From contig JAVKGX010000003.1 of assembly GCA_031432545.1 (NCBI GenBank), forward strand, positions 1 to 64,000: a stretch of 64,000 nt of DNA, in the 5' to 3' direction. Within the stretch, counting starts at the first letter, position 1. Every line of letters begins with the position of its first letter. The DNA is from Armatimonadota bacterium (GTDB lineage: Bacteria; Sysuimicrobiota; Sysuimicrobiia; Sysuimicrobiales; Sysuimicrobiaceae). Shown one piece after another: positions 1 through 64,000 of the stretch. A program made the position numbers and the translations under genes. The notes beneath the pieces were generated by a model. The model saw only the letters and a list, made by a program, of their open reading frames with translations. It was not told the DNA's origin and searched no databases.

Positions 1-1
1 C

Positions 2-277
2 GCACACGCGGCGATGGAGGTCGGGCCTTCCATCGAACTGGGAGAAGACCTGTGGGCGAAGATGGTCTACGACTTCGCCGTGGGGTTTCACCGAGAGGAT
101 CTCGACCCCGACGAGGTGGTCGGCGCACTCGTACCGATCTACTTCGGCCGGATCGCGGCATTCGCCGCCGAGACCGATTCGAAGACCACCGCCCAAGCCG
201 AAGAGGTGATCGAGCGGCAGGCCCGGGTGTTCGAAGAGTTGAAACCGCGGCTGATCCAGGCGTGGGACCGGGGTTGA
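2..277 (+). CDS. C-terminal fragment of a probable sugar transferase (partial)
   Basis: The reading frame is open to the left edge, so only about 91 C-terminal residues are present; the stop is TGA at 275-277. The visible part is soluble and mostly helical, with a segment reading LVPIYFGRIAAF and an acidic helix ending FEELKPRLIQAW. This tail resembles, from memory only, the C-terminus of GT-A enzymes of the mannosylglycerate/glucosylglycerate synthase type. The glycerate kinase that follows 38 bases later, and the GpgS and GH63 genes further on, make that reading attractive. No catalytic motif (for example a DXD) lies inside the window, so the assignment is an inference and could be wrong. 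Confidence 0.45.
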   Translation, partial: AHAAMEVGPSIELGEDLWAKMVYDFAVGFHREDLDPDEVVGALVPIYFGRIAAFAAETDSKTTAQAEEVIERQARVFEELKPRLIQAWDRG

Positions 278-315
278 TGTAACCGTAGCGTGCAGTCCGC
301 GCGGCTGACCTCGTC

Positions 316-1674
316 ATGTGGCAGGACGACCGCTGGATGCGATCCGGTGCCGATCCGGATCTGCGACGCGACGCGGCCGCGATCCTGGAAGCCGCCATAC
401 GCGCCGTCGATGCTCAGGAAGCCGTTCGCCGGTTTGTGCGGCGCGAAGGGGACGTCCTGTGGGTCGGGGCGTCGACCTACGATCTCAGTCGCATTCGACG
501 GGTGTGGGTCGTGGGTTTTGGGAAAGCTGCGGCGTCGATGGCCCGGGGACTGGAGGATGTCCTGGGAGACCGGATCGCCGGCGGGGTCGTCGTGGTGAAG
601 CACGGGCACCTGTCGGATCTGCGCTGCGTCGAGATCGTGGAGGCCTCACACCCGCTGCCCGATCGCGACGGCGAGGCGGGTGCACGCAAGATCGTGGAAG
701 TGCTCCGAGAGGCCGCAGACGGCGATCTGGTGGTTTGCGTGATCTCCGGAGGGGGATCGGCGCTGCTCCCGCTGCCGGCGGAGGGTCTCGGGCTCGAAGA
801 CAAGGTCGCCACCACCGACCTGCTGCTGCGCAGCGGTGCAACGATCGTCGAGGTGAATGCTGTCCGCAAGCACCTGTCGGCGGTCAAGGGCGGACGGCTG
901 GCGGCGGTCGCCTACCCGGCGCAGGTTGCGGTCCTCGTGCTCAGCGACGTCATCGGCAACCCGCTGGACGCCATCGCGTCCGGGCCGTTTGCTCCGGACC
1001 CGACCACCTACGCGGACGCCCTGGACATCCTGGGGCGCTACGGCCTCGAGGAACGCGTGCCGAAGACCGTGTTGGCGCGCCTGCGGCGCGGAGCATCGGG
1101 TGAGGTCGAAGAGACGCCCAAGCCCGGAGATCGGGTCTTCGAGCGGGTGACGACTACGATCGTCGGAAGCGTGGTGCAGGCGGCCGAGGCCGCGCAGGCT
1201 GAGGCTGTGGCGCGCGGGTACGCTTCCATGATCCTGAGCACGAGTGTCGAAGGAGAAGCTCGCGAGGTGGCTCGCGTCGTCGCCGCTCTCGCCAGGGAGG
1301 AACGCCAATACGGCCGTCCGGTGCCCCTTCCGGCCTGCCTGATCCTGGGTGGTGAGACGACGGTCACCGTGCACGGCAGCGGGCGAGGCGGGCGGAACCA
1401 GGAACTGGCGCTGGCTGCTGCCCTCGGGTTGGAAGGATGTGAGCGGACACTCGTCGTCAGCTTCGCAACGGACGGAACCGACGGGCCGACGGACGCTGCT
1501 GGTGCGGTGGCCGACGGCGACACGCTCCGACGCGCGCGGGACCAGGGGTTGAATGCGCACCGATATCTTGTGGACAACGACGCCTACACCTTCTTTGACG
1601 CGTTCGGAGACCTCCTGCGCACCGGCCCCACGAACACGAACGTCAACGACTTGATCCTGGTGATGGCGAAGTGA
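316..1674 (+). CDS. gckA: glycerate kinase, MOFRL family (glycerate 2-kinase)
   Basis: Soluble 452-residue enzyme that phosphorylates D-glycerate with ATP, normally giving 2-phosphoglycerate. Family landmarks are in order: SGGGSAL at about 144-150, LSDVIGNPLDAIASGP at about 209-224, GGETTVTV followed by GRGGRNQELAL at about 345-365 (the MOFRL region), DGTDGPTDAAGA at about 386-397, and GPTNTNVNDL near the end. Length is normal for the family. No good Shine-Dalgarno precedes ATG 316; ATG 337 is a possible later start. It could return glycerate from glyoxylate metabolism or from hydrolysis of glucosylglycerate to glycolysis; modules for both are in this window. Confidence 0.93.
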   Translation: MWQDDRWMRSGADPDLRRDAAAILEAAIRAVDAQEAVRRFVRREGDVLWVGASTYDLSRIRRVWVVGFGKAAASMARGLEDVLGDRIAGGVVVVKHGHLSDLRCVEIVEASHPLPDRDGEAGARKIVEVLREAADGDLVVCVISGGGSALLPLPAEGLGLEDKVATTDLLLRSGATIVEVNAVRKHLSAVKGGRLAAVAYPAQVAVLVLSDVIGNPLDAIASGPFAPDPTTYADALDILGRYGLEERVPKTVLARLRRGASGEVEETPKPGDRVFERVTTTIVGSVVQAAEAAQAEAVARGYASMILSTSVEGEAREVARVVAALAREERQYGRPVPLPACLILGGETTVTVHGSGRGGRNQELALAAALGLEGCERTLVVSFATDGTDGPTDAAGAVADGDTLRRARDQGLNAHRYLVDNDAYTFFDAFGDLLRTGPTNTNVNDLILVMAK

Positions 1675-1693
1675 GGGTCTTGCCCCGGGCTGG

Positions 1694-3079
1694 TCAGGAG
1701 GAGGGGGAGGAGGTACGCTGGCCAGCGCGGTGGATGGGGATCACGCGGGCGCTGTGGCTAGGTGCTGGGGCGACGGTTTCCTCCGCCGGCGGCTCGATCG
1801 CAGCCGGGATGATCGGTCCCTTCAGTACGCCGCGGGCGATGAGTTCGTCTTCGAGCGCGCGGACCACCGAGAGGTCGTACTCCTTGCCGGCAACACTGTA
1901 TAGTTCCCGGACGGTGGCCTCCGGAGTCTTCGCCGGGCGGTAGGGGCGGTCGGTGGTCATCGCATCGTAGGCGTCGGCCACCGCCAGGATTCGCGCAGGG
2001 TAGAGGATCTCCTCGCCCTTCAGGCCCTGCGGGTAGCCCGAGCCATCGAGCCGCTCGTGGTGCTGGTGGAGGACGTCGAGGGCCGGCCGGTAGAGGCTGA
2101 TGCGTTCGAGGATACGTACCCCGGCTTCGACGTGCTCTTGCATCTCTCCGAGCTCGTCGGCGTCCAGTTTCCCCCGCTTCTGGAGTACGGCGTCCCGGAC
2201 CGCGACCTTGCCCACGTCGTGCACCCGGGCGATGACTTCCAGGTTGTGCAGGTCCTGACTGCTGATTCCCAGGCGCCGACCCAGCGCCGTCGCCAGCTCG
2301 GCCACCCGCTGGGAGTGCTGCGACGTATATGGATCCCGAAGGTCGATGGCGTCGGCCAGGGCCTGGATGAAGCTATCGGTCTCCGTGCGCAGACGGACGT
2401 AGTTCTCGTAGGAGAGTTTGGTGGCGATCATTGGTGGAATCAGGAGGAGCAATGCGGCCGGATGCAGGTTCCAAAGAAGCACAGCGATAACCGCGAGGCC
2501 AATCATTGCTCCAAACACCGGGGCCACGACGGACATATTCTGAAAGAGCACTGGAGGCAATGACAGGCCCTGGGCTACCGAGATTACCATTGCGATCATG
2601 CTACTGTTTGCAACAAAGAAGACACCGCCCGCAAGAAGTGCAGCAATGATGCTATGCGGCAGGGCATTCTGAAAGGCAGTGTTGCCCGCAACACTTTGAT
2701 AGGCGGTCCCAGCGAGAAACACTGAGACCCCGTACGTGGCGACGTTGTAGACCGTCTTAAACCAAGGCTTGCCGGCTTGAATGTGCGTTGTGGTTGCGGC
2801 AAACACCAGTAAGAGAAAGGCCACTGGCCATCCGTAAAGAATGAGAACAGGAAGGGCGATGATAATGGTAAGGGTTACCTCGGTGCCTTCCTTACCAATG
2901 TTGAACCTCGTAGGCCGAAGCTCAGTTAGGATTGCAGCGAAGGTCGCAGACATTAGCACAGCGACGTCCTGATGGAGAACCGGTACTCGATCACTGACCA
3001 ACAGCAAGACAACGTGGACGGCAAGCATGCCGAAGCCTGCTGTAACGACAGCAATCAGCAGCTTTAACTGCGGGCGCAC
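1694..3079 (-). CDS. membrane HD-GYP domain protein, putative cyclic-di-GMP phosphodiesterase
   Basis: The frame is open from GTG 3151 (485 residues). GTG 3079 (461 residues) is preferred because TCCTCC at 3089-3094 gives a GGAGGA ribosome site 9 bases upstream and the protein then starts directly before the first membrane helix. Using the long numbering, about 30-240 holds six or more hydrophobic helices. About 262-440 is an HD-GYP domain with HSQRVAELA, HDVGK (metal-binding HD pair) and HHERLDGSGYP (the GYP signature). HD-GYP proteins hydrolyse cyclic di-GMP; the membrane part has no named sensor domain that I recognise. The 5' region carries a strong hairpin and a tandem micro-ORF array on the same strand. 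Confidence 0.9.
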   Translation of the reverse strand: MRPQLKLLIAVVTAGFGMLAVHVVLLLVSDRVPVLHQDVAVLMSATFAAILTELRPTRFNIGKEGTEVTLTIIIALPVLILYGWPVAFLLLVFAATTTHIQAGKPWFKTVYNVATYGVSVFLAGTAYQSVAGNTAFQNALPHSIIAALLAGGVFFVANSSMIAMVISVAQGLSLPPVLFQNMSVVAPVFGAMIGLAVIAVLLWNLHPAALLLLIPPMIATKLSYENYVRLRTETDSFIQALADAIDLRDPYTSQHSQRVAELATALGRRLGISSQDLHNLEVIARVHDVGKVAVRDAVLQKRGKLDADELGEMQEHVEAGVRILERISLYRPALDVLHQHHERLDGSGYPQGLKGEEILYPARILAVADAYDAMTTDRPYRPAKTPEATVRELYSVAGKEYDLSVVRALEDELIARGVLKGPIIPAAIEPPAEETVAPAPSHSARVIPIHRAGQRTSSPSS

Positions 3080-3095
3080 CGGAGCATTTCCTCCG

Positions 3096-3122
3096 CTCGA
3101 GGGGCGGTACCCGCCCGTCGAG
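3096..3122 (-). promoter_or_regulatory. stem-loop abutting the ribosome site of the HD-GYP gene
   Basis: CTCGA (3096-3100) and GGGCGG (3102-3107) pair with CCGCCC (3111-3116) and TCGAG (3118-3122), with one G/G mismatch and a 3-base loop. The hairpin ends one base from the GGAGGA at 3089-3094. If translation starts at GTG 3079 this is an untranslated-leader element that could mask or expose the ribosome site. If it starts at GTG 3151 the hairpin lies in coding sequence. Confidence 0.4.
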
Positions 3123-3258
3123 GGGAAGTTAGGGAGCAAATCGCGTGCCACTTAGAACTACAGCCCCTCTGGCCTAGAAGATACAGAAGTGCCGTGTCAT
3201 CAGGGAGTGCGGAGAACTCTGGCTTTATCCCCTGGCGCAGGCACGATGTGCGGAAGCG

Positions 3259-3300
3259 CTAGGCCCAGCGCTCACACTTGGTACGACCCCACTTGTTCAT
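3259..3300 (-). CDS. micro-ORF copy 1, peptide MNKWGRTKCERWA
   Basis: Starts at ATG 3300-3298 and ends at TAG 3261-3259, 13 residues. GAGGAGGG lies 5 bases before the ATG on the minus strand, an excellent ribosome site. Nearest copy to the HD-GYP gene. Translation is likely from the signals seen; function is unknown. It could be a leader peptide, a small effector, or a duplicated gene start. Confidence 0.5.
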   Translation of the reverse strand: MNKWGRTKCERWA

Positions 3301-3354
3301 GCCGCCCTCCTCAACACTGGGGTAGTCATGACGGTGAACTGAGAACTGAAGGTT

Positions 3355-3396
3355 CTAGGCCCAGCGCTCACACTTGGTACGACCCCACTTGTTCAT
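3355..3396 (-). CDS. micro-ORF copy 2, peptide MNKWGRTKCERWA
   Basis: Second exact copy of the 13-codon ORF, 96 bases upstream of copy 1 on the minus strand, with the same GAGGAGGG ribosome site. As with copy 1, a 10-codon ORF (MTTPVLRRAA, 3393-3425) ends in an ATGA overlap with its start codon. Confidence 0.5.
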   Translation of the reverse strand: MNKWGRTKCERWA

Positions 3397-3450
3397 GCCG
3401 CCCTCCTCAACACTGGGGTAGTCATGACGGTGAACTGAGAACTGAAGGTT

Positions 3451-3492
3451 CTAGGCCCAGCGCTCACACTTGGTACGACCCCACTTGTTCAT
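3451..3492 (-). CDS. micro-ORF copy 3, peptide MNKWGRTKCERWA
   Basis: Third copy with identical peptide. Its upstream sequence differs from the other two, yet GAGGAGGG is kept before the ATG. Conservation limited to ribosome site plus coding sequence argues that translation matters here. Confidence 0.5.
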   Translation of the reverse strand: MNKWGRTKCERWA

Positions 3493-3562
3493 AGCGCCCT
3501 CCTCTGGTTTGGTGTGCAGTGCCGGTACCACCGCGTCCGTACGATCCGTCGATGCGTAACGG

Positions 3563-3580
3563 CTAACCCCACTTGTTCAT
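3563..3580 (-). CDS. micro-ORF remnant, peptide MNKWG
   Basis: AAGGAGT ribosome site, ATG at 3580-3578, then codons for NKWG identical to the other copies, followed at once by TAG (3565-3563). This is either a decayed copy or the shortest member of the array. Confidence 0.35.
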   Translation of the reverse strand: MNKWG

Positions 3581-4334
3581 GGCGCACTCCTTAATCCGGT
3601 TTGGCACGGTAGTTGCTCTTGCAGCACTGCGGCTACAAGTGCCAGCGGCCCGAGCCTCCGGCGTGCTGGGTACTACCTGTGTCTGGCGAGGGGGTCAGTG
3701 TGCCCTCGCGTCAGACAAAACAACCGACTGCGTCCGTCACAGTCGGTTGTCCGGCACTTTCCTTGAAGTTAGCTGGAGATTTGACGCACACCCCGTCTGG
3801 GGTCGGCGTCCAAACTCCAAGCGTCAATCCGAGTTCGATTGTCCTGGAAGCTGAAAAGACCCTATCACCCCTGCAGCGCCAGCATGCGGCCTCTACCGCT
3901 GTGCTGTCAAGAAAGTTCGTTTTTCCGGCTGTCCCCCGCTTTCTATATCGGACTCCGTTATAAATGCATGGGCTACGGTTCTGGACAAAGAACGTGCGCT
4001 CGGCCTTCTTCCGCCGCATGTGGGGCGCGGCTCTCCGTAGGCCGGTCCAATGCATGGAGGTTGGCCGCTGGCACAAGCCGAGCGCTGGAGTTCGCTCGGC
4101 GGTGGCAGCGGTGCCTGCTATCATGACCCGGGACGGCCTGGATGGCCTAACGGGTCCATATTGCACTGCACGTGTCGCCACCGGACGGGGCGCACCACCC
4201 GGTCGTGACCGCCTCGAGACTTGATCCCCGTCCGGGGCTTTCAAGCGTGTCATGGGCCGCCGGCTTAAGGTCCGATCGAGGCCGCCGCACGGTTGACCAC
4301 CGGCACCGACCATTGGCTTTCGTGGGGTGACGCC
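3581..4334. other. 754-bp intergenic region with hairpins, no convincing gene
   Basis: This stretch is less GC-rich than its surroundings and carries several inverted repeats: the terminator-like hairpin at 3720-3750, TTGACGC (3781-3787) with GCGTCAA (3821-3827) enclosing ACCCC-GTCT-GGGGT at 3790-3803, and CCCC-GTCC-GGGG near 4226. A minus-strand ORF from ATG 4019 to 3711 (102 residues) has codon use unlike the neighbours and a weak ribosome site; I do not call it a gene. I recognise no tRNA and no named riboswitch. The glgA promoter should lie at the right end and the promoter for the micro-ORF array on the minus strand. Confidence 0.5.
3711..3750 (-). terminator. probable intrinsic terminator or attenuator upstream of the micro-ORF array
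   Basis: ACAACCGACT (3720-3729) pairs perfectly with AGTCGGTTGT (3741-3750) across an 11-base loop. On the minus strand the stem runs directly into TTTTGTCT. It sits upstream of the micro-ORFs and the HD-GYP gene, so it could end an upstream transcript or act as an attenuator for the array. Confidence 0.55.
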
Positions 4335-5798
4335 TTGCGGGTGCTGTTCGTCTCCTCGGAAGTTGCACCGTTCGCGAAGACCGGCGGACTCGCGGACGTG
4401 AGCGCCGCGCTGCCGGCTGCTCTGGCCCGAGCGGGGATCGACGCGAGGATCTGCATGCCGCGGTATGGTTCCATCCCCATCCCTGCGCCCTCAAGCCTCG
4501 TGCGCGAGAGCGGTGGGGAGATCGTCGAAACCTCGTTGGGTGACGTCACGGTCTGGATGGTGGATCATCCGGGCTACTTCGACCGTCCGGGCCTGTATGG
4601 GGAGGGCGGGCGCGACTACGAAGACAACCTGGAGCGGTTTGCGTTCTTCTGCCGCGCGGCGCTGGCATGGTGCCGGCAAAGCGGCTGGATCCCCGACGTG
4701 GTCCACTGCAACGACTGGCAGACCGCGCTGATCCCGGTCTACCTGAAGATCGCCCATTGTGGCGATCCCGATTTGCGGGACGTGGCCAGCCTCCTGACGG
4801 TCCACAACCTGGCCTACCAGGGCGTGTTTCCAGCCGAACGCTTCTCGGCCACGGGCCTGCCGCCGGAGCTGTTCAGTTCGGCTGCGTTGGAGTTCTGGGG
4901 CAAGGTCAACCTGCTCAAGGGCGGGCTGGTGTTTGCCGATCTGTTGAGCACGGTCAGCCCGACGTACGCGCGCGAGATCCAGACCCCTGAGTTCGGGTGC
5001 GGTCTCGACGGTGTCCTGCGCGAGCGGGCGCACGATCTGTACGGCATCCTCAACGGGGCTGACTACACGGTGTGGGATCCCTGGGTGGACGAACTCATCC
5101 CGGCCCGCTACAGCGCAGCCGACCTCAGCGGCAAGGCGGTCTGCAAGGCAGAGCTGCAGCGGGAGTTCGGTCTGGACCCGGCGCCAGAAGCGCCACTGTT
5201 GGGGGTGGTGTCGCGGCTCACGGATCAGAAGGGGCTGGACCTGATCGCGGCGTGCCTAGACCGGATCGTCGCGGCCGGCGCCCAGTTCGTCCTCCTCGGC
5301 ACGGGGGATCCCAAGTACCAAGACCTCTTCCGCAACGCTGCCCGGTCCCATCCGGGTTCGGTCGGCGTTCGGATCGGGTTTGACGAGCGGCTGGCGCACT
5401 GGATCGAGGCCGGCGCCGACATCTTCCTGATGCCGTCTCGCTACGAACCTTCGGGGCTGAATCAGCTCTACAGCCTCCGATACGGCACCGTCCCGGTCGT
5501 GCGCAGGACGGGCGGACTGGCCGACAGCATCACCGACGCCACACCGGATGCGATCGAGCGAGGTGAGGCCACGGGGTTCGTCTTCGTCGACTACACGGCC
5601 GATGCGTTGTGGACGGCCATCGAGCGAGCACTGGCTGCCCACCGGGACCCCGAGATCTGGTCCAGGTTGGTGCAGGCCGGGATGGCGGCGGACTTCTCGT
5701 GGGATCGGGCAGCGGCGGGCTACGTCGAGCTCTACCGTAAGGCGGTCGAGCGGCGCAGGGCCGGGCGGGACTTTGGCGACCGCGGATACGGAGGGTAG
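4335..5798 (+). CDS. glgA: glycogen synthase (ADP-glucose type, GT5)
   Basis: Transfers glucose from ADP-glucose to a growing alpha-1,4-glucan; cytosolic. TTG 4335 is chosen as start because the family begins at the RVLFVSSEVAPFAKTGG strand, GGGGTGA lies about 5 bases upstream, and the protein is then 487 residues, the usual length; a TTG at 4293 would add 14 unconserved residues. Visible motifs: KTGGLADV near the N-terminus (ADP-glucose binding), TVHNLAYQG, GVVSRLTDQKG at the start of the C-terminal Rossmann domain, and PSRYEPSGLNQLYSLRYGT near residue 380-400, the GT5 nucleotide-sugar and catalytic region. galT follows 116 bases later and glgC lies at 17822-19108, so the two glycogen genes are not adjacent. 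Confidence 0.95.
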   Translation: MRVLFVSSEVAPFAKTGGLADVSAALPAALARAGIDARICMPRYGSIPIPAPSSLVRESGGEIVETSLGDVTVWMVDHPGYFDRPGLYGEGGRDYEDNLERFAFFCRAALAWCRQSGWIPDVVHCNDWQTALIPVYLKIAHCGDPDLRDVASLLTVHNLAYQGVFPAERFSATGLPPELFSSAALEFWGKVNLLKGGLVFADLLSTVSPTYAREIQTPEFGCGLDGVLRERAHDLYGILNGADYTVWDPWVDELIPARYSAADLSGKAVCKAELQREFGLDPAPEAPLLGVVSRLTDQKGLDLIAACLDRIVAAGAQFVLLGTGDPKYQDLFRNAARSHPGSVGVRIGFDERLAHWIEAGADIFLMPSRYEPSGLNQLYSLRYGTVPVVRRTGGLADSITDATPDAIERGEATGFVFVDYTADALWTAIERALAAHRDPEIWSRLVQAGMAADFSWDRAAAGYVELYRKAVERRRAGRDFGDRGYGG

Positions 5799-5914
5799 TA
5801 TGGGGGCGTTCCCCGGCGCACGGTTGTCCCGATCACAGCGGAAGCCACCGCTCGTCGGACGGCCCGCGCGGACGGGGTGAGGGGGCAAACAAGGCAGGTA
5901 TCTGGAGGCCGCAG

Positions 5915-6991
5915 GTGCCCGAGTTGCGACGTGATGTCGTCTCCGGCCGCTGGGTGATCATCGCCACCGAGCGGGCCGCCAGGCCCACGGACTTCACGAA
6001 GTCGCGGGAGGCGGTGCTGGAGGACCGTGAGCGATGCCCGTTCTGCTACGGTCGCGAGAGCCGGACGCCGCCGGAGATTTTCGCGATCCGGCCCGACGGG
6101 ACCGCTCCTGATACCCCCGGCTGGCAGGTACGCGTGGTGCCCAACAAGTTCCCCGCACTGCGCATCGAAGGCGAGGTGAACCCCGACGGCGGTCCCCTCG
6201 CCGAGCACATGGACGGCGTGGGAGCCCACGAGGTCATCATCGAGACTCCTGACCACGATGCCCACCTCGGGCTGCTGTCGGCAGACCAGGTGGCAACGGT
6301 GCTGCGCGCATATCGGGAGCGCTACGTCGACCTCAGCCGCGATCCCCGCTTCCAGTACGCGTTGCTGTTCCGCAACCACGGCCGGTCGGCCGGCGCGAGC
6401 CTTTCCCATCCTCATTCGCAGCTGATCGCCCTGCCGGTGCTGCCGCGCCGGGCCGAAGAGGAGCTGGAAGTGGCGCGCACCTACTTCGCCGAGCACGCGC
6501 GCTGCCTGTACTGCGACGTCGTCGCGAGGGAGCTACGCGACGGAGGGCGCATCGTGCTCGCCAACGAGCAGTTCGTCGCCTACGAGCCCTACGCGTCTCG
6601 GTTCCCGTTCGAGACGTGGGTCGTCCCGAGGTTCCACCAGGCGTCGTTCGGTGATCTTGCCGACGACCATCTCCTGCCGATGGCCGAGGCTCTGGGTGCG
6701 ACGCTGCACAAGTTGCACGCGGCGCTGGACAACCCGCCCTACAACTTCATCCTCCACACCGCACCGTACAAGCTCCTGCCCAGGCACTACTACCACTGGC
6801 ACATCGAGATCATGCCCAGGCTGACCCACGTAGCGGGCTTCGAATGGGGAACCGGCTTCTACATTAACGTGGTGCCGCCAGAGCACGCGGCGCGCTACCT
6901 ACGCGAAGCCCCGGCGCGCGTGTCGGCAACGGAGGTGGCCGGGCCGCCCAAGGAGCCCCTCCGGGTGCACGGGGAGGTCGGCGGGAGATGA
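5915..6991 (+). CDS. galT: galactose-1-phosphate uridylyltransferase
   Basis: Exchanges UMP between UDP-glucose and galactose-1-phosphate (Leloir pathway) or acts on a related sugar phosphate. 358 residues from GTG 5915, with GGAGG about 8 bases upstream. The N-terminal half has the CPFCYG metal-binding pair; the nucleophile motif is HPHSQ (usually HPHGQ) in SLSHPHSQLIALP; a second CLYC pair follows, as in the two-lobed HIT-fold family; the late HWHIEIMPRL block is present. No galK or galE is in the window. Because glgA precedes it, a role in nucleotide-sugar balance or as an ADP-sugar phosphorylase-like enzyme is possible. Confidence 0.9.
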   Translation: MPELRRDVVSGRWVIIATERAARPTDFTKSREAVLEDRERCPFCYGRESRTPPEIFAIRPDGTAPDTPGWQVRVVPNKFPALRIEGEVNPDGGPLAEHMDGVGAHEVIIETPDHDAHLGLLSADQVATVLRAYRERYVDLSRDPRFQYALLFRNHGRSAGASLSHPHSQLIALPVLPRRAEEELEVARTYFAEHARCLYCDVVARELRDGGRIVLANEQFVAYEPYASRFPFETWVVPRFHQASFGDLADDHLLPMAEALGATLHKLHAALDNPPYNFILHTAPYKLLPRHYYHWHIEIMPRLTHVAGFEWGTGFYINVVPPEHAARYLREAPARVSATEVAGPPKEPLRVHGEVGGR

Positions 6992-7026
6992 CCACGTCGA
7001 CGTCGCAGTAGTTGGAGAAGACGACG

Positions 7027-8613
7027 ATGAGGATCGTTTCGCCATCGGGTGTGGAGGTACGCGGTCCCGAAGTTCCGGGTGCCGAGCGGGTCCTCACCCC
7101 AGAAGCCCTGGACTTCGTCGGCGCGCTGCACTTGGAGTTCCGCGCCAGGCGCGGCGCGCTGCTGGAGCGCCGGTCGCAGAGGCAGGTGGAGATCCTCGCC
7201 GGCGCGATGCCCGACTTCCTCCCCGAAACCGCGGCTGTACGCGACGGCGCGTGGCGGGTGGCGCCGGCACCTCCCGATCTCGAGGACCGGCGCGTGGAGA
7301 TCACCGGTCCCGTCGAGCGCAAGATGATGATCAACGCGCTCAACTCCGGCGCGCGCGTCTTCATGGCCGACTTCGAGGACGCGCTGTCGCCGACCTGGGC
7401 GAACGTCGTCGCGGGCCAGCAGAACCTGATCGACGCCGTGCGCCGCACGATCACCTACACGAGTCCGGAGGGCAAGCGCTACCGGCTGAACGAGACGACC
7501 GCCACGCTGGTGGTGCGGCCCCGGGGATGGCACCTGGTCGAAAAGCACGTGTGGGTGGACGGCGAGCCGATCTCGGCCAGCCTGTTCGACTTCGGGCTGT
7601 ACTTCTTTCACAACGCGCGGGAGCTGCTGGATCTGGGCAGCGGTCCGTACTTCTACCTCCCCAAACTCGAGAGCCACCTCGAGGCGGCTTTGTGGAACGA
7701 CGTGTTCCAGTATGCGCAGGACGCGGTGGGCATCCCGCGGGGGACGATCCGGGCCACGGTGCTGATCGAGACGATCCTGGCGGCGTTCGAGATGGATGAG
7801 ATCCTCTACGAACTGCGGGACCACGCATCCGGGCTGAACGCTGGGCGCTGGGACTACATCTTCAGCGTGATCAAGAAGTTCCGCCACCGTCCCGACTTCG
7901 TGCTCCCTGACCGTGCGCAGGTCACCATGGTGGTGCCGTTCATGCGCGCCTACACCGAGCTGCTGGTCAAGACGTGCCACCGCCGCGGCGCGCACGCGAT
8001 CGGCGGCATGGCGGCGTTCATCCCCAGCCGCAAGGACCCGGCGGTCAACGAGGTGGCGCTGGCGAAGGTGCGCGAAGACAAAGAGCGGGAGTCGGGCGAC
8101 GGGTTCGACGGGACCTGGGTGGCACATCCGGACCTGGTGGCGGTGGCGCAGGATCCGTTCGACCGCGTGCTGGGCGGCCGCCCGCACCAGAAGGAGCGGC
8201 TGCGGGAGGACGTGCAGGTGACCGCGCGAGACCTGCTGGACATCCGCGTCCCCGGCGGCTCGATCACGGGCGACGGGGTGCGCAACGACGTCAGCGTGGC
8301 CCTGCAGTATCTCGATGCCTGGCTGCAGGGCACGGGAGCGGCCGCGATCTACAACCTGATGGAAGACACGGCGACCGCCGAGATCTGCCGCGCCCAGCTG
8401 TGGCAGTGGATTCGCCACGGCGCCAGATTGCACAAGGACGGCGCGGTGGATGAGGCGCTGTACCGTTCATTGCGGGAAGCGGAAGTCGAGCGCCTGGTCC
8501 GCGAGGGAGCCGCCGGATCGAAGGTAGGCGAGGCCGCAGAGATCCTCGACGCACTCGTGCTCAGCGAGGAGTTCGTGGAGTTCTTGACGGTGCCGGGGTA
8601 CGAGCGGCTATAG
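7027..8613 (+). CDS. aceB: malate synthase A
   Basis: Condenses glyoxylate with acetyl-CoA to malate. 528 residues from ATG 7027, preceded by GGAGAAG; TTG 7012 is an alternative. Typical form-A malate synthase landmarks are visible: [13 protein letters not shown] near residue 120, a [11 protein letters not shown] block, [16 protein letters not shown] (catalytic Arg/Glu region), YIFSVIKKF and [13 protein letters not shown]. glcD follows after 43 bases, then glcE and glcF, so glyoxylate made by glycolate oxidase would be used directly here. No isocitrate lyase is visible in the window. Confidence 0.95.
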
Positions 8614-8656
8614 GAGCGCGACTCACCCCTCCCTGACGCCCGTCGGTCATGAAACC

Positions 8657-10042
8657 GTGAGCACGTTCGACATCCGATCATCGCTTCGGGAGATCTACCC
8701 ACCCGCTCGGATCCTGACGCGACCGGCCGAGCTGGCGCCGTACGAATCCGACGCGCTGACGGCTTTCCGCGCCCGGCCGGTCGCCGTCGTCCTGCCGCAG
8801 ACGCAGGACGAGGTCGTGGCCACCGTCCGCTGGTGCAACCGTACGGGTGTACCGTTCGTGGCGCGGGGCAGCGGCACCAGCCTGTCGGGCGGCTCGCTTC
8901 CCGTGCCCGACGGGATCGTGATCGCCCTCAACCGATTGAACCGCATCCTGCGCCTGGACCCGACCGAACGCCTGGCCGTGGTGGAACCGGGCGTCATCAA
9001 CAGCGACGTCTCGCGGGCGGCCGCGCCCCATGGTCTGTACTACGTGCCCGATCCGAGCAGCCAGCCGGTCTGCACGATCGGGGGCAACGTCGCGTTCAAC
9101 TCCGGCGGGGCCCACTGCCTGAAGTACGGGATGACCACCAACCACGTGCTGGCGATCAAGGCCGTGCTGGCCGACGGCGAGGTGGTGCAGCTGGGGGGCG
9201 GCAGCGTCGAGGGCGTCGGGCCGGACCTGGTTGGGATCTTCGTCGGCTCCGAGGGGCTGTTGGGCATCGCGCTGGAAATCACGCTCCGGCTGCTGCCCAA
9301 GCCCGAAGGCTACCGCACGGTGCTGGCAGCGTATCGCACCCTCGAGGCGGCGGGCGAGGCGGTGGCCCAGGTGGTGGCGGCGGGGTTGCTGCCCGGCGCG
9401 ATGGAGATCATGGATCGGCTGGCCATCGAGGCCGCGGAAGCCGCGGTTGGGGCGGGGTATCCGTTGGACGCGGCGGCCATCCTGATCGTCGAACTCGAAG
9501 GCGAACTCCCCGAGATCGAAGCCGAACTGGCGCACCTGATGCGGGTCATCAAGGTTTCGGGGGCCTACGAAGTCCGCCTGGCGCGCGACGAGGCGCAGCG
9601 GCAGGTGATCTGGAAGGGGCGTAAGAGCGCGTTCTCCGCGGTGGGGCGACTGAGCCCCGATTACATCGTCCAGGACGGCGTCGTCCCGCGCGGCCGGCTC
9701 GCAGAGGCGCTCGCGGAGATCGAGCGGTTGAGCCGCGAGTCAGGCATCCGCGTCGCCAACGTGTTCCACGCCGGCGACGGCAACCTGCACCCGCTCATCC
9801 TCTACGACGGACGCCAGCCGGGCGCGCTGGCACGGGCGGAGGAACTCGCCGGCGAGATCCTGCGGCTGTGCGTGCGTCTGGGGGGATCGATCACCGGCGA
9901 GCACGGCGTGGGGATGGAAAAGCGCGACTACCTGCCGCAGATGTTCGGCCAGGCGGACCTGGAGGCGATGCGGCGGTTGCGGCGGGCTGTCGACCCGCTG
10001 GAACTGTCCAACCGGGGCAAGATGTTCCCATCGCGCGAGTGA
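8657..10042 (+). CDS. glcD: glycolate oxidase FAD-binding subunit GlcD
   Basis: Oxidises glycolate (or D-lactate) to glyoxylate (or pyruvate) with FAD, passing electrons to the GlcE/GlcF partners. 461 residues from GTG 8657. The PCMH-type FAD domain shows [16 protein letters not shown] and [21 protein letters not shown] in the first 160 residues. The C-terminal cap ends with [14 protein letters not shown] and [17 protein letters not shown], which carry the metal-binding His residues and a conserved Glu-His pair. Its stop codon overlaps the GTG start of glcE, indicating translational coupling. Confidence 0.94.
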
Positions 10043-11127
10043 GCCTGCGCATGATCTGCCGCCCACGCAGCATCGACGATGTGCAGGAGGTGGTGCGCGA
10101 GCGTACGCGGATCAGGCCGCGCGGGGGCGGCACCAAGACCGCGCTCTCGGCTCCCGCCGACGGCGAGACGGTCGTGGACATGTCGGGCCTGACAGGGGTC
10201 GTGGAGTACGATCCGGGCGAGTTCACCTTCAGCGCGCTGGCTGGCACGCCGGTGCGCGAAGTGGAAGCACTGCTTGCACAGCACGGTCAGTACCTACCCT
10301 TCGACCCGCCGCTCGCCGCGGCGGGGGCCACGCTGGGTGGGACCGTCGCCGCGGGTTTGAGCGGGCCCCGGCGGTATCGCTACGGCGGGGTACGGGACTT
10401 CGTGCTCGGCGTGCGATTCGTCGACGGCGAGGGGCGCGTCGTGCGTGGCGGCGGCAAGGTCGTCAAGAACGTCGCCGGTTTCGACTTTCCCAAGCTGATG
10501 GTCGGGAGCCTGGGGCGGTTGGGTGTGCTGGTCGAACTCTCGTTCAAGGTCTTCCCGAGGCCACGGTCGTACGCAACGGTGCACGTCGAGCGCGCCGACA
10601 TGAGCGCGGCGGTGGAGGCGCTGAAAGACCTCTACGTGAGTCGGTTCGACATCGAGGCGCTGGACCTGGAGCCGCCGGGCGTTCTGTGGGTACGAATCGG
10701 GGGCCTATCCGAGTCCCTGGACGTGCGGCTGCAGCGGCTGCTGGAGTTCTTGGGGCGGGCGGCGCGGGTTTTGCGCGGCGACGAGGAAGTTGCGCTGTGG
10801 GAGTCCGTCCGCGAGTTCTCGTGGGTTCCCGCCGGATGTTCCCTGGTCAAGGTGTCAATCACACCGGGACGGGTTACGGCACTGGAGGAGCGACTGGCAG
10901 CGAGGGAGCCTGCGCGCCGGTACAGCGTCGGCGGCAACCTGGCATGGGTAGCGTGCCCCGGTGACCTCGGAGACCTGGACGCGATCCTGACGTCTGTTGG
11001 ACTGGCGGGCCTGTGCGTTCTGGGTCCTCCGGGGCGGGTGCGCCTGGGCGCGTGGGGCGACGGTGTGTTCGCCGAGAGGGTGAAGCGCGCCCTCGACCCT
11101 GGGGGGCGCTTCGGGAGAATTGCCTAG
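10039..11127 (+). CDS. glcE: glycolate oxidase subunit GlcE (FAD-binding)
   Basis: Second FAD-binding subunit of glycolate oxidase, about 362 residues. GTG 10039 overlaps the glcD stop as GTGA; ATG 10051 is a nearby alternative. The N-terminal FAD domain contains [13 protein letters not shown] and [22 protein letters not shown], then [12 protein letters not shown] and [19 protein letters not shown], typical of GlcE. It lacks the C-terminal metal-binding His cluster found in GlcD, as expected. It sits between glcD and glcF, touching both. Confidence 0.93.
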
Positions 11128-12395
11128 TGCAGCATAAGATTCCGCTGGGGCGGTACGGAGCGGCCGGTGCGCACATGGCCCAGGCCGTGGAGACGTGCGT
11201 GCACTGCGGGTTCTGTCTTCCCGCCTGCCCCACGTACCGTGTGCTCGGCGAAGAGATGGACTCCCCGCGCGGCCGCATCTTCCTCATGAAGGAAGTCCTG
11301 GAGGGCAGTCTGGCACCGGACGAAGCGGCGCCGTTCGTCGACAGGTGCCTGGGGTGCATGGCCTGCGTGACCGCATGCCCTTCCGGAGTCCGGTACGGCG
11401 AGCTGCTCGTACCTTTCCGCGATCATGCCGAACAGCACCGCCGCCGGCCCATCGGCGAGCGGGTGCTGCGTCGGGTGGTGATGGCGACGCTGCCCCATCC
11501 GGGGCGGTTCCGTCTCGCCGCGTGGGCAGGACGCCTCGCGGGCCCGTTGGCCCATATCCTGCCGTCACGCCTGCAGGCGATGGTGGAACTGCTCCCGTCT
11601 TCCCTTCCCTCGGCATTGCCGTTGCCTGAGGTCGTTCCGGCGCAGGGAACGCGTCGCGCGCGCGTGGCGCTGCTGTCGGGATGTGTGCAGGAGGTGCTCG
11701 CGCCCGAGATCAACCGGGCGACGCTGCGTGTGCTGAGCCGCAACGGCATCGAGACCGTGATCTCCAAGGAGCAGGGATGCTGCGGCGCTCTCCCGATGCA
11801 CGCGGGAGAAGCGAAGCTGGCGCGCGCTCTGGCTCGCCGCAACCTCGCAGCGTTCCCTCCCGACGTGGATGCGGTGGTGACGAATGCGGCCGGATGCGGA
11901 TCGGCGATGCGCGAGTACGGCCTGCTGTTTGCCGGCCACCCCGAAGCGCCGACCGCCGAGGCGTTGGCGCGCAGGGTGCGCGACGTGAGCGACTTCCTCG
12001 CCGAAGTCGGCATCGTGCCTTCAGGCTCGCTTGGTGCTGGGGTACGGGTGGCCTACCACGATCCCTGCCACCTCGCTCACGCGCAGGGGGTACGCGAGGC
12101 ACCGCGGCGGCTGCTGTCAACCGTCGCCAACCTGAGTCTATTGGAGCCGGAGGAGTGGGAGATCTGCTGCGGGTCGGCTGGGATCTACAACCTCGAACAG
12201 CCGGACATCGCCCAAGACCTCGGCCGCCGCAAGGCCCACAACCTGCTGGCCACCGGTGCCGAGGTGGTGGCCACCGGCAACGTCGGGTGCATCGTGCAGA
12301 TCCGGGCGCACCTCGCGAGGCTGGGCAGATCCCTGCCCGTCTTGCACACCATGGAGATCCTCGACCGGGCGTATTCTGGGCTTCCCCTCGCGTAG
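11127..12395 (+). CDS. glcF: glycolate oxidase iron-sulfur subunit GlcF
   Basis: Electron-transfer subunit, about 422 residues from GTG 11127, whose first base is the last base of the glcE stop; GGGAGA lies about 10 bases upstream. Two 4Fe-4S motifs are present: [12 protein letters not shown] near residue 22 and [12 protein letters not shown] near residue 75. Two cysteine-rich CCG-type domains follow, seen as [16 protein letters not shown] and [13 protein letters not shown]. This layout is standard for GlcF and other respiratory CCG-domain subunits. A convergent lyase gene follows, separated by a hairpin. Confidence 0.94.
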
Positions 12396-12412
12396 GTGCC
12401 AGCCACGGTGGT

Positions 12413-12444
12413 GGCACGGTGGTCAGACCATCAGACCACGTGCC
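12413..12444. terminator. stem-loop between convergent glcF and lyase genes
   Basis: GGCAC (12413-12417) and GTGGTC (12419-12424) pair with GACCAC (12434-12439) and GTGCC (12440-12444), one bulged G, 9-base loop. Further GTGCCA/TGGCAC repeats lie on the left side. There is no T-tract, so it may serve as a bidirectional pause or protective 3' end rather than a classical terminator. Confidence 0.45.
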
Positions 12445-12459
12445 AGGCACGCAACGGTG

Positions 12460-13386
12460 TCAGGCACCCACGTCGCGTATCTGCCGGGCCTTGTGCACCA
12501 CCGCCTGCGCCATCCGGACCGAGGCCGCATCGACCATCCGGCCGTCGACGGCGAGGACCCCGCGTCCGTCGCGCCGCGCCTGTTCGTAGGCCTCCAGCAC
12601 ACGCCGTGCCCAGATGACTTCGGCTTCGGTCGGGGAGAAGACTTCGTTGGCGATCGGAACCTGCGCTGGGTGGACGCACCACTTGCCGTCGAACCCCATC
12701 GCCCGCGCCACCTCGCACGAACGCCGGAAGCCCTCGAGGTCGCGAACGCCGGCAAACGGGCCGTCCTGCGCGCGCAGCCCACGGGCGCGGGCGGCGACCA
12801 CGATGCGGTGCATCGGATAGTGCCAGCGGTGACCGGGATATCGGGCATCCCACTCGTCGGGCACACCGATGGCCGTCGAGGGCATGCCCATCGATGCCGC
12901 ATAGTCTCCCGGACCGAAGACCAAGGCTTCGAGTCGATCGCTGGCCGCCGCGATGAGGTCGACGTTGACCACACCCAGCGCCGTCTCGATCTGTGCCTCG
13001 ATCCCGATCCGACGGCCGCCTCCCGCAGCGAGCTCGAGCTGATCGAGCAGCGTCGCGACAAACGTAACGTCCTCGATGCGCCCGACCTTGGGCACCATCA
13101 CGCAGTCGACGACGGTTCCGGCCGATTCCAAGATCTCGACGAGGTCGCCGTACGCCCAGGGTGTGTCCAGGGCGTTGATGCGGAACATGCACACCCTTCC
13201 AGTCCAGTCCAGGTCCTGCAAGGCGCGAACCACGTTGGCCCGGCTCGGCGCTTTGTGCTCGGGCGGGACCGCGTCCTCGAGATCGACGAGTACCGCGTCT
13301 GCGCCGGAAGCCAGGGCCTTCTCGATCATCCGTGCGCTCGAGGCGGGGACGACGAGGATCGACCGCTCGAGCCTGGGTGGGACCAT
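12460..13386 (-). CDS. HpcH/HpaI-family lyase, malyl-CoA or citramalyl-CoA lyase type
   Basis: 308 residues from ATG 13386; an upstream in-frame extension to 13854 antisense to the MFS gene is rejected. Family features: RSILVVPASSARMIEKAL at the N-terminus, DAVLVDLEDAVPP (acidic metal-binding region), VMVPKV, IGIEAQIETALGV (catalytic/metal Glu) and GFDGKWCVHPAQV near the C-terminus. Members cleave or form CoA esters such as malyl-CoA, beta-methylmalyl-CoA or citramalyl-CoA, or hydrolyse malyl-CoA; the exact substrate cannot be read. It faces the malate synthase/glycolate oxidase genes, so a malyl-CoA to acetyl-CoA plus glyoxylate reaction is plausible. Confidence 0.85.
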   Translation of the reverse strand: MVPPRLERSILVVPASSARMIEKALASGADAVLVDLEDAVPPEHKAPSRANVVRALQDLDWTGRVCMFRINALDTPWAYGDLVEILESAGTVVDCVMVPKVGRIEDVTFVATLLDQLELAAGGGRRIGIEAQIETALGVVNVDLIAAASDRLEALVFGPGDYAASMGMPSTAIGVPDEWDARYPGHRWHYPMHRIVVAARARGLRAQDGPFAGVRDLEGFRRSCEVARAMGFDGKWCVHPAQVPIANEVFSPTEAEVIWARRVLEAYEQARRDGRGVLAVDGRMVDAASVRMAQAVVHKARQIRDVGA

Positions 13387-13450
13387 GCCGACCTCCTCGA
13401 TATCTGTGTGACAATGAGTTCGCAAACGCGTGGGCGGGATCCTACGGAGT

Positions 13451-14944
13451 ATGAAGATCGTCGTGACGCGTCCTGAGCTGGACACGATGACCGGCCGCGA
13501 CCGCTGGCTGGTGACGTACGCCGTGATGCTCGGCATGTTCCTGGCGGCGCTGGATACGACGATCGTCGCGACGGCTCTGCCCACGATCGCCCGCACGCTG
13601 GACGGCATCGAACTGTACCCGTGGGTCGTCGCCGCATACTCGCTAACGATGACCGCGGGGACTCCTGTGTTCGGTCGCCTCAGCGACCGGTATGGACGTC
13701 GGCGCGTATACCTGTTCGGGATCGCGGCGTTCCTCGCAGGCTCGGCGCTGTGTGGTGCGGCGCGGACGATGCCGCAGCTCGTCGTGTTCCGGGCGATCCA
13801 GGGGATCGGGGCTGGGGCGCTGCTGCCGATCGCCATCACGATCATCGGCGACATCTACACCGTGGAGGAGCGCGCGCGCATCCAGGGGCTGTTCAGCGGC
13901 GTGTGGGGCGTGGCGAGCATCGTCGGTCCCGTCTTGGGCGGCGTGATCGTGAACTTCTGGTCGTGGCCGTGGATCTTCTATGTGAACCTTCCGATCGGGG
14001 CCGTAGCGCTGTGGGTCGTGTGGAGAGGGTATCCGGAGCGTCCCGCGGCCGCCGAGGGCGACGTGGACGTGCCGGGAGCCGTGCTGCTGGTGGCTTCCGT
14101 GGTGCTGCTGCTGGTGAGCCTCGAGCGGGGAAGCGTGCACTGGGCCGGTGTCGGGGCGAGCGTGCTGCTGGGGGCTGTGTTCGTGTACAGGGAAACACGG
14201 GTGGCGCACCCAATCCTGCCCCTGGAGTTGTTTCGCAACCGCGTCGTGGCGGTGACGTCGATCAGCGGGTTGCTGATCGGGGCCGCGTTGTTCGGGAGTT
14301 TGTACTACATTCCTCTGTTCGTCCAGGGCGTGCGGGGTGGGGCGGCGACCGACGCGGGGTTTGCGCTGATGCCGCTGATGCTGTCGTGGACGGTCGCGAG
14401 CACGATCGGCGGCCGCCTGATATTGCGGATCGGTTTCCGCGCGATCGCCTCCGTTGGGCTTGCGCTGCTGGCCGGCGGCTTCGTGTTGCTGACACGCATG
14501 AACCCGCAGATGTCTGTCGCGGCGGTGCAGTTCGCGACCGCCCTGCTCGGCACGGGCATGGGACTCGCGATCCTGGTGTTCGTGCTCGCCGTGCAGACTT
14601 CGGTCCCCTACGCGCAGCGTGGTCTCGCCACGTCGCTGACCCTGTTCTTCCGGACGATCGGCGGCGCGATCGGTGTGAGTTTGCTGGGTAGCCTCCTGCT
14701 CGCGCGTCTGGCGGCCGACGGGTTTCCCGCGCGGGCGGTGCAGACGGTCCTCGACCCGGTCAGGCGCGCGGCGCTGCCCGGCGCCACGCTGAGCGCGATG
14801 CAGGATTCGCTCGCCTCCGGGCTCGGCACGCTGTTTGCGGTGTCGCTGGTCCTGGTGCTTCTCGCGCTCGTCTCGCTGCGCTGGCTGCCGGCCGGACGGG
14901 CGGTTGACCTCCGCGCGTCGGTCGCTCCGGAAGCCGCCGAGTAG
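13451..14944 (+). CDS. MFS multidrug exporter, DHA2 (EmrB/QacA) family
   Basis: About 497 residues with some 14 hydrophobic helices. The N-terminal signature LDTTIVATALPTIA, the MFS loop motif GRLSDRYGRRRVYLFG and the VVFRAIQGIGAGALLP/GPVLGGVI motif C region identify a drug:H+ antiporter of the DHA2 type. The frame extends to GTG 13430; ATG 13451 is reported and ATG 13487 is also possible because no site has a well-spaced ribosome sequence. Substrate unknown. It is divergent from the lyase gene and convergent with arsM. Confidence 0.9.
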   Translation: MKIVVTRPELDTMTGRDRWLVTYAVMLGMFLAALDTTIVATALPTIARTLDGIELYPWVVAAYSLTMTAGTPVFGRLSDRYGRRRVYLFGIAAFLAGSALCGAARTMPQLVVFRAIQGIGAGALLPIAITIIGDIYTVEERARIQGLFSGVWGVASIVGPVLGGVIVNFWSWPWIFYVNLPIGAVALWVVWRGYPERPAAAEGDVDVPGAVLLVASVVLLLVSLERGSVHWAGVGASVLLGAVFVYRETRVAHPILPLELFRNRVVAVTSISGLLIGAALFGSLYYIPLFVQGVRGGAATDAGFALMPLMLSWTVASTIGGRLILRIGFRAIASVGLALLAGGFVLLTRMNPQMSVAAVQFATALLGTGMGLAILVFVLAVQTSVPYAQRGLATSLTLFFRTIGGAIGVSLLGSLLLARLAADGFPARAVQTVLDPVRRAALPGATLSAMQDSLASGLGTLFAVSLVLVLLALVSLRWLPAGRAVDLRASVAPEAAE

Positions 14945-14966
14945 CAAAGACCCCAGCAGCCCGAAC

Positions 14967-15764
14967 CTACGTGTCTGTGGGCTTCGGCTGGCCTTGAGAT
15001 CCCCGTGCCCCCGCTGGCCGGCGATCGGTGGGCTTGACTGCGATCACCGTCGCGGTGAACACCGGCGCCGCCGAACAGCACCCGGCTTCGCCGCATCCGT
15101 CGGACAGGCCGCGCGTCAGGCGCACGCCCACGAACCCCGCCTCCCGGACGGCCCGCAGGTACTCCGCCACGGGGAGCGCCCCCGCCAGACACGCGCTCCA
15201 AGCTTCCGGATCCTCGCGCAGTTCTTGCGGCAGCGCCGCCGACGCCAGGATGTCGGAGACGACGAGCCGACCGCCGGGCCGCAGCACCCGGTACGCTTCT
15301 CGGAAGACGCGGGCCTTGTCCGGTAAGAGGTTGATCACGCAGTTGCTCAGGATCACGTCGGCAAACGCGTCCGGCAGCGGCAGCGCCTCAATGTCCCCCA
15401 GCACGGACGAGACGTTGCGCACGTCCAGGCGCCGGGCATTGCGTTCCGCTCGCTCGATCATCTCCGGCGTCATGTCGACGCCGACGACGTGCCCTTCCTC
15501 CGTGACCGCCCGCGCCGCCAGGAACAGGTCCAGCCCCGCACCCGAGCCCAGGTCCACAACCACCTCGCCGGGCTTGAGGCCCGCGGCCGACACGGGGCTG
15601 CCGCATCCGAGCGAGGTGTTGCGCACCTCTTCTGGGACCCCCGCCAGGACTGCGGGATCGTAGCCCAGTGGCTCCGGACCGCAGCAGCACCCACATCCCG
15701 CATCGCGTGTGGCCTGCTGAGCGTACCGGGCCCGAACCGCCCGTTTCAGGTTGTCTGGTTGCAT
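14967..15764 (-). CDS. arsM: arsenite S-adenosylmethionine methyltransferase
   Basis: Methylates As(III) using S-adenosylmethionine. 265 residues from ATG 15764 with GGAGGTG about 6 bases upstream. An N-terminal CGCCCG cysteine cluster is followed by LGCGSP, the SAM-binding VVDLGSGAGLDLFLAA, VVGVDMTPEMIE, LSNCVINLLPDK, and a later conserved cysteine in AWSACLAGALP, the cysteine pattern that distinguishes ArsM from other class I methyltransferases. A further Cys cluster GCGEAGCC lies near the C-terminus. It follows an ArsR regulator and a small ORF on the same strand. Confidence 0.93.
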   Translation of the reverse strand: MQPDNLKRAVRARYAQQATRDAGCGCCCGPEPLGYDPAVLAGVPEEVRNTSLGCGSPVSAAGLKPGEVVVDLGSGAGLDLFLAARAVTEEGHVVGVDMTPEMIERAERNARRLDVRNVSSVLGDIEALPLPDAFADVILSNCVINLLPDKARVFREAYRVLRPGGRLVVSDILASAALPQELREDPEAWSACLAGALPVAEYLRAVREAGFVGVRLTRGLSDGCGEAGCCSAAPVFTATVIAVKPTDRRPAGARGSQGQPKPTDT

Positions 15765-15937
15765 GGGCACACCTCCACGCTTAAGGTTTGCCGAAACCAC
15801 CGCACGGACGGTTGTGCACAGTGTACGGCGGTGCGCCGGCGGGTCGCCTCGTGGACGAGGGTGTCTTGTCGCCGCTCGCGCAGGATCTCCCGGGTCCCCT
15901 CGCCTGCCCACGCTTCCGACAGCAAGGGGTGCATCAT
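15746..15937 (-). CDS. small protein between arsR and arsM, function unknown
   Basis: 63 codons from ATG 15937 with GAGGAGG six bases upstream, one of the best ribosome sites in the region; its 3' end overlaps the arsM start by 19 bases. The N-terminus (MMHPLLSEAWAGEGTREILR, then a basic helix) looks like the amphipathic start of small soluble proteins seen in actinobacterial genomes; the second half looks unstructured and includes CPC near the end. The real product might therefore be shorter or frameshifted. Position suggests co-expression with arsM. Confidence 0.45.
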   Translation of the reverse strand: MMHPLLSEAWAGEGTREILRERRQDTLVHEATRRRTAVHCAQPSVRWFRQTLSVEVCPCNQTT

Positions 15938-15955
15938 CTTCGCCTCCTCGATCAT

Positions 15956-15973
15956 CATCGACGAATATCGATG
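15956..15973. promoter_or_regulatory. ArsR-type operator candidate upstream of the small ORF/arsM
   Basis: Perfect inverted repeat CATCGA-CGAATA-TCGATG, 19 bases before the small ORF start. AT-rich core in a GC-rich region; shares the ATCGAT element with the site before arsR. Confidence 0.5.
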
Positions 15974-16101
15974 AATGTACCCCACAGGGAACTGCCGCAC
16001 AGCAAGGGCGATCAACACCGCGCTGTCCTCGCAGGCGCCCTGGAACTGGGCGGAGGCGGTCAGCCGCGGAGGGCTGTGCCCGTCGGATGCTGATGCGGCG
16101 T

Positions 16102-16446
16102 TCACAGCACTTCCACCAACCCCTGGGCCAGCCGCTTGACGGTGTCGCGGCGCAGGGAGTAGTACGCCCACGTCCCGCGGCGGGCGACCTCGACCAGGCC
16201 GGCGTCGCGCAGGACCTTCAGGTGGTGGGAGATCGTCGGCTGGGCCAGGTCGAAGGCTCCCTGGATTTCGCACACGCACAGCGCCGGATGGCGGGCAAGA
16301 AGCCGCGCGATGGCCAGCCGGACGGGGTCGCCCAACGCCGCGAACACCCGCGCATCGCGCTCGGCCGCCTGGCTGTCGGGCGCGGGCAATCTGACGACGC
16401 AGCAACCCGGCGGTTCCATGCGCGGCAGTGTGGTCGCAGTGCTCAT
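16102..16446 (-). CDS. arsR: ArsR/SmtB-family metalloregulator
   Basis: 114-residue winged-helix repressor from ATG 16446, with GGAGG 6 bases upstream. The helix-turn-helix reads AQPTISHHLKVLRDAGLVEV and the wing RRGTWAYYSLR. CVCE in the alpha-3 region (ALCVCEIQGAF) is the classic As(III)/Sb(III) binding pair of ArsR; a further CC pair lies near residue 15. It is predicted to release DNA on binding arsenite and so induce arsM downstream. The long open frame upstream of ATG 16446 overlaps the next gene and is rejected. Confidence 0.92.
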   Translation of the reverse strand: MSTATTLPRMEPPGCCVVRLPAPDSQAAERDARVFAALGDPVRLAIARLLARHPALCVCEIQGAFDLAQPTISHHLKVLRDAGLVEVARRGTWAYYSLRRDTVKRLAQGLVEVL

Positions 16447-16473
16447 CTTCGGCCTCCTGCGCCCAGCGTAGGG

Positions 16474-16491
16474 GATGTATCGATATATGTC
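16474..16491. promoter_or_regulatory. ArsR operator/promoter candidate before arsR
   Basis: GATGTATCGATATATGTC, an imperfect palindrome around ATCGAT at 16479-16484, lies 28 bases upstream of the arsR start and is strikingly AT-rich. It suggests autoregulation. Confidence 0.5.
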
Positions 16492-16535
16492 AATGAAATA
16501 TTTGGCGCCCCGGCGCCGGGCCGTGTGCAGGTGGC

Positions 16536-17678
16536 CTATGGGAGCCCGTGGCGTGCGAGCGTGCCGGCCAGCCATCCCGCTCCGGCGGCGAGGAGCGTCG
16601 TGCCCACCGAAAGGTGGATGGACCAGCCCAGACCGGTCAGGTGCGCTCCCGGATGCCCACCCCCAGTCCCGTACAGGACGTCGATCGCGGGCAGTTGCGA
16701 CAGGACAAGGAAGTACAGCAGGCAGTAGACAGTCGGGATCGCCGCGGTCACTAGCGGCAGCTCGGACGCCCGCGGCGGGTGGGCCGCCTTCTGGGCCAGG
16801 GAATCGGTCAGCAGTCCGGCGCCGGCAGCCACTGCGAGGAACGGATATCGGTCCTGCAGCGCGACCATCAGCAAGCCGTTCAGCCCAAACGCGATCGTGA
16901 AGGTGCCGAAGGGAGGTCGGCGGCGGCGGAGGATCCAGGCGGCGGTCGCGGCCAGCAAAGTCGCCTGCAGCAGGATGCTCAGAACGCCCATCGCCTCCCC
17001 GAAGAAGAACCGGTTGTAGCGATACGTCTGCAGCCCCGTGCGCATGAACCCGATCGAGGGCCACGGGTCCGTGAGCGGGTGTGCGAACTGGGTGACGAAG
17101 GTGACCACCGAAAGCCCGAACGAAATCGACAGCGCCGCGGGCAGCCAAGATCCCGCCTGGGTCGACCACCCGCCGACCCACGCGCTGCGCAGCGGCCCCG
17201 TGACGACGAACAGCAGGCCCGCTGCCTGGAGGATGTGGGCGGGGCCGAGCATGCCGGTCAGGGACTCGAACCGGAACGCTGCCCCCGGCGTCTGGATGCC
17301 GGTTCCCGGCCACAGGGCACCGGCAGCGGTCGCTGCGGCGCACAGCACGGCACCGATCAGGGACTGCGAGTAGGCGGGCCCGAGTGTCTGCTGCCAGGAG
17401 GCGGCGTCACGCTGCCGCAGCAGCGGCGCGGCCAACACGATACAGGTGATCGCCAGCGCCGCGTGAAACGGCGCGTGCCACACCGTGAGGGCCGCCGGGA
17501 TCTCGGGCGGTGCCAGCGGTGGCGGCGAGGGCATACCGGGCAGCAGGGGCCGGTCGGGGATGCGCCGGTTGTGTGCCCACCCGTCGAGGTAGAGCGCACC
17601 TATGAGCAGCGCGCCCAACCCGGCGACAAGCCAGTCGAAGCGGCGGCTGGCATGCCCGGTTGCGGGGTTCGTGGGCAT
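16536..17678 (-). CDS. polytopic membrane protein of unknown function
   Basis: 380 residues from ATG 17678 with roughly nine or ten hydrophobic helices. I do not recognise a named domain. Features that look functional are DGWAHNRR just after helix 1, VWHAPFHAAL at the start of helix 2, HILQAAGLLF, QFAHPLTDPWP in the middle and HPGAHLTGLGWSIHL near the C-terminus. These are several His residues at membrane borders next to Trp and Pro, a pattern seen in haem- or metal-related membrane proteins. It lies directly upstream of arsR on the same strand, with the arsR operator in between, so a link to metal handling is possible but unproven. Confidence 0.75.
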   Translation of the reverse strand: MPTNPATGHASRRFDWLVAGLGALLIGALYLDGWAHNRRIPDRPLLPGMPSPPPLAPPEIPAALTVWHAPFHAALAITCIVLAAPLLRQRDAASWQQTLGPAYSQSLIGAVLCAAATAAGALWPGTGIQTPGAAFRFESLTGMLGPAHILQAAGLLFVVTGPLRSAWVGGWSTQAGSWLPAALSISFGLSVVTFVTQFAHPLTDPWPSIGFMRTGLQTYRYNRFFFGEAMGVLSILLQATLLAATAAWILRRRRPPFGTFTIAFGLNGLLMVALQDRYPFLAVAAGAGLLTDSLAQKAAHPPRASELPLVTAAIPTVYCLLYFLVLSQLPAIDVLYGTGGGHPGAHLTGLGWSIHLSVGTTLLAAGAGWLAGTLARHGLP

Positions 17679-17821
17679 TGCCACCTGTCGTTCGTCGGTC
17701 ACGGACGGAGGACCGCCTGCCACCTCCACCTCCGCGCTGCAGGCGCCTCTGCCCTGCGGTCGGTCTGTGGCGACCGCCCGCGGGCCCGGAAGGGTATGCC
17801 CGGCACGGATGCGGCGCTGCC

Positions 17822-19108
17822 CTACAGGGCCCGGGTGGCGCCGCGTCCGAGGACGACGATCCCCGATCGGTCCACGTGGTAGTGGGCCGCGTCGACGTCG
17901 GCGTCGAAACCGATCCACGTACCGGGCTCGATCGTGTTGAACCGGTCCACGATCGTCCGTCGCAGGCGGCTGCCCCGCCGGACGATCGTGAAGTCCATGA
18001 CGATCGACTCCTCGATCTCGACGTCGGCCTCGACGCGCACGCCGCGCCCGAGGATGGACCGCCTGATGCGCCCGCCGGAGACAATGCTCCCCTCGCCGAC
18101 CAGTGAGTCCGTGACGTCTCCGTGCACGATCCGGGCCGGCGGACCCGGGTAGGGCGCGCCCATGATCGGCCACAGGTGATTGGCTAGATCCAAGCGCGGT
18201 TCGGTCCCCAGTAGGTCCATGTGCGCGTTCCAGTACGCTTCGATCGTCCCCACGTCGCGCCAGTAACCCGGCTCCTCGTAGTCGCGGACGCCGGGGATCC
18301 GGTTCGCGTGGAAGTCGTAGGCGAACACCCTCTGGTGGGCCACCATGCTGGGGATGACCGTGCGGCCGAAGTCGTGGTCGGTGTCCTGCCGGGCGTTCTC
18401 GATCAGTGTCTGGACGAGCAGGTCGGCGTTGAAGACGTAGTTGCCCATCGACCCCAGAGCGTGCGTGGGACGGCCGGCCATCGTCTTCGGCTCAAGGGGT
18501 TTCTCCTCGAAGCCCAGCACGCGGCCCTCGTCGTCGGCTTCGACGATGCCCAGCCCGGACGCCCGGTCCAGGGGAACGGGCAGCGCCGCGACCGTCACGT
18601 CGGCCTCACAGTCCAGGTGGAACTCCACCATCTGGGAGATGTCCATGCGGTAGATGTGGTCGGCGCCGAAGATCGCGACGAGCGAAGGCCCGTAGTCGCG
18701 AATCAGGTTCAGGTTCTGGTAGACAGCGTCCGCAGTCCCCCGGTACCAGGAGTCCCCCCATCGCATCTGTGGCGGCACGACCAGGATGAAGTGGTCCTCG
18801 TGCACGCCGCTCGCGCGCCAGGCGTGCCGGAGGTGGTCGATCAGCGATTGGGACTTGTACTGGACCAGGATGTACAGCGAGAAGACGTTCGAGTTGACGA
18901 AGTTGCTCAGCACGAAGTCCACGATGCGGTACTTGCCTCCGAACGGGACGGCGGGTTTGCTGCGCTCACGGGTGAGCGGGTGGAGGCGCTCGCCGCGCCC
19001 GCCGGCGAGGATGATGCCGAGGGTTCGTCGCCGCCCGCCGGGATAGCCGGCGCGGCTGGCGGCGGTTTTGGGGGTGGTCACGCCGTACACACCATCCTCA
19101 CTGCGCAC
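17822..19108 (-). CDS. glgC: glucose-1-phosphate adenylyltransferase (ADP-glucose pyrophosphorylase)
   Basis: Makes ADP-glucose for glycogen synthase from ATP and glucose-1-phosphate. 428 residues from GTG 19108; GTG 19081 is also plausible and gives a start nearer the conserved core. Landmarks: LAGGRGERLHPLTRERSKPAVPFGG (N-terminal nucleotide and activator loop), QMRWGDSWYRGTADAVYQNL, IFGADHIYRMD, GFEEKP, ALGSMGNYVF and YWRDVGTIEAYW. The C-terminal left-handed beta-helix carries hexapeptide-like repeats from about 320. Its start overlaps the stop of the mscS-type gene. It is the last gene of a minus-strand run that begins with a GpgS fusion. Confidence 0.95.
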   Translation of the reverse strand: MRSEDGVYGVTTPKTAASRAGYPGGRRRTLGIILAGGRGERLHPLTRERSKPAVPFGGKYRIVDFVLSNFVNSNVFSLYILVQYKSQSLIDHLRHAWRASGVHEDHFILVVPPQMRWGDSWYRGTADAVYQNLNLIRDYGPSLVAIFGADHIYRMDISQMVEFHLDCEADVTVAALPVPLDRASGLGIVEADDEGRVLGFEEKPLEPKTMAGRPTHALGSMGNYVFNADLLVQTLIENARQDTDHDFGRTVIPSMVAHQRVFAYDFHANRIPGVRDYEEPGYWRDVGTIEAYWNAHMDLLGTEPRLDLANHLWPIMGAPYPGPPARIVHGDVTDSLVGEGSIVSGGRIRRSILGRGVRVEADVEIEESIVMDFTIVRRGSRLRRTIVDRFNTIEPGTWIGFDADVDAAHYHVDRSGIVVLGRGATRAL

Positions 19109-19955
19109 CTTCCGACGGTGCGATGGCCTGCAGAGGGATTCCGCGCTCGGCCAGCGCCCGCCTCACCCGCACGCGCAATTCGCGTTCGGCCTCCCAGTGC
19201 AGCAGTGGCTTCACCGGGATCGACAGGCGCAGCGTCGCAGAAGACCCGGAGATCTCCATCGGTCCTTCCACGCGGACGGGGCCGAGCGCGCGGTCGGGGT
19301 TGCGCGCCGCCCAGGTCTCGCCGACTTGCGCGAGCACGGCGGCCACTCCTTCCAGGTCCGCGTCGGCGGGGACCGCGACCGTGAGCATCGCCCGCATGTA
19401 CCCGCGGTTGAGGTTCGCAAACCGCAAGATCTCGCCGTTGGGGATCGTGACGAGTTCGCCGGTGAAGCGTCGGATCTGCGTTGTGCGGATGCCGATCTGC
19501 TCCACCTGCCCCGTATCAGGTCCGACGCGGATGACGTCGCCGACCTGGATCGCTCCGTCCAGGATCAGAAAGAAACCGCTGATGGTGTCCCGGATCAGGT
19601 ACTGGGCGCCGAAACCGATCGCCAGGCCCACAACGCCGGCGCTTGCGAGGATGGCCGTCACGTGGACGTTGAGCTGGGCGAGAATCGTCACTGCCGCGAC
19701 AAAGTACAGCACGTAGCGGAACGCGCTGTGCAGCAGCGGGACCAGCGTGCGCGCCCGTGCCGCACGGCCGGCGTAGTCCCTTGCCCCTTCGCGTGGCTGC
19801 AGCGCACGTTCGAGGGCCCGCCGCGAGAGGTTGTTGAGCATACGCACGCCCACCAAGATCGATAAGACCACGACCGCACTTCGCACGGCTGCCGCGAGAG
19901 CGGCCGGCGAGAGCAGCTGCATCAGGGTCTCGCGCACGACGTCGATGGCGGCCAC
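19098..19955 (-). CDS. mscS: MscS-family small-conductance mechanosensitive channel
   Basis: About 285 residues from GTG 19955 (GTG 19937 is an alternative; AGGAGG lies between). One or two N-terminal helices are followed by the pore helix region LASAGVVGLAIGFGAQYLIRD, which has the Gly/Ala-rich packing typical of MscS TM3, then ISGFFLILDGAIQVGDVI and the beta domain with TTQIRRFTGELVTIPNGEI. A C-terminal mixed alpha/beta vestibule domain follows. It opens on membrane tension and releases small solutes on hypo-osmotic shock. Its position between the osmolyte hydrolase and glgC suggests that it is part of an osmolyte-control operon. Confidence 0.92.
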   Translation of the reverse strand: MAAIDVVRETLMQLLSPAALAAAVRSAVVVLSILVGVRMLNNLSRRALERALQPREGARDYAGRAARARTLVPLLHSAFRYVLYFVAAVTILAQLNVHVTAILASAGVVGLAIGFGAQYLIRDTISGFFLILDGAIQVGDVIRVGPDTGQVEQIGIRTTQIRRFTGELVTIPNGEILRFANLNRGYMRAMLTVAVPADADLEGVAAVLAQVGETWAARNPDRALGPVRVEGPMEISGSSATLRLSIPVKPLLHWEAERELRVRVRRALAERGIPLQAIAPSEGAQ

Positions 19956-19971
19956 CTCCTGCGAGGCGAAC

Positions 19972-21765
19972 CTAGATCTCCTGCCGCGTGCGGCGGATCG
20001 CCAGGTCGATGAACAGCGCCGCGGACCACCCGAACCCGGGCGCTGCTTTCTCGGGTACCTCACCGGTCTCCGGGTGATAGTACTCCTTGATGTCGGCGTG
20101 CCGGGCTACCAGCCCCAGCGTACGGTCGCACAGATCGCGCGCCAGTTGCCGCTCCCCGCAGCGCATCAACGCCTCGACGAGCAGGTAGTTGATGTTGACC
20201 CATACCGGGCCGCGCCACATCTGGTTGGGGTCGTAGCGCGGGTCGGACCGGGCGACCGTTGGCACGGGATAAAGCGTCCAGAACGTCTTGGGATCGCGCA
20301 GGCGCGCGAGGAGCTGCCGATTGACCTCCGGCGGCAGGCGGCCGGTCCACAGCGGCAGCAGGCTCATCGGCGTGAGCACCGGCACGGGTTCGTGTCCACC
20401 GTCGGTCATCCGAAGAGCGCGGAAGATCCCGGCAGCACGATCGTACAGATGCGCCAGCAGACTCCGGGCGGCGGCGTCGGCCTGCTCCCGCCAGCGCGCG
20501 GCGTCGCGGGTCTCGCCGAGCACTTCGGCCATGTTCGCCAGAGCCTCCGCCTGCAGGCACAGGTATGTGTTGAGATCCGGGGACTCGACCGGCATCCCCC
20601 AGTCCCACAGTGGGCTGTCGTCCAGCCCGGAGGAGTAGGGATGGTCGTACTGACAGACGCCGTCGCGGTCCGCGTCGCAGTGCTCGAACCACCACTGCTG
20701 CCAACGAGCGATCGGTTCGTACATCTCGGCCAGAAAGTCCCGGTCGCGGGTCACCTCGTACACCCGCCAGGCCGCCCACCCCGCGACCGGCGGCTTGGTG
20801 ACTTTCGCGTCGACGGGGTAGCTGAGCCGCTCGACGATCCCCTCGTCGAAGACTGCGTCCGGCACCATGCCGTCCGGTCGCTGGTGGTCGAACATGACGC
20901 GGAACTGGTCGTGCGCGAGTTGCGCGTCGACGTGGCGGTAGGCGAGGGCGTGGAAGAACGCGTCCCACTGCCACAGCCCGACGTAGTGCACCTTCGAGGG
21001 AACCATCGCCTCCCGCGTGAGGTAATATCGGCTGCTGATCAGCCCCGCGCGCATCAGGTACCAGGCGTAGTAGTACGTCGACACCCAGGGTTCGACGACC
21101 GCGGGGACGGCCGCGAACCAGTTGCGCCAGCGACGCTCGGCCTCCTCGAACGTCGCGTCCGGATGGACGCGGCGGTCGAAGCCCAGCCTCGGCGTGATGT
21201 TCAGCGTGACCATCCCGTCGGCGACCGGTTCGACCAGCAGCGTGGCCCGCCAGCGGTTGTGGTCCTCATTGTGGATCTCGTTGTGCACGATGGGGGCGTT
21301 GGTGGTGTAGGCGACGTGCCGGATCCCGCGCGTGTGGCCGCCGCGGCGGTCGGTGGCAGCGGACTCGGCCCGCACCACCAAGCGCAGCCCACACCGCGCG
21401 GCGGGCAGGCGGATGGCGATCAGCTCGGGTGTGGCGAAGGCCATCTCGAACCGCCCGAGGCGGGTTTCGACGACGAGCTTGTGCGGGTAGGTGACGAGAC
21501 GGAAGGACAGGGCCTGTCCGGCCCCGTCGAGGAACTCGATGTCGCGCACCAGCGGCGGCCGCACCCGGTAGTGCCCTTCCGTGTACTCGAACTTCGGCCA
21601 GCGTTCGCAGACGCGGACGTACAACCGGTCGGCGCCGTTCTCCCGGAACACGAGCAGCCGGCTGCCCCGATCGGTGAACGGGACCACCCCGATGTCGAGC
21701 CGGTTGCGCAGGACCTCGATCGGGTCACCAAGGCGGGTCGCGGTCGGGGCGTCGCCCATCGTCAC
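19972..21765 (-). CDS. GH63 glycoside hydrolase, probable glucosylglycerate/mannosylglycerate hydrolase
   Basis: 597 residues from GTG 21765 (ATG 21759 two codons later). Folds as an (alpha/alpha)6 barrel in the second half: LWQWDAFFHALAYRHVD near 260-280 and GMPVESPDLNTYLCLQAEAL near 420 are where the family places its acidic catalytic pair. HNEDHNRW, TKPPVAGWAAW, QYDHPYSSGLDDSPLWDWG and WRGPVWVNINYLL are further family blocks. An N-terminal beta-rich domain precedes it. Bacterial GH63 members of this size hydrolyse glucosylglycerate or mannosylglycerate to the sugar and glycerate, and the gene just upstream is a GpgS-type synthase, which favours glucosylglycerate. No signal peptide, so intracellular. 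Confidence 0.85.
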   Translation of the reverse strand: MTMGDAPTATRLGDPIEVLRNRLDIGVVPFTDRGSRLLVFRENGADRLYVRVCERWPKFEYTEGHYRVRPPLVRDIEFLDGAGQALSFRLVTYPHKLVVETRLGRFEMAFATPELIAIRLPAARCGLRLVVRAESAATDRRGGHTRGIRHVAYTTNAPIVHNEIHNEDHNRWRATLLVEPVADGMVTLNITPRLGFDRRVHPDATFEEAERRWRNWFAAVPAVVEPWVSTYYYAWYLMRAGLISSRYYLTREAMVPSKVHYVGLWQWDAFFHALAYRHVDAQLAHDQFRVMFDHQRPDGMVPDAVFDEGIVERLSYPVDAKVTKPPVAGWAAWRVYEVTRDRDFLAEMYEPIARWQQWWFEHCDADRDGVCQYDHPYSSGLDDSPLWDWGMPVESPDLNTYLCLQAEALANMAEVLGETRDAARWREQADAAARSLLAHLYDRAAGIFRALRMTDGGHEPVPVLTPMSLLPLWTGRLPPEVNRQLLARLRDPKTFWTLYPVPTVARSDPRYDPNQMWRGPVWVNINYLLVEALMRCGERQLARDLCDRTLGLVARHADIKEYYHPETGEVPEKAAPGFGWSAALFIDLAIRRTRQEI

Positions 21766-21774
21766 AACGGCGTC

Positions 21775-23607
21775 TCAGCGAGAGCTTGACAGGGCGCGCT
21801 GCCGAGCCAGTTCGCTCCGGCGTGCGCGGTACTCGGGCAGCGTGACCATCGGAGGGCGCTCCCACTCCACCACCTCGCGCTCTTCCAGCGCGAGTTGCCC
21901 TTCGGCGGACCGGATCAGCTTCATGGTGCGCGTGGCGTCTCCGAGGAAGGGGACGCTGAGCCGGTCCTCGAGCCGCCGCATCACCACCTGGACGATCTGG
22001 AACGACATCATCGACAGAGTCTGCAGCGACTGGTTGCGGTGGATCCGCTGCTCGAGATCCACCTGGCCGATCGCACCCAGCCCGAAACGGGTCAGGATGT
22101 CGATCAGCATGCCGGTCTCCACGCCGTAGCCGGTGAAGAACGGGATCTGCTCGAGCACCTCGCGCCGCCCGGCGTATTCGCCGGCCAGCGGCTGGATCAG
22201 GCCGCTCAACTCGGGGAAGAAGAGATTGAGCAGCGGCCGGGCGGTGAGCTCGGTGACGCGGCCGCCTCCCGTCTCGTACATGCGGCCGCCGACCTGTACC
22301 GGCCGACGGTAGTAGCCCTTGACGAACTGGATCCGCCCTTCGCGCAGCAGCGGCCCGATGAGCCCGTAGACGAACTTCGGATGCATGTTCCGGATGTCGG
22401 TGTCCACCCAGACCACGATGTCGCCGCGCAGGACGTACAGGCTCTTCCACAATGCCTCGCCCTTGCCGCGGTAGGTGCCGTACTGGGGCAGGATCTGCGC
22501 GTGACGGTAGACCGAGACGCCTTCGTCGTGGGCAATCTCGCGCGTGCGGTCGGTGGAGTCGCTGTCGATGAGGGCGATCTCGTCGAGCAGTGGGACCTCG
22601 CGCATCAGGGCGTCGCGCAGGACCCGGATGATCTGGCCGATCGTCTCCTGTTCGTTCAGCGCCGGCAGGCCCAGGCTGATGGTCACGCCGCGTTGCTCCT
22701 TCAGGGCCAGCAGGCGATCCAGGTCGGCGAACTCGCGTGCGTGGAATGTGTTCTCGGCGAACCACTTCTCGACCTCGGGGAGAGACCATCGCGAGGGGAG
22801 GCGGGCCTGGCGGGCCATCCACGCCTCCACCGGCTGCGCGCTGCTGACGACGATCAGCGGCCGAATCCTCCGGAACGCCGGCTGGATCGCGGGGCGCTGT
22901 GGGTCTGCGGTCGCCCCCACCACGACGGCCGTGTAGCCGGCGGACTCGCGGGCGATGACATCGGCTGCGCTGCCGGCGGCGATCCGCTTGCGGACCGTCC
23001 CCTCCGCGTGCTCCATGACGGCGATGTAGGGCCGTTCCTCCCGCCAGCGGTCGCGTTCGGGGATGTCGTCCCGGAAGACGTGCAGCCCTGTGACCTCGCC
23101 CCCTTCCGGTTGGGCCAGGGCCGTGGCGACGCGCAGCGCCAGCTCGGCGTTCGGGCCGCCGCGCACCCCGACGAGGATGCGGTGAAACGCCTCCGGGGGC
23201 ATGGCCGGCATCAGCACGAGGTCGCAGGGCGGGTGGTGCAGGACGAAGTCGACGGTGCGTTCGAACAGATGGGACCGTTCCGCGCCGTCCTCGAGCAGGA
23301 CGAGTAGCGCGGCGTCGTGCTCGAGGCAGGCGGCGACGACCTCCTCCCAGGGTTCGCGTCCCACCCGGACCAGCGGGTGCACCCGGACATCGGAAGCCTC
23401 GGCCGCGGCAGCCTCGAGTCTCTCACGGGCGCGTTGCGCTTCGATCGCACCCTGGCTCAGCGGCGCGGGCGGCGGGACGGCCACCGTGTACAGCAGCAAC
23501 AGCGGCGCCTGCCAAGCGCGCGCGAACCGCCTGCCCACTTCGGTAGCCGCGCGTGCCTGGTGCAAGTCGGCCAGCGGGAGGAGAATCGGGCGCGTCACTG
23601 TCTCCAT
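21775..23607 (-). CDS. tandem Usp domains fused to a GpgS-type glucosyl-3-phosphoglycerate synthase
   Basis: 610 residues. About 1-135 and 155-265 are two universal-stress-protein-like alpha/beta domains (ITRPILLPLADL-type beta1, VRVGREPWEEVV, then HRILVGVRGGPNAELALRVA and AVVVGATADPQ). About 290-600 is a GT-A fold GT81-type transferase: VTISLGLPALNEQETIGQII, IDSDSTDRT, VWVDTDIRN (metal-binding DXD), YYRRP, GGGRVTELTARPLLNL, PLAGEYAGRREVLEQIPFF and GYGVETGMLID, all hallmarks of GpgS, which joins NDP-glucose to 3-phosphoglycerate. Standalone GpgS is about 300-330 residues; the Usp fusion is unusual. The next gene is the predicted hydrolase of the same osmolyte. No GpgP phosphatase is evident in the window. 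Confidence 0.9.
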   Translation of the reverse strand: METVTRPILLPLADLHQARAATEVGRRFARAWQAPLLLLYTVAVPPPAPLSQGAIEAQRARERLEAAAAEASDVRVHPLVRVGREPWEEVVAACLEHDAALLVLLEDGAERSHLFERTVDFVLHHPPCDLVLMPAMPPEAFHRILVGVRGGPNAELALRVATALAQPEGGEVTGLHVFRDDIPERDRWREERPYIAVMEHAEGTVRKRIAAGSAADVIARESAGYTAVVVGATADPQRPAIQPAFRRIRPLIVVSSAQPVEAWMARQARLPSRWSLPEVEKWFAENTFHAREFADLDRLLALKEQRGVTISLGLPALNEQETIGQIIRVLRDALMREVPLLDEIALIDSDSTDRTREIAHDEGVSVYRHAQILPQYGTYRGKGEALWKSLYVLRGDIVVWVDTDIRNMHPKFVYGLIGPLLREGRIQFVKGYYRRPVQVGGRMYETGGGRVTELTARPLLNLFFPELSGLIQPLAGEYAGRREVLEQIPFFTGYGVETGMLIDILTRFGLGAIGQVDLEQRIHRNQSLQTLSMMSFQIVQVVMRRLEDRLSVPFLGDATRTMKLIRSAEGQLALEEREVVEWERPPMVTLPEYRARRSELARQRALSSSR

Positions 23608-23693
23608 TTTAGTCGGTAGCCCAGAACGGGTAGCGACGGCGACGGGATGGTGCGCGACAGGGACCTCGCGCGCCAGGAGCGAACCCTATCGGT

Positions 23694-24773
23694 ATGCCGC
23701 ATTTGCTGGACGACGCAGACCGCAGGCGCGCGCTGGACCCGCAGGACATGCTGGGGCTCGCGCTGCGGCTGGGCGAGACGCTGCGCGAGGGGTGGGCGCT
23801 CGGCCTCGAGGCGGACGTCGGTGGCGCACCGGACGCGGTGGACCACGTCTTGGTCATGGGCCTGGGCGGGTCGGGGATCGGGGGCGATCTCCTCCGAAGT
23901 GTGCTGTTCGACTCCGCTCCGTTCCCCGTCGTGGTCGTCAAGGACTACGCTCTGCCGGCATGGGTTGGTCCGCGGACTTTGGCATTCGCCTGCTCGTACT
24001 CCGGCAACACCGAGGAGACACTGGCCGCCTACGCCGCGGCCCGGAGGGCGAAGGCGAGGTGTGTGGCGATCACTTCCGGGGGTGAACTCGCTCACCGCGC
24101 GCACGCCGACGGCGTGCCGGTGATCTCGATCCCCTCCGGTTGGCCACCGCGGGCCGCGCTGGGATACCTGTTCGCGCCGTTGCTGGCGGTCCTCGAACGC
24201 TGGGAGGTCGTCCGAGGTCACGCCGCAGGGTTGGAGGAGGCCGCGTTGCTGCTCGCCGCGCTGGGCGCGGCCTGGGGTCCGGAGAGGCCGCAGTCGGACA
24301 ACCCGGCCAAACAGCTTGCGCGCAGCCTGCTCGGCCGGGTGCCCGTCGTCTACGCCGCGTCCCGCTTCACCGAAGCGGCGGCGCTGCGCTGGAAGTGCCA
24401 GCTCAACGAGAACGGCAAGGTGTACGCGGTCTGGAACACCTTCCCCGAACTGAACCACAATGAGACCGTAGGGTGGGGGCTGAGCGGTCAGCCCGACGGG
24501 CTGTTCGAGGTCGTCGTGCTGCGCGACGCGTCCGACCCGCCGCGCCTTGCGCAGAGGGTCGAGATCACGCGGGAGATCGCCCTCGGCGGAGCCGCGGGGT
24601 TCCACGAGGTACACAGCGAGGGTGCAGATCCGCTGGCCCGGTTGATGTCCCTGATCCTGTTCGGTGACCTCGTGAGCGTGTACCTGGCGTATTCGAACGA
24701 GGTGGATCCCTATCCGGTGCCGGTGATCGACGAACTGAAGCGTCGGTTGGGGGAGGCAGGGACGCCCCCCTAG
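23694..24773 (+). CDS. bifunctional phosphoglucose/phosphomannose isomerase
   Basis: 359-residue SIS-fold isomerase interconverting fructose-6-phosphate with glucose-6-phosphate and mannose-6-phosphate. VLVMGLGGSGIGGDLLR and FACSYSGNTEETLAAY are the first SIS domain; VYAASRFTEAAALRWKCQLNENGK and FPELNHNETVGWG, with the conserved ELNHN catalytic segment, mark the PGI/PMI subfamily. It starts 87 bases from the divergent Usp-GpgS gene, so the two may share a regulatory region. It supplies hexose phosphate to glycogen and to glucosylglycerate. Confidence 0.94.
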   Translation: MPHLLDDADRRRALDPQDMLGLALRLGETLREGWALGLEADVGGAPDAVDHVLVMGLGGSGIGGDLLRSVLFDSAPFPVVVVKDYALPAWVGPRTLAFACSYSGNTEETLAAYAAARRAKARCVAITSGGELAHRAHADGVPVISIPSGWPPRAALGYLFAPLLAVLERWEVVRGHAAGLEEAALLLAALGAAWGPERPQSDNPAKQLARSLLGRVPVVYAASRFTEAAALRWKCQLNENGKVYAVWNTFPELNHNETVGWGLSGQPDGLFEVVVLRDASDPPRLAQRVEITREIALGGAAGFHEVHSEGADPLARLMSLILFGDLVSVYLAYSNEVDPYPVPVIDELKRRLGEAGTPP

Positions 24774-24818
24774 CTCGACGGGGGCGCGCGTGGCCCGAGG
24801 CGGTGGAGGAAGGACGGT

Positions 24819-25919
<1,101 letters not shown>

Positions 25920-25987
25920 CCACACCGCCGTTCGCATGGCCCGTCGTCGGCGCGTTCGCGCGGCCGGGGATCCCGGCAGGTTTCCCG

Positions 25988-27109
25988 TCAGCGCGCGGGG
26001 CCTTGCTGCTGCTCGTATGCGGTCGTCGTCCTGATGCCGACCGCCCGGACGTGTTCGAGGCCGATGCGTTCCGGTCGCGTCACGCCCAGCAGCGTCATCG
26101 CGTTCACCAGTTCCTCCCGGAGGATCTGGAGCACGCGTGCCACGCCGGCCTCGCCGGCCACAGCCAGGCCCCACAGGTAGGGACGCCCGACGAAGACGGC
26201 CCGGGCACCTAGTGCCAGGGCGGTGACGACGTCCGTGCCGCGGCGTATGCCGGAGTCCACGTACACCTCGGCGCGACCACCAACCGCATCGACGATCTCC
26301 GCGAGCGCGTCGATCGCCGCCACCGCTCGGTCGAGCTGCCTGCCGCCGTGGTTGGAAACCCACACCGCCTCGACCCCGTGCTCTACGGCCTGCTGCGCGT
26401 CTTCCGCGGTCAGGACCCCCTTCAGCACGATCGGCAGCCGGGTCAGCGACCGCAGCCACGCCAGGTCGCCCCACGACAGGGAGCGGTCGAAGTGCAGCGA
26501 GACGGTGTCCATCAGGTCGCCTTCGGCCGGTAGGTTCGCCGGCTTGCACCGTGACAGGTCCAACGGTTCGCGGAGTTCGCGCTCGCGATAACCGGGGACG
26601 GGCAGGTCCACGGTGAGCACGATTGCCGTGTAGCCGGCAGTCTCCGCGCGGCGCACGAGTGCCTCTGCGACTGTGCGGTCGCGGTAGACGTACAGCTGGA
26701 ACCAGCGCGGTCCCGGGCGGACGGCGGCGACGTCCTCGATCGTCCGGCTCGCCAGCGTCGACAAGCACATTAGGACGCCGGCCTCGGCCGCCGCGCGTGC
26801 TGTCGCGACTTCCCCTTCCGGGTGGGCGAGCCCTTGCAGCGCGCACGGCGCCAGCCCGACCGGCATGGCCACCGGCGTCCCGAGCACGGTCGTCTGGGGA
26901 TCGACGCGGGAGACGTCCACCAACACCCGCGGCCTCAGCCGGTAGCGGGTGAAGGCCCAGACGTTGTCCCGCAGCGTGACTTCGTCGGCGGCGCCGCCCG
27001 CGTAGTACGCCCACGTGGCGGAGTCCATGTGGTCCCGGGCGAGCGCCTCCAGATCACAGACGCTGTGGATCCGATCGAGGTCGGTGCGGTCGGCCCCAGG
27101 CACGGTCAC
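25988..27109 (-). CDS. FMN-dependent alpha-hydroxy-acid oxidase/dehydrogenase
   Basis: 373 residues from GTG 27109, which overlaps the stop of the upstream stomatin gene as GTGA. The (beta/alpha)8 barrel shows the family's N-terminal YYAGGAADEVTLRDN, PVGLAPCALQGLAHPEGE, WFQLYVYRDR, LTVDLPVPGYRERE, LPIVLKGVLTAEDA with the FMN-binding Lys, and VSNHGGRQLD, whose His is the catalytic base, followed by VYVDSGIRRGTDVV and GRPYLWGLA. Members act on L-lactate, glycolate or other 2-hydroxy acids; the substrate cannot be told from sequence alone. It would be a second glycolate or lactate oxidising route besides glcDEF. Confidence 0.9.
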   Translation of the reverse strand: MTVPGADRTDLDRIHSVCDLEALARDHMDSATWAYYAGGAADEVTLRDNVWAFTRYRLRPRVLVDVSRVDPQTTVLGTPVAMPVGLAPCALQGLAHPEGEVATARAAAEAGVLMCLSTLASRTIEDVAAVRPGPRWFQLYVYRDRTVAEALVRRAETAGYTAIVLTVDLPVPGYRERELREPLDLSRCKPANLPAEGDLMDTVSLHFDRSLSWGDLAWLRSLTRLPIVLKGVLTAEDAQQAVEHGVEAVWVSNHGGRQLDRAVAAIDALAEIVDAVGGRAEVYVDSGIRRGTDVVTALALGARAVFVGRPYLWGLAVAGEAGVARVLQILREELVNAMTLLGVTRPERIGLEHVRAVGIRTTTAYEQQQGPAR

Positions 27110-27972
27110 GAACCGTCTTTGTCGCCGAAGGCCTTTCCGGTCAGTTCACCGAGCGGCCCGAGCAGCCTCGTGAACTCCATCGGGAAGATGAACTTCGTGG
27201 CCGGGCCTTCCCCCAACGCCTTCAACGCCTCAAGGTACTGCAGGGCCATCGTCTTGCTGTCGACGTTGCGGGCGACGGCGAAGATCTTGTCCAGCGCCAG
27301 CGCGAACCCCTCCGCCCGGAGGATGGCGGCCTGGCGGTCTCCCTCGGCCTTGAGGATCGCGGCCTGCTTTTCGCCCTCGGCGACCTTGATCGCCGCCTCG
27401 CGCTTGCCGTCAGCCTCGGTGACGACCGCCCGCCGGTTGCGTTCGGCCGACATCTGGCGCGTCATCGCCTCCTGGACCTCGCGCGGCGGCAGGATCTCGC
27501 GGATCTCGACCGCGGTCACCTTCACGCCCCAACGCTCGGTCACCTCGTCCAGCTTTGCCCGCAGCACCTGGTTGATCTGCTCGCGGCGGGCCAGCACGTC
27601 GTCCAGGCTGATGTCGCCGATGACGGCCCGAAGCGTCGTCGTCGCGATGCCCCTCGCCGCACCCGCGAAGTCGGCGACCTGGATGACCGACGACTCAGGG
27701 TCGATCACCTTCCAGTAGATCAAGAAGTCGATGTTGATCGGCGCGTTGTCCTTGGTGATGCAGGTCTGGGAAGGGATCTCCAGGAAGGCTTCCCGCAAAT
27801 CCACCCACACCGCGCGGTCCACGATCGGGATCAGGAACACGATACCGGGACCCCGCTGTCCGATCGAGCGCCCGAGGCGGAACACGACCAGGCGCTGGTA
27901 CTCCCGGACGATCTTGATGGCCGACACCAAGATCCACAGAGCGACGACCGCCCCACCGATCACATAGACCAT
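27106..27972 (-). CDS. SPFH/stomatin-like membrane protein (slipin)
   Basis: 288 residues from ATG 27972 with GGAGGTG 6 bases upstream. One N-terminal membrane helix (about 2-20), then the SPFH domain (VREYQRLVVFRLGRSIGQRGPG through ISLDDVLARREQIN), then a long charged coiled-coil (ERNRRAVVTEADGKREAAIK and repeated EGEKQAA/EGDRQAA blocks). Slipins form oligomeric membrane scaffolds, often with an NfeD partner and protease; no NfeD is next to it here. Overlap with the downstream oxidase suggests one transcript. Confidence 0.92.
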   Translation of the reverse strand: MVYVIGGAVVALWILVSAIKIVREYQRLVVFRLGRSIGQRGPGIVFLIPIVDRAVWVDLREAFLEIPSQTCITKDNAPINIDFLIYWKVIDPESSVIQVADFAGAARGIATTTLRAVIGDISLDDVLARREQINQVLRAKLDEVTERWGVKVTAVEIREILPPREVQEAMTRQMSAERNRRAVVTEADGKREAAIKVAEGEKQAAILKAEGDRQAAILRAEGFALALDKIFAVARNVDSKTMALQYLEALKALGEGPATKFIFPMEFTRLLGPLGELTGKAFGDKDGS

Positions 27973-28085
27973 TCGCGCACCTCCACCCGCTTGCGTAACT
28001 TGGAGACGGACGTCTCGGTCTCCTGCTGGCGGGGTTCGGGCCGTCGGGCGCGAACACGAATCCAGGCGTCCTGGGGAGGTGCGCG

Positions 28086-29039
28086 GTGGGCCGATGGGTG
28101 TGGGGCGTGGACATCGGTGGGACGAAGCTGCGGGTCGGCCTGGTAAACGACTCCGGCACGGTGGCCGACACCGAGCTGCGACCGACGCCGCAGTCGGGGC
28201 CGGAGGCGGTCGTGGAGGCGATCGCCGACGCCGTCGAGGCGTTGGCCTCGCGGACCCTCCAGTCTCCGCGGCGCATGGGGGTGGGGGTGCCGGGTCCTCT
28301 CAGCATCCGCGAGGGTGTGGTCTTCGAGCCTCCGAACCTGAGAGGGTGGCACGACGTCCCCCTGCGTGAGACGCTCGAGCAGCGGTTGGGTCACAGCGTG
28401 GTGTTGGAGAACGACGCCAACGCCGCCGCGTGCGGGGAGTGGTGGCGGGGCGCGGCGCGGGGCGCACGCCACGCGCTGTACGTCACCGTCAGCACCGGGA
28501 TCGGCGGCGGCTTGATCCTCGACGGGCGGATCTACCGGGGCGCTTCGGACACCGCCGGGGAGATCGGCCACACGGTGGTAGACCCCAACGGCCCGGTCTG
28601 CCCGTGCGGCCGCGTGGGACACCTCGAGGGGATCGCTGCCGGGCCGGCGATCGTGCGGTGGGTCCGCGACCAGATCACGCTCGGCCGCCGCACCGCGCTG
28701 GGGGACCGCAACGAACTGTCGGCGCACGATGTGGCCGCGGCGGCCACAGCCGGCGACGAACTCGCGCGCGAGGCGTTCGCCCGCGCCGGGCGGTACGTGG
28801 GCTACGCGGTGGGCAGCATGCTCAACCTCCTCAACCCCGAGGTCGTGGTGATCGGAGGCGGTGTGGCGCGAGCGGGCGACCTGCTCATGGCACCGCTGAT
28901 CGAGATGGCCCAACGCACCGCATTCGAAGTGCCATTCCGCGCCGCCCGGATCGTGCCCGCGGCCCTGGGTGACGACGTGGGGGTGATCGGGGCCGCCTAT
29001 GTGGCGCTGCACGAGGCAGAGATGGACGAGGAAGGATGA
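28086..29039 (+). CDS. ROK-family glucokinase
   Basis: 317 residues from GTG 28086, with GGGGAGGTG 5 bases upstream. Phosphorylates glucose (or a related sugar) with [18 protein letters not shown] is the phosphate-binding motif; [22 protein letters not shown] with the catalytic Asp, and [17 protein letters not shown] and GEIGHTVVD are typical. The zinc site usually reads CXCGXXGCXE; here it is [10 protein letters not shown], so the third Cys is His and only two cysteines remain in this stretch, with His able to complete the site. Glucose-6-phosphate made here would feed PGI/PMI and glycogen. Confidence 0.9.
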
Positions 29040-29055
29040 CGGCCGGAGGTCGACC

Positions 29056-29640
29056 ATGCGCATCGTGGTGGGCAAGACTTCGATCGAGATCGTGCAGGGC
29101 GACATCACCAAGCAGGAAGTCGATGCGATCGTCAACGCGGCCAACCCGTCACTGATGGGAGGCGGCGGGGTCGACGGTGCGATCCACCGGGCCGGCGGCC
29201 CGGCGATCCTGGAGGCGTGCAAGCGGATCGTCCTGACCTTGCCGGACCGCAGACTGCCGCCCGGGCAGGCGGTCATCACCACCGGGGGAAACCTACTGGC
29301 CAGGTTCGTCATCCACACCGTCGGTCCGGTATGGGAGGGCGGCGGCAAGGGCGAAGACGACGTGCTGGCCAGCGCCTACCGCAGCAGCCTGCGAGTCGCC
29401 CACGAAAGGGGAATGCGCACCGTGGCGTTCCCTTCGATCAGCACCGGCGCCTACCGCTTTCCGATCGACCGCGCGGCGGACATCGCACTGCGGACGATCC
29501 GTGACTTCGTGGAGGCGAACCCGGACGCGTTTGACACGGTGCGCATGGTGCTGTTCGGGGAACGGGACCTGCAGGTATACCGGCGGGCGCTGGAACAGCT
29601 GCGGAGCGCGTGGGGAGGTGTCGGGGATGCGGATCGGTGA
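29056..29640 (+). CDS. macrodomain protein, ADP-ribose/O-acetyl-ADP-ribose binding or hydrolysing
   Basis: 194 residues from ATG 29056 with GGAGGT about 5 bases upstream. Core macrodomain motifs: [39 protein letters not shown] and [11 protein letters not shown], and the conserved Asn/Asp/Gly residues of the MacroD-type hydrolases are present. It likely removes ADP-ribose or deacetylates O-acetyl-ADP-ribose. Its end overlaps the start of a broken merR gene. Confidence 0.92.
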
Positions 29641-29791
29641 ACTCGCGGCACGTTGCGGGGCGAACGCGCGCACGATCCGATACTACGAGGCCCGGAGGCT
29701 CGCGTCCTCGTCGCGGTGGGGCTCTGGCAGGTCGCGTCCGCGGTGTGGGCGAAGTGGTTCGCGCAGGTCTTCCCGGTCTAGATTTCAGTAG
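29627..29791 (+). pseudogene. merR-family regulator, truncated after its DNA-binding helices
   Basis: ATG 29627 has a perfect GGGGAGGTG ribosome site and encodes [20 protein letters not shown] followed by EARRL, a normal MerR N-terminus. Then the frame turns into low-complexity Ser/Arg sequence and stops at 29791. In another frame, the following bases read as a hydrophobic C-terminal tail (VLVAVGLWQVASAVWAKWFA, ending at a TAG at 29778-29780). This fits a deletion that joined the start of merR to the end of another, membrane-protein gene. Confidence 0.7.
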
Positions 29792-29794
29792 GAT
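29789..29794 (+). promoter_or_regulatory. -10-like box 9 bases before a start codon
   Basis: TAGGAT followed 9 bases later by ATG 29804, with no Shine-Dalgarno between. Fits a near-leaderless transcript. Confidence 0.35.
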
Positions 29795-29803
29795 GTAGAC
29801 GGG

Positions 29804-30709
29804 ATGCGGATCGTCTCTCTGCTGCCCAGTGCCACCGAGATCGTGTGCGCCCTCGGGCTGTCGGACGCGCTCGTCGGTGTCTCCCACGACTGCGACCACC
29901 CACCGGAGATCTTCGGCAAGCCGGTGCTGAGCGAGGCGGTCGTTACGACCGACATGCCCAGCGGCCGCATCGACGCGGTCATCCGCGAACGGGTGCATCG
30001 GGGCCGAAGCGTTTACCACCTCGACGCCGCCCAGCTGGCGGCACTCCGACCGGACCTCATCCTCACGCAGGAACTGTGCACGGTATGCGCGCCCTCGTAC
30101 ACCATGGTCACCGAGGCGGCGAAGGTGCTGGACGCAGACACGACGATCGTCTCGCTCGAACCGCTGGGGTTGTTCGACATCCTCGAGACCATCCGGCTTG
30201 TCGGCCACAGGACCAGGCGCTCGGCGCGGGCCGAGGCGCTGGTGGCCGAGCTGCGCGCCCGCATCGACCGCGTGCGCGAGCGCACCACCTCGCTGCCCCG
30301 ACCGCGGGTCGTGTGCATCGAGTGGCTGGAACCCATCTACGTCGCCGGGCACTGGATCCCCGAGATGGTCGAGCTGGCCGGGGGCCAGGATGTGCTGGGC
30401 CGGCCGAGGGAACCCTCCTTCGCCGTGCCCTGGGAGCGCGTCGTGGCCGCGCAGCCCGAGGTGGTAGTCGTGATGCCGTGCGGGTTCGACGTCCCCCGCA
30501 CGCGCGAGGAGATCCACCTGCTCACCCGCAGGCCCGGTTGGCGGGATCTCCCGGCCTTCTGCAGCGGGCGCGTCTACCTGACGGAAGCGACCTCGTACTT
30601 CAGCCGTCCCGGCCCTCGCATCGTCACGGGCCTGGAGATCCTCGCGGGGATCCTACACCCGGAAGAGTTCGCGCAGGTGACTGCGCCGGGGGCGGTCGAG
30701 ACGCTGTAG
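29804..30709 (+). CDS. BtuF-like cobalamin/metal-chelate-binding protein without signal peptide
   Basis: 301 residues, type III periplasmic-binding fold: MRIVSLLPSATEIVCALGL opens directly on the first beta strand, then VGVSHDCDHP, LRPDLILTQELCTVCAP, VCIEWLEPIYVAGHWIPEMV and AGGQDVLG, the blocks shared with BtuF/FecB-type proteins. There is no signal peptide or lipobox and no upstream in-frame extension, so it appears cytoplasmic. No BtuCD permease is near. Such orphan BtuF-like proteins are common in environmental bacteria, and their role (cobalamin binding or other) is not settled. Confidence 0.82.
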   Translation: MRIVSLLPSATEIVCALGLSDALVGVSHDCDHPPEIFGKPVLSEAVVTTDMPSGRIDAVIRERVHRGRSVYHLDAAQLAALRPDLILTQELCTVCAPSYTMVTEAAKVLDADTTIVSLEPLGLFDILETIRLVGHRTRRSARAEALVAELRARIDRVRERTTSLPRPRVVCIEWLEPIYVAGHWIPEMVELAGGQDVLGRPREPSFAVPWERVVAAQPEVVVVMPCGFDVPRTREEIHLLTRRPGWRDLPAFCSGRVYLTEATSYFSRPGPRIVTGLEILAGILHPEEFAQVTAPGAVETL

Positions 30710-30724
30710 AAGAAGACGAGACGT

Positions 30725-31921
30725 TCAGCCCAGCAACAGGATTGGATTCTCCAGCAGCCGCTTGACCTCGACGAGGAACTCGGCGGCCCCCACGCCGTCG
30801 GTGACGCGATGGTCCGCAGAGACCGTGATCGCCAGGACCGGACGCACGACGACCTGGCCGTCGCGCACGACGGGGCGCTCCTGCGCGCGCCCCACCGCGA
30901 GGATGCCGGCCTGCGGAGGGTTGATGATCGCGACGAAGTTCACCACGTCGTACATGCCCAAATTGCTCACGGAGAAGGTGGCGCCGGTGTACTCCTCCTG
31001 CTTGAGGCGGCGTTGGCGGGCACCCTCGATCAGGCGGCGTGCCTCGCGGGCGATCTCGAGCACCGAACGCCCATCGGCGTCCCGCAACACGGGCGCGATC
31101 AGCCCGTCGGGCGTGGCGACCATGATCCCCAGGTGGATCCGACGGTGGCGGCGCAACGTGCGGTCGTCCACGACCTGCGCGTTCAAGTCCCGGTGGCGGC
31201 GGAGGGCGAGGGCCGTGGCCTTCAGGATCAGGTCGTTGACGCTGACCCTTCCTTCGTCCTCGCCGTAGGCCTCGAGGAGCTGGCGGCGCAGTTCCAGCGC
31301 GCGTGTCATGTCCACTTCGGCGGTGACGTAGAAGTGCGGCGTCGTCTGCTTGCTCGCGACGACGGTGCGGGCGATGGCCTGCCGCATCCGCGACAGGGCC
31401 ACGTCCTCGTAGTCCTCGGCCGGCGCGGCCAGGCCGGCCGGCCCGGTGCGCACCCGCGCCAGATGGGCTTCGATGTCCCGCTCCACGATGCGCCCCCCCG
31501 GGCCAGTGCCGGTCAGCTGCGACAGGTCGATGCCGCGTTCGGCGGCCAGCCGCCGGGCCAGCGGAGAGGCCTTGATGCGTTCCTCGCGTTCGGCCGGCTT
31601 GTGGCGCGTCGGCTCGGGGGCCCGGGCCACCTCGTCCGAGGGGGCGGCGGGCTGGGCGGCCGGCTCCTTGGGGGGCTCGGCGCGCCGCTTGCCGTCGATG
31701 TAGGCGATGACCTGTCCTACCGGGACGGTGCTGCCCTCGGCGGCCACGATCTGAGTGAGCGTGCCAGCGGTCTCGGCCTCGATCTCGACGTTGACCTTGT
31801 CGGTCTCAATCTCCGCGATCACCTCGCCCTTTGCGACCCTGTCGCCCTCCTTCTTGCGCCAGGCCAGGATCTTCCCCTCGGTCATCGCGTCGCCCATCTT
31901 GGGCATGATCACTTCCGCCAT
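30725..31921 (-). CDS. pdhC: dihydrolipoamide acetyltransferase (pyruvate dehydrogenase E2)
   Basis: 398 residues. A single lipoyl domain at 1-80 carries the lipoylated Lys42 in EIETDKVNVEIEAE; a Pro/Ala-rich linker follows; the peripheral subunit-binding domain is KASPLARRLAAERGIDLSQL at about 125-160; the CoA-dependent acyltransferase domain ends with SADHRVTDGVGAAEFL, whose His/Asp are catalytic. Last gene of the acc-pdh run. No dihydrolipoamide dehydrogenase (E3) is in the window, so it must come from elsewhere. Confidence 0.95.
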   Translation of the reverse strand: MAEVIMPKMGDAMTEGKILAWRKKEGDRVAKGEVIAEIETDKVNVEIEAETAGTLTQIVAAEGSTVPVGQVIAYIDGKRRAEPPKEPAAQPAAPSDEVARAPEPTRHKPAEREERIKASPLARRLAAERGIDLSQLTGTGPGGRIVERDIEAHLARVRTGPAGLAAPAEDYEDVALSRMRQAIARTVVASKQTTPHFYVTAEVDMTRALELRRQLLEAYGEDEGRVSVNDLILKATALALRRHRDLNAQVVDDRTLRRHRRIHLGIMVATPDGLIAPVLRDADGRSVLEIAREARRLIEGARQRRLKQEEYTGATFSVSNLGMYDVVNFVAIINPPQAGILAVGRAQERPVVRDGQVVVRPVLAITVSADHRVTDGVGAAEFLVEVKRLLENPILLLG

Positions 31922-31949
31922 GACGACCCCCGGGCGGCGCTGACGCCGC

Positions 31950-32924
31950 CTACGCTGTGACCCTCCGCACCGCCTCGACGATCTTCTCCTCGTTGGCGAA
32001 GGCCAGCAGCTCCAGGTTGCGCGCGTACGGCGCCGGGACGTCCTCGCCGGTCACCCGCTCGACGGGCGCGTCGAGGTCGTCGAAGCAGTGTTCGTATATG
32101 GCTGCGGTGATCTCGGCAGCGGCGCCATACGGCTTCCATTGCTCCTGCACGACGACCGCACGGTGGGTGGCGCGGACCGACGCCGCGATCGTCTCGACGT
32201 CCAGCGGCCGCAGCGTGCGCACGTCCACTACCTCGCACTCGATCCCGTCCTGCGCGAGCCGCTCGGCCGCTGCGAGCGCCAGGTGCAGCATGCGGCTGTA
32301 GGCTACGACGGTGGCGTCGCTGCCGGCGCGCACCACGGTGGCACGGCCGAACGGGACGGCGTGGTCGCCGTCGGGGACCCGTCCCCTCGTGCCGTACAGG
32401 GCGGCGTGCTCCAAGAAGATCACCGGGTCGCGGCCCCGGATGGCCGTGCGCAGCAGACCCTTGGCGTCCGCCGGCGTAGCGGGCGCGGCGACCTTCAGCC
32501 CCGGAAAGTGGCCGTAGAAGGACTCGAACGACTGGGAGTGCTGCGCCGAGAGCTGCACGCCGGCGCCGTTGGGGCCGCGGATGACCATCGGCACGTCGAC
32601 CTGCCCGCCCGAGAAGTAACGCACCTTGGCGGCGTTCTGGAGAATCTGGTCCGCGGCCGGCAGGGAGAAGTTCCACGTCATGACCTCGACGACCGGTCGC
32701 AACCCCAGCATCGCCATCCCGATCGCGGCGCCGATGAACCCCAGTTCGGAGATCGGCGTATCGATCACACGCTTGGGCCCGTACCTTTCCAGCAACCCCT
32801 CGGTGATGCGGAAGGTGCCCTGGTAGATCCCGATGTCCTCGCCGAGCAGCAGAACGCTCGGATCGCGGTCCATCTCCTCGACGAGCGTCGTCTTGATGGC
32901 GTCTCGGTAGGTCATCTCGACCAT
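31950..32924 (-). CDS. pdhB: pyruvate dehydrogenase E1 component, beta subunit
   Basis: 324 residues from ATG 32924 with GAGGTG just upstream. TYRDAIKTTLVEEMDRDPSV, LLGEDIGIYQGTFRIT, RVIDTPISELGFIGAAIGMA and GLRPVVEVMTWNF match the PdhB pyrimidine-binding domain. The C-terminal transketolase domain contains CEVVDVRTLRPLDVETIA. Pairs with the E1 alpha gene 44 bases upstream. The upstream open frame to 33065 is not used, as it runs into pdhA. Confidence 0.95.
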   Translation of the reverse strand: MVEMTYRDAIKTTLVEEMDRDPSVLLLGEDIGIYQGTFRITEGLLERYGPKRVIDTPISELGFIGAAIGMAMLGLRPVVEVMTWNFSLPAADQILQNAAKVRYFSGGQVDVPMVIRGPNGAGVQLSAQHSQSFESFYGHFPGLKVAAPATPADAKGLLRTAIRGRDPVIFLEHAALYGTRGRVPDGDHAVPFGRATVVRAGSDATVVAYSRMLHLALAAAERLAQDGIECEVVDVRTLRPLDVETIAASVRATHRAVVVQEQWKPYGAAAEITAAIYEHCFDDLDAPVERVTGEDVPAPYARNLELLAFANEEKIVEAVRRVTA

Positions 32925-32968
32925 CGGCCACCTCTGCTCCGCGGTCGGTCCGAGGCCGTCAGGGGACC

Positions 32969-33982
32969 CTAGTCTCCGTACACATCCGTGTACAGCTCCT
33001 CCGGCGGGGGTTGGGGGCTGGCCTCGGCGAACGTGACCGCTTCTTCGACCACCCGATCCGCCCACGCGCCGATCTCATCAACCTTCTGGTCGTCGAGCGC
33101 GCCCTGGCCGCGCAGCCTCTGCTCCAGCAGGACGATGGGGTCTCGCGCCTTCCATGCCTCGATTTCTTTCCTGTCCCGATAGGGCTGGAAGAGGTCGGCG
33201 GCCCCGTGCCCGGCGAAGCGGTAGGTGATCGCTTCGATGCCGTACGGCCGTCCGGTTCGGCGCACGTCGTCGACGATCCGGCGTGCCGCCTCGTAGACCG
33301 CGATCACGTCCATGCCGTCGCACTGCTCGTTGGGGATGTCGTAGGCGTCAAACCGACGCGCCAGGTGCCTGACCGCCGACGAACGCTCCACCGAGGTGCC
33401 CATCGCGTACTGGTTGTTCTCGATGACGAACACGACGGGACACAGGCCCTCCCGTCCCCACAACCCGGCCAAGTTGGCGGCCTCGTGGAACGCACCGCAG
33501 TTGACCGCGCCGTCGCCCAGAAAGCACAAGCAGACGCGGTCGGTGTCGCGGTATCGCAGGGTGTAGGCGGCGCCGACGGCCAACGGGATGTGGCCACCGA
33601 CGATGCCGTAGCCACCGTAAAAACCGCGCTCGACGTCGAACAGGTGCATCGATCCGCCCTTGCCCTTGCAGACGCCCGTTGCCTTGCCGTACAGCTCGGC
33701 CATCACGGCGCCAGGGTCCGTGCCGCGCACCAGGGCGTGGGCGTGATCGCGGTAGCCGGTGAAGTAGATGTCGTCGGGGCGTAGGGCGGCCAAAAAGCCC
33801 GTGGCCACGGCTTCCTGCCCGGTGTAGACGTGGAGGTAGCCGCCGATCTTGCCGCGGCGGAAACTGCGCTCGGTCTGCTCTTCGAAGCGCCGGACGAGCA
33901 CCATCGTCCGGTACCAGTCGAGCAAGAGCTCGGCGCTCAGCGTCTGGTCGAGTTGCCTCATGCGTGTGTCCTGCTTCGTCAC
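32969..33982 (-). CDS. pdhA: pyruvate dehydrogenase E1 component, alpha subunit
   Basis: 337 residues from GTG 33982, which overlaps the accC stop as GTGA. Thiamine-diphosphate binding: [43 protein letters not shown], then [19 protein letters not shown] with the GDG...N motif, and [18 protein letters not shown] containing the usual phosphorylation-loop region. These details favour pyruvate rather than branched-chain 2-oxoacid substrates. Direct coupling to accC is notable. Confidence 0.95.
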
Positions 33983-35337
33983 CGTGGCAGGGCCGCCAGG
34001 TCGATCCGGCGTTGCACGAAGTTGGTATAGACCTCGCCGCGCCGGAAGAACGCGTTGTCGAGCAGCAGTCGGTGGAACGGAATCGTCGTCCGAACCCCGG
34101 CGACCTCGAACTCCCGCAGCGCCCGCTCCATCCGCGCGATCGCCTCGGGGCGGTCGCGACCCCAGGCGATGATCTTCGCCATCAGTGAATCATAGTACGG
34201 CGGAATCGTGTAGCCGGCATAGACGTGCGTGTCCACGCGGATCCCGGGTCCGCCGGGCACGATGAACCCGCTCACACGTCCGGGCGAGGGGCGGAAGTCG
34301 TGGGTCGGGTCTTCAGCATTGATCCGGCACTCGATCGCGTGCCCGCGGAATTCGATGTCCTTCTGTTGCCAGCTCAGCCGCTCGCCGGCGGCCACGCGGA
34401 TCTGCTCGCGCACCAGATCGAGTCCCGTCGTCATCTCCGTCACGGGGTGCTCGACCTGGATTCGGGTGTTCATCTCCATGAAGTAAAAGTTCTCGTCGCG
34501 GTCGACCAAGAACTCGATCGTGCCGGCGTTCGTGTAGCCGATCGCCTGGGCGATGCGCACGGCGGCGCGGTGGAGGCTGGCGCGCAGACGCCCGGAGATC
34601 CCCGGCGCAGGGGCTTCCTCCAGCAGCTTCTGGTGGCGGCGCTGGATCGAGCACTCCCGCTCGCCCAGGTGCACGACGTTGCCGCGGGTGTCGGCGAGGA
34701 TCTGCACTTCGACGTGGCGCGGCTCGTCCAGGTACTTCTCGATGTAGATCTCGGCGCTGCCGAATGCGGCCTCGGACTCCTGTTGGGCCAGCTGCAAGGC
34801 CCGCGGCAGGTCCTCGCGGGTATGGACGTAGCGCATGCCGCGCCCGCCCCCGCCGGCCGACGCCTTGATGATCAAGGGGTATCCGATGCGGGCGGCGACG
34901 GCCTCGGCTTCGGCCTCGGTGCGCACCGGCCCAGGGCTGCCCGGGATCACCGGCACACCGGCCCGTTGGGCGATCTCGCGGGCCCGGGACTTGTTGCCCA
35001 TCGCCTCGATGGCCTCGGGCGTGGGCCCGATGAACGCGATCCGCACATCGCGGCAGATCTCGGCGAAGTGCGCGTTCTCGGCCAGGAACCCGTACCCGGG
35101 GTGGATCGCGTCCACCCCCAGCAGTTCGGCGGTGCTCATGATGTTCGGGATGTTCAGGTAGCTCTCGACGGCCGGAGGCGGCCCGATGCAGAACGCTTCG
35201 TCGGCCAGCTTCACGTGCAGGCCGTTCCGGTCGGCCTCGGAGTACACCGCAACCGTGCGCACACCCAGCTCGCGGCACGCACGGATCACGCGGACCGCGA
35301 TCTCTCCGCGGTTGGCGATGAGAACCTTTTTGAACAT
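33979..35337 (-). CDS. accC: acetyl-CoA carboxylase, biotin carboxylase subunit
   Basis: 452 residues. ATP-grasp enzyme that carboxylates biotin on Acc[21 protein letters not shown] opens the protein; [15 protein letters not shown] is the glycine-rich ATP loop; [55 protein letters not shown] and [12 protein letters not shown] are family blocks with catalytic Lys, Glu and Arg in place. It lies 22 bases after accB on the minus strand. Confidence 0.97.
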
Positions 35338-35359
35338 CAGGGATTCGGGGTCATGGGTT

Positions 35360-35833
35360 TCACTGTCCCCGCGGGTCGATCAAGAACAGAGGTTGGCCGT
35401 ACTCGACGGGTGCTCCGTTTTCCGCCAGGATCCGCACGACGCGGCCGCTCACGTCCGCCGGGATTTCATTAAACATCTTCATGGCCTCGATGATGCACAG
35501 CGTCCGCCCCTCCTCGACCCAATCCCCCTCGTTGACGAAGGGCGCCGCCTCAGGGGAGGGAGCTCGGTAGAACGTGCCGACCATCGGCGCGGTCACCGGC
35601 ACCCAGTGCGCGGGCATCGTGTCGGGCGGGGCAGCGGCCGGCGCCGGACCAGGGTTGTCGACCGTCGCCGGGGGCAGAGCTGGGGCGGGGGGAACAGGCG
35701 CGGCGGCTTTGCGGATTGCGACCCGTAGGTGACCCGCCTCCACCTCCAGTTCGGTGATGTTGGCCTCGCTGGCGATCCGCACGAGTTCGCGGATCTCTTC
35801 GAAGTTCAGGGCCCCGCGTTCGTTGTTCTCCAT
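35360..35833 (-). CDS. accB: acetyl-CoA carboxylase, biotin carboxyl carrier protein
   Basis: 157 residues from ATG 35833. N-terminal helix, Pro/Ala-rich linker (about 44-72), then the biotinyl domain [19 protein letters not shown] with the biotinylated Lys119 in the [12 protein letters not shown] motif. Length and linker match bacterial AccB. Unlike most genomes, where accBC are separate from accDA, all four are together here. Confidence 0.96.
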
Positions 35834-35849
35834 GGGCTCCCCTCGACGG

Positions 35850-36821
35850 TCAGCTCCCCACATACTTTCCCATGCGGCGGTACTTCTCGTAGCGGCCCGC
35901 GCACAGCGTCTCGGTGCTGAGACCTCGCAGCGACCCGAGGGCGTTCCGCAACGCCTCCCGCAGCGCGTTCATGACGGAGTCCGGGTCGAGGTGGGCGCCG
36001 CCGGGCGGCTCCGGCACGATCTCGTCGATGAGCCCCAGCTGCAGCAGGTCGGGCGCGGTGAGCTTCAGCGCCGCCGCCGCCTCCTCCTTGCGGGAGGCGT
36101 CGTGCCACAGGATCGCCGCGCACCCCTCCGGCGGGATCACGGAGTAGATGGCGTACTGCAGCATCAGAATACGGTCGCCTACGGCGATGCCCAGCGCGCC
36201 CCCGCTGCCCCCCTCCCCGGTGATTGCCACCACGATCGGCGTGCGCAGCTGCGACATCACCATGATGCTGCGCGCGATGGCCTCGGCCTGCCCCCGCTCC
36301 TCCGCCTCGACGCCCGGGTAGGCGGCCGGCGTGTCCACCAGCGAGATCACCGGAAGGCGGTGCTTTTCGGCCAGCCGCATGATCCGCACCGCCTTGCGGT
36401 AGCCTTCCGGATTCGGCATTCCCCAGCGGCGCTCGATGTTCTCGCGGGTCTCCCTGCCCTTGTAGTGGCCGATCACCGCGCACGGCGTCCCGTCGAAACG
36501 CGCCAGCCCGCAGAACATGGCGGGATCGTCGGCGAACAGGCGGTCGCCATGCAGTTCGGTGACGTCGGTGAACAGGCCGGCCAGGTAGTCGGCCAGCTTC
36601 GGCCGCTGGGGGTGGCGCGCCGCCTGGACGATCTGCCAGGCCGTCGGGTCCCGCCAGACCGCCTCGCGGAGCTCGTTCGCGCGTTCGGTCAGCGCGGTGA
36701 TCTGGGAGCGCAGATCAACCCCCTCGTCCCGCTGCACCCGGGTCAGGCGCGCGAGTTGCTCTTCGACCTCTTGCAGCCGTCGCTCGAGTTCGGTTCTACT
36801 GGGCGCCGGGTGAGCGGTCAC
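35850..36821 (-). CDS. accA: acetyl-CoA carboxylase, carboxyltransferase alpha subunit
   Basis: 323 residues from GTG 36821, inside the last 26 bases of accD. An N-terminal coiled-coil ([16 protein letters not shown]) is followed by the crotonase-like core: [75 protein letters not shown] and [13 protein letters not shown], all typical. With AccD it transfers the carboxyl group to acetyl-CoA. Confidence 0.96.
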
Positions 36822-37683
36822 CGTCGACCTCCGGTTGCTCGGGAAGGGTTTCGGGTGAGCACCCCAGCAACTGTAGCAGATCGGCGACGGCGTCCTTCAG
36901 CTCGGCACGCGGCACGATGCGGTCGATCATCCCGTGCTGCAGGAGGAACTCTGCCGTCTGGAACCCCTCCGGCAGCTTCTGGCGGATCGTCTGCTCGATT
37001 ACCCTCGCGCCGGCGAACCCGATCAGGGCCCCGGGTTCGGCGATGTGGACGTCGCCCAGCATGGCGAACGACGCGCTGGTCCCGCCCGTCGTTGGATCAC
37101 AGAGCACCGAAACGAAGGGCAGCCTGGCGTCGTGCAGTCGCTGCACGGCCGCGCTGGTCTTCGCCAGCTGCATCAGCGACAGCGCTCCTTCCTGCATCCG
37201 TGCGCCGCCGCTGGCGCTGAACGTGACGACCGGCAGCCCGCGCGCGACCGCCCGCTCGAACATGCGCGTGACCTTCTCGCCCACCACGGACCCCATGCTG
37301 CCGCCGAAGAACTCGAAGTCCATGAATGCCGCGGCCACACGGACGCGGAGGATCAACCCCTCGCCCGTGATCACCGCGTCGTTGCGGCCGGTGCGCTGGC
37401 GCACCTCCTGGTACCGGCGCGCGTAGTTCGGAAAGCCCAGCGGGTCGGTGGACGCCAGTTCCGCGTCCCACTCCTCGAACGTCCCCTCGTCCACGATGAG
37501 TGCGAGCCGCTCCGGGCCGCTGATCCGGTGGTGGTGCCCGCACTTGGGACAGACCTTCAGGTTGCGCTCCAGTTCCTTACGATACACGAGCTGGGCGCAC
37601 TTCGGACACTTCACCCACAGGCCGGCCGGCAGTTCACGCCGCTCCACGGCGTTGTACTTGGGCCGTCGCAGCCAGTTCAGCAT
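36796..37683 (-). CDS. accD: acetyl-CoA carboxylase, carboxyltransferase beta subunit
   Basis: 295 residues from ATG 37683; the frame upstream to 37851 is not used. The four zinc cysteines are Cys26, Cys29, Cys45 and Cys48 (CPKC...CPKCGHH). The core shows GSMGSVVGEKVTRMFERAVA, TFSASGGARMQEGALSLMQ, DPTTGGTSASFAMLGDVHI and GALIGFAGARVIEQTI. First gene of the seven-gene acc-pdh run. Confidence 0.97.
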   Translation of the reverse strand: MLNWLRRPKYNAVERRELPAGLWVKCPKCAQLVYRKELERNLKVCPKCGHHHRISGPERLALIVDEGTFEEWDAELASTDPLGFPNYARRYQEVRQRTGRNDAVITGEGLILRVRVAAAFMDFEFFGGSMGSVVGEKVTRMFERAVARGLPVVTFSASGGARMQEGALSLMQLAKTSAAVQRLHDARLPFVSVLCDPTTGGTSASFAMLGDVHIAEPGALIGFAGARVIEQTIRQKLPEGFQTAEFLLQHGMIDRIVPRAELKDAVADLLQLLGCSPETLPEQPEVDGDRSPGAQ

Positions 37684-37752
37684 CGTATGGCCTTTCTTTG
37701 CGCGCGCGGCCTTATCCTCTCGGTCTGCCGTTCGGCGGCGGTCACGGGGTGC

Positions 37753-37758
37753 TAGAGT
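37753..37758 (+). promoter_or_regulatory. extended -10 box 5 bases before a GTG start
   Basis: TGC followed by TAGAGT, then five bases and GTG 37764, with no Shine-Dalgarno. Candidate leaderless promoter, divergent from accD. Confidence 0.4.
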
Positions 37759-37763
37759 GATGT

Positions 37764-38903
37764 GTGAGGGTCTGGTCGATGCGGCGGATCCTGCTGCTGT
37801 GTACGCTCGCGCTCGTCGCCGTACCGGTGGGGGCACAGAGCCCGCCGCCACCGGAGATGGTCGAAGTGTACCGGGTGCGGTTGGACCACCAGGCCGGCGG
37901 TGCGATCGAGGCCAGCGTGGATCGCGGCGCGACGTGGCGCGCCATCGGGCATGTCGCGCGTCCGGCGGAGGACGTCGCGGTCGGGTTCAACGCCGCGCGC
38001 TGGGGCACGCCGGGGACCGTGGTGGCGAGCGGCGCGAACGCGGTGCACATCAAGGTGGGCGACTCGCCGGAAGGCCGCGGCCTCATCGTCAGCTTGATGC
38101 CGCGCGGTGCGCCGGGCGGGCGGCACGTCGTCGGCACCGACATACCGGGCGGCACCGCGATCTTCGGGGGCCGGTTCGCCCCGTTCGTCGGCAACCCCGT
38201 CGTCGTCGAGCGGCCCGACGGCGTGGTACCGCTCGCCGAGCAGGCGCCGCGGATCGGCGACCGGATGGTCATCACGGTGCAGCGGCCCGCCCGCTATCCG
38301 CTGGAGATCGAGTTCGAGAATCGGTTCGGCGGGTTGGTCCGAGCGCGGTACGCGGACCGCAGCGAGCGGGTCGTGGCCGTCGTCCTGCGTCCGGTGGCCG
38401 GTGTCGGGCGGTTCGGGGGCACGGAGTACGTGGGCGTCGGCCGCGTCCGCGCCAACCACCCCGGTGTCATCGACATCTCCACCTCGCCCATCGGCCAGGT
38501 GGGAGGCTTCCAGATCATTCCGCGGGACCACGCGCACAGCGCGGAGCTGATCGGCGCGATCCTGGGGACGCAGTGGATGGTCGTCGGCCCGGTCAACCCC
38601 CTCGATCCGTCGCCGCAGGGTACGCAGCCGCTGTTCTCCTCGTTCATCATGCCGCGCTACGAGAGCGCCGACCTCACCGACGAGGAGTGGATGCGGCGGA
38701 TGGCGGAGCGGTTCCTCGTGATGGTGCGGCTGCGAGAGGGGCCGTGGCAGCTCATGCCGCCGCTGGTGGGCAAGGACAACGGCGCGCTGCTGGAGATGAC
38801 CCACTTCAAGATCCTGTTGGGGCTTTGGGCCGGCGCCGGGGCCGGGCCCCCGACGCCCGCTGCGACGCCGTCACCGTGGATCGTTGACTTCCACGGCCGG
38901 TGA
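37764..38903 (+). CDS. secreted protein of unknown function
   Basis: 379 residues from GTG 37764 (ATG 37779 possible). A clear signal peptide: MRRILLLCTLALVAVPVGAQ, with cleavage expected after GAQ or AQS. The mature part is rich in beta structure and Gly/Val: repeated VxRP/GR blocks, a segment ERVVAVVLRPVAGVGRFGGT, then YVGVGRVRANHPGVIDISTS and a C-terminal tail rich in Pro/Ala. I recognise no domain. The middle part (HSAELIGAILGTQWMVVGPV) might bind a ligand. Divergent from the acc-pdh operon; the convergent RDD gene follows. Confidence 0.7.
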   Translation: MRVWSMRRILLLCTLALVAVPVGAQSPPPPEMVEVYRVRLDHQAGGAIEASVDRGATWRAIGHVARPAEDVAVGFNAARWGTPGTVVASGANAVHIKVGDSPEGRGLIVSLMPRGAPGGRHVVGTDIPGGTAIFGGRFAPFVGNPVVVERPDGVVPLAEQAPRIGDRMVITVQRPARYPLEIEFENRFGGLVRARYADRSERVVAVVLRPVAGVGRFGGTEYVGVGRVRANHPGVIDISTSPIGQVGGFQIIPRDHAHSAELIGAILGTQWMVVGPVNPLDPSPQGTQPLFSSFIMPRYESADLTDEEWMRRMAERFLVMVRLREGPWQLMPPLVGKDNGALLEMTHFKILLGLWAGAGAGPPTPAATPSPWIVDFHGR

Positions 38904-38943
38904 CGGGGCTCCTGCGCCGCCCGTACGGACCGGGCCGGCTCGG

Positions 38944-39684
38944 CTAGGCGTTGTGGCCCGATCCACCCCCGCGGTGGGATGCCGCCAGCGCCTCCAGCAG
39001 TTCCTCGGCACTCGTACCGGTGTCGCCGTCCACCCCCAGCGCCTGCGCGATCTCCCTCGCGCGCTGCGCCCGCGCGTCGGGTGCGAGTTCGGTGCGTCGC
39101 AGCAGGAAGCGGCGGACGAGTTCGTACTCCTGCGGACGCAACCGACGCGGGGGCACGCGTCCGGGGGGCACCGGCGTCGTCCGCAGGGCGCGGGGCCGCT
39201 GTGCGACCGCATCGTGGATCACGATCGTCCCGGCGGCGAAGTCGCCCAGACGGCGCTGTGCGCGGTTGAGGAGCATCGTGATCACGCCGACCCCGTAGGA
39301 TAGCGGCAAGAAGTCCACGAGCCGCACGACGTTGCGGATCGCGGCCTGCGCAAAGCCCACCGGTCGACCGTCGTCGCGCACCACGCGAATCCCGACCGCC
39401 CGCTTGCCCGGCGTCTGCCCGTTCCACGCCGTTTCGAAGAAGATGAAGTACCCGGGGAAGATCGCAAACACCGCGAGCAGGACAATCGCAAGCTGCCACC
39501 ACACGTAACCCCGCAGGGCACCCTCGATCTGTGCCGTGGAGGCGAATCCGATCAGGAGTGCGGCCAGGACCGCGAGTTGGACGACCGTGTCGATGAGCGC
39601 GGCGACGAACCGAGAGCCCAACCCGGCGATCTCGTAGGAGATCTCCACCTGTTCGGGTGTTAGGATGGTGGCGCGGTCCTCCAC
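38944..39684 (-). CDS. RDD-family membrane protein
   Basis: 246 residues. Three hydrophobic helices: GSRFVAALIDTVVQLAVLAA with the Arg-Asp pattern that names the family, LAIVLLAVFAIFPGYFIFF, and LPLSYGVGVITMLL, with TPGKRAVGIRVVRDDG between. The C-terminal 90 residues are charged and soluble. RDD proteins next to SpoIIM/DUF95, MoxR and DUF58 are a frequent association; some RDD proteins act as Na+/H+ antiporters, but the function is uncertain here. Confidence 0.88.
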   Translation of the reverse strand: MEDRATILTPEQVEISYEIAGLGSRFVAALIDTVVQLAVLAALLIGFASTAQIEGALRGYVWWQLAIVLLAVFAIFPGYFIFFETAWNGQTPGKRAVGIRVVRDDGRPVGFAQAAIRNVVRLVDFLPLSYGVGVITMLLNRAQRRLGDFAAGTIVIHDAVAQRPRALRTTPVPPGRVPPRRLRPQEYELVRRFLLRRTELAPDARAQRAREIAQALGVDGDTGTSAEELLEALAASHRGGGSGHNA

Positions 39685-39740
39685 AGTACGCAGTATGGAA
39701 CACGCACCGGACCGTCACAAGGCGCCGCGCGGACCCTCCC

Positions 39741-40712
39741 ATGACCGTCGACCGTTTCATCGAGACCCGGCAGGCCGCCTGGGACCGGCTCGAGGCGCTC
39801 GTCCGCAAGGCGGACCGCGGCCGCGTGTGGCGCCTGTCAGAACCAGAACTGGCTGAACTCGATCGCCTGTACCACCGGACGGCCGCCGACCTGGCCCGTG
39901 CGAGGGCTGCCTATCCCGACCTCGTCCCCTACCTGAACCGACTGGTTTCTGGTGCGCACCACGTGATCTACCAGCCTCCTTCGCAGGGGATGCGCGGGGT
40001 GTGGCGGTTCTACCGTGACGAAGCCCCGCGGGTGGTGCTGCGCACGTGGCCATTCTGGTCGGTGGCGGTGGGGTTGCTCGCCGCCGGCTTCGCCGTGGCG
40101 TTCGCCGTCGGCGGTTCGGACCCGCAGGCGTTGCGGGCGTTCGTCCCGGATTTCTTCGAGGAAGTGGTCGAACGTGTAGAAGCCGGTCGCGCCGGCCCTG
40201 ACGTGGTGCGCGAGCAGGCCCCGTATCTGACCAGCGCGGTGCTGACCAACAACCTGCGCGTGGCCATGCTCGCCTTCGGCGGAGGGATCCTCTTCGGTGG
40301 CCTGACCGCGTACGTCCTGGTGCTCAACGGCCTGATGTTGGGCGCGGTGAGCGCGGTCTTCCACCAGTACGGGTTGGCGTTCCCGTTCTGGTCGGCGATC
40401 TTGGCCCACGGATTCCTCGAACTCACGGCGATCGTCCTGGCGGGCGGGGCGGGGCTCGTCATCGGCTGGGCGCTCGTTGCACCCGGGATGCACACACGCA
40501 AGGACGCGCTCGTGGTCCGCTCGCGCGAGGGCGGCCGACTTCTCGCCGTCACCGTCCCGCTGTTCGTGGCCGCCGCGGTCATCGAAGGCTTCTTGAGTTT
40601 CTTTCCGGGCGACAACGCGACCAAGCTGGCGGTGGGCGTTCTGTCGGAAGCGGTCTTCGTGATCTACGTGCTGCGCGGGCGTGTGCCGCCCGCCGCCCGG
40701 CCGGCGGGGTGA
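39741..40712 (+). CDS. SpoIIM/DUF95-family integral membrane protein
   Basis: 323 residues from ATG 39741. After a soluble N-terminal 100 residues (FIETRQAAWDRLEALVRKA, LDRLYHRTAADLARARA), five or six helices follow, including VLTNNLRVAMLAFGGGILFG and ILAHGFLELTAIVLAGGAGL, whose NN...R and HG..E elements define the SpoIIM/DUF95 family. In sporulating Firmicutes SpoIIM works in engulfment; members in MoxR loci are not linked to sporulation. It diverges from the RDD gene and its 3' end overlaps the ATPase gene by 49 bases, tail to tail. Confidence 0.88.
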   Translation: MTVDRFIETRQAAWDRLEALVRKADRGRVWRLSEPELAELDRLYHRTAADLARARAAYPDLVPYLNRLVSGAHHVIYQPPSQGMRGVWRFYRDEAPRVVLRTWPFWSVAVGLLAAGFAVAFAVGGSDPQALRAFVPDFFEEVVERVEAGRAGPDVVREQAPYLTSAVLTNNLRVAMLAFGGGILFGGLTAYVLVLNGLMLGAVSAVFHQYGLAFPFWSAILAHGFLELTAIVLAGGAGLVIGWALVAPGMHTRKDALVVRSREGGRLLAVTVPLFVAAAVIEGFLSFFPGDNATKLAVGVLSEAVFVIYVLRGRVPPAARPAG

Positions 40713-42787
40713 GCGGCAGATCGGCCCTGCCGCAGCAGACGCGAGGAGTTGGCGAGGATGCCGATGTCGGGCAGCGACTGCGCGGCGGCGGCGAAGATCG
40801 GGGGCAGGTAGCCCAGGGCGGCCAGTGAGATCCCGACCAGGTTGTAGAGGGTCGTGAAGCCGATGTTCAGCCGAACCACCCCCATCGTCCGGCGCGCGAT
40901 CTCGAACAGGGCGGGCACCAGGTGCCAGTCGTCGCGCAGCAGCGCGACGTGCGCGGCCTCGATCGCGACGTCGTGCCCCGCGGCACCCAGCGCGATCCCG
41001 ACGTCAGCGCGTGCCAGCGCCGGCGCGTCGTTGACCCCGTCGCCGACCATCACGACGGTGTGTCCGGCGGCCTGGTATTCCCCGACGACGGCGAGTTTGT
41101 CTGCGGGTAGCAGGTTCGCGCGGTAGGGGATGCCGACTGCATCGGCGACGGTGGCGGCGGATGCTTCGTTGTCGCCGGTGAGCAACTCGATCGTGCGGAT
41201 TCCCGTGGCCTGCAGCGCCCGTATGGCGCCCACCGCGTCGTCGCGGACGGAGTCACTGGCGGCCAGAACGCCGATCAGTTTTCCATCGCGTACCACGTAC
41301 AGCGGCGTCTGGCCGTCCCGCAGCTGGGTCCGTGCCGCCGCGTCCGGTTCCGGGACGATCCGCTCGCTGCCGACGGCGACCAGATGGCCGTCCACGCGGG
41401 CGCGGACGCCCGCACCGGGCAGCGCCTCGAACGCCTCGACCGGTAGCGATGCCAGGCCGCGGTGCTGTGCCGCGTGGCGCACCGCTCGGGCGAGCGGGTG
41501 CTCGGAGTCCCGTTCAGCGGAAGCCGCCAGGGCCAGCACATCGTCCGGCGAGGCGCCGTTCATCGCCAGCACTTCGGTGATGCGCGGGCGCCCGGTCGTG
41601 AGCGTGCCGGTCTTGTCTACGAGCACGACGTCGGCGCGTGCCAGCGCCTCGAGGTAGCGGCCGCCCTTGACGAGGACGCCCCGCCGGGCGGCGGCGCCGA
41701 TCGACGCGAGCATCGCGATAGGTGTCGCCAGCGCGAACGAGCAAGAGCAGGCGACTGCGAAGACCGCCGCCATCGCCAGCGGGTCGCGGCGCACCAGGAG
41801 CGTGAGACCGCCGATGGCCGCCACGACCGGGAGGTAGTAGGCTGCGAACCGGTCCGCGGTGCGGTGGACTTCGGCCTTGTGGGCTTCGGCCTCTTCCACC
41901 AGGCGGATCACGCGGCCGAACGTCGAGTCCGATCCCACATGGGTCGCCCGGATGCGAAGGCTGCCCAAGGTGGCGATCGTCGCGGCGAATACCTTCGAGC
42001 CGGGTCCGACCTCCGCGGGCATCGCCTCGCCCGTGATGGCGGCTTGGTCCACTGTGGCGGTCCCGGCGACGACTTCGCCGTCGACCGGGATGCGCTCACC
42101 GGGGCGGACGACGACGATCTCGCCGACCCGCACGCCCTCGACGGGGATCTCGACTTCGCGGCCGTCCCGCTCCAGCCGTGCCATCTGGGGGGCCATGGCC
42201 GTCAGATCACGGATCGCACTGCGCGCTCGGTCGGTGGTGAAGCGCTCCACGTAGTCGCCGAGGCGAATAAAGAAGACCAGCACCAGGGCGGTGGCCCACT
42301 CCCCGACCGCCAGCGCCGCCACCACGCCCAGCGTCATCAAGGTGTGGGCAGTAATGCGACGGCGCAGCGCTGCGCGGACGACGTTCCGAAAGACGGGATA
42401 GCCGGCCCCGAGCGCGATCGCCGCGCCGACCGGCCAAGGCACGCGGGCGGTGAAGCGGTCGAACAACCCGAGCCACTCGCCGGCGGCGACGGCGAACAAC
42501 ACGATCCCAAAGACCACGCCGAGGGCGGTCAAAAACGGCCGGTGCAGCGCGCCCTCGGCCGCCGGGGGACGGGTCGGCGCGGAATATCCCGCGGCTTCGA
42601 TCGCTCGGCGCACGGCCGCCGGCGAGACGCGCGCCGGATCCAGCCGGACGACGGCCTTGCCCGCTCCCAAGAGGACGCGGACGGACTCGACGCCGGGCAG
42701 CTCCTCCACGGCCCGCCGGACGTGTGCGGCGCACTCGCCACAATCCATGCCCGACACGGGGATCTCGATCGTGTGGGTTCGCCCCAC
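40664..42787 (-). CDS. heavy-metal-translocating P-type ATPase with a CSC membrane motif
   Basis: 707 residues. N-terminal HMA domain with GMDCGECAAHV (Cys16/Cys19). Actuator motif ITGEAMP, phosphorylation site DKTGTLT (Asp391), SEHPLA, ATP-binding core and MVGDGVNDAPALARADVGIA are all intact. The metal-coordinating motif in the sixth helix, CPC in most P1B pumps, reads CSC (347-349, in FAVACSCSFALATP), and the last helix has QSLPDIGILANSSRLL. The metal is thus uncertain (copper, zinc, cadmium or other). It is preceded by its own ArsR-type regulator, so metal induction is likely. Confidence 0.92.
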   Translation of the reverse strand: MGRTHTIEIPVSGMDCGECAAHVRRAVEELPGVESVRVLLGAGKAVVRLDPARVSPAAVRRAIEAAGYSAPTRPPAAEGALHRPFLTALGVVFGIVLFAVAAGEWLGLFDRFTARVPWPVGAAIALGAGYPVFRNVVRAALRRRITAHTLMTLGVVAALAVGEWATALVLVFFIRLGDYVERFTTDRARSAIRDLTAMAPQMARLERDGREVEIPVEGVRVGEIVVVRPGERIPVDGEVVAGTATVDQAAITGEAMPAEVGPGSKVFAATIATLGSLRIRATHVGSDSTFGRVIRLVEEAEAHKAEVHRTADRFAAYYLPVVAAIGGLTLLVRRDPLAMAAVFAVACSCSFALATPIAMLASIGAAARRGVLVKGGRYLEALARADVVLVDKTGTLTTGRPRITEVLAMNGASPDDVLALAASAERDSEHPLARAVRHAAQHRGLASLPVEAFEALPGAGVRARVDGHLVAVGSERIVPEPDAAARTQLRDGQTPLYVVRDGKLIGVLAASDSVRDDAVGAIRALQATGIRTIELLTGDNEASAATVADAVGIPYRANLLPADKLAVVGEYQAAGHTVVMVGDGVNDAPALARADVGIALGAAGHDVAIEAAHVALLRDDWHLVPALFEIARRTMGVVRLNIGFTTLYNLVGISLAALGYLPPIFAAAAQSLPDIGILANSSRLLRQGRSAAHPAGRAAGGTRPRST

Positions 42788-42793
42788 CCCTTG

Positions 42794-43156
42794 TCACCTC
42801 CGCGAGATGTGGCGCGGCGGGGTGTTTGCGGCGTAGCGCGTGCACTCATAGACGCCGCGGGCGACTTCGGCCAGCACCTCGTCGGCCGTCCGGAGTAGAG
42901 TCTCGACCCGGCGCTCGGCCAGCCGGTACCGGGTATGCCGGCCGCGGGGCTCCCGCACGACCAAACCGCAGTCACGCAGGCAGGCCAGGTGGTTCGATAC
43001 GTTCGACTGACCCAGTCCGGTTAGACCGACGAGCTCGGTCACGGTCAGTGGCCCGGCGCGCAGCGCCTCGAGGATCGCCAGGCGCGACGGATCGGCAAAC
43101 CCCCGAAACAACTTCGCCTTCAGGCCGACGGCCTGCGGCTGGGCGATCATGAGCAT
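42794..43156 (-). CDS. ArsR/SmtB-family metal-responsive repressor for the P-type ATPase
   Basis: 120 residues from ATG 43156, preceded by AAGGAGT at 8 bases. Winged helix: FADPSRLAILEALRAGPLTV, helix-turn-helix GQSNVSNHLACLRDCGLVVR and wing RHTRYRL. It carries Cys in LACLRDCG near the recognition helix and another in YECTRY near the end, as seen in CmtR/CadC-like sensors of Cd or Pb. It lies seven bases from the ATPase gene, in an operon. Confidence 0.9.
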   Translation of the reverse strand: MLMIAQPQAVGLKAKLFRGFADPSRLAILEALRAGPLTVTELVGLTGLGQSNVSNHLACLRDCGLVVREPRGRHTRYRLAERRVETLLRTADEVLAEVARGVYECTRYAANTPPRHISRR

Positions 43157-43175
43157 GACCTGACTCCTTATATTA

Positions 43176-43202
43176 TTAGATCTAAATGTAATGATATTAC
43201 AT
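43176..43202. promoter_or_regulatory. two adjacent palindromes, operator region of the metal-pump regulator
   Basis: TTAGATCTAA (43176-43185) is a perfect 10-base palindrome; ATGTAAT-GAT-ATTACAT (43186-43202) is a perfect 7+7 inverted repeat. Both lie 20-46 bases upstream of the ArsR start in an AT-rich island, as expected for its operator/promoter. Confidence 0.65.
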
Positions 43203-43442
43203 GACATGCTTGCAGTCCACACCCGCCCACCGCCCTCGCCAAGCATGTGCGGGCAGCGTCGGGAGCGTCCCCACGCGCCGGTAGAGTCTCGGCGGGTATC
43301 AGGAGGATCGGCGCGGCGGTGACGACGGGTACCGCTGGGGGCCTTAATGTGCCTCGCCCCTTGGGAATGACGGACTGCGCAGCGTGACCCCGCAGGGGGA
43401 GGAGCAGAAACGGCGATCGTCCACACGGTGGACGCGGCGGGT

Positions 43443-44750
43443 CTAGGCCCTGGCCGTCCCCTTGATCTCCAGGTACTTGTTGATGACGGCGATCGAGAGC
43501 GCCTCCGGCGGGCGGTCGACGACCGGGATGCCGCGAGAGTGGAGTAAGGCCACCGCGCGGTCGCGCTGCCGCAGCGCGGAGGCCGCTAGGGCCTTCTCGT
43601 ACGCCTCGACTGCATCCTTGGGCAGGCGGTGCCCGAGGGCGACCATCGGCGGATCTTGCACCATGACGCAGACCACCTGGTGGCGCGCAGCCAGACGCAC
43701 GAGCGGCCGCAGGATCGTCTGCGAAGCCTCGGGGTCGATCAGTTCGGTGAAGACCACGACCAGCGAGCGCTGGCGGTTTCGGACCCACAGGTCTGTCAGC
43801 GCGTGCTCGTAGTCCGGCTCGACGCGTTCGGGTTGCAGGTCGTAGATCGCTCGTAGGATGCGACCCACCTGGGAGCGCCCCCTGCGGGGCGGAACGTAGA
43901 TGGCCCGGCGGGGCCCGAACGCGAGCAGGCCCACCTTGTCGCCGTTGTCGGCGGCGACCTGCCCGACGAGGACCGCCGCATTGATCACCAGGTCCAGCTT
44001 GCGCACGTCGCCGATCCACGACGCCATCAGCCTCCCGGTCTCCAGGACCAGGATCACGTTGCGGCTGCGCTCGATGTCGTACTCGTTGGTCATGGGCCGC
44101 CCGCGCCGCGCGGTCGCCTTCCAGTTGATGCGGCGCACGTCGTCCCCGGCGACGTACTCGCGCACCGACTCGAACTCGGTGCCGGTGCCGAAACGGCGCG
44201 CGGCGCGCAATCCGATCTCTGCCAGCCGGTTCCGGCGGCTGAGCAGTTCGTACTTACGCAGCTCCCACAGGTTGGGGTAGACGCGCACGGACCGGGAGGC
44301 TGACACACGGCCGGTCTTCTGTAGGAGTCCGAGCGTGCCCCACAACCGGAAGTGGATGTCGCCGAAGCGGTATGCGCCCCTGCGCCTGGGTCGAACGGTG
44401 TAGGCGACCTCCCCGCTGGTCCCGGGCGCCAGGTGCAACGTCGGCTGCGTCGCCGATGCCTCGAACTCGTGCGGGAATTCGTCGCGCACCACCAGGCGGA
44501 CGGGCCTGCTGGCGCGGTTCGTTGCGGTCAGCACGACGCGGTTGGCCGCGCCGTTGGACAGCACCGACGGCACGGTGCGCCGCACTGCGACCTGCTGGGG
44601 CCGGGGCGGCAGGAGCGCGTCGACGATCACGAGTAGGGCGAGGGCGGTGTTGTAGGCGGCCAGCACGCCGATCCCCGTCCCCTCGGGCGCGATCCACACG
44701 GCCGCGGCACCCGCGGCGGCGAGGGCCACCAGACGGGCAGAGGGGATCAT
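43443..44750 (-). CDS. DUF58 domain protein
   Basis: 435 residues. Two N-terminal hydrophobic helices (RLVALAAAGAAAVWIAPEG and VLAAYNTALALLVIVDALL), a beta-sandwich, then the DUF58 signature EFESVREYVAGDDVRRINWK around 220 and a von Willebrand A-like tail (NVILVLETGRLMASW, VVVFTELIDPEA). DUF58 proteins are the usual partners of MoxR ATPases, possibly acting as their metal-dependent target or adaptor. It follows the MoxR gene by 49 bases. Confidence 0.92.
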   Translation of the reverse strand: MIPSARLVALAAAGAAAVWIAPEGTGIGVLAAYNTALALLVIVDALLPPRPQQVAVRRTVPSVLSNGAANRVVLTATNRASRPVRLVVRDEFPHEFEASATQPTLHLAPGTSGEVAYTVRPRRRGAYRFGDIHFRLWGTLGLLQKTGRVSASRSVRVYPNLWELRKYELLSRRNRLAEIGLRAARRFGTGTEFESVREYVAGDDVRRINWKATARRGRPMTNEYDIERSRNVILVLETGRLMASWIGDVRKLDLVINAAVLVGQVAADNGDKVGLLAFGPRRAIYVPPRRGRSQVGRILRAIYDLQPERVEPDYEHALTDLWVRNRQRSLVVVFTELIDPEASQTILRPLVRLAARHQVVCVMVQDPPMVALGHRLPKDAVEAYEKALAASALRQRDRAVALLHSRGIPVVDRPPEALSIAVINKYLEIKGTARA

Positions 44751-44799
44751 CCGGCTCCCTCACGCATCCGTCGTCGACGTCGGGGGATGGCACGCACCG

Positions 44800-45765
<966 letters not shown>

Positions 45766-45774
45766 GATAGGTCG

Positions 45775-46971
45775 TCAGCGGTTCTCCGTCAGTGTTCGCG
45801 GCTTCGTGCTCTGGGATCTCCGGACGTAGGGTACCGCGCCCTCTCCCAGGATCTGCCTGCGCAGCTTCTCTAGGGTGGCTGCGAACTCCACGAGGTCGGC
45901 GTCGGACCGCACCCCGGCTTCCAGCACCTGCAGCGCGCGGCGGAACCCCCCTCGGTCGCGTTCGGACAGGCGGGACGCGATGACCTCGGGTCCGGATGCG
46001 GCGCTCAGCCCGAGTCTGGGCGCCACCTCCCGGCGCCAGTGGTCCCACAGCGCAGTGGCGGCGGCACGGCGCGCTCCGGCACGGCGATACAGGCTGGCCA
46101 TGGAGTGCACGTACTCGACCGCGTAGCGGGTGCGCTCCGGCTCAGGCAGCGGCACCGGAGGCCCCAGGTGGGACCCGGCCGACAGTGCGAGCAGCGCGGC
46201 CGCGAGGGCGACCTGCACCAGGCCCCAACCCACGTTGCCTCCGAGCAGGCGCGACCAAGGGCTGCGCGGCTGGCCTCCGAAGCCGTGGACCACCTCGTCG
46301 AACGCGACCGCTCGCCCGTCTGCGTAACGGAAGAGCAGGTTGGCGGCCAGGACTGCGTTGTCTTCGGCGGCCAGGTGGCGGTTGGTGAACAGGTGGCTGT
46401 CGGCGATCACAACGACCCGGCCGGCCCCCAGACGGTGCTCGGTGATCAGCGGACCCGCTGAATCGGCCAGCAGCACCGTCCCCGGCCGCCCGCGCACGCC
46501 CGTGGTGACCCAGACCCGGCGCACGTCGCGCGCCACGTCGGGTGTGCCCCACACCTGGCGGACACGACCGGCCGGCGGTGCCAGCGCAGCCGCCCGCCGG
46601 TTGGAGGGTTCGCCGAGGAAGGGCGCCTGGTCGGGGTGTCCCTGGTAGATCAGCGTCCCACCGCTGCGCACCCAACGCGCGATCGCCGGATCACGCGAGG
46701 GGACGGTCGCCGGCGTCGTCCACAGTACGGCGATGCGCGGCGCGAGCTCGTCGTAGGGATCGCGCCAGGCGAACGCGCGGATGCCCATGCGCTGGGCCAG
46801 CAACAGCACAGCGCGCATACCGCTTTCGGTGCTGTTGAACGTGCTGAAGGGTACAGGCGCCTGCACGGGCGGGCGCTGCTGCACGATGCGGGCGTTCAGC
46901 CACCACAGGGCGGCCAGGGCTCCTGCCACCAGGAGCATCTGCGCGATCCCGATCTTCTGACGTATGGTCAT
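45775..46971 (-). CDS. DUF4350 domain membrane-anchored protein
   Basis: 398 residues from ATG 46971, ATGA overlap with the DUF4129 gene. An N-terminal helix (about 5-25) is followed by the glutamine-amidotransferase-like DUF4350 domain: FSTFNSTESGMRAVLLLAQR, WVRSGGTLIYQG, GAGRVVVIADSHLFTNRHL and ADGRAVAFDEVVHGFG, which is the conserved FDExxHG motif. A second helix lies near 255-275, then a charged soluble C-terminus. A standard companion of MoxR/DUF58. Confidence 0.88.
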   Translation of the reverse strand: MTIRQKIGIAQMLLVAGALAALWWLNARIVQQRPPVQAPVPFSTFNSTESGMRAVLLLAQRMGIRAFAWRDPYDELAPRIAVLWTTPATVPSRDPAIARWVRSGGTLIYQGHPDQAPFLGEPSNRRAAALAPPAGRVRQVWGTPDVARDVRRVWVTTGVRGRPGTVLLADSAGPLITEHRLGAGRVVVIADSHLFTNRHLAAEDNAVLAANLLFRYADGRAVAFDEVVHGFGGQPRSPWSRLLGGNVGWGLVQVALAAALLALSAGSHLGPPVPLPEPERTRYAVEYVHSMASLYRRAGARRAAATALWDHWRREVAPRLGLSAASGPEVIASRLSERDRGGFRRALQVLEAGVRSDADLVEFAATLEKLRRQILGEGAVPYVRRSQSTKPRTLTENR

Positions 46972-47585
46972 GCCGCAGCCTGTGCACGTTCGACCGCGTC
47001 GCACAACCGGTCCGCCTGCGCGTACGTCTCCGGCCCGGCCTGCGCCATGCCGTACCACACACGCTCGAACACCGTCGTCGCCTCCCACAGCGGCGCGCCG
47101 ACCGGTTCTGTCCGCAACACCGCCACCGCCTCCCAGTTCGTCCGCGCCGGACAGGGCGGCAGCGCACCTCGTCGCTCCAGTTCCGCCAGCATGGCGCGGT
47201 AGCGCGCCCGTACGGCGTCCCGGTAACGTCCCGCCGCAGCGAGCGCCGCCGCGGCGGCCCGGGCGACCTCCGGGTCACCGTCCTCGGTTTCAGGTTGGGG
47301 CGAGGTATGCGCCGCGCGCGACCTGTGGGCCATCCGAATGTGCGTGCGGCGGAGCAGCAATGCGACGGCGACCACCGAGAGCAACGCGACCACCACCGCC
47401 GCCGCGCCGCCGGCGGACAGCCCGCCGGTGGGCAAGACGATCGTGTCCCACCACCGCGCGACCTGCTCGAGCAGCTGCTGCCACAGACTCTGGACCGGGT
47501 CGGGCCGCAGCCCCTCCACTGCTTCGGCGGCCCAGCGCCGGATCTGGTCCGCAGCGGGGCGCGCCGCAGCCGCCACCGCGATCAC
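46968..47585 (-). CDS. DUF4129 domain membrane protein
   Basis: 205 residues from GTG 47585 (GTGA overlap with the upstream gene). One central helix (about 57-80: GGAAAVVVALLSVVAVALLL), then a cytosolic DUF4129 domain with YRDAVRARYRAMLAELERRG and a C-terminal VFERVWYGMAQ, the usual end of the family. Resembles the C-terminal part of transglutaminase-like membrane proteins of MoxR loci. Confidence 0.8.
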   Translation of the reverse strand: MIAVAAAARPAADQIRRWAAEAVEGLRPDPVQSLWQQLLEQVARWWDTIVLPTGGLSAGGAAAVVVALLSVVAVALLLRRTHIRMAHRSRAAHTSPQPETEDGDPEVARAAAAALAAAGRYRDAVRARYRAMLAELERRGALPPCPARTNWEAVAVLRTEPVGAPLWEATTVFERVWYGMAQAGPETYAQADRLCDAVERAQAAA

Positions 47586-48472
47586 CCTGCCACCTCGGGC
47601 GCCCCCCGCCGCAGGTCCCGCGCGAGGATCTGCAGATCCAAGCCTTCCTTGCGCACGCGCAGGTCGTAGTACAGCAGTGTCATCCCCGCCATCCGCATGG
47701 GCTCCAGCACGACGCCGATCAGCGCGTACAGCAGCTGTCCTGCCCCGGCGACGTCCTCCGTCCGCACGCCCACTGCGGCGAACCGCAGCGCCAGCGTGCC
47801 CACGGCGACGGCTGCGACCTGTACGACGGAGATCAGCAGCGACAGCAGCAGCAGGATGGCGAACGCCTTCCAGCCGAAACCCGCGGTCAGCCGCCAGGAC
47901 CGCTGCAGGGATGCCACCGCACCCAGACGTTCGACGACGACCGCCTGCGGAAACAGTTGCCAGCGCACGTAGATCAGCACGATCGCCACCAGCGCGGCCG
48001 CGGCCGCCAGCGCGGCGATCGCGACGGCGCCCGGCAGAAAGCCGGGTACGAGCGCACCGGCCGCCATCGGCGCGACGAACAGCAGCACGGTCGTGCCGAG
48101 GATCGCGCTCACCGACAGCACGAGCAAAAAGACGACCGCCAGCAGCGTGGTGGCGTGTCCCAGCATCCGGCGCAGGGCGTCGCCGACCCGCACGGTGCGG
48201 CCGAGCACGTGTTCGCTGGCGGCGTAGGCGAGCATCCCGGACCCGAGCGGGTAGGCGGTGAAGAAGAACAACAGGGACGACAACCCGCCCGCTTGCGATG
48301 CGATCTCCGGCAGGTTCACGCGCGGTGACAGGGTGCCGACCAACAGGTAGACGAGGACGTAAAACGGCAGGTAGACGGCCGCGGTCATCAACACGAACGG
48401 GACAAAATTGTCACGATACAGACGCACCGCACCGTCGAGGATCTCTCCGATCCGCAGCGGCCGCAGATGCAT
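47582..48472 (-). CDS. polytopic membrane protein of the MoxR locus (GPDPase membrane-domain-like)
   Basis: 296 residues with six or seven hydrophobic helices. It opens with LRPLRIGEILDGAVRLYRDN, the amphipathic start typical of the glycerophosphoryl diester phosphodiesterase membrane domain/YciC-like family that precedes DUF4129 genes. A periodic block VVERLGAVASLQRSWRLTAG, with the LxRSW motif of this family, lies in the middle. First gene of the MoxR run; function unknown. Confidence 0.82.
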   Translation of the reverse strand: MHLRPLRIGEILDGAVRLYRDNFVPFVLMTAAVYLPFYVLVYLLVGTLSPRVNLPEIASQAGGLSSLLFFFTAYPLGSGMLAYAASEHVLGRTVRVGDALRRMLGHATTLLAVVFLLVLSVSAILGTTVLLFVAPMAAGALVPGFLPGAVAIAALAAAAALVAIVLIYVRWQLFPQAVVVERLGAVASLQRSWRLTAGFGWKAFAILLLLSLLISVVQVAAVAVGTLALRFAAVGVRTEDVAGAGQLLYALIGVVLEPMRMAGMTLLYYDLRVRKEGLDLQILARDLRRGAPEVAG

Positions 48473-48582
48473 TCATCACCTCTTCACGGGGGATGTTCAA
48501 CAGTAGTGATATCGCCTCGGGCAGAGTGGGCATCTCGCCCGGGCCCGTGAGATGATGCAATTGTGTGAGGTGGATGGATCCC

Positions 48583-49758
48583 ATGTCTACGACACCGTAC
48601 CGAGTCTACACACCGCCGCCGCCGGAGGCACCGCCCCCGCCCCCTCCGCCCAGGCGCGGGATGGGATCGGGGACCGTCGTCCTGATCGTGCTGCTGTCCC
48701 TCGTCGGGGGTGCCCTCGGTGGCTACTTCGCCCCCCGGGCGCTCCCGCAGGCCCCACCGCAGTGGTCGCCCGGTCAACCCGCCTCGCCTGTGACGCCCGG
48801 CGCCGGTGTTACGCGCGTCGAGCGCGAGGAGTCGGTCGTCATCCGGGTGGTCGAGCAGGTGCGGCCCGCGGTGGTGAACATCCGAACCGTGGCGGTCACG
48901 CCCGACTTCTTCGGCCAGCTCTTCCCGCGGCAGGGTGCCGGCTCCGGCGTCATCGTCAGCCCGGACGGCTACATCCTCACGAACGACCACGTCGTCCGCG
49001 GCGCGCGGGAGATCAAGGTCACGCTGCTCAACGGCCGGACGCTCGACGGGCGGATCGTGGGGACCGATCCCCTGTCCGACCTCGCCGTGCTCAAAGTCGA
49101 CAGCCAGGACAGGCTGCCGGCCGCCGAGCTGGGCGATTCGCAGGCCCTCAAGGTTGGCCAGATGGCCATCGCCATCGGCAACCCGTTCGGTCTGGGCAGC
49201 ACGGTGACGGTCGGCGTGGTCAGCGCCCTGAACCGCACGATCCGCGACCCCGCCAGCGGGGTCTCGCTGGACAACCTGATCCAGACGGACGCGCCCATCA
49301 ACCCCGGCAACAGCGGAGGTCCGCTGGTCAACAGCGCCGGCCAGGTGATCGGCATCAACACCGCGATCATCCCGCAGGCGCAGGGGATCGGCTTTGCGAT
49401 CCCTTCGTCGGTCGCCCGCACGATCATGGATCAGCTGATCCGCACCGGAACGGTGCAGCGCCCGTTTTTCGGCATCGCCTACATCGAGATCACCCCCGAG
49501 GTCGCCTCCGCTTACGGGCTCGCCGCAGACCACGGCGTGCTCGTGCAGCAGGTCGTGCCCGGCAGTGGGGCGGAGCGGGCCGGCATCCGTCCGCTGGACA
49601 TCCTCGTGGAACTGGACGGACGGAAGATCGAGCGCGGTGCCGACTTCCAGGGAGAGATCTTCAACCGCAAGGTGGGCGACACCGTCCGGGTCACCGTCCT
49701 GCGCGGTGGGCAGCGCCTGTCGCTCGACGTGACGCTCGGCCAGCGGCCGCCCCAGTGA
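48583..49758 (+). CDS. htrA: HtrA/DegP-type membrane-anchored serine protease with PDZ domain
   Basis: 391 residues from ATG 48583, with GAGGTGG 9 bases upstream (GTG 48565 and ATG 48574 are earlier options). Pro-rich N-terminus, one helix (TVVLIVLLSLVGGALGGYFA), then a trypsin-fold domain with the triad His in ILTNDHVV, Asp in TDPLSDLAVLKV and Ser in PGNSGGPL. A C-terminal PDZ domain (IRPLDILVELDGRKIER) ends the protein. It degrades or refolds misfolded exported proteins at the membrane's outer face. Divergent from the MoxR run. Confidence 0.94.
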   Translation: MSTTPYRVYTPPPPEAPPPPPPPRRGMGSGTVVLIVLLSLVGGALGGYFAPRALPQAPPQWSPGQPASPVTPGAGVTRVEREESVVIRVVEQVRPAVVNIRTVAVTPDFFGQLFPRQGAGSGVIVSPDGYILTNDHVVRGAREIKVTLLNGRTLDGRIVGTDPLSDLAVLKVDSQDRLPAAELGDSQALKVGQMAIAIGNPFGLGSTVTVGVVSALNRTIRDPASGVSLDNLIQTDAPINPGNSGGPLVNSAGQVIGINTAIIPQAQGIGFAIPSSVARTIMDQLIRTGTVQRPFFGIAYIEITPEVASAYGLAADHGVLVQQVVPGSGAERAGIRPLDILVELDGRKIERGADFQGEIFNRKVGDTVRVTVLRGGQRLSLDVTLGQRPPQ

Positions 49759-49798
49759 GGGGACGCGCCATCGAGGGTCGGCGGCCCGCCGTCTGCGG

Positions 49799-50770
<972 letters not shown>

Positions 50771-50844
50771 GAGGCGCCCCCCTGACCGTCAGCGGTCCTC
50801 TTTGGTATTCGACGGAGCGCGGTGGCTTCCCGCCGGGCCGGTGG

Positions 50845-52674
50845 CTACATCATCTCCGGTGCAGGGACTCCGAGCAGGTCCAGTCCGGTGCGCAGGACGT
50901 CGCGCACCTGACGGGTGAGAGCGAGGCGCGCGCCGCGCAACCCGGGCGGCGCGTGGATCACCGAGGTGGCCGAGCTCCCGTCGGGGTTGCGGGCGTTGTA
51001 GTAGGCGTTCCAGGCGGCGCTGAGGTCGAGCAGATACTGGGCGAGGATGTGCGGCGTGCGTTCTGCGGCCGACGAGAGCACCGCTTCGGGGAACCCCAGC
51101 AACGCCTTCGCCAGCCCGACTTCGTACGACGTCACGAGGTCGTAGTCGGGGGCTTCTGTCGACAGCCCCGCGTCGGCGGCCTTTCGGAGGATCGAGTCGG
51201 CGCGGGCATGCGCGTACTGCACGTACGGCCCGGAGTCACCGTCGAACGACAGCGCCTGCTCCCAACGGAAGTCGATCTGCCGTCGTGGCTCCGTCTTGAC
51301 CATCGCAAACCGCAGCGCACCGATGCCGACTGTCTCGGCCACGCCGTCGGGGTCGGGATGGTCAGGGTTTTTCTCGGCAACCACGGTTCGAGCCCGTCGG
51401 ACCGCCTCCGCGACGAGGTCGTCGACCGAGATCGTATGCCCCCGTCGACCGGAGATGCGCCTGCCCTCCAGCGTCACCGTCTCGTAGGCGAGGTGGTGGG
51501 CGCGCTGGGCCAGATCGGGACGGCCGGCCACCGCGAGCGCGGTGCGGACGACGAGCTGCGGATAGCTCTGGGTCACGTCGATGACGTTGATCGTCTCGTC
51601 GCAGCCGCCGAACGGCATGTCCGGCTTGCCCTCGGGCACCGTCGTGTACAGCGGCCTTCCCGACGGCTGCGTGTCGAACCGCGCGTAGGCCAAGCCTCCC
51701 AGCAACCCCATCTTCCAAAACTGGAACGCGATGTCCTTGGCCGGATACGTTGCGGTCCCGTCGGACCTCAGCAGTACGAGGTAGGGGTCTTCCAGCCCTG
51801 CCACGAACGGGGAGGTGTCCATCACCAGCGCGCCGGCGTACTTGCCCTCGGTGGGCCGGAAGACGTGCGGGTTGCGTTCCAGCAGGGCGATCGCCTGGTG
51901 CAGGAGCCCGCTGCGGACGATGTCGGACTCCCACACGAGCAGGTCGTACTCGGCGCCCAGGCGCCATATCGTCTGCAGTTGCGCCCGGAGGATCCGCTCG
52001 ACCTCCCCGCGCAGTTCACCCGACTCCAGACGGTGGATCGTCTGGCGGATCCCCGGTTCCAGCTCGGCGAGGCGTGCTGCGTCCTCCATGTCGCGGTGCA
52101 ACCGGACGTAGGCTTCGCCCACCCAGTGGTCGTACTTGCGGGTCCCGTCGTGGCGCAGTCCGTAGTGGCGGACGGCGAACAGCGACTCGGCGACCTGCCG
52201 ACCGGTGTCGTCGATATAGTTCGTGACCTCGACGCGGTGGCCGGCGTAGGCCAGGATGCGGGCGATCGCGTCACCCAGCGCCACGTTGCGCAGGTGGCCC
52301 ACATGCAGCTCCTTGTTAGGGTTGACCGAGGAGTGCTCGACCATGACCTTGCCGGGCCGGTGCGGGAATGGCTCCAGCGGTCGCGCTGCGGCTTGCGTGA
52401 GGTGGCCGGGTTCGAACGTGAAGTTCAGGTAGCCCCCGGCGGCCTCGACGCGGCGCACGCCGTGCGGGGGCTCGATCGCGGAGGCGAGTTCGGCCGCGAT
52501 CTGTGCCGGTGGTCGGCGCAGCATCCTGGCGAGGGTGAAAGCGACCGGCGTGCCGTAGTCTCCGGGTCGCTCGGGGGGTGTGGGCTGGAGTCGGATCTCG
52601 ACGGACGCATCCGCGCCGATCGCCGCGACCGCACGCCGGATCGCTTGTCGGAGGTCGGCCTGCACGTCGTGCAT
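50845..52674 (-). CDS. argS: arginyl-tRNA synthetase
   Basis: 609 residues from ATG 52674 (MHDVQADLRQAIRR); the frame upstream to 53211 overlaps the divergent gene and is rejected. N-terminal Add-1 domain, then the class I signature EHSSVNPNKELHVGHLRNVA (HIGH-type HVGH), a catalytic Rossmann core, ERTHIL/ALLGFPEAVLSSAAERTPH in the DALR anticodon-binding domain, and the family's invariant end reading LGVPAPEMM. The second signature reads GRRISGRRGHTISVDDL; like many ArgS it lacks a standard KMSKS lysine. Confidence 0.97.
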   Translation of the reverse strand: MHDVQADLRQAIRRAVAAIGADASVEIRLQPTPPERPGDYGTPVAFTLARMLRRPPAQIAAELASAIEPPHGVRRVEAAGGYLNFTFEPGHLTQAAARPLEPFPHRPGKVMVEHSSVNPNKELHVGHLRNVALGDAIARILAYAGHRVEVTNYIDDTGRQVAESLFAVRHYGLRHDGTRKYDHWVGEAYVRLHRDMEDAARLAELEPGIRQTIHRLESGELRGEVERILRAQLQTIWRLGAEYDLLVWESDIVRSGLLHQAIALLERNPHVFRPTEGKYAGALVMDTSPFVAGLEDPYLVLLRSDGTATYPAKDIAFQFWKMGLLGGLAYARFDTQPSGRPLYTTVPEGKPDMPFGGCDETINVIDVTQSYPQLVVRTALAVAGRPDLAQRAHHLAYETVTLEGRRISGRRGHTISVDDLVAEAVRRARTVVAEKNPDHPDPDGVAETVGIGALRFAMVKTEPRRQIDFRWEQALSFDGDSGPYVQYAHARADSILRKAADAGLSTEAPDYDLVTSYEVGLAKALLGFPEAVLSSAAERTPHILAQYLLDLSAAWNAYYNARNPDGSSATSVIHAPPGLRGARLALTRQVRDVLRTGLDLLGVPAPEMM

Positions 52675-52737
52675 ACCCAGGATCGTAGCAGACGGGACGG
52701 CCGCGCCGTACCGAGACAGTGCCCGCCGGGGTGGGGA

Positions 52738-52746
52738 TGTTATAAT
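52738..52746 (+). promoter_or_regulatory. extended -10 promoter, probable leaderless start at 52753
   Basis: TGTTATAAT (TGN-TATAAT), then six bases and GTG 52753. The expected transcription start falls on the start codon, and there is no Shine-Dalgarno. Confidence 0.6.
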
Positions 52747-52752
52747 GCGACC

Positions 52753-53103
52753 GTGGCGATGGCCCGCGAGTTTTTGGACAAGGTCGTCCGGTCGGTCAAG
52801 GAGGGGGCGACCTCGGTGGCGCGCGAGTCGGAGAGGCTCGCGCGCATGGCGCGCGTGCGGCTGGAGATCGGAAACCTGCAGGCCAAGCTGAACAGCCACT
52901 ATGAAGAGATCGGCCGTCTGGTGCACGCGCGGTTCCGGTCTGGGTCGCTCGCCGATCCCGATCTCGCCGGGCTGTGCGCGCAGGCCGAGGACGTCGACCG
53001 GCAGATCCAGCGCCTTGAGCACGAACTCGGAGAGCTCCGGGCTTCGGAGGGCAAGCCCGAGGCGCAGGCTGCCGACGCTGCAACCGAGTCGCGCGAGGAC
53101 TGA
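52753..53103 (+). CDS. small coiled-coil protein of unknown function
   Basis: 116 residues from GTG 52753 (ATG 52759 two codons on, MAREFLDKVVRSVKEG). Almost entirely helical: a basic N-terminal helix followed by VRLEIGNLQAKLNSHYEEIG and a second long helix, RQIQRLEHELGELRASE, with a loose acidic tail. Resembles small coiled-coil proteins that elsewhere carry a zinc ribbon, which is absent here. Divergent from argS and transcribed toward the SLH protein gene. Confidence 0.75.
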   Translation: MAMAREFLDKVVRSVKEGATSVARESERLARMARVRLEIGNLQAKLNSHYEEIGRLVHARFRSGSLADPDLAGLCAQAEDVDRQIQRLEHELGELRASEGKPEAQAADAATESRED

Positions 53104-53167
53104 CCGCTCGCGGCCCGCTCGATCCCCCAGTCGCGACGTTTCGAAACCCAGGAGGACCGTGGAAGCG

Positions 53168-54424
53168 ATGAAGCGTCTTGCCGTTCGCACGCTAGTAGCC
53201 CTGCTGGTCACCGCGCTCGCGGGAGCAGCGGTGGCTGCACAGATCTACACCGACGTCGCCGGCCGGCCTGAGCAGCGGATGCTCGAGAAACTGGCGGCCC
53301 GGGGTGTCTTCGAGATCCCCCAGGACCGACGGTTCCGCCCTGACGACAAGATCAACCGGCTGGACTTCGTCCTGGCGCTGGGCCGTGCGGTGGGCCTGCG
53401 GGAAGGTGGAGGCACGCTGCCGGAGTACCGGGACCTGAACGAGATCCCCGCGGCGGCCCGCGGGATGCTGGCGGCGCTCGTCCATTCCGGGACGGTGAAC
53501 CAGACCACCGCGGTGCGGCGCACGCAGGAGATCGAGGTCATCATGGAGACCGACAAGGGTACCTATGGCCCGGGAGAGAACATCCGCCTGCGGCTGTGGG
53601 TGCGCAACACGTCGGGCCGGGCGGTCGAGCTGGAGTTTCCGACCTCGCAGCAGTTCGACTTCATCATCCGCAACCAGGCCGGCGCGGAGGTCGCCCGCTG
53701 GTCGCTGGGCCAGCAGTTCACGACGCAGGGGTTGCGGCTGACGGTGCAGCCCAACCAGCGGGTCCTAGTGGGCGAGACAGCGGGGTGGCGGCAGCTGGAT
53801 CAGAACGACCGGCCCGTCCCACCCGGACGCTACGAGATCATCGGCGTGGTGACCTCCCGGCCCCAGCTCGCGCCGGTGACGATCTTCTACACGAAGGGGT
53901 TCGTTTCTGCATTTCCGGACAACACCTTCCGTCCGCGCGCCGACATCTCGCGCGCTGAGGTCGCCGAGTACGCGATCCGGGCTTCGGGGCTGGAGCAGGA
54001 GGCGATGGCCAAGCGCGGCAGCACCATCCAGGCCGCCGACGCCGCCGACGTGAAGGCCGAGCACCGGGGCTACGTGGCTTTGGGGATCGAGCGCAGGATG
54101 CTGGCGCTGGCCAACAACCGGGTGCGGCCCAACGAGCCGGCCACGCGCCTGGACGCCGCGGTCGCCCTCGACGTCGTGATGGAGGTGCTGGGCCGCTACA
54201 ACTTCATCAAGGGACGGCTGCGCGCCATCCAGCCCGGCAACCCGGCCATCCTGTCGATCTCCGAGGGGGCCACCATCCGCAACTTTCGACTCTCGCCGGT
54301 CCTCGCCGTCTATCGCAACGACCGGCCGGCGCAGCTGGGCGACTTGAAACCGAACGACGAATTGGCGATGCTGGTGCAGGGAGACGTCGGGGACGTGACG
54401 TATATCGAGGCGAAGGGTCCGTAG
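53168..54424 (+). CDS. secreted S-layer homology protein with a central BsuPI-like domain
   Basis: 418 residues from ATG 53168, with AGGA and GGAAGCG upstream. Signal peptide RTLVALLVTALAGAAVAA. About 25-75 is an SLH repeat (IYTDVAGRP... FRPDDKINRLDFVLALGRAV), and about 85-110 a degenerate one. About 118-235 is an immunoglobulin-like BsuPI (proteinase inhibitor) domain, ENIRLRLWVRNTSGRAVELE through PPGRYEIIGVV. A third SLH repeat follows at about 245-280, FVSAFPDNTFRPRADISRAE, with a further one to about 345. The tail after 350 looks like a small beta domain. It probably binds the cell wall or S-layer. Confidence 0.85.
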   Translation: MKRLAVRTLVALLVTALAGAAVAAQIYTDVAGRPEQRMLEKLAARGVFEIPQDRRFRPDDKINRLDFVLALGRAVGLREGGGTLPEYRDLNEIPAAARGMLAALVHSGTVNQTTAVRRTQEIEVIMETDKGTYGPGENIRLRLWVRNTSGRAVELEFPTSQQFDFIIRNQAGAEVARWSLGQQFTTQGLRLTVQPNQRVLVGETAGWRQLDQNDRPVPPGRYEIIGVVTSRPQLAPVTIFYTKGFVSAFPDNTFRPRADISRAEVAEYAIRASGLEQEAMAKRGSTIQAADAADVKAEHRGYVALGIERRMLALANNRVRPNEPATRLDAAVALDVVMEVLGRYNFIKGRLRAIQPGNPAILSISEGATIRNFRLSPVLAVYRNDRPAQLGDLKPNDELAMLVQGDVGDVTYIEAKGP

Positions 54425-54427
54425 GCG

Positions 54428-55105
54428 ATGAAGTTCTTCCTGGACACCGCCAACGTCGAACAGGTCCGCACGGCGGCCTCGTGGGGCATCCTGGACGGTG
54501 TGACGACCAACCCCACGCTCGTCGCCCGGGAAGGGCGGGAGCACAGGGCTTTGATCCAGGAGATCGCGCGCTACGTGCGGGGGCCGATCAGCGTGGAAAC
54601 CACGAGCCTCGACGCCGAGGGCATGGTCCGGGAGGCAGAGGAGTTCGTGGGCTGGGTGGACAACGTGGTGGTCAAGGTCCCCATGACCCCGGAGGGGTTG
54701 CGGGCGGTCGTGGCGCTGCGTGACCGCAACATCCGCACCAATGTGACCCTGGTGTTCACGCCGATGCAGGCGTTGCTGGCGGCCAAGGCGGGTGCGTACT
54801 TCGTGAGCCCGTTCGTGGGCCGCCTGGACGACATCGGCCACGTCGGCATGGACGTCGTGCGCGACGCGGTCGAGATCCTCCAGTCGTACGGTTACGACAC
54901 GCAGGTGCTGGCCGCCAGCCTGCGCAGTCCCCTGCACGTGCTGGAGGCAGCCCGAGCCGGCGCCGACATCGCGACGATGCCGTTCGCCACGCTGGAGTCG
55001 CTGTTCCGACACCCCCTGACTGACCAGGGGATCGAGCGGTTCTTGGCGGATTGGCGCAGACTGCAGGCGGAGCTGGAAGACCGCCGCGCGAAGGTCGGCA
55101 GCTAA
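54428..55105 (+). CDS. transaldolase-like fructose-6-phosphate aldolase/transaldolase (TalC/FSA type)
   Basis: 225 residues. [33 protein letters not shown] and the Schiff-base Lys in [16 protein letters not shown], then [30 protein letters not shown] and the C-terminal [20 protein letters not shown] match the short TalC/MipB subfamily. It is either a pentose-phosphate transaldolase or a fructose-6-phosphate aldolase. It starts three bases after the SLH gene stop and lies upstream of rho. Confidence 0.92.
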
Positions 55106-55214
55106 CCTCCGACGGAGTTTCGCCGCAGGCGATCCCGAACACTCGCATCGAGAAGGACACCGACCGGGCGGGATGGCTCCGCGCCGGGTCGCCGCCTACG
55201 GAGGTGGGGTCAAC

Positions 55215-56480
55215 TTGGCACTGGCAGAGCTGGAAGCCAAGAACCTGAGTGAACTGCAGGAGATGGCGAAGGAGCTCAACATCGCCAACTTCCGGCGGTA
55301 CCGCAAACAGGAACTGGTGATGCGCATCCTCCAGGCGCAGACCGAGCAGTCGGGGCTGATGTTCCGCTCCGGCATCCTCGAGATCATGTCGGAGGGCTAC
55401 GGCTTCCTGCGCGCTGCCGGATACCTGCCCGGCTCGGAGGACATCTACGTCTCACCGTCGCAGATCAAGCGGTTCGGGCTGCGCGTGGGGGATGAGGTGT
55501 TGGGCCAGGTACGGCCGCCCAAGGACAACGAGAAGTACTACGCGCTGCTGCGTGTCGAGGCGGTGAACGGCCTCGATCCCGAGCAGGCCCGAAACCGCCC
55601 CAACTTCGAGAGCCTCACCCCGGTTTTCCCCTACGAGCGGTTCAAGCTGGAATCCAACGGCGACCTGACCACGCGGATCGTCGATCTGTTCGCCCCCATC
55701 GGCAAGGGGCAGCGGGCGATGATCGTCTCCCCGCCCAAGGCTGGCAAAACGACCTTCCTCAAGAAGATCGGCCAGGCGATCGTCCAGAACCACCCTGAGG
55801 TCTACCTGATGGTGCTCCTGCTGGACGAGCGGCCGGAGGAGGTCACGGACATGCGCCGCTCGGTCGAGGCGGAGGTGATCGCGAGCACCTTCGACCGGCC
55901 GCCCGAAGAGCACGTGCAGGTCGCCGACCTGGTGCTGGAGCGCGCCAAGCGCATCGTCGAGGGCAAGCGCGACGTGGTCGTTCTCCTCGACAGCCTGACA
56001 CGGTTTGCGCGCGCCAACAACCTGGTGATCCCGCCATCTGGACGTACGCTGTCGGGTGGATTGGACCCCGCGGCGCTGCACCGCCCCAAGCGCTTCTTCG
56101 GGGCGGCGCGGAAGATCGAAGAAGGCGGCAGCCTGACGATCGTCGCTACCGCCCTGATCGACACCGGCAGCCGCATGGACGACATGGTGTACGAGGAGTT
56201 CAAGGGTACGGGCAACATGGAAGTGCACCTGAACCGGCGGCTGCAGGAGCGGCGCACGTTCCCGGCGATCGACCTCAAGATGTCCGGCACTCGGCGCGAC
56301 GACCTGCTGCTGACCGAAGAAGAGCTGCGCAAGGTTTGGGTGCTGCGGAAGTCCCTGGAGCAGCTGGACACGGTCGCGATGACCGAGCTGATCCTCGACC
56401 GCATGCGCAAGACCCCCAACAACTCCGCGTTCTTGCGCTCGATCGTCAAGTCCTCCGAGGAAGATGTGCGCGTCGGCTGA
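55215..56480 (+). CDS. rho: transcription termination factor Rho
   Basis: 421 residues from TTG 55215, with GGAGGTG 8 bases upstream; ATG 55173 would add 14 residues with no ribosome site. The N-terminal Rho_N helices ([20 protein letters not shown]) are followed by the cold-shock-like RNA-binding domain [20 protein letters not shown], Walker [22 protein letters not shown] (Walker B region), and the Q- and R-loops [14 protein letters not shown] and [17 protein letters not shown]. Hexameric helicase that ends unneeded transcripts; consistent with the scarcity of clear T-tract terminators in this window. Confidence 0.97.
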
Positions 56481-56716
56481 CGGCTCCCGCCGGCGCGGCG
56501 TCCGCAGCGGCCATCGGGTGTGCCTGCCCCCCCCGAGTCGACATCGCCATGGCCATCCCCATAGACGGGCTCCGACCAGCGAAGCGGGCGACGATACGTT
56601 CGGGTCTATGCGCAGTTGACGACTCCGGTTAGAATCAGGCTTGGTTCGTCTCGGTCTGTCGCCCACTGACACCGAACTCCGAGACAATCTGGATCGCTCC
56701 GGGGAGGGAATGGCAG

Positions 56717-57757
56717 GTGCCCATATCCCCTGCTCGTGCGGCTGCGTGTTTGTTGCTCGGCAGTGCGGTCTTTCTCCCCGGCCCGACGATCAGCGAAGGC
56801 AGCCCCCAGCCCTCATCCCCGTCCGTCGGCCAGCCGCGTCCGTTCCTCCCTATACCCGATCCCGCGCAGGCGATCCCCCAGATCCCGATGGACATCGGGC
56901 TGCGCAAGCCCATGGCCCCGCAGAAGGCAAAGACACCGTCGGCCCCCCAGCGCAAGCAGAGCGCGTCGCACACCTCCCCGCGGCCAGCCGCGGCGCAGAC
57001 GACGGCCTACACCGTGTCGGAGGGGGATACCCTGTGGGATCTGGCGCGGCGGTTCGGCACCACCGTCGAGGCCATCGCATCCGCGAGCGGCGTCTCTGAA
57101 AGCCAGTTCCTACGACCCGGGCAGCGGCTGCAGATCCCGGTGGGCGGCCGAACAGCGGCCGGCGCCGCCGCGACTGCCCCGTCCACCTACACCGTGCGCA
57201 GCGGAGACACGCTGTGGGCGATCGCCCTGAAGACCGGTGTGGACGTCGATTCGCTCGCGCGCACCAACAACATCCAGGGCGACATGCTGCGCGTCGGACA
57301 GAGGCTCGTGATCCCCGCGCCCGGGGCTGCCGCCGGCCCTCGTCGCTCGACGGCCGGCGCGCAGAGGGAGATTGCTGCCCGACGCGCCCAGGCATCCTGG
57401 TTGTGGCCGGCACGGGGCGTGCTGACCTCGCGGTTCGGCATGCGGTGGCGCCGCCACCACGACGGCATCGACATCGCCGCCCCCTACGGCACCCCGATCT
57501 ACGCCGCGCGCGACGGCCGCGTGATCCGGGCCGCTTGGTTCGGCGGGTACGGCCGGCTCGTCGTCCTGGACCACGGGGACGGGATGCAGACGTGGTACGC
57601 GCACGCCTCGCGCATCCTCGTGCGGGTCGGAGAGCACGTCCGCCGCGGCCAGCAGATCGCCACGGTGGGATGCACCGGCGCCTGCTCCGGCTCCCACCTC
57701 CACTTCGAGGTGCGCATTGAGGGCAACCCGGTCGACCCGCTGCGGTATCTGCGGTAG
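56717..57757 (+). CDS. secreted LysM-M23 peptidoglycan endopeptidase
   Basis: 346 residues from GTG 56717, with GGGAGG 11 bases upstream. A weak signal peptide ([15 protein letters not shown]), a Pro-rich linker, two LysM repeats at about 96-140 ([17 protein letters not shown]) and 155-200 ([17 protein letters not shown]), then an M23 domain at about 230-345. That domain has [20 protein letters not shown] with the zinc His, [20 protein letters not shown] and [10 protein letters not shown] with the HxH pair. Binds the wall and cleaves peptide cross-links, or acts as an amidase activator. Confidence 0.92.
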
Positions 57758-57779
57758 GGGCGGACGCCGGTGCGCGGCG

Positions 57780-57788
57780 TGCTATAAT
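57780..57788 (+). promoter_or_regulatory. extended -10 promoter of rpmE
   Basis: TGC-TATAAT with no recognisable -35, 42 bases before ATG 57831. The transcript would have a short leader that includes GGGAGGTG, so rpmE is not leaderless. Confidence 0.55.
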
Positions 57789-57830
57789 GCGCTGGATCGC
57801 CCGGCGGCTGCCGGTGTGGGAGGTGCGGTG

Positions 57831-58046
57831 ATGAAGCAGGGGATCCATCCCGAATACCACGAGGCGGTCGTCGTGTGCGCGTGCGGCGAGACGTTTGTGA
57901 CCGGCAGCACCAAGAAGATGATCCGGGTGGAGGTCTGCTCGAAGTGCCACCCGCTGTACACCGGGCAGCGGCGCCTGGTTGACACCGAAGGGCGCGTTCA
58001 GAAGTTCATGAAGAAGTACGGCCTGGAGCCCGCCAAGACCGCCTAG
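57831..58046 (+). CDS. rpmE: 50S ribosomal protein L31, zinc-binding form
   Basis: 71 residues from ATG 57831, ribosome site [28 protein letters not shown] opens with Cys16 and Cys18, followed by Cys36 and Cys39 ([10 protein letters not shown]), the zinc-binding set of the C+ form of L31. The frame further upstream is not coding. Sits between the M23 gene and the DUF1385 gene, a common neighbourhood in Firmicutes-like genomes. Confidence 0.96.
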
Positions 58047-58075
58047 CCCAGCGATCCTCCCCGCGGTCCGTGTCC

Positions 58076-58098
58076 GGAGGAGGGGACGCAGCTCCTCC
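58076..58098. terminator. hairpin after rpmE
   Basis: GGAGGAG (58076-58082) pairs with CTCCTCC (58092-58098) across 9 bases; no T-tract follows. Possible Rho-assisted 3' end for rpmE. Confidence 0.3.
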
Positions 58099-58234
58099 CC
58101 GGTGACCTCGGCGCCTGCTGCATCCTCTCGCGCGGCTACTTTGCGTGTGCCGTCATGGGATCGAGCACCTCGAGCAGCGCGAAACGATGGGATTCGGCGT
58201 CGCGGGTGCGGATCGTCGTCACGCCGTCCAGTGG

Positions 58235-58240
58235 TACGAT
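58235..58240 (+). promoter_or_regulatory. -10-like box 9 bases before the DUF1385 start
   Basis: TACGAT, preceded by TGG, then nine bases and ATG 58250. No Shine-Dalgarno is visible, so a nearly leaderless transcript is likely. Confidence 0.45.
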
Positions 58241-58249
58241 GGATTTGCA

Positions 58250-59149
58250 ATGGAACGACGTGTACCTCAGATGATGATCGGCGGTCAGGCCGTGCTCGAG
58301 GGCGTGATGATGCGCGGTCCGAACTGGGTGACCACCGCGGTGCGGCGCCCGGACGGGGAGGTCGTGCGCGAAGTGCAGCAGCGGCCCAGCCTGCTCGTGC
58401 AGAAGCGGTGGGCCCGCCTGCCGGTGCTGCGGGGGATGGTCGTGCTGTACGAGGCGCTGTCCATCGGCGTCCACTCGCTGATCTATTCCGCGAACCAGGC
58501 GGCCACCCAAGCCGAGGGGCGCGAGCTGTCGGCCAGGGAGGTGGCGCTAAGCCTCGGGATCGGCCTGACCATCGCGGTGGGCTTGTTCTTCGTCCTGCCG
58601 ACGGTCCTGGTGCGCTGGCTGGACCACCGGCTGCCGGGCACCCTCGCGTTCAACGTGACCGAGGGCGCGATCCGGATCGCGATCGTGGTCGGGTACGTCG
58701 GCATCGTCGGGCTGCTGCCGGACCTGCGCCGCGTGTACATGTACCACGGTGCCGAGCACAAAGCCGTCAACGCCTGGGAGCGGGGGGTCTCACTGGCCGT
58801 GCCCGAAGTCCAGAAGCAGAGCCGGTTCCACCCTCGGTGCGGGACGTCGTTCATCCTGATCGTGATGGTGGTCGCCGTGCTCGTGTTCTCCGTCCTGGGG
58901 AAGCCGCCCCTGGGATGGCGCATCGTCTCCCGGATCCTCCTCATCCCCCTGATCGCCGGCCTGTCCTACGAGGTGATCCGCGCCGGCGCGCGCTACCGGT
59001 GGTTCCGGCCGCTGGTGGTCCCGGGGCTTTGGCTGCAGCGCCTGACGACGCGCGAACCCGACGACGCGCAGGTCGAGGTGGCGATCCAGGCGCTGCGGGA
59101 AGTGGTGGACCGCGAAGACGAGCGGATGATCGAGCGCACGGTGGCGTGA
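58250..59149 (+). CDS. DUF1385 membrane protein
   Basis: 299 residues from ATG 58250; the longer open frame to 58145 crosses the promoter and is rejected. [20 protein letters not shown], the family signature, is at the N-terminus. Four or more helices follow: [54 protein letters not shown] and [33 protein letters not shown] and [12 protein letters not shown] are conserved blocks with His and Cys. The function is unknown; it nearly always precedes prfA in this group of genomes. Confidence 0.93.
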
Positions 59150-59180
59150 GGCCCTCGGTGCGCGGCGTGGGAGATCCAAG

Positions 59181-60263
59181 ATGCTGGCAGAGCAGCTGAA
59201 CGGAATCGAGCAGCGGTACGCGGAGCTCAACGCGCTGTTGGGGGATCCCGCGGTGTTGGCGGACCCGGCCCGCTACCGTGCACTGGCGAAGGAACACGCC
59301 ACGCTGGGGCAGTTGGTCGCACTCGTGCAGGAGCTGCGGCGGGTGAACCGGGAACGCGCCGACGCCGAGACGATGCTGGCCGACGGCGACGGAGAACTGC
59401 GCCAGCTGGCCGCGCAGGAGATCGCGCGGCTGGACGCGCGGCGTCGGGCCCTGCAGGCCGAGCTCGAGCAGCGGCTGGCGCCCCGCCATCCCCACGACGA
59501 CCGCGACATCATCGTCGAGATCCGTGCGGGCGCCGGAGGCGAGGAGGCGGCGCTGTTCGCCGCCGATCTGCTCCGGATGTACACGCGGTACGCGGAGCGC
59601 CGCGGCTGGAAGACGGATGTCTTGGACCTGCAGCCGTCGGACCTCGGCGGCGTGCGGTCCGCGACGGTGGCGATCGCCGGAGAGGGCGCCTACAGCCGCA
59701 TGAAGTACGAAAGCGGCGTCCACCGCGTGCAGCGGGTGCCGGCGACGGAAGCCGCGGGGCGGATCCACACCTCCACGGCGACCGTGGCGGTGCTCCCTGA
59801 GGCCGAAGAGGTCGACGTGGAGATCAAGCCCGACGAACTCGAGATCTCGACGTTCCGCGCCGGGGGTGCAGGGGGGCAGAACGTCAACAAGGTCGAGACG
59901 GCCGTGCGCGTCAAGCACCTGCCGACCGGGACGGTCGTCACGTGCCAGGACGAGAGGTCGCAGCACCAGAACCGCGAGAAGGCGATGCGCATCCTGCGGG
60001 CCCACCTGCTGGAGTTGCGCGAGCGCGAGCAGCAGGCGCAGATCGCCGCGGCGCGCCGCCAGCAGGTCGGCACGGGCGAGCGCAGCGAGAAGATCCGCAC
60101 CTACAACTTCCCGCAAAACCGCGTCACCGACCACCGGATCGGTTTGACCCTCCACCGGCTGGAGTCGGTGATGGACGGAGACCTCGACGAGGTCCTCGAC
60201 GCGCTCGCCGCGGCGGATCGGGCCGCCCGACTGGGACAGCCGGCGGCGAGCGGCGGAACATGA
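59181..60263 (+). CDS. prfA: peptide chain release factor 1
   Basis: 360 residues. Recognises UAA and UAG: the PAT anticodon-mimic tripeptide is at 187-189 (RVPATEAAG), and the catalytic GGQ at 231-233 ([10 protein letters not shown]). Length is standard. Its stop overlaps the prmC start as ATGA, which couples synthesis of the factor with that of the enzyme that methylates its GGQ glutamine. Confidence 0.97.
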
Positions 60264-61243
60264 CGGGCCGGCGACCTCAACCTCCGATCGGTGCGCGGGC
60301 CGTCCCCTCGGACCCACCAACCGGCAAGGACATCCGGCCGGTTTCTTTCCGCGAAGCCTACCTGTTCGGCCGCGAGCATCTGGCGGCGGCGGGCGTGGAG
60401 TCCGCGCCGATCGAAGCCGAGGTGCTTTTGCGGCACGCGGCGAGGCTGGACCGCGCCGGCCTGTACGTCCGCTGGACGCAGCCGGTCTCCGAGGCGGTCT
60501 GGCGGCGGTATGTCGATCTGCTCGAGGGCCGGGCGGCCGGTCGCCCCACGGCGTACCTGGTCGGGGAGCGGGAGTTCTGCGGCCTCGGGTTCGCCGTCGA
60601 CGAGCGGGTCCTCATTCCTCGCCCGGAGACCGAGTTGCTGGTGGATGTGGCCCTGGAGGCGATCCGCGGGATCGCCGCACCGGTGGTGGTCGACGTGGGG
60701 ACCGGCAGCGGCGCGGTGGCGGTGGTGTTGGCTGTGCGGCGCCCGGACCTGCGGGCCTACGCCACCGACGTCTCGCGGGCGGCCCTCGAGGTGGCCTCTG
60801 GCAACGCCCGACGGCACGGAGTCGCCAGCAGGGTGACGCTGCTGGCAGGCCACGCCCTCGTGCCGGTCATCGAGCGCGGCGTGCGCGCGCATGCGGTCCT
60901 CGCCAACCCGCCCTATGTTCCGCGGCACGCACGCGACGAACTTCCGGCGGAGATCCGGGATCACGAGCCTCCGGTTGCCCTGCTCTCTGAGGGTCCGCGC
61001 GGCACCGAGATCCACGAACGCATCGCCTTCCAGGCGCCGCGCGTTCTGCTCCCCGGCGGGACGCTGGCGATGGAGGTGGCAGCAAAGTGGCATCAGGCCC
61101 AGGCGGTGGCGGAGCTGTTTGAGGGGCTCGGATTCGAACACGTCCGGATCCTGCGGGATCTCGCCGGGCTGGAGCGCGTGGTCGTGGGGACGTGGGCTAT
61201 CGGGCGGCCCACCTCAGATCGATCACCTACGCCGACCCCGTGA
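60260..61243 (+). CDS. prmC: release factor glutamine methyltransferase
   Basis: 327 residues from ATG 60260. Methylates the glutamine of GGQ in RF1/RF2. The N-terminal helical domain ([17 protein letters not shown]) is followed by the SAM-binding [15 protein letters not shown], and the substrate-binding ANPPYVP motif (NPPY) is intact, with [15 protein letters not shown] before it. It has about 30 extra N-terminal residues compared with the usual 280-290-residue enzyme, so the true start might be later. Confidence 0.95.
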
Positions 61244-61374
61244 TCGCGCGGCGCCGCTGCCCACAACTGTGAGAAGATTCCCGCTTGGGAGTCCAAACAT
61301 ACGATCGGTTGTATCGGATCCCGACGTGAAGTACCATCAACACGACTCAGCAGGGGGGAATGGAGGTGAGGACG

Positions 61375-61824
61375 GTGAGGGTATCGCGGATCGTCGGCTT
61401 GATGCTCACGCTCGTCGTGGCTGCGTCCTTCCCCTTTGCGGTCTGGGGGCAGGAGAACGGCGAGGAACTCATCGTGGCCCGCATCAAGGCGGTCTACGGG
61501 GAGGACTTCGAGGACCTGGATGGGCTGATCGAGACGATGCGGGACGCCGGTTACGGCTGGGGCGAGGTGATCATGGCCCTGCATCTGGCGAAGCTCTCCG
61601 GGAAGAGTGTGGAAGAGATCATGGAGATGCGTGCCAGCGGTATGGGGTGGGGCGAGATCGCCATGGAGCTCGGCGTCCATCCGTCCCAGCTCGGTCTGGC
61701 GGTCGCCTACGTCATGTCCGAGGGCAAGTCTCCGCAGAATGCCGGCAAGCCCGAGACGACGCCAGGTGGCCCGCCCTCCGGCACTCCCGGCGGTCCGCCG
61801 TCCGGGGTACCCGGCAAGCCGTAA
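61375..61824 (+). CDS. small secreted protein with paired WGE helices and Gly-Pro tail
   Basis: 149 residues from GTG 61375, chosen because GGAGGTGAG lies 5 bases upstream; ATG 61360 overlaps that site. Signal peptide VGLMLTLVVAASFPFAVWG. Two similar helical blocks: GYGWGEVIMALHLAKLSGKS and MGWGEIAMELGVHPSQLGLA, with an acidic lead (EDFEDLDGLIETMRDA), then a disordered tail of PGGPPSG repeats. No named domain recognised. Related small secreted proteins of this style occur in several phyla; the function is unknown. A strong terminator follows. Confidence 0.72.
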   Translation: MRVSRIVGLMLTLVVAASFPFAVWGQENGEELIVARIKAVYGEDFEDLDGLIETMRDAGYGWGEVIMALHLAKLSGKSVEEIMEMRASGMGWGEIAMELGVHPSQLGLAVAYVMSEGKSPQNAGKPETTPGGPPSGTPGGPPSGVPGKP

Positions 61825-61847
61825 CAGCAGACGGCAGGATTCGTGTA

Positions 61848-61877
61848 CGGAGGCCCGCGCGCTCGCGCGGGCCTCCG
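61848..61877. terminator. intrinsic-type terminator after the WGE protein gene
   Basis: Perfect 13-bp stem CGGAGGCCCGCGC (61848-61860) with GCGCGGGCCTCCG (61865-61877), 4-base loop GCTC, followed by CCTTT. The strongest hairpin in the window. Confidence 0.75.
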
Positions 61878-61888
61878 CCTTTGAGGGC

Positions 61889-61894
61889 TATAAT
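61889..61894 (+). promoter_or_regulatory. TATAAT box, probable leaderless start of the tsaC-type gene
   Basis: TATAAT ends 8 bases before ATG 61903 and no Shine-Dalgarno lies between; the expected transcription start is within about 2 bases of the ATG. It lies 12 bases after the preceding terminator. Confidence 0.55.
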
Positions 61895-61902
61895 GGAAAC
61901 GC

Positions 61903-62538
61903 ATGCCTCCCCTAACTTCTGCGGTGTCCGTCCTGCGTGTGACCCCCGATGCCCCCGCTCCACGGCGCGCCGTGGAGTTGCTCCGCACCGGCGGGGTGAT
62001 CGTCTTCCCGACCGACACGGTCTACGGGCTGGGTTGTGACGCCACGGACGCTGCCGCGGTGCGGCGCGTGTTCGCGATCAAAGGACGCACCCCAGACCAG
62101 CCGGTACCCATCCTGCTCGCCGATCCAGACGACGCCGAGGGTCTTGCGTTCATCACGCCCGCTGCCCGCCTACTCATGGACCGCTTCTGGCCGGGCCCGC
62201 TAACGATCGTGCTGCGCGCCCGTGACAGGTTGCCCGACATCGTCACGGCGGGCACCGGAAACGTAGGCTTGCGCGTTCCCGACCACGCGGTCCCACGCTC
62301 CCTCGCGCGCGAGCTGGGGCGGCCTCTGGTGGGCACGAGTGCCAACGTGCACGGCCAGCCTCCGGCCACCTCCGTCGTCCAGGTCCTCTCGCAGCTGGAT
62401 GGGCGGCCAGACCTGATTCTCGACGGCGGGCGCTGCAGGTCGGCGGCCTCGACCGTGGTGGACTGCACCGCGCAGACGCCCCGCGTCCTGCGCCCCGGGC
62501 CGATCTCGGAGGCGGAGGTCCTGGCCGCGGCCGGGTGA
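61903..62538 (+). CDS. tsaC: L-threonylcarbamoyladenylate synthase (Sua5/YciO/YrdC)
   Basis: 211 residues, first step of t6A modification of tRNA: threonine, bicarbonate and ATP to threonylcarbamoyl-AMP. TGGVIVFPTDTVYGLGCDAT, VFAIKGRTPDQPVPILLAD, FWPGPLTIVL and LGRPLVGTSANVHGQPP are the YrdC-fold nucleotide-binding blocks. Length suggests the single-domain (TsaC) form without the extra Sua5 domain. Followed by rpiB after 36 bases. Confidence 0.94.
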   Translation: MPPLTSAVSVLRVTPDAPAPRRAVELLRTGGVIVFPTDTVYGLGCDATDAAAVRRVFAIKGRTPDQPVPILLADPDDAEGLAFITPAARLLMDRFWPGPLTIVLRARDRLPDIVTAGTGNVGLRVPDHAVPRSLARELGRPLVGTSANVHGQPPATSVVQVLSQLDGRPDLILDGGRCRSAASTVVDCTAQTPRVLRPGPISEAEVLAAAG

Positions 62539-63013
62539 AGGTTCGGTCCGAGGGCGAGGCGAAGTGAGCTGACGATGCGGATCGCCCTTGCCAGCGACCA
62601 CGCCGGCTACGCTCTGAAGGAGGACCTCAAACGGATGCTGCGCGACCTCGGACACGAGGTGCGGGACTTCGGTACGCACGGGGAGGATCCCGTCGACTAC
62701 CCCGACTTCGTCGTGCCGGTGGCCGAGGGGGTGGCGGCGGGCACATTCGACCGTGCGATCGTGATCGGCGGCACCGGAAACGGGGAGGCGATCGCAGCCA
62801 ACAAGGTCCCCGGCGTGCGGTGCGCGGTGTGCTGGGAGAGCTACACGGCACGCATGGCGCGGGCGCACAACGACGCCAACGTGCTGTCATTGGGTGCGCG
62901 CGCGATCGGCGTCGAGGTGGCCAGGGATGTCGTTCGGGCGTGGCTGACGGCGGACTACGAGGGAGGCCGCCACGACGCCCGTCTCGCGAAGATCCGGGCC
63001 GTGGAGGAGAAGT

Positions 63014-64000
<987 letters not shown>

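Follow-up and report, generated by a model that had tools for sequence, protein, structure and literature searches.

A tandem array of micropeptide genes upstream of a membrane HD-GYP gene, possibly a reduced and amplified member of a peptide family associated with c-di-GMP sensors

The window analysed here is a 64-kb stretch of DNA from an Armatimonadota bacterium. Its minus strand carries a tandem array of three identical 13-codon ORFs, each encoding MNKWGRTKCERWA, and one 5-codon ORF, MNKWG-stop, all four of which are preceded by a ribosome site and lie upstream of a gene for a membrane HD-GYP phosphodiesterase (Table 1). The sequence thus confirms the original prediction of three identical ORFs placed 96 bases apart on this strand. 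The genes neighbouring the array are the HD-GYP gene, a glycogen synthase gene, and a glycerate-kinase-like gene. The repeated sequence, ATGAACAAGTGGGGTCGTACCAAGTGTGAGCGCTGGGCCTAG, occurs in three minus-strand copies with a period of 96 bases and forms the only strong tandem array of the window (TRF score 478; runner-up 85). Copies 1 and 2 are identical throughout the full 96-base unit, and copy 3 shares with them an identical ORF and GAGGAGGG site, while its flank farther upstream shows no detectable similarity. The window genome consists of 21 contigs and is probably a metagenome assembly, in which the number of identical 96-base units could err by one. Within this 2.19 Mb genome, ATGAACAAGTGGGG is confined to the array locus, and no second site with an NKWG start was found.

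Table 1. Positions of the short ORFs, promoters, and associated genes (window coordinates, except for the two histidine kinase loci)
Feature	Position	Strand	Evidence or remark
Membrane HD-GYP phosphodiesterase gene, likely start GTG 3079	1694..3079	-	Pfam HD_5, MASE9, AlphaFold2 model
P2, sigma-54-type promoter TGGCACGCGATTTGCT, into the HD-GYP gene	3135..3150	-	Conserved in five relatives
13-codon ORF copy 1 (MNKWGRTKCERWA-stop)	3259..3300	-	GAGGAGGG at 3312-3305
13-codon ORF copy 2 (MNKWGRTKCERWA-stop)	3355..3396	-	GAGGAGGG at 3408-3401
13-codon ORF copy 3 (MNKWGRTKCERWA-stop)	3451..3492	-	GAGGAGGG at 3504-3497
96-base tandem array, 2.6 units	3259..3504	-	Tandem repeat search
5-codon ORF MNKWG-stop, sequence ATGAACAAGTGGGGTTAG	3563..3580	-	AAGGAG site at 3592-3587
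P1, sigma-54-type promoter TGGCACGGTAGTTGCT, away from the array toward glycogen synthase	3602..3617	+	Conserved in all family relatives
Histidine kinase preceded by KW-tail peptide, weak MASE9 match in membrane part	L148:7748-9595		
Histidine kinase preceded by KW-tail peptide	L149:7742-9592		

The gap between GAGGAGGG and the ATG is 4 bases in all three 13-codon copies, rather than the 5 bases first reported. Strong ribosome sites of this kind (GAGGAGG, AGGAGGG, or GGAGGAG) precede only ten ATGs in the 64 kb, three of which belong to the 13-codon copies. The fourth piece had been described as keeping the same ribosome site and the MNKWG start; the start and a ribosome site are indeed present, but the site is AAGGAG at a spacing of 6 bases and not GAGGAGGG. 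All of these peptides are hydrophilic, and a type I toxin of the Ldr/Ibs type, for which a hydrophobic toxic peptide is expected, was rejected as a candidate. A search against Rfam, at the gathering threshold and then at E-values up to 1, returned no RNA family, and a tRNA search returned none.

Only two sigma-54-type promoter matches occur in the window, compared to 0.03 expected, and they flank the array and read outward from it. Both sites are found at corresponding places in six of six family genomes, P2 having the form GG-N10-GC in the five relatives, and rpoN is present in the window genome. A conserved upstream element, AGAGCAA-N5-GTGCCA, was considered as a leader motif and rejected; read from the opposite strand, it proves to be a sigma-54-type promoter. 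The promoters bear directly on the suggestion that the short ORFs are translated leaders, either attenuators or stalling uORFs, through which the HD-GYP mRNA is controlled. The strong ribosome sites, the Trp codons, and the position of these short ORFs upstream of a regulatory gene are what such a leader would show. However, P2, conserved across all six genomes, separates the peptide ORFs from the HD-GYP gene, and if it is the main HD-GYP promoter, the short ORFs lie outside the HD-GYP mRNA, because transcripts from P2 would omit them. The lack of a match to any Rfam family and the occurrence of cross-phylum homologues that are peptides with a hydrophobic core also count against a leader, which we now consider improbable; the earlier idea of a translation-dependent regulator of HD-GYP is accordingly disfavoured. 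The array sits between two sigma-54-type promoters that read outward, a position in which activator sites are commonly found, and this raises another possibility, namely that the repeats are DNA sites such as enhancers for the two promoters and not genes at all. We judge this very unlikely, since the repeated unit is not palindromic, variation in the 5-codon ORF is confined to codon-silent positions, and homologous peptides are encoded at loci of several other phyla. No promoter that transcribes the short ORFs was found at the locus.

Evidence for translation comes from relatives of the same family. The array DNA has no match in these relatives at the DNA level, and no other genome examined has a match to the 13-residue peptide, the 13-codon pattern being absent from about 85,000 genomes; two matches to this pattern in viral contigs were discarded as the starts of longer, unrelated ORFs (317 and 75 codons). 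A search with the HD-GYP protein identified an orthologue in five family members (49-54% identical). Upstream of HD-GYP, all five relatives with an assembled locus carry a 5-codon ORF that has a ribosome site and reads (M/V)NKWG-stop; 45-82 nt past it lies an ORF of 28 or 32 codons that encodes MNKWG, a hydrophobic stretch, and GKWG, examples being MNKWGKLVLLLSTLASLLVSAGAHGKWG and MNKWGVYVVRLALALSTLASLLVAGGAGGKWG. Each of the five genomes has exactly two NKWG starts, both upstream of the HD-GYP gene and none elsewhere. A sixth family genome, which is 72% complete, gave no match, and MNKWG-like five-codon ORFs were not found at the corresponding place in other families. Because the five relatives carry (M/V)NKWG-stop at the same place, the fourth piece of the array is not a fragment of a 13-codon copy, as had been thought, but a conserved short ORF. 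Copy 3 of the 13-codon ORF lies where the relatives encode their hydrophobic MNKWG...GKWG peptide.

Across the six genomes the 5-codon ORF has four variable sites, all of which preserve the start, the peptide, and the stop (P = 0.0016 by placement). In the 28-32 codon ORF of the relatives, pS (0.21-0.46) is several times pN (0.03-0.10). These two patterns are evidence, short of proof, that translation is under selection, as the original prediction had proposed from the preserved coding bases, and the NKWG ORFs are very probably translated. As a sign against such selection, the original prediction had named decay of the repeat without codon bias in related genomes; for the 5-codon ORF and the longer peptide the opposite was found, the 13-codon ORF being known from one genome. 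The proposal that the array is a duplicated start of the HD-GYP gene did not gain support.

The product of the HD-GYP gene contains the motifs HDVGK and HHERLDGSGYP and matches the Pfam families HD_5 (9.7e-36) and MASE9 (26.7 bits above the cut-off). Its AlphaFold2 model (mean pLDDT 85) places an N-terminal membrane domain before an HD-GYP domain, which matches solved HD-GYP structures (Z 25.9 to 9rbz). In fold and motifs the enzyme is thus similar to known HD-GYP c-di-GMP phosphodiesterases (PDB codes: 4mcw, 9rbz, and 4r8z), from which it differs by its membrane sensor with a predicted S-component-like fold and by the associated micropeptide. The sensor domain of the predicted model aligns with TmRibU (Z 17.1, rmsd 2.9 A over 163 residues) and with the NikM-type structure 4m5b (Z 17.1), followed by BioY, FolT, and ThiT, whereas Foldseek alone gives weak S-component matches with E-values of about 0.1 and above. 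The model therefore predicts for this domain the ligand-pocket fold of an ECF S component. As S components hold small molecules in their pocket, a short peptide end would be a reasonable ligand for this predicted fold. CbiM and NikM, too, have small membrane partners. The likeness to ECF S components and CbiM/NikM lies in the predicted fold (Z up to 17); the window domain differs in being fused to an HD-GYP output, and no ECF transporter genes were found among the neighbours examined.

More distant HD-GYP orthologues, from within the same taxonomic order, are preceded by similar peptides (MRWRLLHLVLTLLMLAALLLASGANGKWG, MRWKAVDLLLTLLMLAALVIAGGAGGKWN, and others) and adjoin a gene for DUF5317, a five-helix membrane protein. 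These peptides form a family of 25-45 residues with a basic start, a hydrophobic core, small residues, and a C-terminal [K/R]W tail, and at a typical locus the micropeptide gene adjoins both the HD-GYP and the DUF5317 genes. An M-K/R-W start is found in about half of the peptides, and the tails observed include HGKWG, NGKWG, NHKWG, GGKWS, HFRW, GFHWK, and SVKWHG. Neither Pfam nor NCBIfam holds a model that matches the peptide. To quantify the association, one filter was applied to 82 DUF5317 loci, taken from sampled genomes and from named records (Bipolaricaulota, Chloroflexota, Bacillota, and MAGs labelled Armatimonadota). It asked for hydrophobic ORFs of 20-46 codons that have a ribosome site, encode a tail containing W, and lie at most 650 nt upstream of DUF5317 or HD-GYP. 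The definition of the peptide was shaped after the first examples had been seen, and the opposite-strand control used the identical filter. Some of the ORFs first flagged near DUF5317 were chance frames inside genes and were rejected, after which stricter placement and the opposite-strand control were used. A peptide was found on the coding strand at 45 of the 82 loci, compared to 0 of 82 on the opposite strand. Peptides were present at 38 of 46 loci with HD-GYP and at 7 of 36 loci without it (Fisher 9e-9, a value that overstates significance and serves only as a guide, because the loci lack phylogenetic independence). Of the eight HD-GYP loci that failed the filter, at least three have a variant peptide in the corresponding position, with W replaced by F or missing. 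At the level of the family, there is little doubt about the association of the peptides with these loci, and the window peptide occupies the characteristic position directly upstream of the HD-GYP gene.

The association extends to another output domain. In Chloroflexaceae, a KW-tail peptide precedes a protein that combines a weak MASE9 match with histidine kinase domains (Table 1), which makes it appear that the peptide tracks the sensor and not the output. Multiplication of the peptide gene is also found elsewhere. A Bipolaricaulis MAG carries five tandem KW-tail peptide genes of 44-45 codons (L169:3785-4565), the more diverged of which show a pS of 0.45-0.55 compared to a pN of 0.11-0.17, and two further loci, L190 and L128, have two tandem copies each. 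In view of these recurring arrays, the multiplication in the window is a habit of the family. The earlier suggestion of a multi-copy signal or precursor peptide is supported by these arrays and by the way the family tracks signalling genes across phyla.

The window genome departs from the typical locus in two respects. It yields no match to DUF5317, which five of six family relatives encode, or to the GAxGKW peptide motif; the window peptides lack the hydrophobic core that is present in five of five relatives with an assembled locus. Judged from the genome sequence, the window lineage has lost DUF5317 and the core and has kept MNKWG and the 13-residue MNKWG...RWA, the latter in three copies. 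The joint absence was counted in favour of a micropeptide that works with the sensor. The joint loss suggests a task for DUF5317 at the membrane or outside the cell; the cytosolic KWG peptides that are left would either work from within the cell or be relics. If they are relics, the peptide gene would have lost its core after the loss of DUF5317, and its remains would have been duplicated by slippage and have no function. This is consistent with the joint absence of DUF5317 and core, with the identity of copies 1 and 2, which are therefore recent, and with the 13-residue form not having been found in the other genomes examined. On the other hand, the MNKWG ORF is conserved and all its changes are silent, copy 3 keeps its ribosome site and ORF intact next to an upstream flank with no detectable similarity to the other copies, the 13-codon ORFs have strong ribosome sites, and the C-terminal RWA echoes the [K/R]W tail of the family. 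We find a functionless relic unlikely for the array as a whole; the 13-residue form, known from one genome, may be a relic kept by chance. That relatives with the complete system also conserve the 5-codon ORF speaks for a separate role of cytosolic MNKWG.

In a Bipolaricaulota MAG, DUF5317 forms a fusion with PAS-GAF-GGDEF (L155:1557-4322), from which it looks like the membrane input domain of a diguanylate cyclase. A DUF5317 model (pLDDT 93.5) gave no significant Foldseek match, and a second look gave weak matches with a Z of 5.2 at best; the weak matches of this predicted model do not establish a new fold. Nothing on DUF5317 was found in the open papers searched, and the sole literature match for MASE9 was unrelated.

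Our best reading is that the peptide would act as the ligand of a membrane c-di-GMP sensor or as its small subunit, and that the window carries it in a leaderless, amplified form. The chances seem to us evenly balanced that the array belongs, reduced and amplified, to a conserved micropeptide family that works with such a sensor, a function we infer from gene content and conservation. On this reading, the KW(G) segment would be the active part; it would be recognised by the membrane domain of the HD-GYP protein, in the predicted S-component pocket, and its binding would change or set the breakdown of c-di-GMP. In most bacteria, the hydrophobic stretch would present KW(G) at the outer face, with DUF5317 as partner, and the micropeptide would either stay uncleaved in the membrane or be cut by signal peptidase to about five residues. 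In the window lineage, KW(G) would be made directly as short cytosolic peptides from the 5- and 13-codon genes, and copy number would set the dose. A bolder version, which we propose only tentatively, sees a peptide-gated c-di-GMP switch in several phyla, in which the KW(G) micropeptide is the ligand of the S-component-like sensor fused to HD-GYP and DUF5317 is the partner.

The signal-peptide-like layout of the family could also belong to a secreted pheromone. A Sec-exported precursor would be cut after the small residues (SGA, AGA, or GGA), and a short W-peptide would be sensed by the S-component-like domain of neighbouring cells, the window forms being leaderless. The clade-specific, variable tail around a constant W is what a pheromone would lead one to expect, and MNKWG resembles the predicted mature tails NGKWG, HGKWG, and NHKWG. 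Rap-Phr systems are known to include tandemly duplicated pheromone propeptides (PMC11343458), and Firmicutes have leaderless peptide signals (PMC10518010). In an Anaerolineales MAG (L181:2304-6576), a regulator with TPR repeats and a BTAD domain, a KW-tail-like peptide, and DUF5317 follow one another, possibly as a peptide-regulator pair. However, neither an exporter nor a protease was identified; a proline right after the small residues, which is unfavourable for signal peptidase there, occurs in several members from Dehalococcoidia and Chloroflexi; and a secreted C-terminal signal by itself does not account for the N-terminal KW conserved in many precursors. A secreted pheromone is therefore rather doubtful in our estimation.

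Leaderless communication peptides (LCPs) of the SIP/RopB type (PMC10518010) resemble the array in having a tiny leaderless ORF beside the gene of the proposed receptor. Their receptor is a cytosolic RopB/Rgg regulator, whereas the neighbour here is a membrane HD-GYP enzyme, and the relatives have a hydrophobic precursor; no RopB/Rgg-type receptor gene was found among the neighbours of the window array. The RRNPPA propeptides such as Phr (PMC11343458) share a short signal-peptide-like precursor, a short C-terminal peptide, and signal duplications. They differ from the present family in its conserved Trp tail and N-terminal KW, its HD-GYP and DUF5317 partners, and its duplication as separate genes. 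Pfam analysis of the neighbours revealed no Rap/PlcR/NprR-type or TPR-type receptor at the window locus, a TPR regulator lying beside the peptide only in L181. Because the receptors are of another kind, the array was not filed under LCP or Phr systems.

The preferred reading, a peptide that works with the membrane sensor, points to a widespread and apparently undescribed peptide-and-sensor switch for the second messenger c-di-GMP in several bacterial phyla; no description of such a system was found in literature on HD-GYP peptides, DUF5317, MASE9, TM0504, and S-component sensors. For most membrane HD-GYP and MASE-type sensors no ligand is known, and a conserved peptide gene right beside the sensor, in lineages that include culturable members, supplies a concrete candidate for synthesis and testing. 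Peptide, HD-GYP, and DUF5317 genes occur together in two genomes that resemble Thermus. The reading would also give DUF5317 a function and show that five-codon genes can be conserved and useful. A peptide of Thermotoga maritima, TM0504, was reportedly linked in 2005 to a c-di-GMP-controlled exopolysaccharide. By this description it is alike in being a short peptide connected with c-di-GMP signalling in a thermophile. T. maritima also encodes DUF5317.

On the minus strand of the window, a hairpin with a perfect 11-base stem followed by TTTTGT is located at 3715-3750, approximately 140 bases upstream of the 5-codon ORF; it resembles an intrinsic terminator, and no gene was found upstream of it on this strand. 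On the opposite strand, an open frame of 101 codons (3189-3494, +) spans the array because the period of 96 is divisible by three, and it is probably a chance frame.

Follow-up and report, generated by a model that had tools for sequence, protein, structure and literature searches.

A universal stress protein-GT81 fusion and a long-form GH63 hydrolase in a conserved bacterial operon: a possible cycle for a sugar-glycerate solute

Several described systems resemble the locus reported here. GpgS, the glucosyl-3-phosphoglycerate synthase of family GT81, initiates mycobacterial methylglucose lipopolysaccharide. The mannosylglucosylglycerate pathway of Petrotoga and Rhodopirellula combines a GpgS-type step with a second glycosyltransferase, an arrangement that is also implied for our locus. 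As published, that pathway to our knowledge includes neither a universal stress protein (USP) fusion nor GH63 or MscS. Glucosylglycerate phosphorylases of family GH13_18 occur in gene clusters, and Escherichia coli YgjK, a GH63 alpha-glucosidase, has no link to sugar-glycerate genes that we know of. Mycobacterial GpgS accepts UDP-glucose or ADP-glucose as its donor (PMC2581804). Characterised GH63 hydrolases of sugar-glycerates all keep Tyr88, Gln115, Arg216, Tyr222 and Tyr375 on the glycerate side. These glycerate-specific enzymes have a cap, whereas GH63 enzymes that act on larger substrates have open clefts (PMC6608630).

The DNA studied here, called the window, is a stretch of 64,000 nucleotides from a bacterium whose phylum we take to be the one named CSP1-3 or Sysuimicrobiota in GTDB. 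Bacterium HR32 is among the nearest named records of the source genome, and metagenome-assembled genomes labelled Armatimonadota and ANGP1 are found in the same or related families. Comparisons within the phylum cover 43 genomes of a single order. The following features of the window are relevant.

23607-21775, minus strand: GT81 synthase with USP domains, 610 aa
21765-19972, minus strand: long-form GH63, 597 aa
19937-19098, minus strand: MscS-type mechanosensitive channel, 279 aa from its likely start
19081-17822 (ORF 19108-17822), minus strand: GlgC, ADP-glucose pyrophosphorylase
23694-24773, plus strand: bifunctional phosphoglucose/phosphomannose isomerase (PGI/PMI), divergent from the operon
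24819-25919, plus strand: UgpC/MsmK-type sugar ABC transporter ATPase, a conserved neighbour
2-277, plus strand: C-terminal fragment of a GT2-type transferase, a distant relative of GpgS, cut by the contig end
316-1674, plus strand: GlyK, MOFRL-type glycerate 2-kinase
4293-5798, plus strand: GlgA glycogen synthase

Open reading frames and matches to Pfam and curated models confirm that all genes named in an initial annotation of this DNA are present on the strands given for them. The four minus-strand genes form one set, with gaps of 9, ~34 and ~16 nucleotides between synthase, GH63, MscS and GlgC genes that are comparably small in relatives. The order PGI/PMI, synthase, GH63, MscS, GlgC is kept in all seven genomes of the source family, although one of them has it split across two contigs. 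The arrangement is thus not due to chance, and the operon that had been proposed is supported. Its boundaries need one adjustment. The interval first assigned to it, 19098-24773, was said to include GlgC, yet the start of this gene is probably at 19081 and falls outside. The MscS reading frame extends over 20063-19098, and its true start is probably the GTG at 19937, which has the Shine-Dalgarno sequence AGGAGGTGG ahead of it. PGI/PMI matches PF10432 (1.3e-50) and NF006426 (383 bits, cut-off 295). The ABC transporter ATPase scores 493.6 bits on NF008653, which is above the cut-off, and is conserved in families f1, f4 and f5. A scan of the operon detected no terminators above shuffled expectation, and a promoter scan yielded none, a result that carries no information in an organism of this kind. 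An Rfam search of the window returned no riboswitch, and control by a c-di-AMP riboswitch was dropped from consideration.

The tightly packed operon probably serves to make and recycle a protective sugar-glycerate. Our best explanation, to which we give even credence, is that it belongs to a cycle for such a compatible solute that is tied to stress. The USP-GT81 synthase would couple glucose, either from UDP-glucose or from ADP-glucose made by GlgC, to 3-phosphoglycerate, and a phosphatase encoded elsewhere would dephosphorylate this intermediate to glucosylglycerate. A partner GT4 glycosyltransferase, whose gene is on another contig in the source genome, would attach a second sugar. During recovery, the long GH63 would take off this second sugar or otherwise cleave the extended solute, and PGI/PMI would pass hexose phosphate back into central metabolism. 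Upon osmotic down-shock, MscS would vent the solute. Support for such a cycle comes from the GT81 residues, from the co-occurrence of GT4 with GT81, from clusters in more than one phylum, and from a long GH63 with a sugar subsite and without a glycerate subsite. We offer more tentatively the bolder proposal that USP-GT81 and a dedicated GT4 make a diglycosyl glycerate and that the long GH63 has a new hydrolase specificity. The pathway would then be USP-controlled, would span the source phylum, Chloroflexota and Thermomicrobiota, and would have an MscS exit in the source phylum.

The synthase is composed of two N-terminal USP domains (~6-255) and a GT81 domain (~277-591). Two stretches match Pfam Usp (E 9.5e-18), the protein passes the curated GpgS model NF010496 (389.5 bits, cut-off 262), and its best PDB matches are the MpgS 3f1y and the GpgS 7p5l. 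Residues were compared using the numbering of M. tuberculosis GpgS (PMC2581804). The DxD motif, K114, E232 and H258 are identical, the acceptor-side residues for 3-phosphoglycerate (R185, V186, T187 and N260) are conserved, and there is one departure, histidine in place of R101. Catalytic, metal and 3-phosphoglycerate residues are shared with mycobacterial GpgS (4ddz, 7p5l) and with Rubrobacter xylanophilus MpgS (3f1y) alike. In the base pocket, however, the likeness is to mycobacterial GpgS, with L52, E54 and S81 where the Rubrobacter enzyme has R, V and A. Because this pocket is of the GpgS type, UDP- or ADP-glucose is a likelier donor than GDP-mannose. Together, the residue test and the curated model bear out the GpgS-type chemistry predicted at the outset.

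The same residues bear on a different reading, in which the solute is mannosylglycerate and the GT81 enzyme is an MpgS that uses GDP-mannose supplied via PGI/PMI. The isomerase is able to make mannose 6-phosphate, a PLAGE motif matches MpgS, and the Rubrobacter MpgS is the nearest solved relative. Even so, this reading is very improbable given a GpgS score above the curated cut-off and a base pocket that keeps S81, which is described as excluding guanine (PMC2581804).

Solved GT81 chains have 326-387 aa, and the window synthase differs from them by its two extra USP domains of ~270 aa. The open-access literature yielded no paper on GpgS fused to a universal stress protein or UspA. Of 12 fusions tested, 11 lack the classical USP ATP motif, G-2X-G-9X-G(S/T). 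Because the window protein is one of those without it, a nucleotide-sensing role for its USP domains is doubtful. The GT half of a structure model of the fusion has a mean pLDDT of 66, and no domain arrangement is claimed. Homologues of the fusion occur in 19 of the 22 genomes outside the source family that underlie the collected long-GH63 loci, mostly from Chloroflexota. Almost all of these matches begin within the first 40 query residues; one is divided between two hits. In a tree of GT81 domains, several branches of which are poorly supported, family f5 lacks USP and nests among the fusions, so the USP domains would most simply have been lost once, in that family. Rubrobacter MpgS is on an odd long branch, and the tree was not used for its placement. 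If the proposed cycle is correct, a concrete job could be named for USP domains, the biochemistry of which is otherwise mostly obscure: in at least two phyla they would be a covalent part of the enzyme that commits sugar to a protective solute.

The hydrolase has an extra N-terminal beta domain of ~240 aa in addition to its (alpha/alpha)6 barrel and matches MGH1-like_GH with an E value of 7e-81. In its structure model (pLDDT 93), the barrel alone is closest to Thermus MgH (Z 46, 1.5 Å, 31% identity, 335 residues). YgjK matches the model over its full length and ties with the Thermus enzyme in Z (~46) over 553 residues. These two proteins have a common architecture, and YgjK aligns a lysine at the Gln115 position, as does the window protein. 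They differ in that YgjK is longer (760 aa) and only ~24% identical.

Active site residues were assigned using the list of Cereija and co-workers (PMC6608630). Asp182 and Glu419, the catalytic pair, correspond to D382 and E561 of the window protein, and all 19 long forms have them. The same is true of Tyr36, Trp40, Trp42, Asp43, Gly180 and Trp376 on the sugar side, of which Trp42, Asp43 and Trp376 are W267, D268 and W517. Barrel fold, catalytic pair and sugar subsite are therefore held in common with MhGgH and Tt8MgH. What separates the window protein from these enzymes, apart from the added N-terminal domain, is the glycerate side. Tyr88, Gln115, Arg216, Tyr222 and Tyr375 are replaced by R313, K324, S395, L398 and M516, and ~56 residues of the cap segment that contacts glycerate are deleted. 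All 19 long forms have Lys for Gln115, Met for Tyr375, Ser or Ala for Arg216, and Leu or Ile for Tyr222, and a single one retains Tyr88. On the glucosylglycerate hydrolase model NF047898 the window protein scores 102 bits, below the cut-off of 550.

Cleavage of glucosylglycerate by GH63 enzymes of this group, as first assumed, thus finds no support, since the +1 (glycerate) subsite has been lost and the 19 long forms lack the residues that bind this moiety. With these residues and the cap gone, and with open clefts known for GH63 enzymes of larger substrates, we infer that the long GH63 acts on something larger than glucosylglycerate. The real product of the pathway is probably larger as well. 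One could argue instead that plain glucosylglycerate is the solute and that the long GH63 hydrolyses it directly via a differently built glycerate site. We consider this unlikely, but it would agree with the conservation of D382/E561 and of every sugar-subsite residue, with the 1.5 Å match of the barrel to Thermus MgH, with the strong linkage of GH63 to GT81, and with a search of the source genome that found no other GH63. It agrees poorly with the five altered glycerate-side positions, the last four of which are changed in every long form, and with the low model score. Furthermore, genomes that have a short GH63 resembling glucosylglycerate hydrolase retain the long form beside it. Three genomes of family f4 have GH63 and lack GT81 and GT4, so GH63 can serve another substrate, a point against the proposed cycle. 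If the long GH63 does cleave an extended solute, a large uncharacterised GH63 subfamily would gain a testable substrate class.

A GT4 gene is present in all 17 genomes with GT81 and in one of the 26 without it (Fisher 4e-11, a value that overstates independence because the genomes are related). Its neighbour in families f3 and f5, and likewise in Chloroflexota, is GT81; in the source genome it is found near the end of another contig, C15. The mannosylglucosylglycerate synthase model MggS (NF041101) is the best or near-best model for this protein, although other GT4 models compete. The match covers the N-terminal half only and, at 71 bits, is far under the cut-off of 640, which weighs against the proposed cycle.

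Relatives have the gene order GT4, metallo-hydrolase, GT2-type GpgS-like transferase, glycerate kinase. Given this order, C15, which ends in a truncated metallo-hydrolase gene, and the window contig, which opens with the transferase fragment (2-277), are probably neighbours. The full-length GT2-type homologue in relatives has 409 aa and matches GpgS 7p5l at 2e-10. In one Chloroflexota locus, L070, such a homologue is clustered with GH63, GT4, USP-GT81 and the phosphatase, which ties the fragment to the pathway as first supposed. The adjoining gene in relatives encodes GlyK (PF13660, 5.8e-86; PF05161), which possibly recycles glycerate. Since malate synthase and a glycolate-oxidase-like gene are further neighbours, GlyK may equally belong with these glycolate/glyoxylate genes and was set aside as proof of recycling.

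A GpgP-like histidine phosphatase occurs in seven of 29 GH63 loci, in six of them directly behind USP-GT81. The source genome has a homologue that is 36% identical at 114559-115110 of contig C1. This protein also resembles the CobC and PspA models and is a candidate for the missing phosphatase. No HAD-type mannosyl-3-phosphoglycerate phosphatase (MPGP) was found above the cut-off. Because GT4, the phosphatase and probably the GT2 enzyme are encoded outside the operon, the circuit is not 'self-contained', as the initial annotation had it.

The channel matches PF00924 (4.6e-20) and PF21088 (2.3e-10) and has a canonical TM3 sequence. Within the source phylum, families f1, f4 and f5 have its gene directly 3' of that for GT81 or GH63, and it is a conserved operon member there. 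No MscS was found in the long-GH63 loci of Chloroflexota. The known function of MscS channels and the position of the gene make a role as solute exit plausible. That the linkage is confined to the source phylum counts against the cycle.

GlgC scores 548.8 bits on NF002023 (cut-off 458), and its gene adjoins GT81-MscS in families f1 and f5. GlgA matches PF08323 and TIGR02095 (576 bits, cut-off 328), and its presence in the window makes a glycogen branch point at GlgC plausible. Alternatively, GlgC may supply ADP-glucose to the synthase, since mycobacterial GpgS takes this donor; GlgA would then be its second user.

In another conceivable route, GT81 primes an alpha-glucan or capped oligosaccharide that is lengthened by GlgC, GT4 and GH57 and trimmed by GH63. 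Family f5 has the cluster GT4-GT81-MscS-GH57 branching enzyme-GlgC-GH57/DUF3536; the presence of alpha-glucan branching enzymes fits a polysaccharide role and is a point against the solute cycle. GlgC is usually close by, GlgA is inside the window, and GH63 has full-length likeness to the oligosaccharide-acting YgjK. This route is nonetheless rather improbable, as no GH57 match was obtained in the source genome, MscS would go well with a solute of small size, and in Chloroflexota clusters the phosphatase and GH13_18 take the place of branching enzymes.

Clusters in other phyla combine GT4, USP-GT81, histidine phosphatase, GH13_18 and long GH63. Five Chloroflexota loci contain long GH63, an ABC transporter ATPase and GH13_18, and four of these also have a short GH63; one locus has a GH38 alpha-mannosidase where others have the short GH63. 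Scored with the model for glucosylglycerate hydrolase, whose cut-off is 550, the short GH63 of a separate Chloroflexota locus reaches 403 bits. The pairing of long GH63, short GH63 and GH13_18 in catabolic loci fits, but does not prove, action of the long form ahead of a glucosylglycerate-specific step. Homologues of the GH13_18 glucosylglycerate phosphorylases reside beside USP-GT81 and long GH63 in Chloroflexota, whereas no such phosphorylase was found in the source genome. The one candidate there matches in part, over residues 80-341 of a frame of 1085 aa; other genomes give the same picture, and the protein is likelier to be TreS-like. If the solute cycle is correct, sugar-glycerate solutes would be extended to lineages with few isolates. 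The idea is directly testable, because the cluster is present in two named strains, Thermanaerothrix daxensis and Longilinea arvoryzae.

In one other family of the phylum (f4), GH63 is retained together with PGI/PMI at the loci L122, L123, L053 and L054, and a shortened MscS accompanies the two in at least three of these loci. Neither GT81 nor its co-occurring transferase GT4 was found genome-wide in the f4 genomes carrying GH63. The substrate of the f4 GH63 must therefore be imported or made by means other than GT81 and GT4. In a further family (f5), genes for a GH57 branching enzyme and GH57/DUF3536 proteins substitute for GH63 and surround GT4-GT81-MscS-GlgC (L043:5851-14750 and other f5 loci).

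An SPFH/band-7 protein (27106-27972, minus strand; 78-91% identity) adjoins the cluster in several families of the phylum. The hydrophobic membrane-protein ORF that follows GlgC (16536-17720, minus strand) has no Pfam match. The region at 14967-16500 (minus strand) looks like an arsenic cluster, with an apparent arsenite methyltransferase, assigned by eye, an ArsR-family regulator upstream (from 16102) and an MFS transporter opposite. Downstream of the glycerate kinase, consecutive plus-strand genes (4293-12395) encode GlgA, a protein resembling GalT, malate synthase and an FAD oxidase similar to GlcD, and this series could form a route from glycolate/glyoxylate to glycerate.
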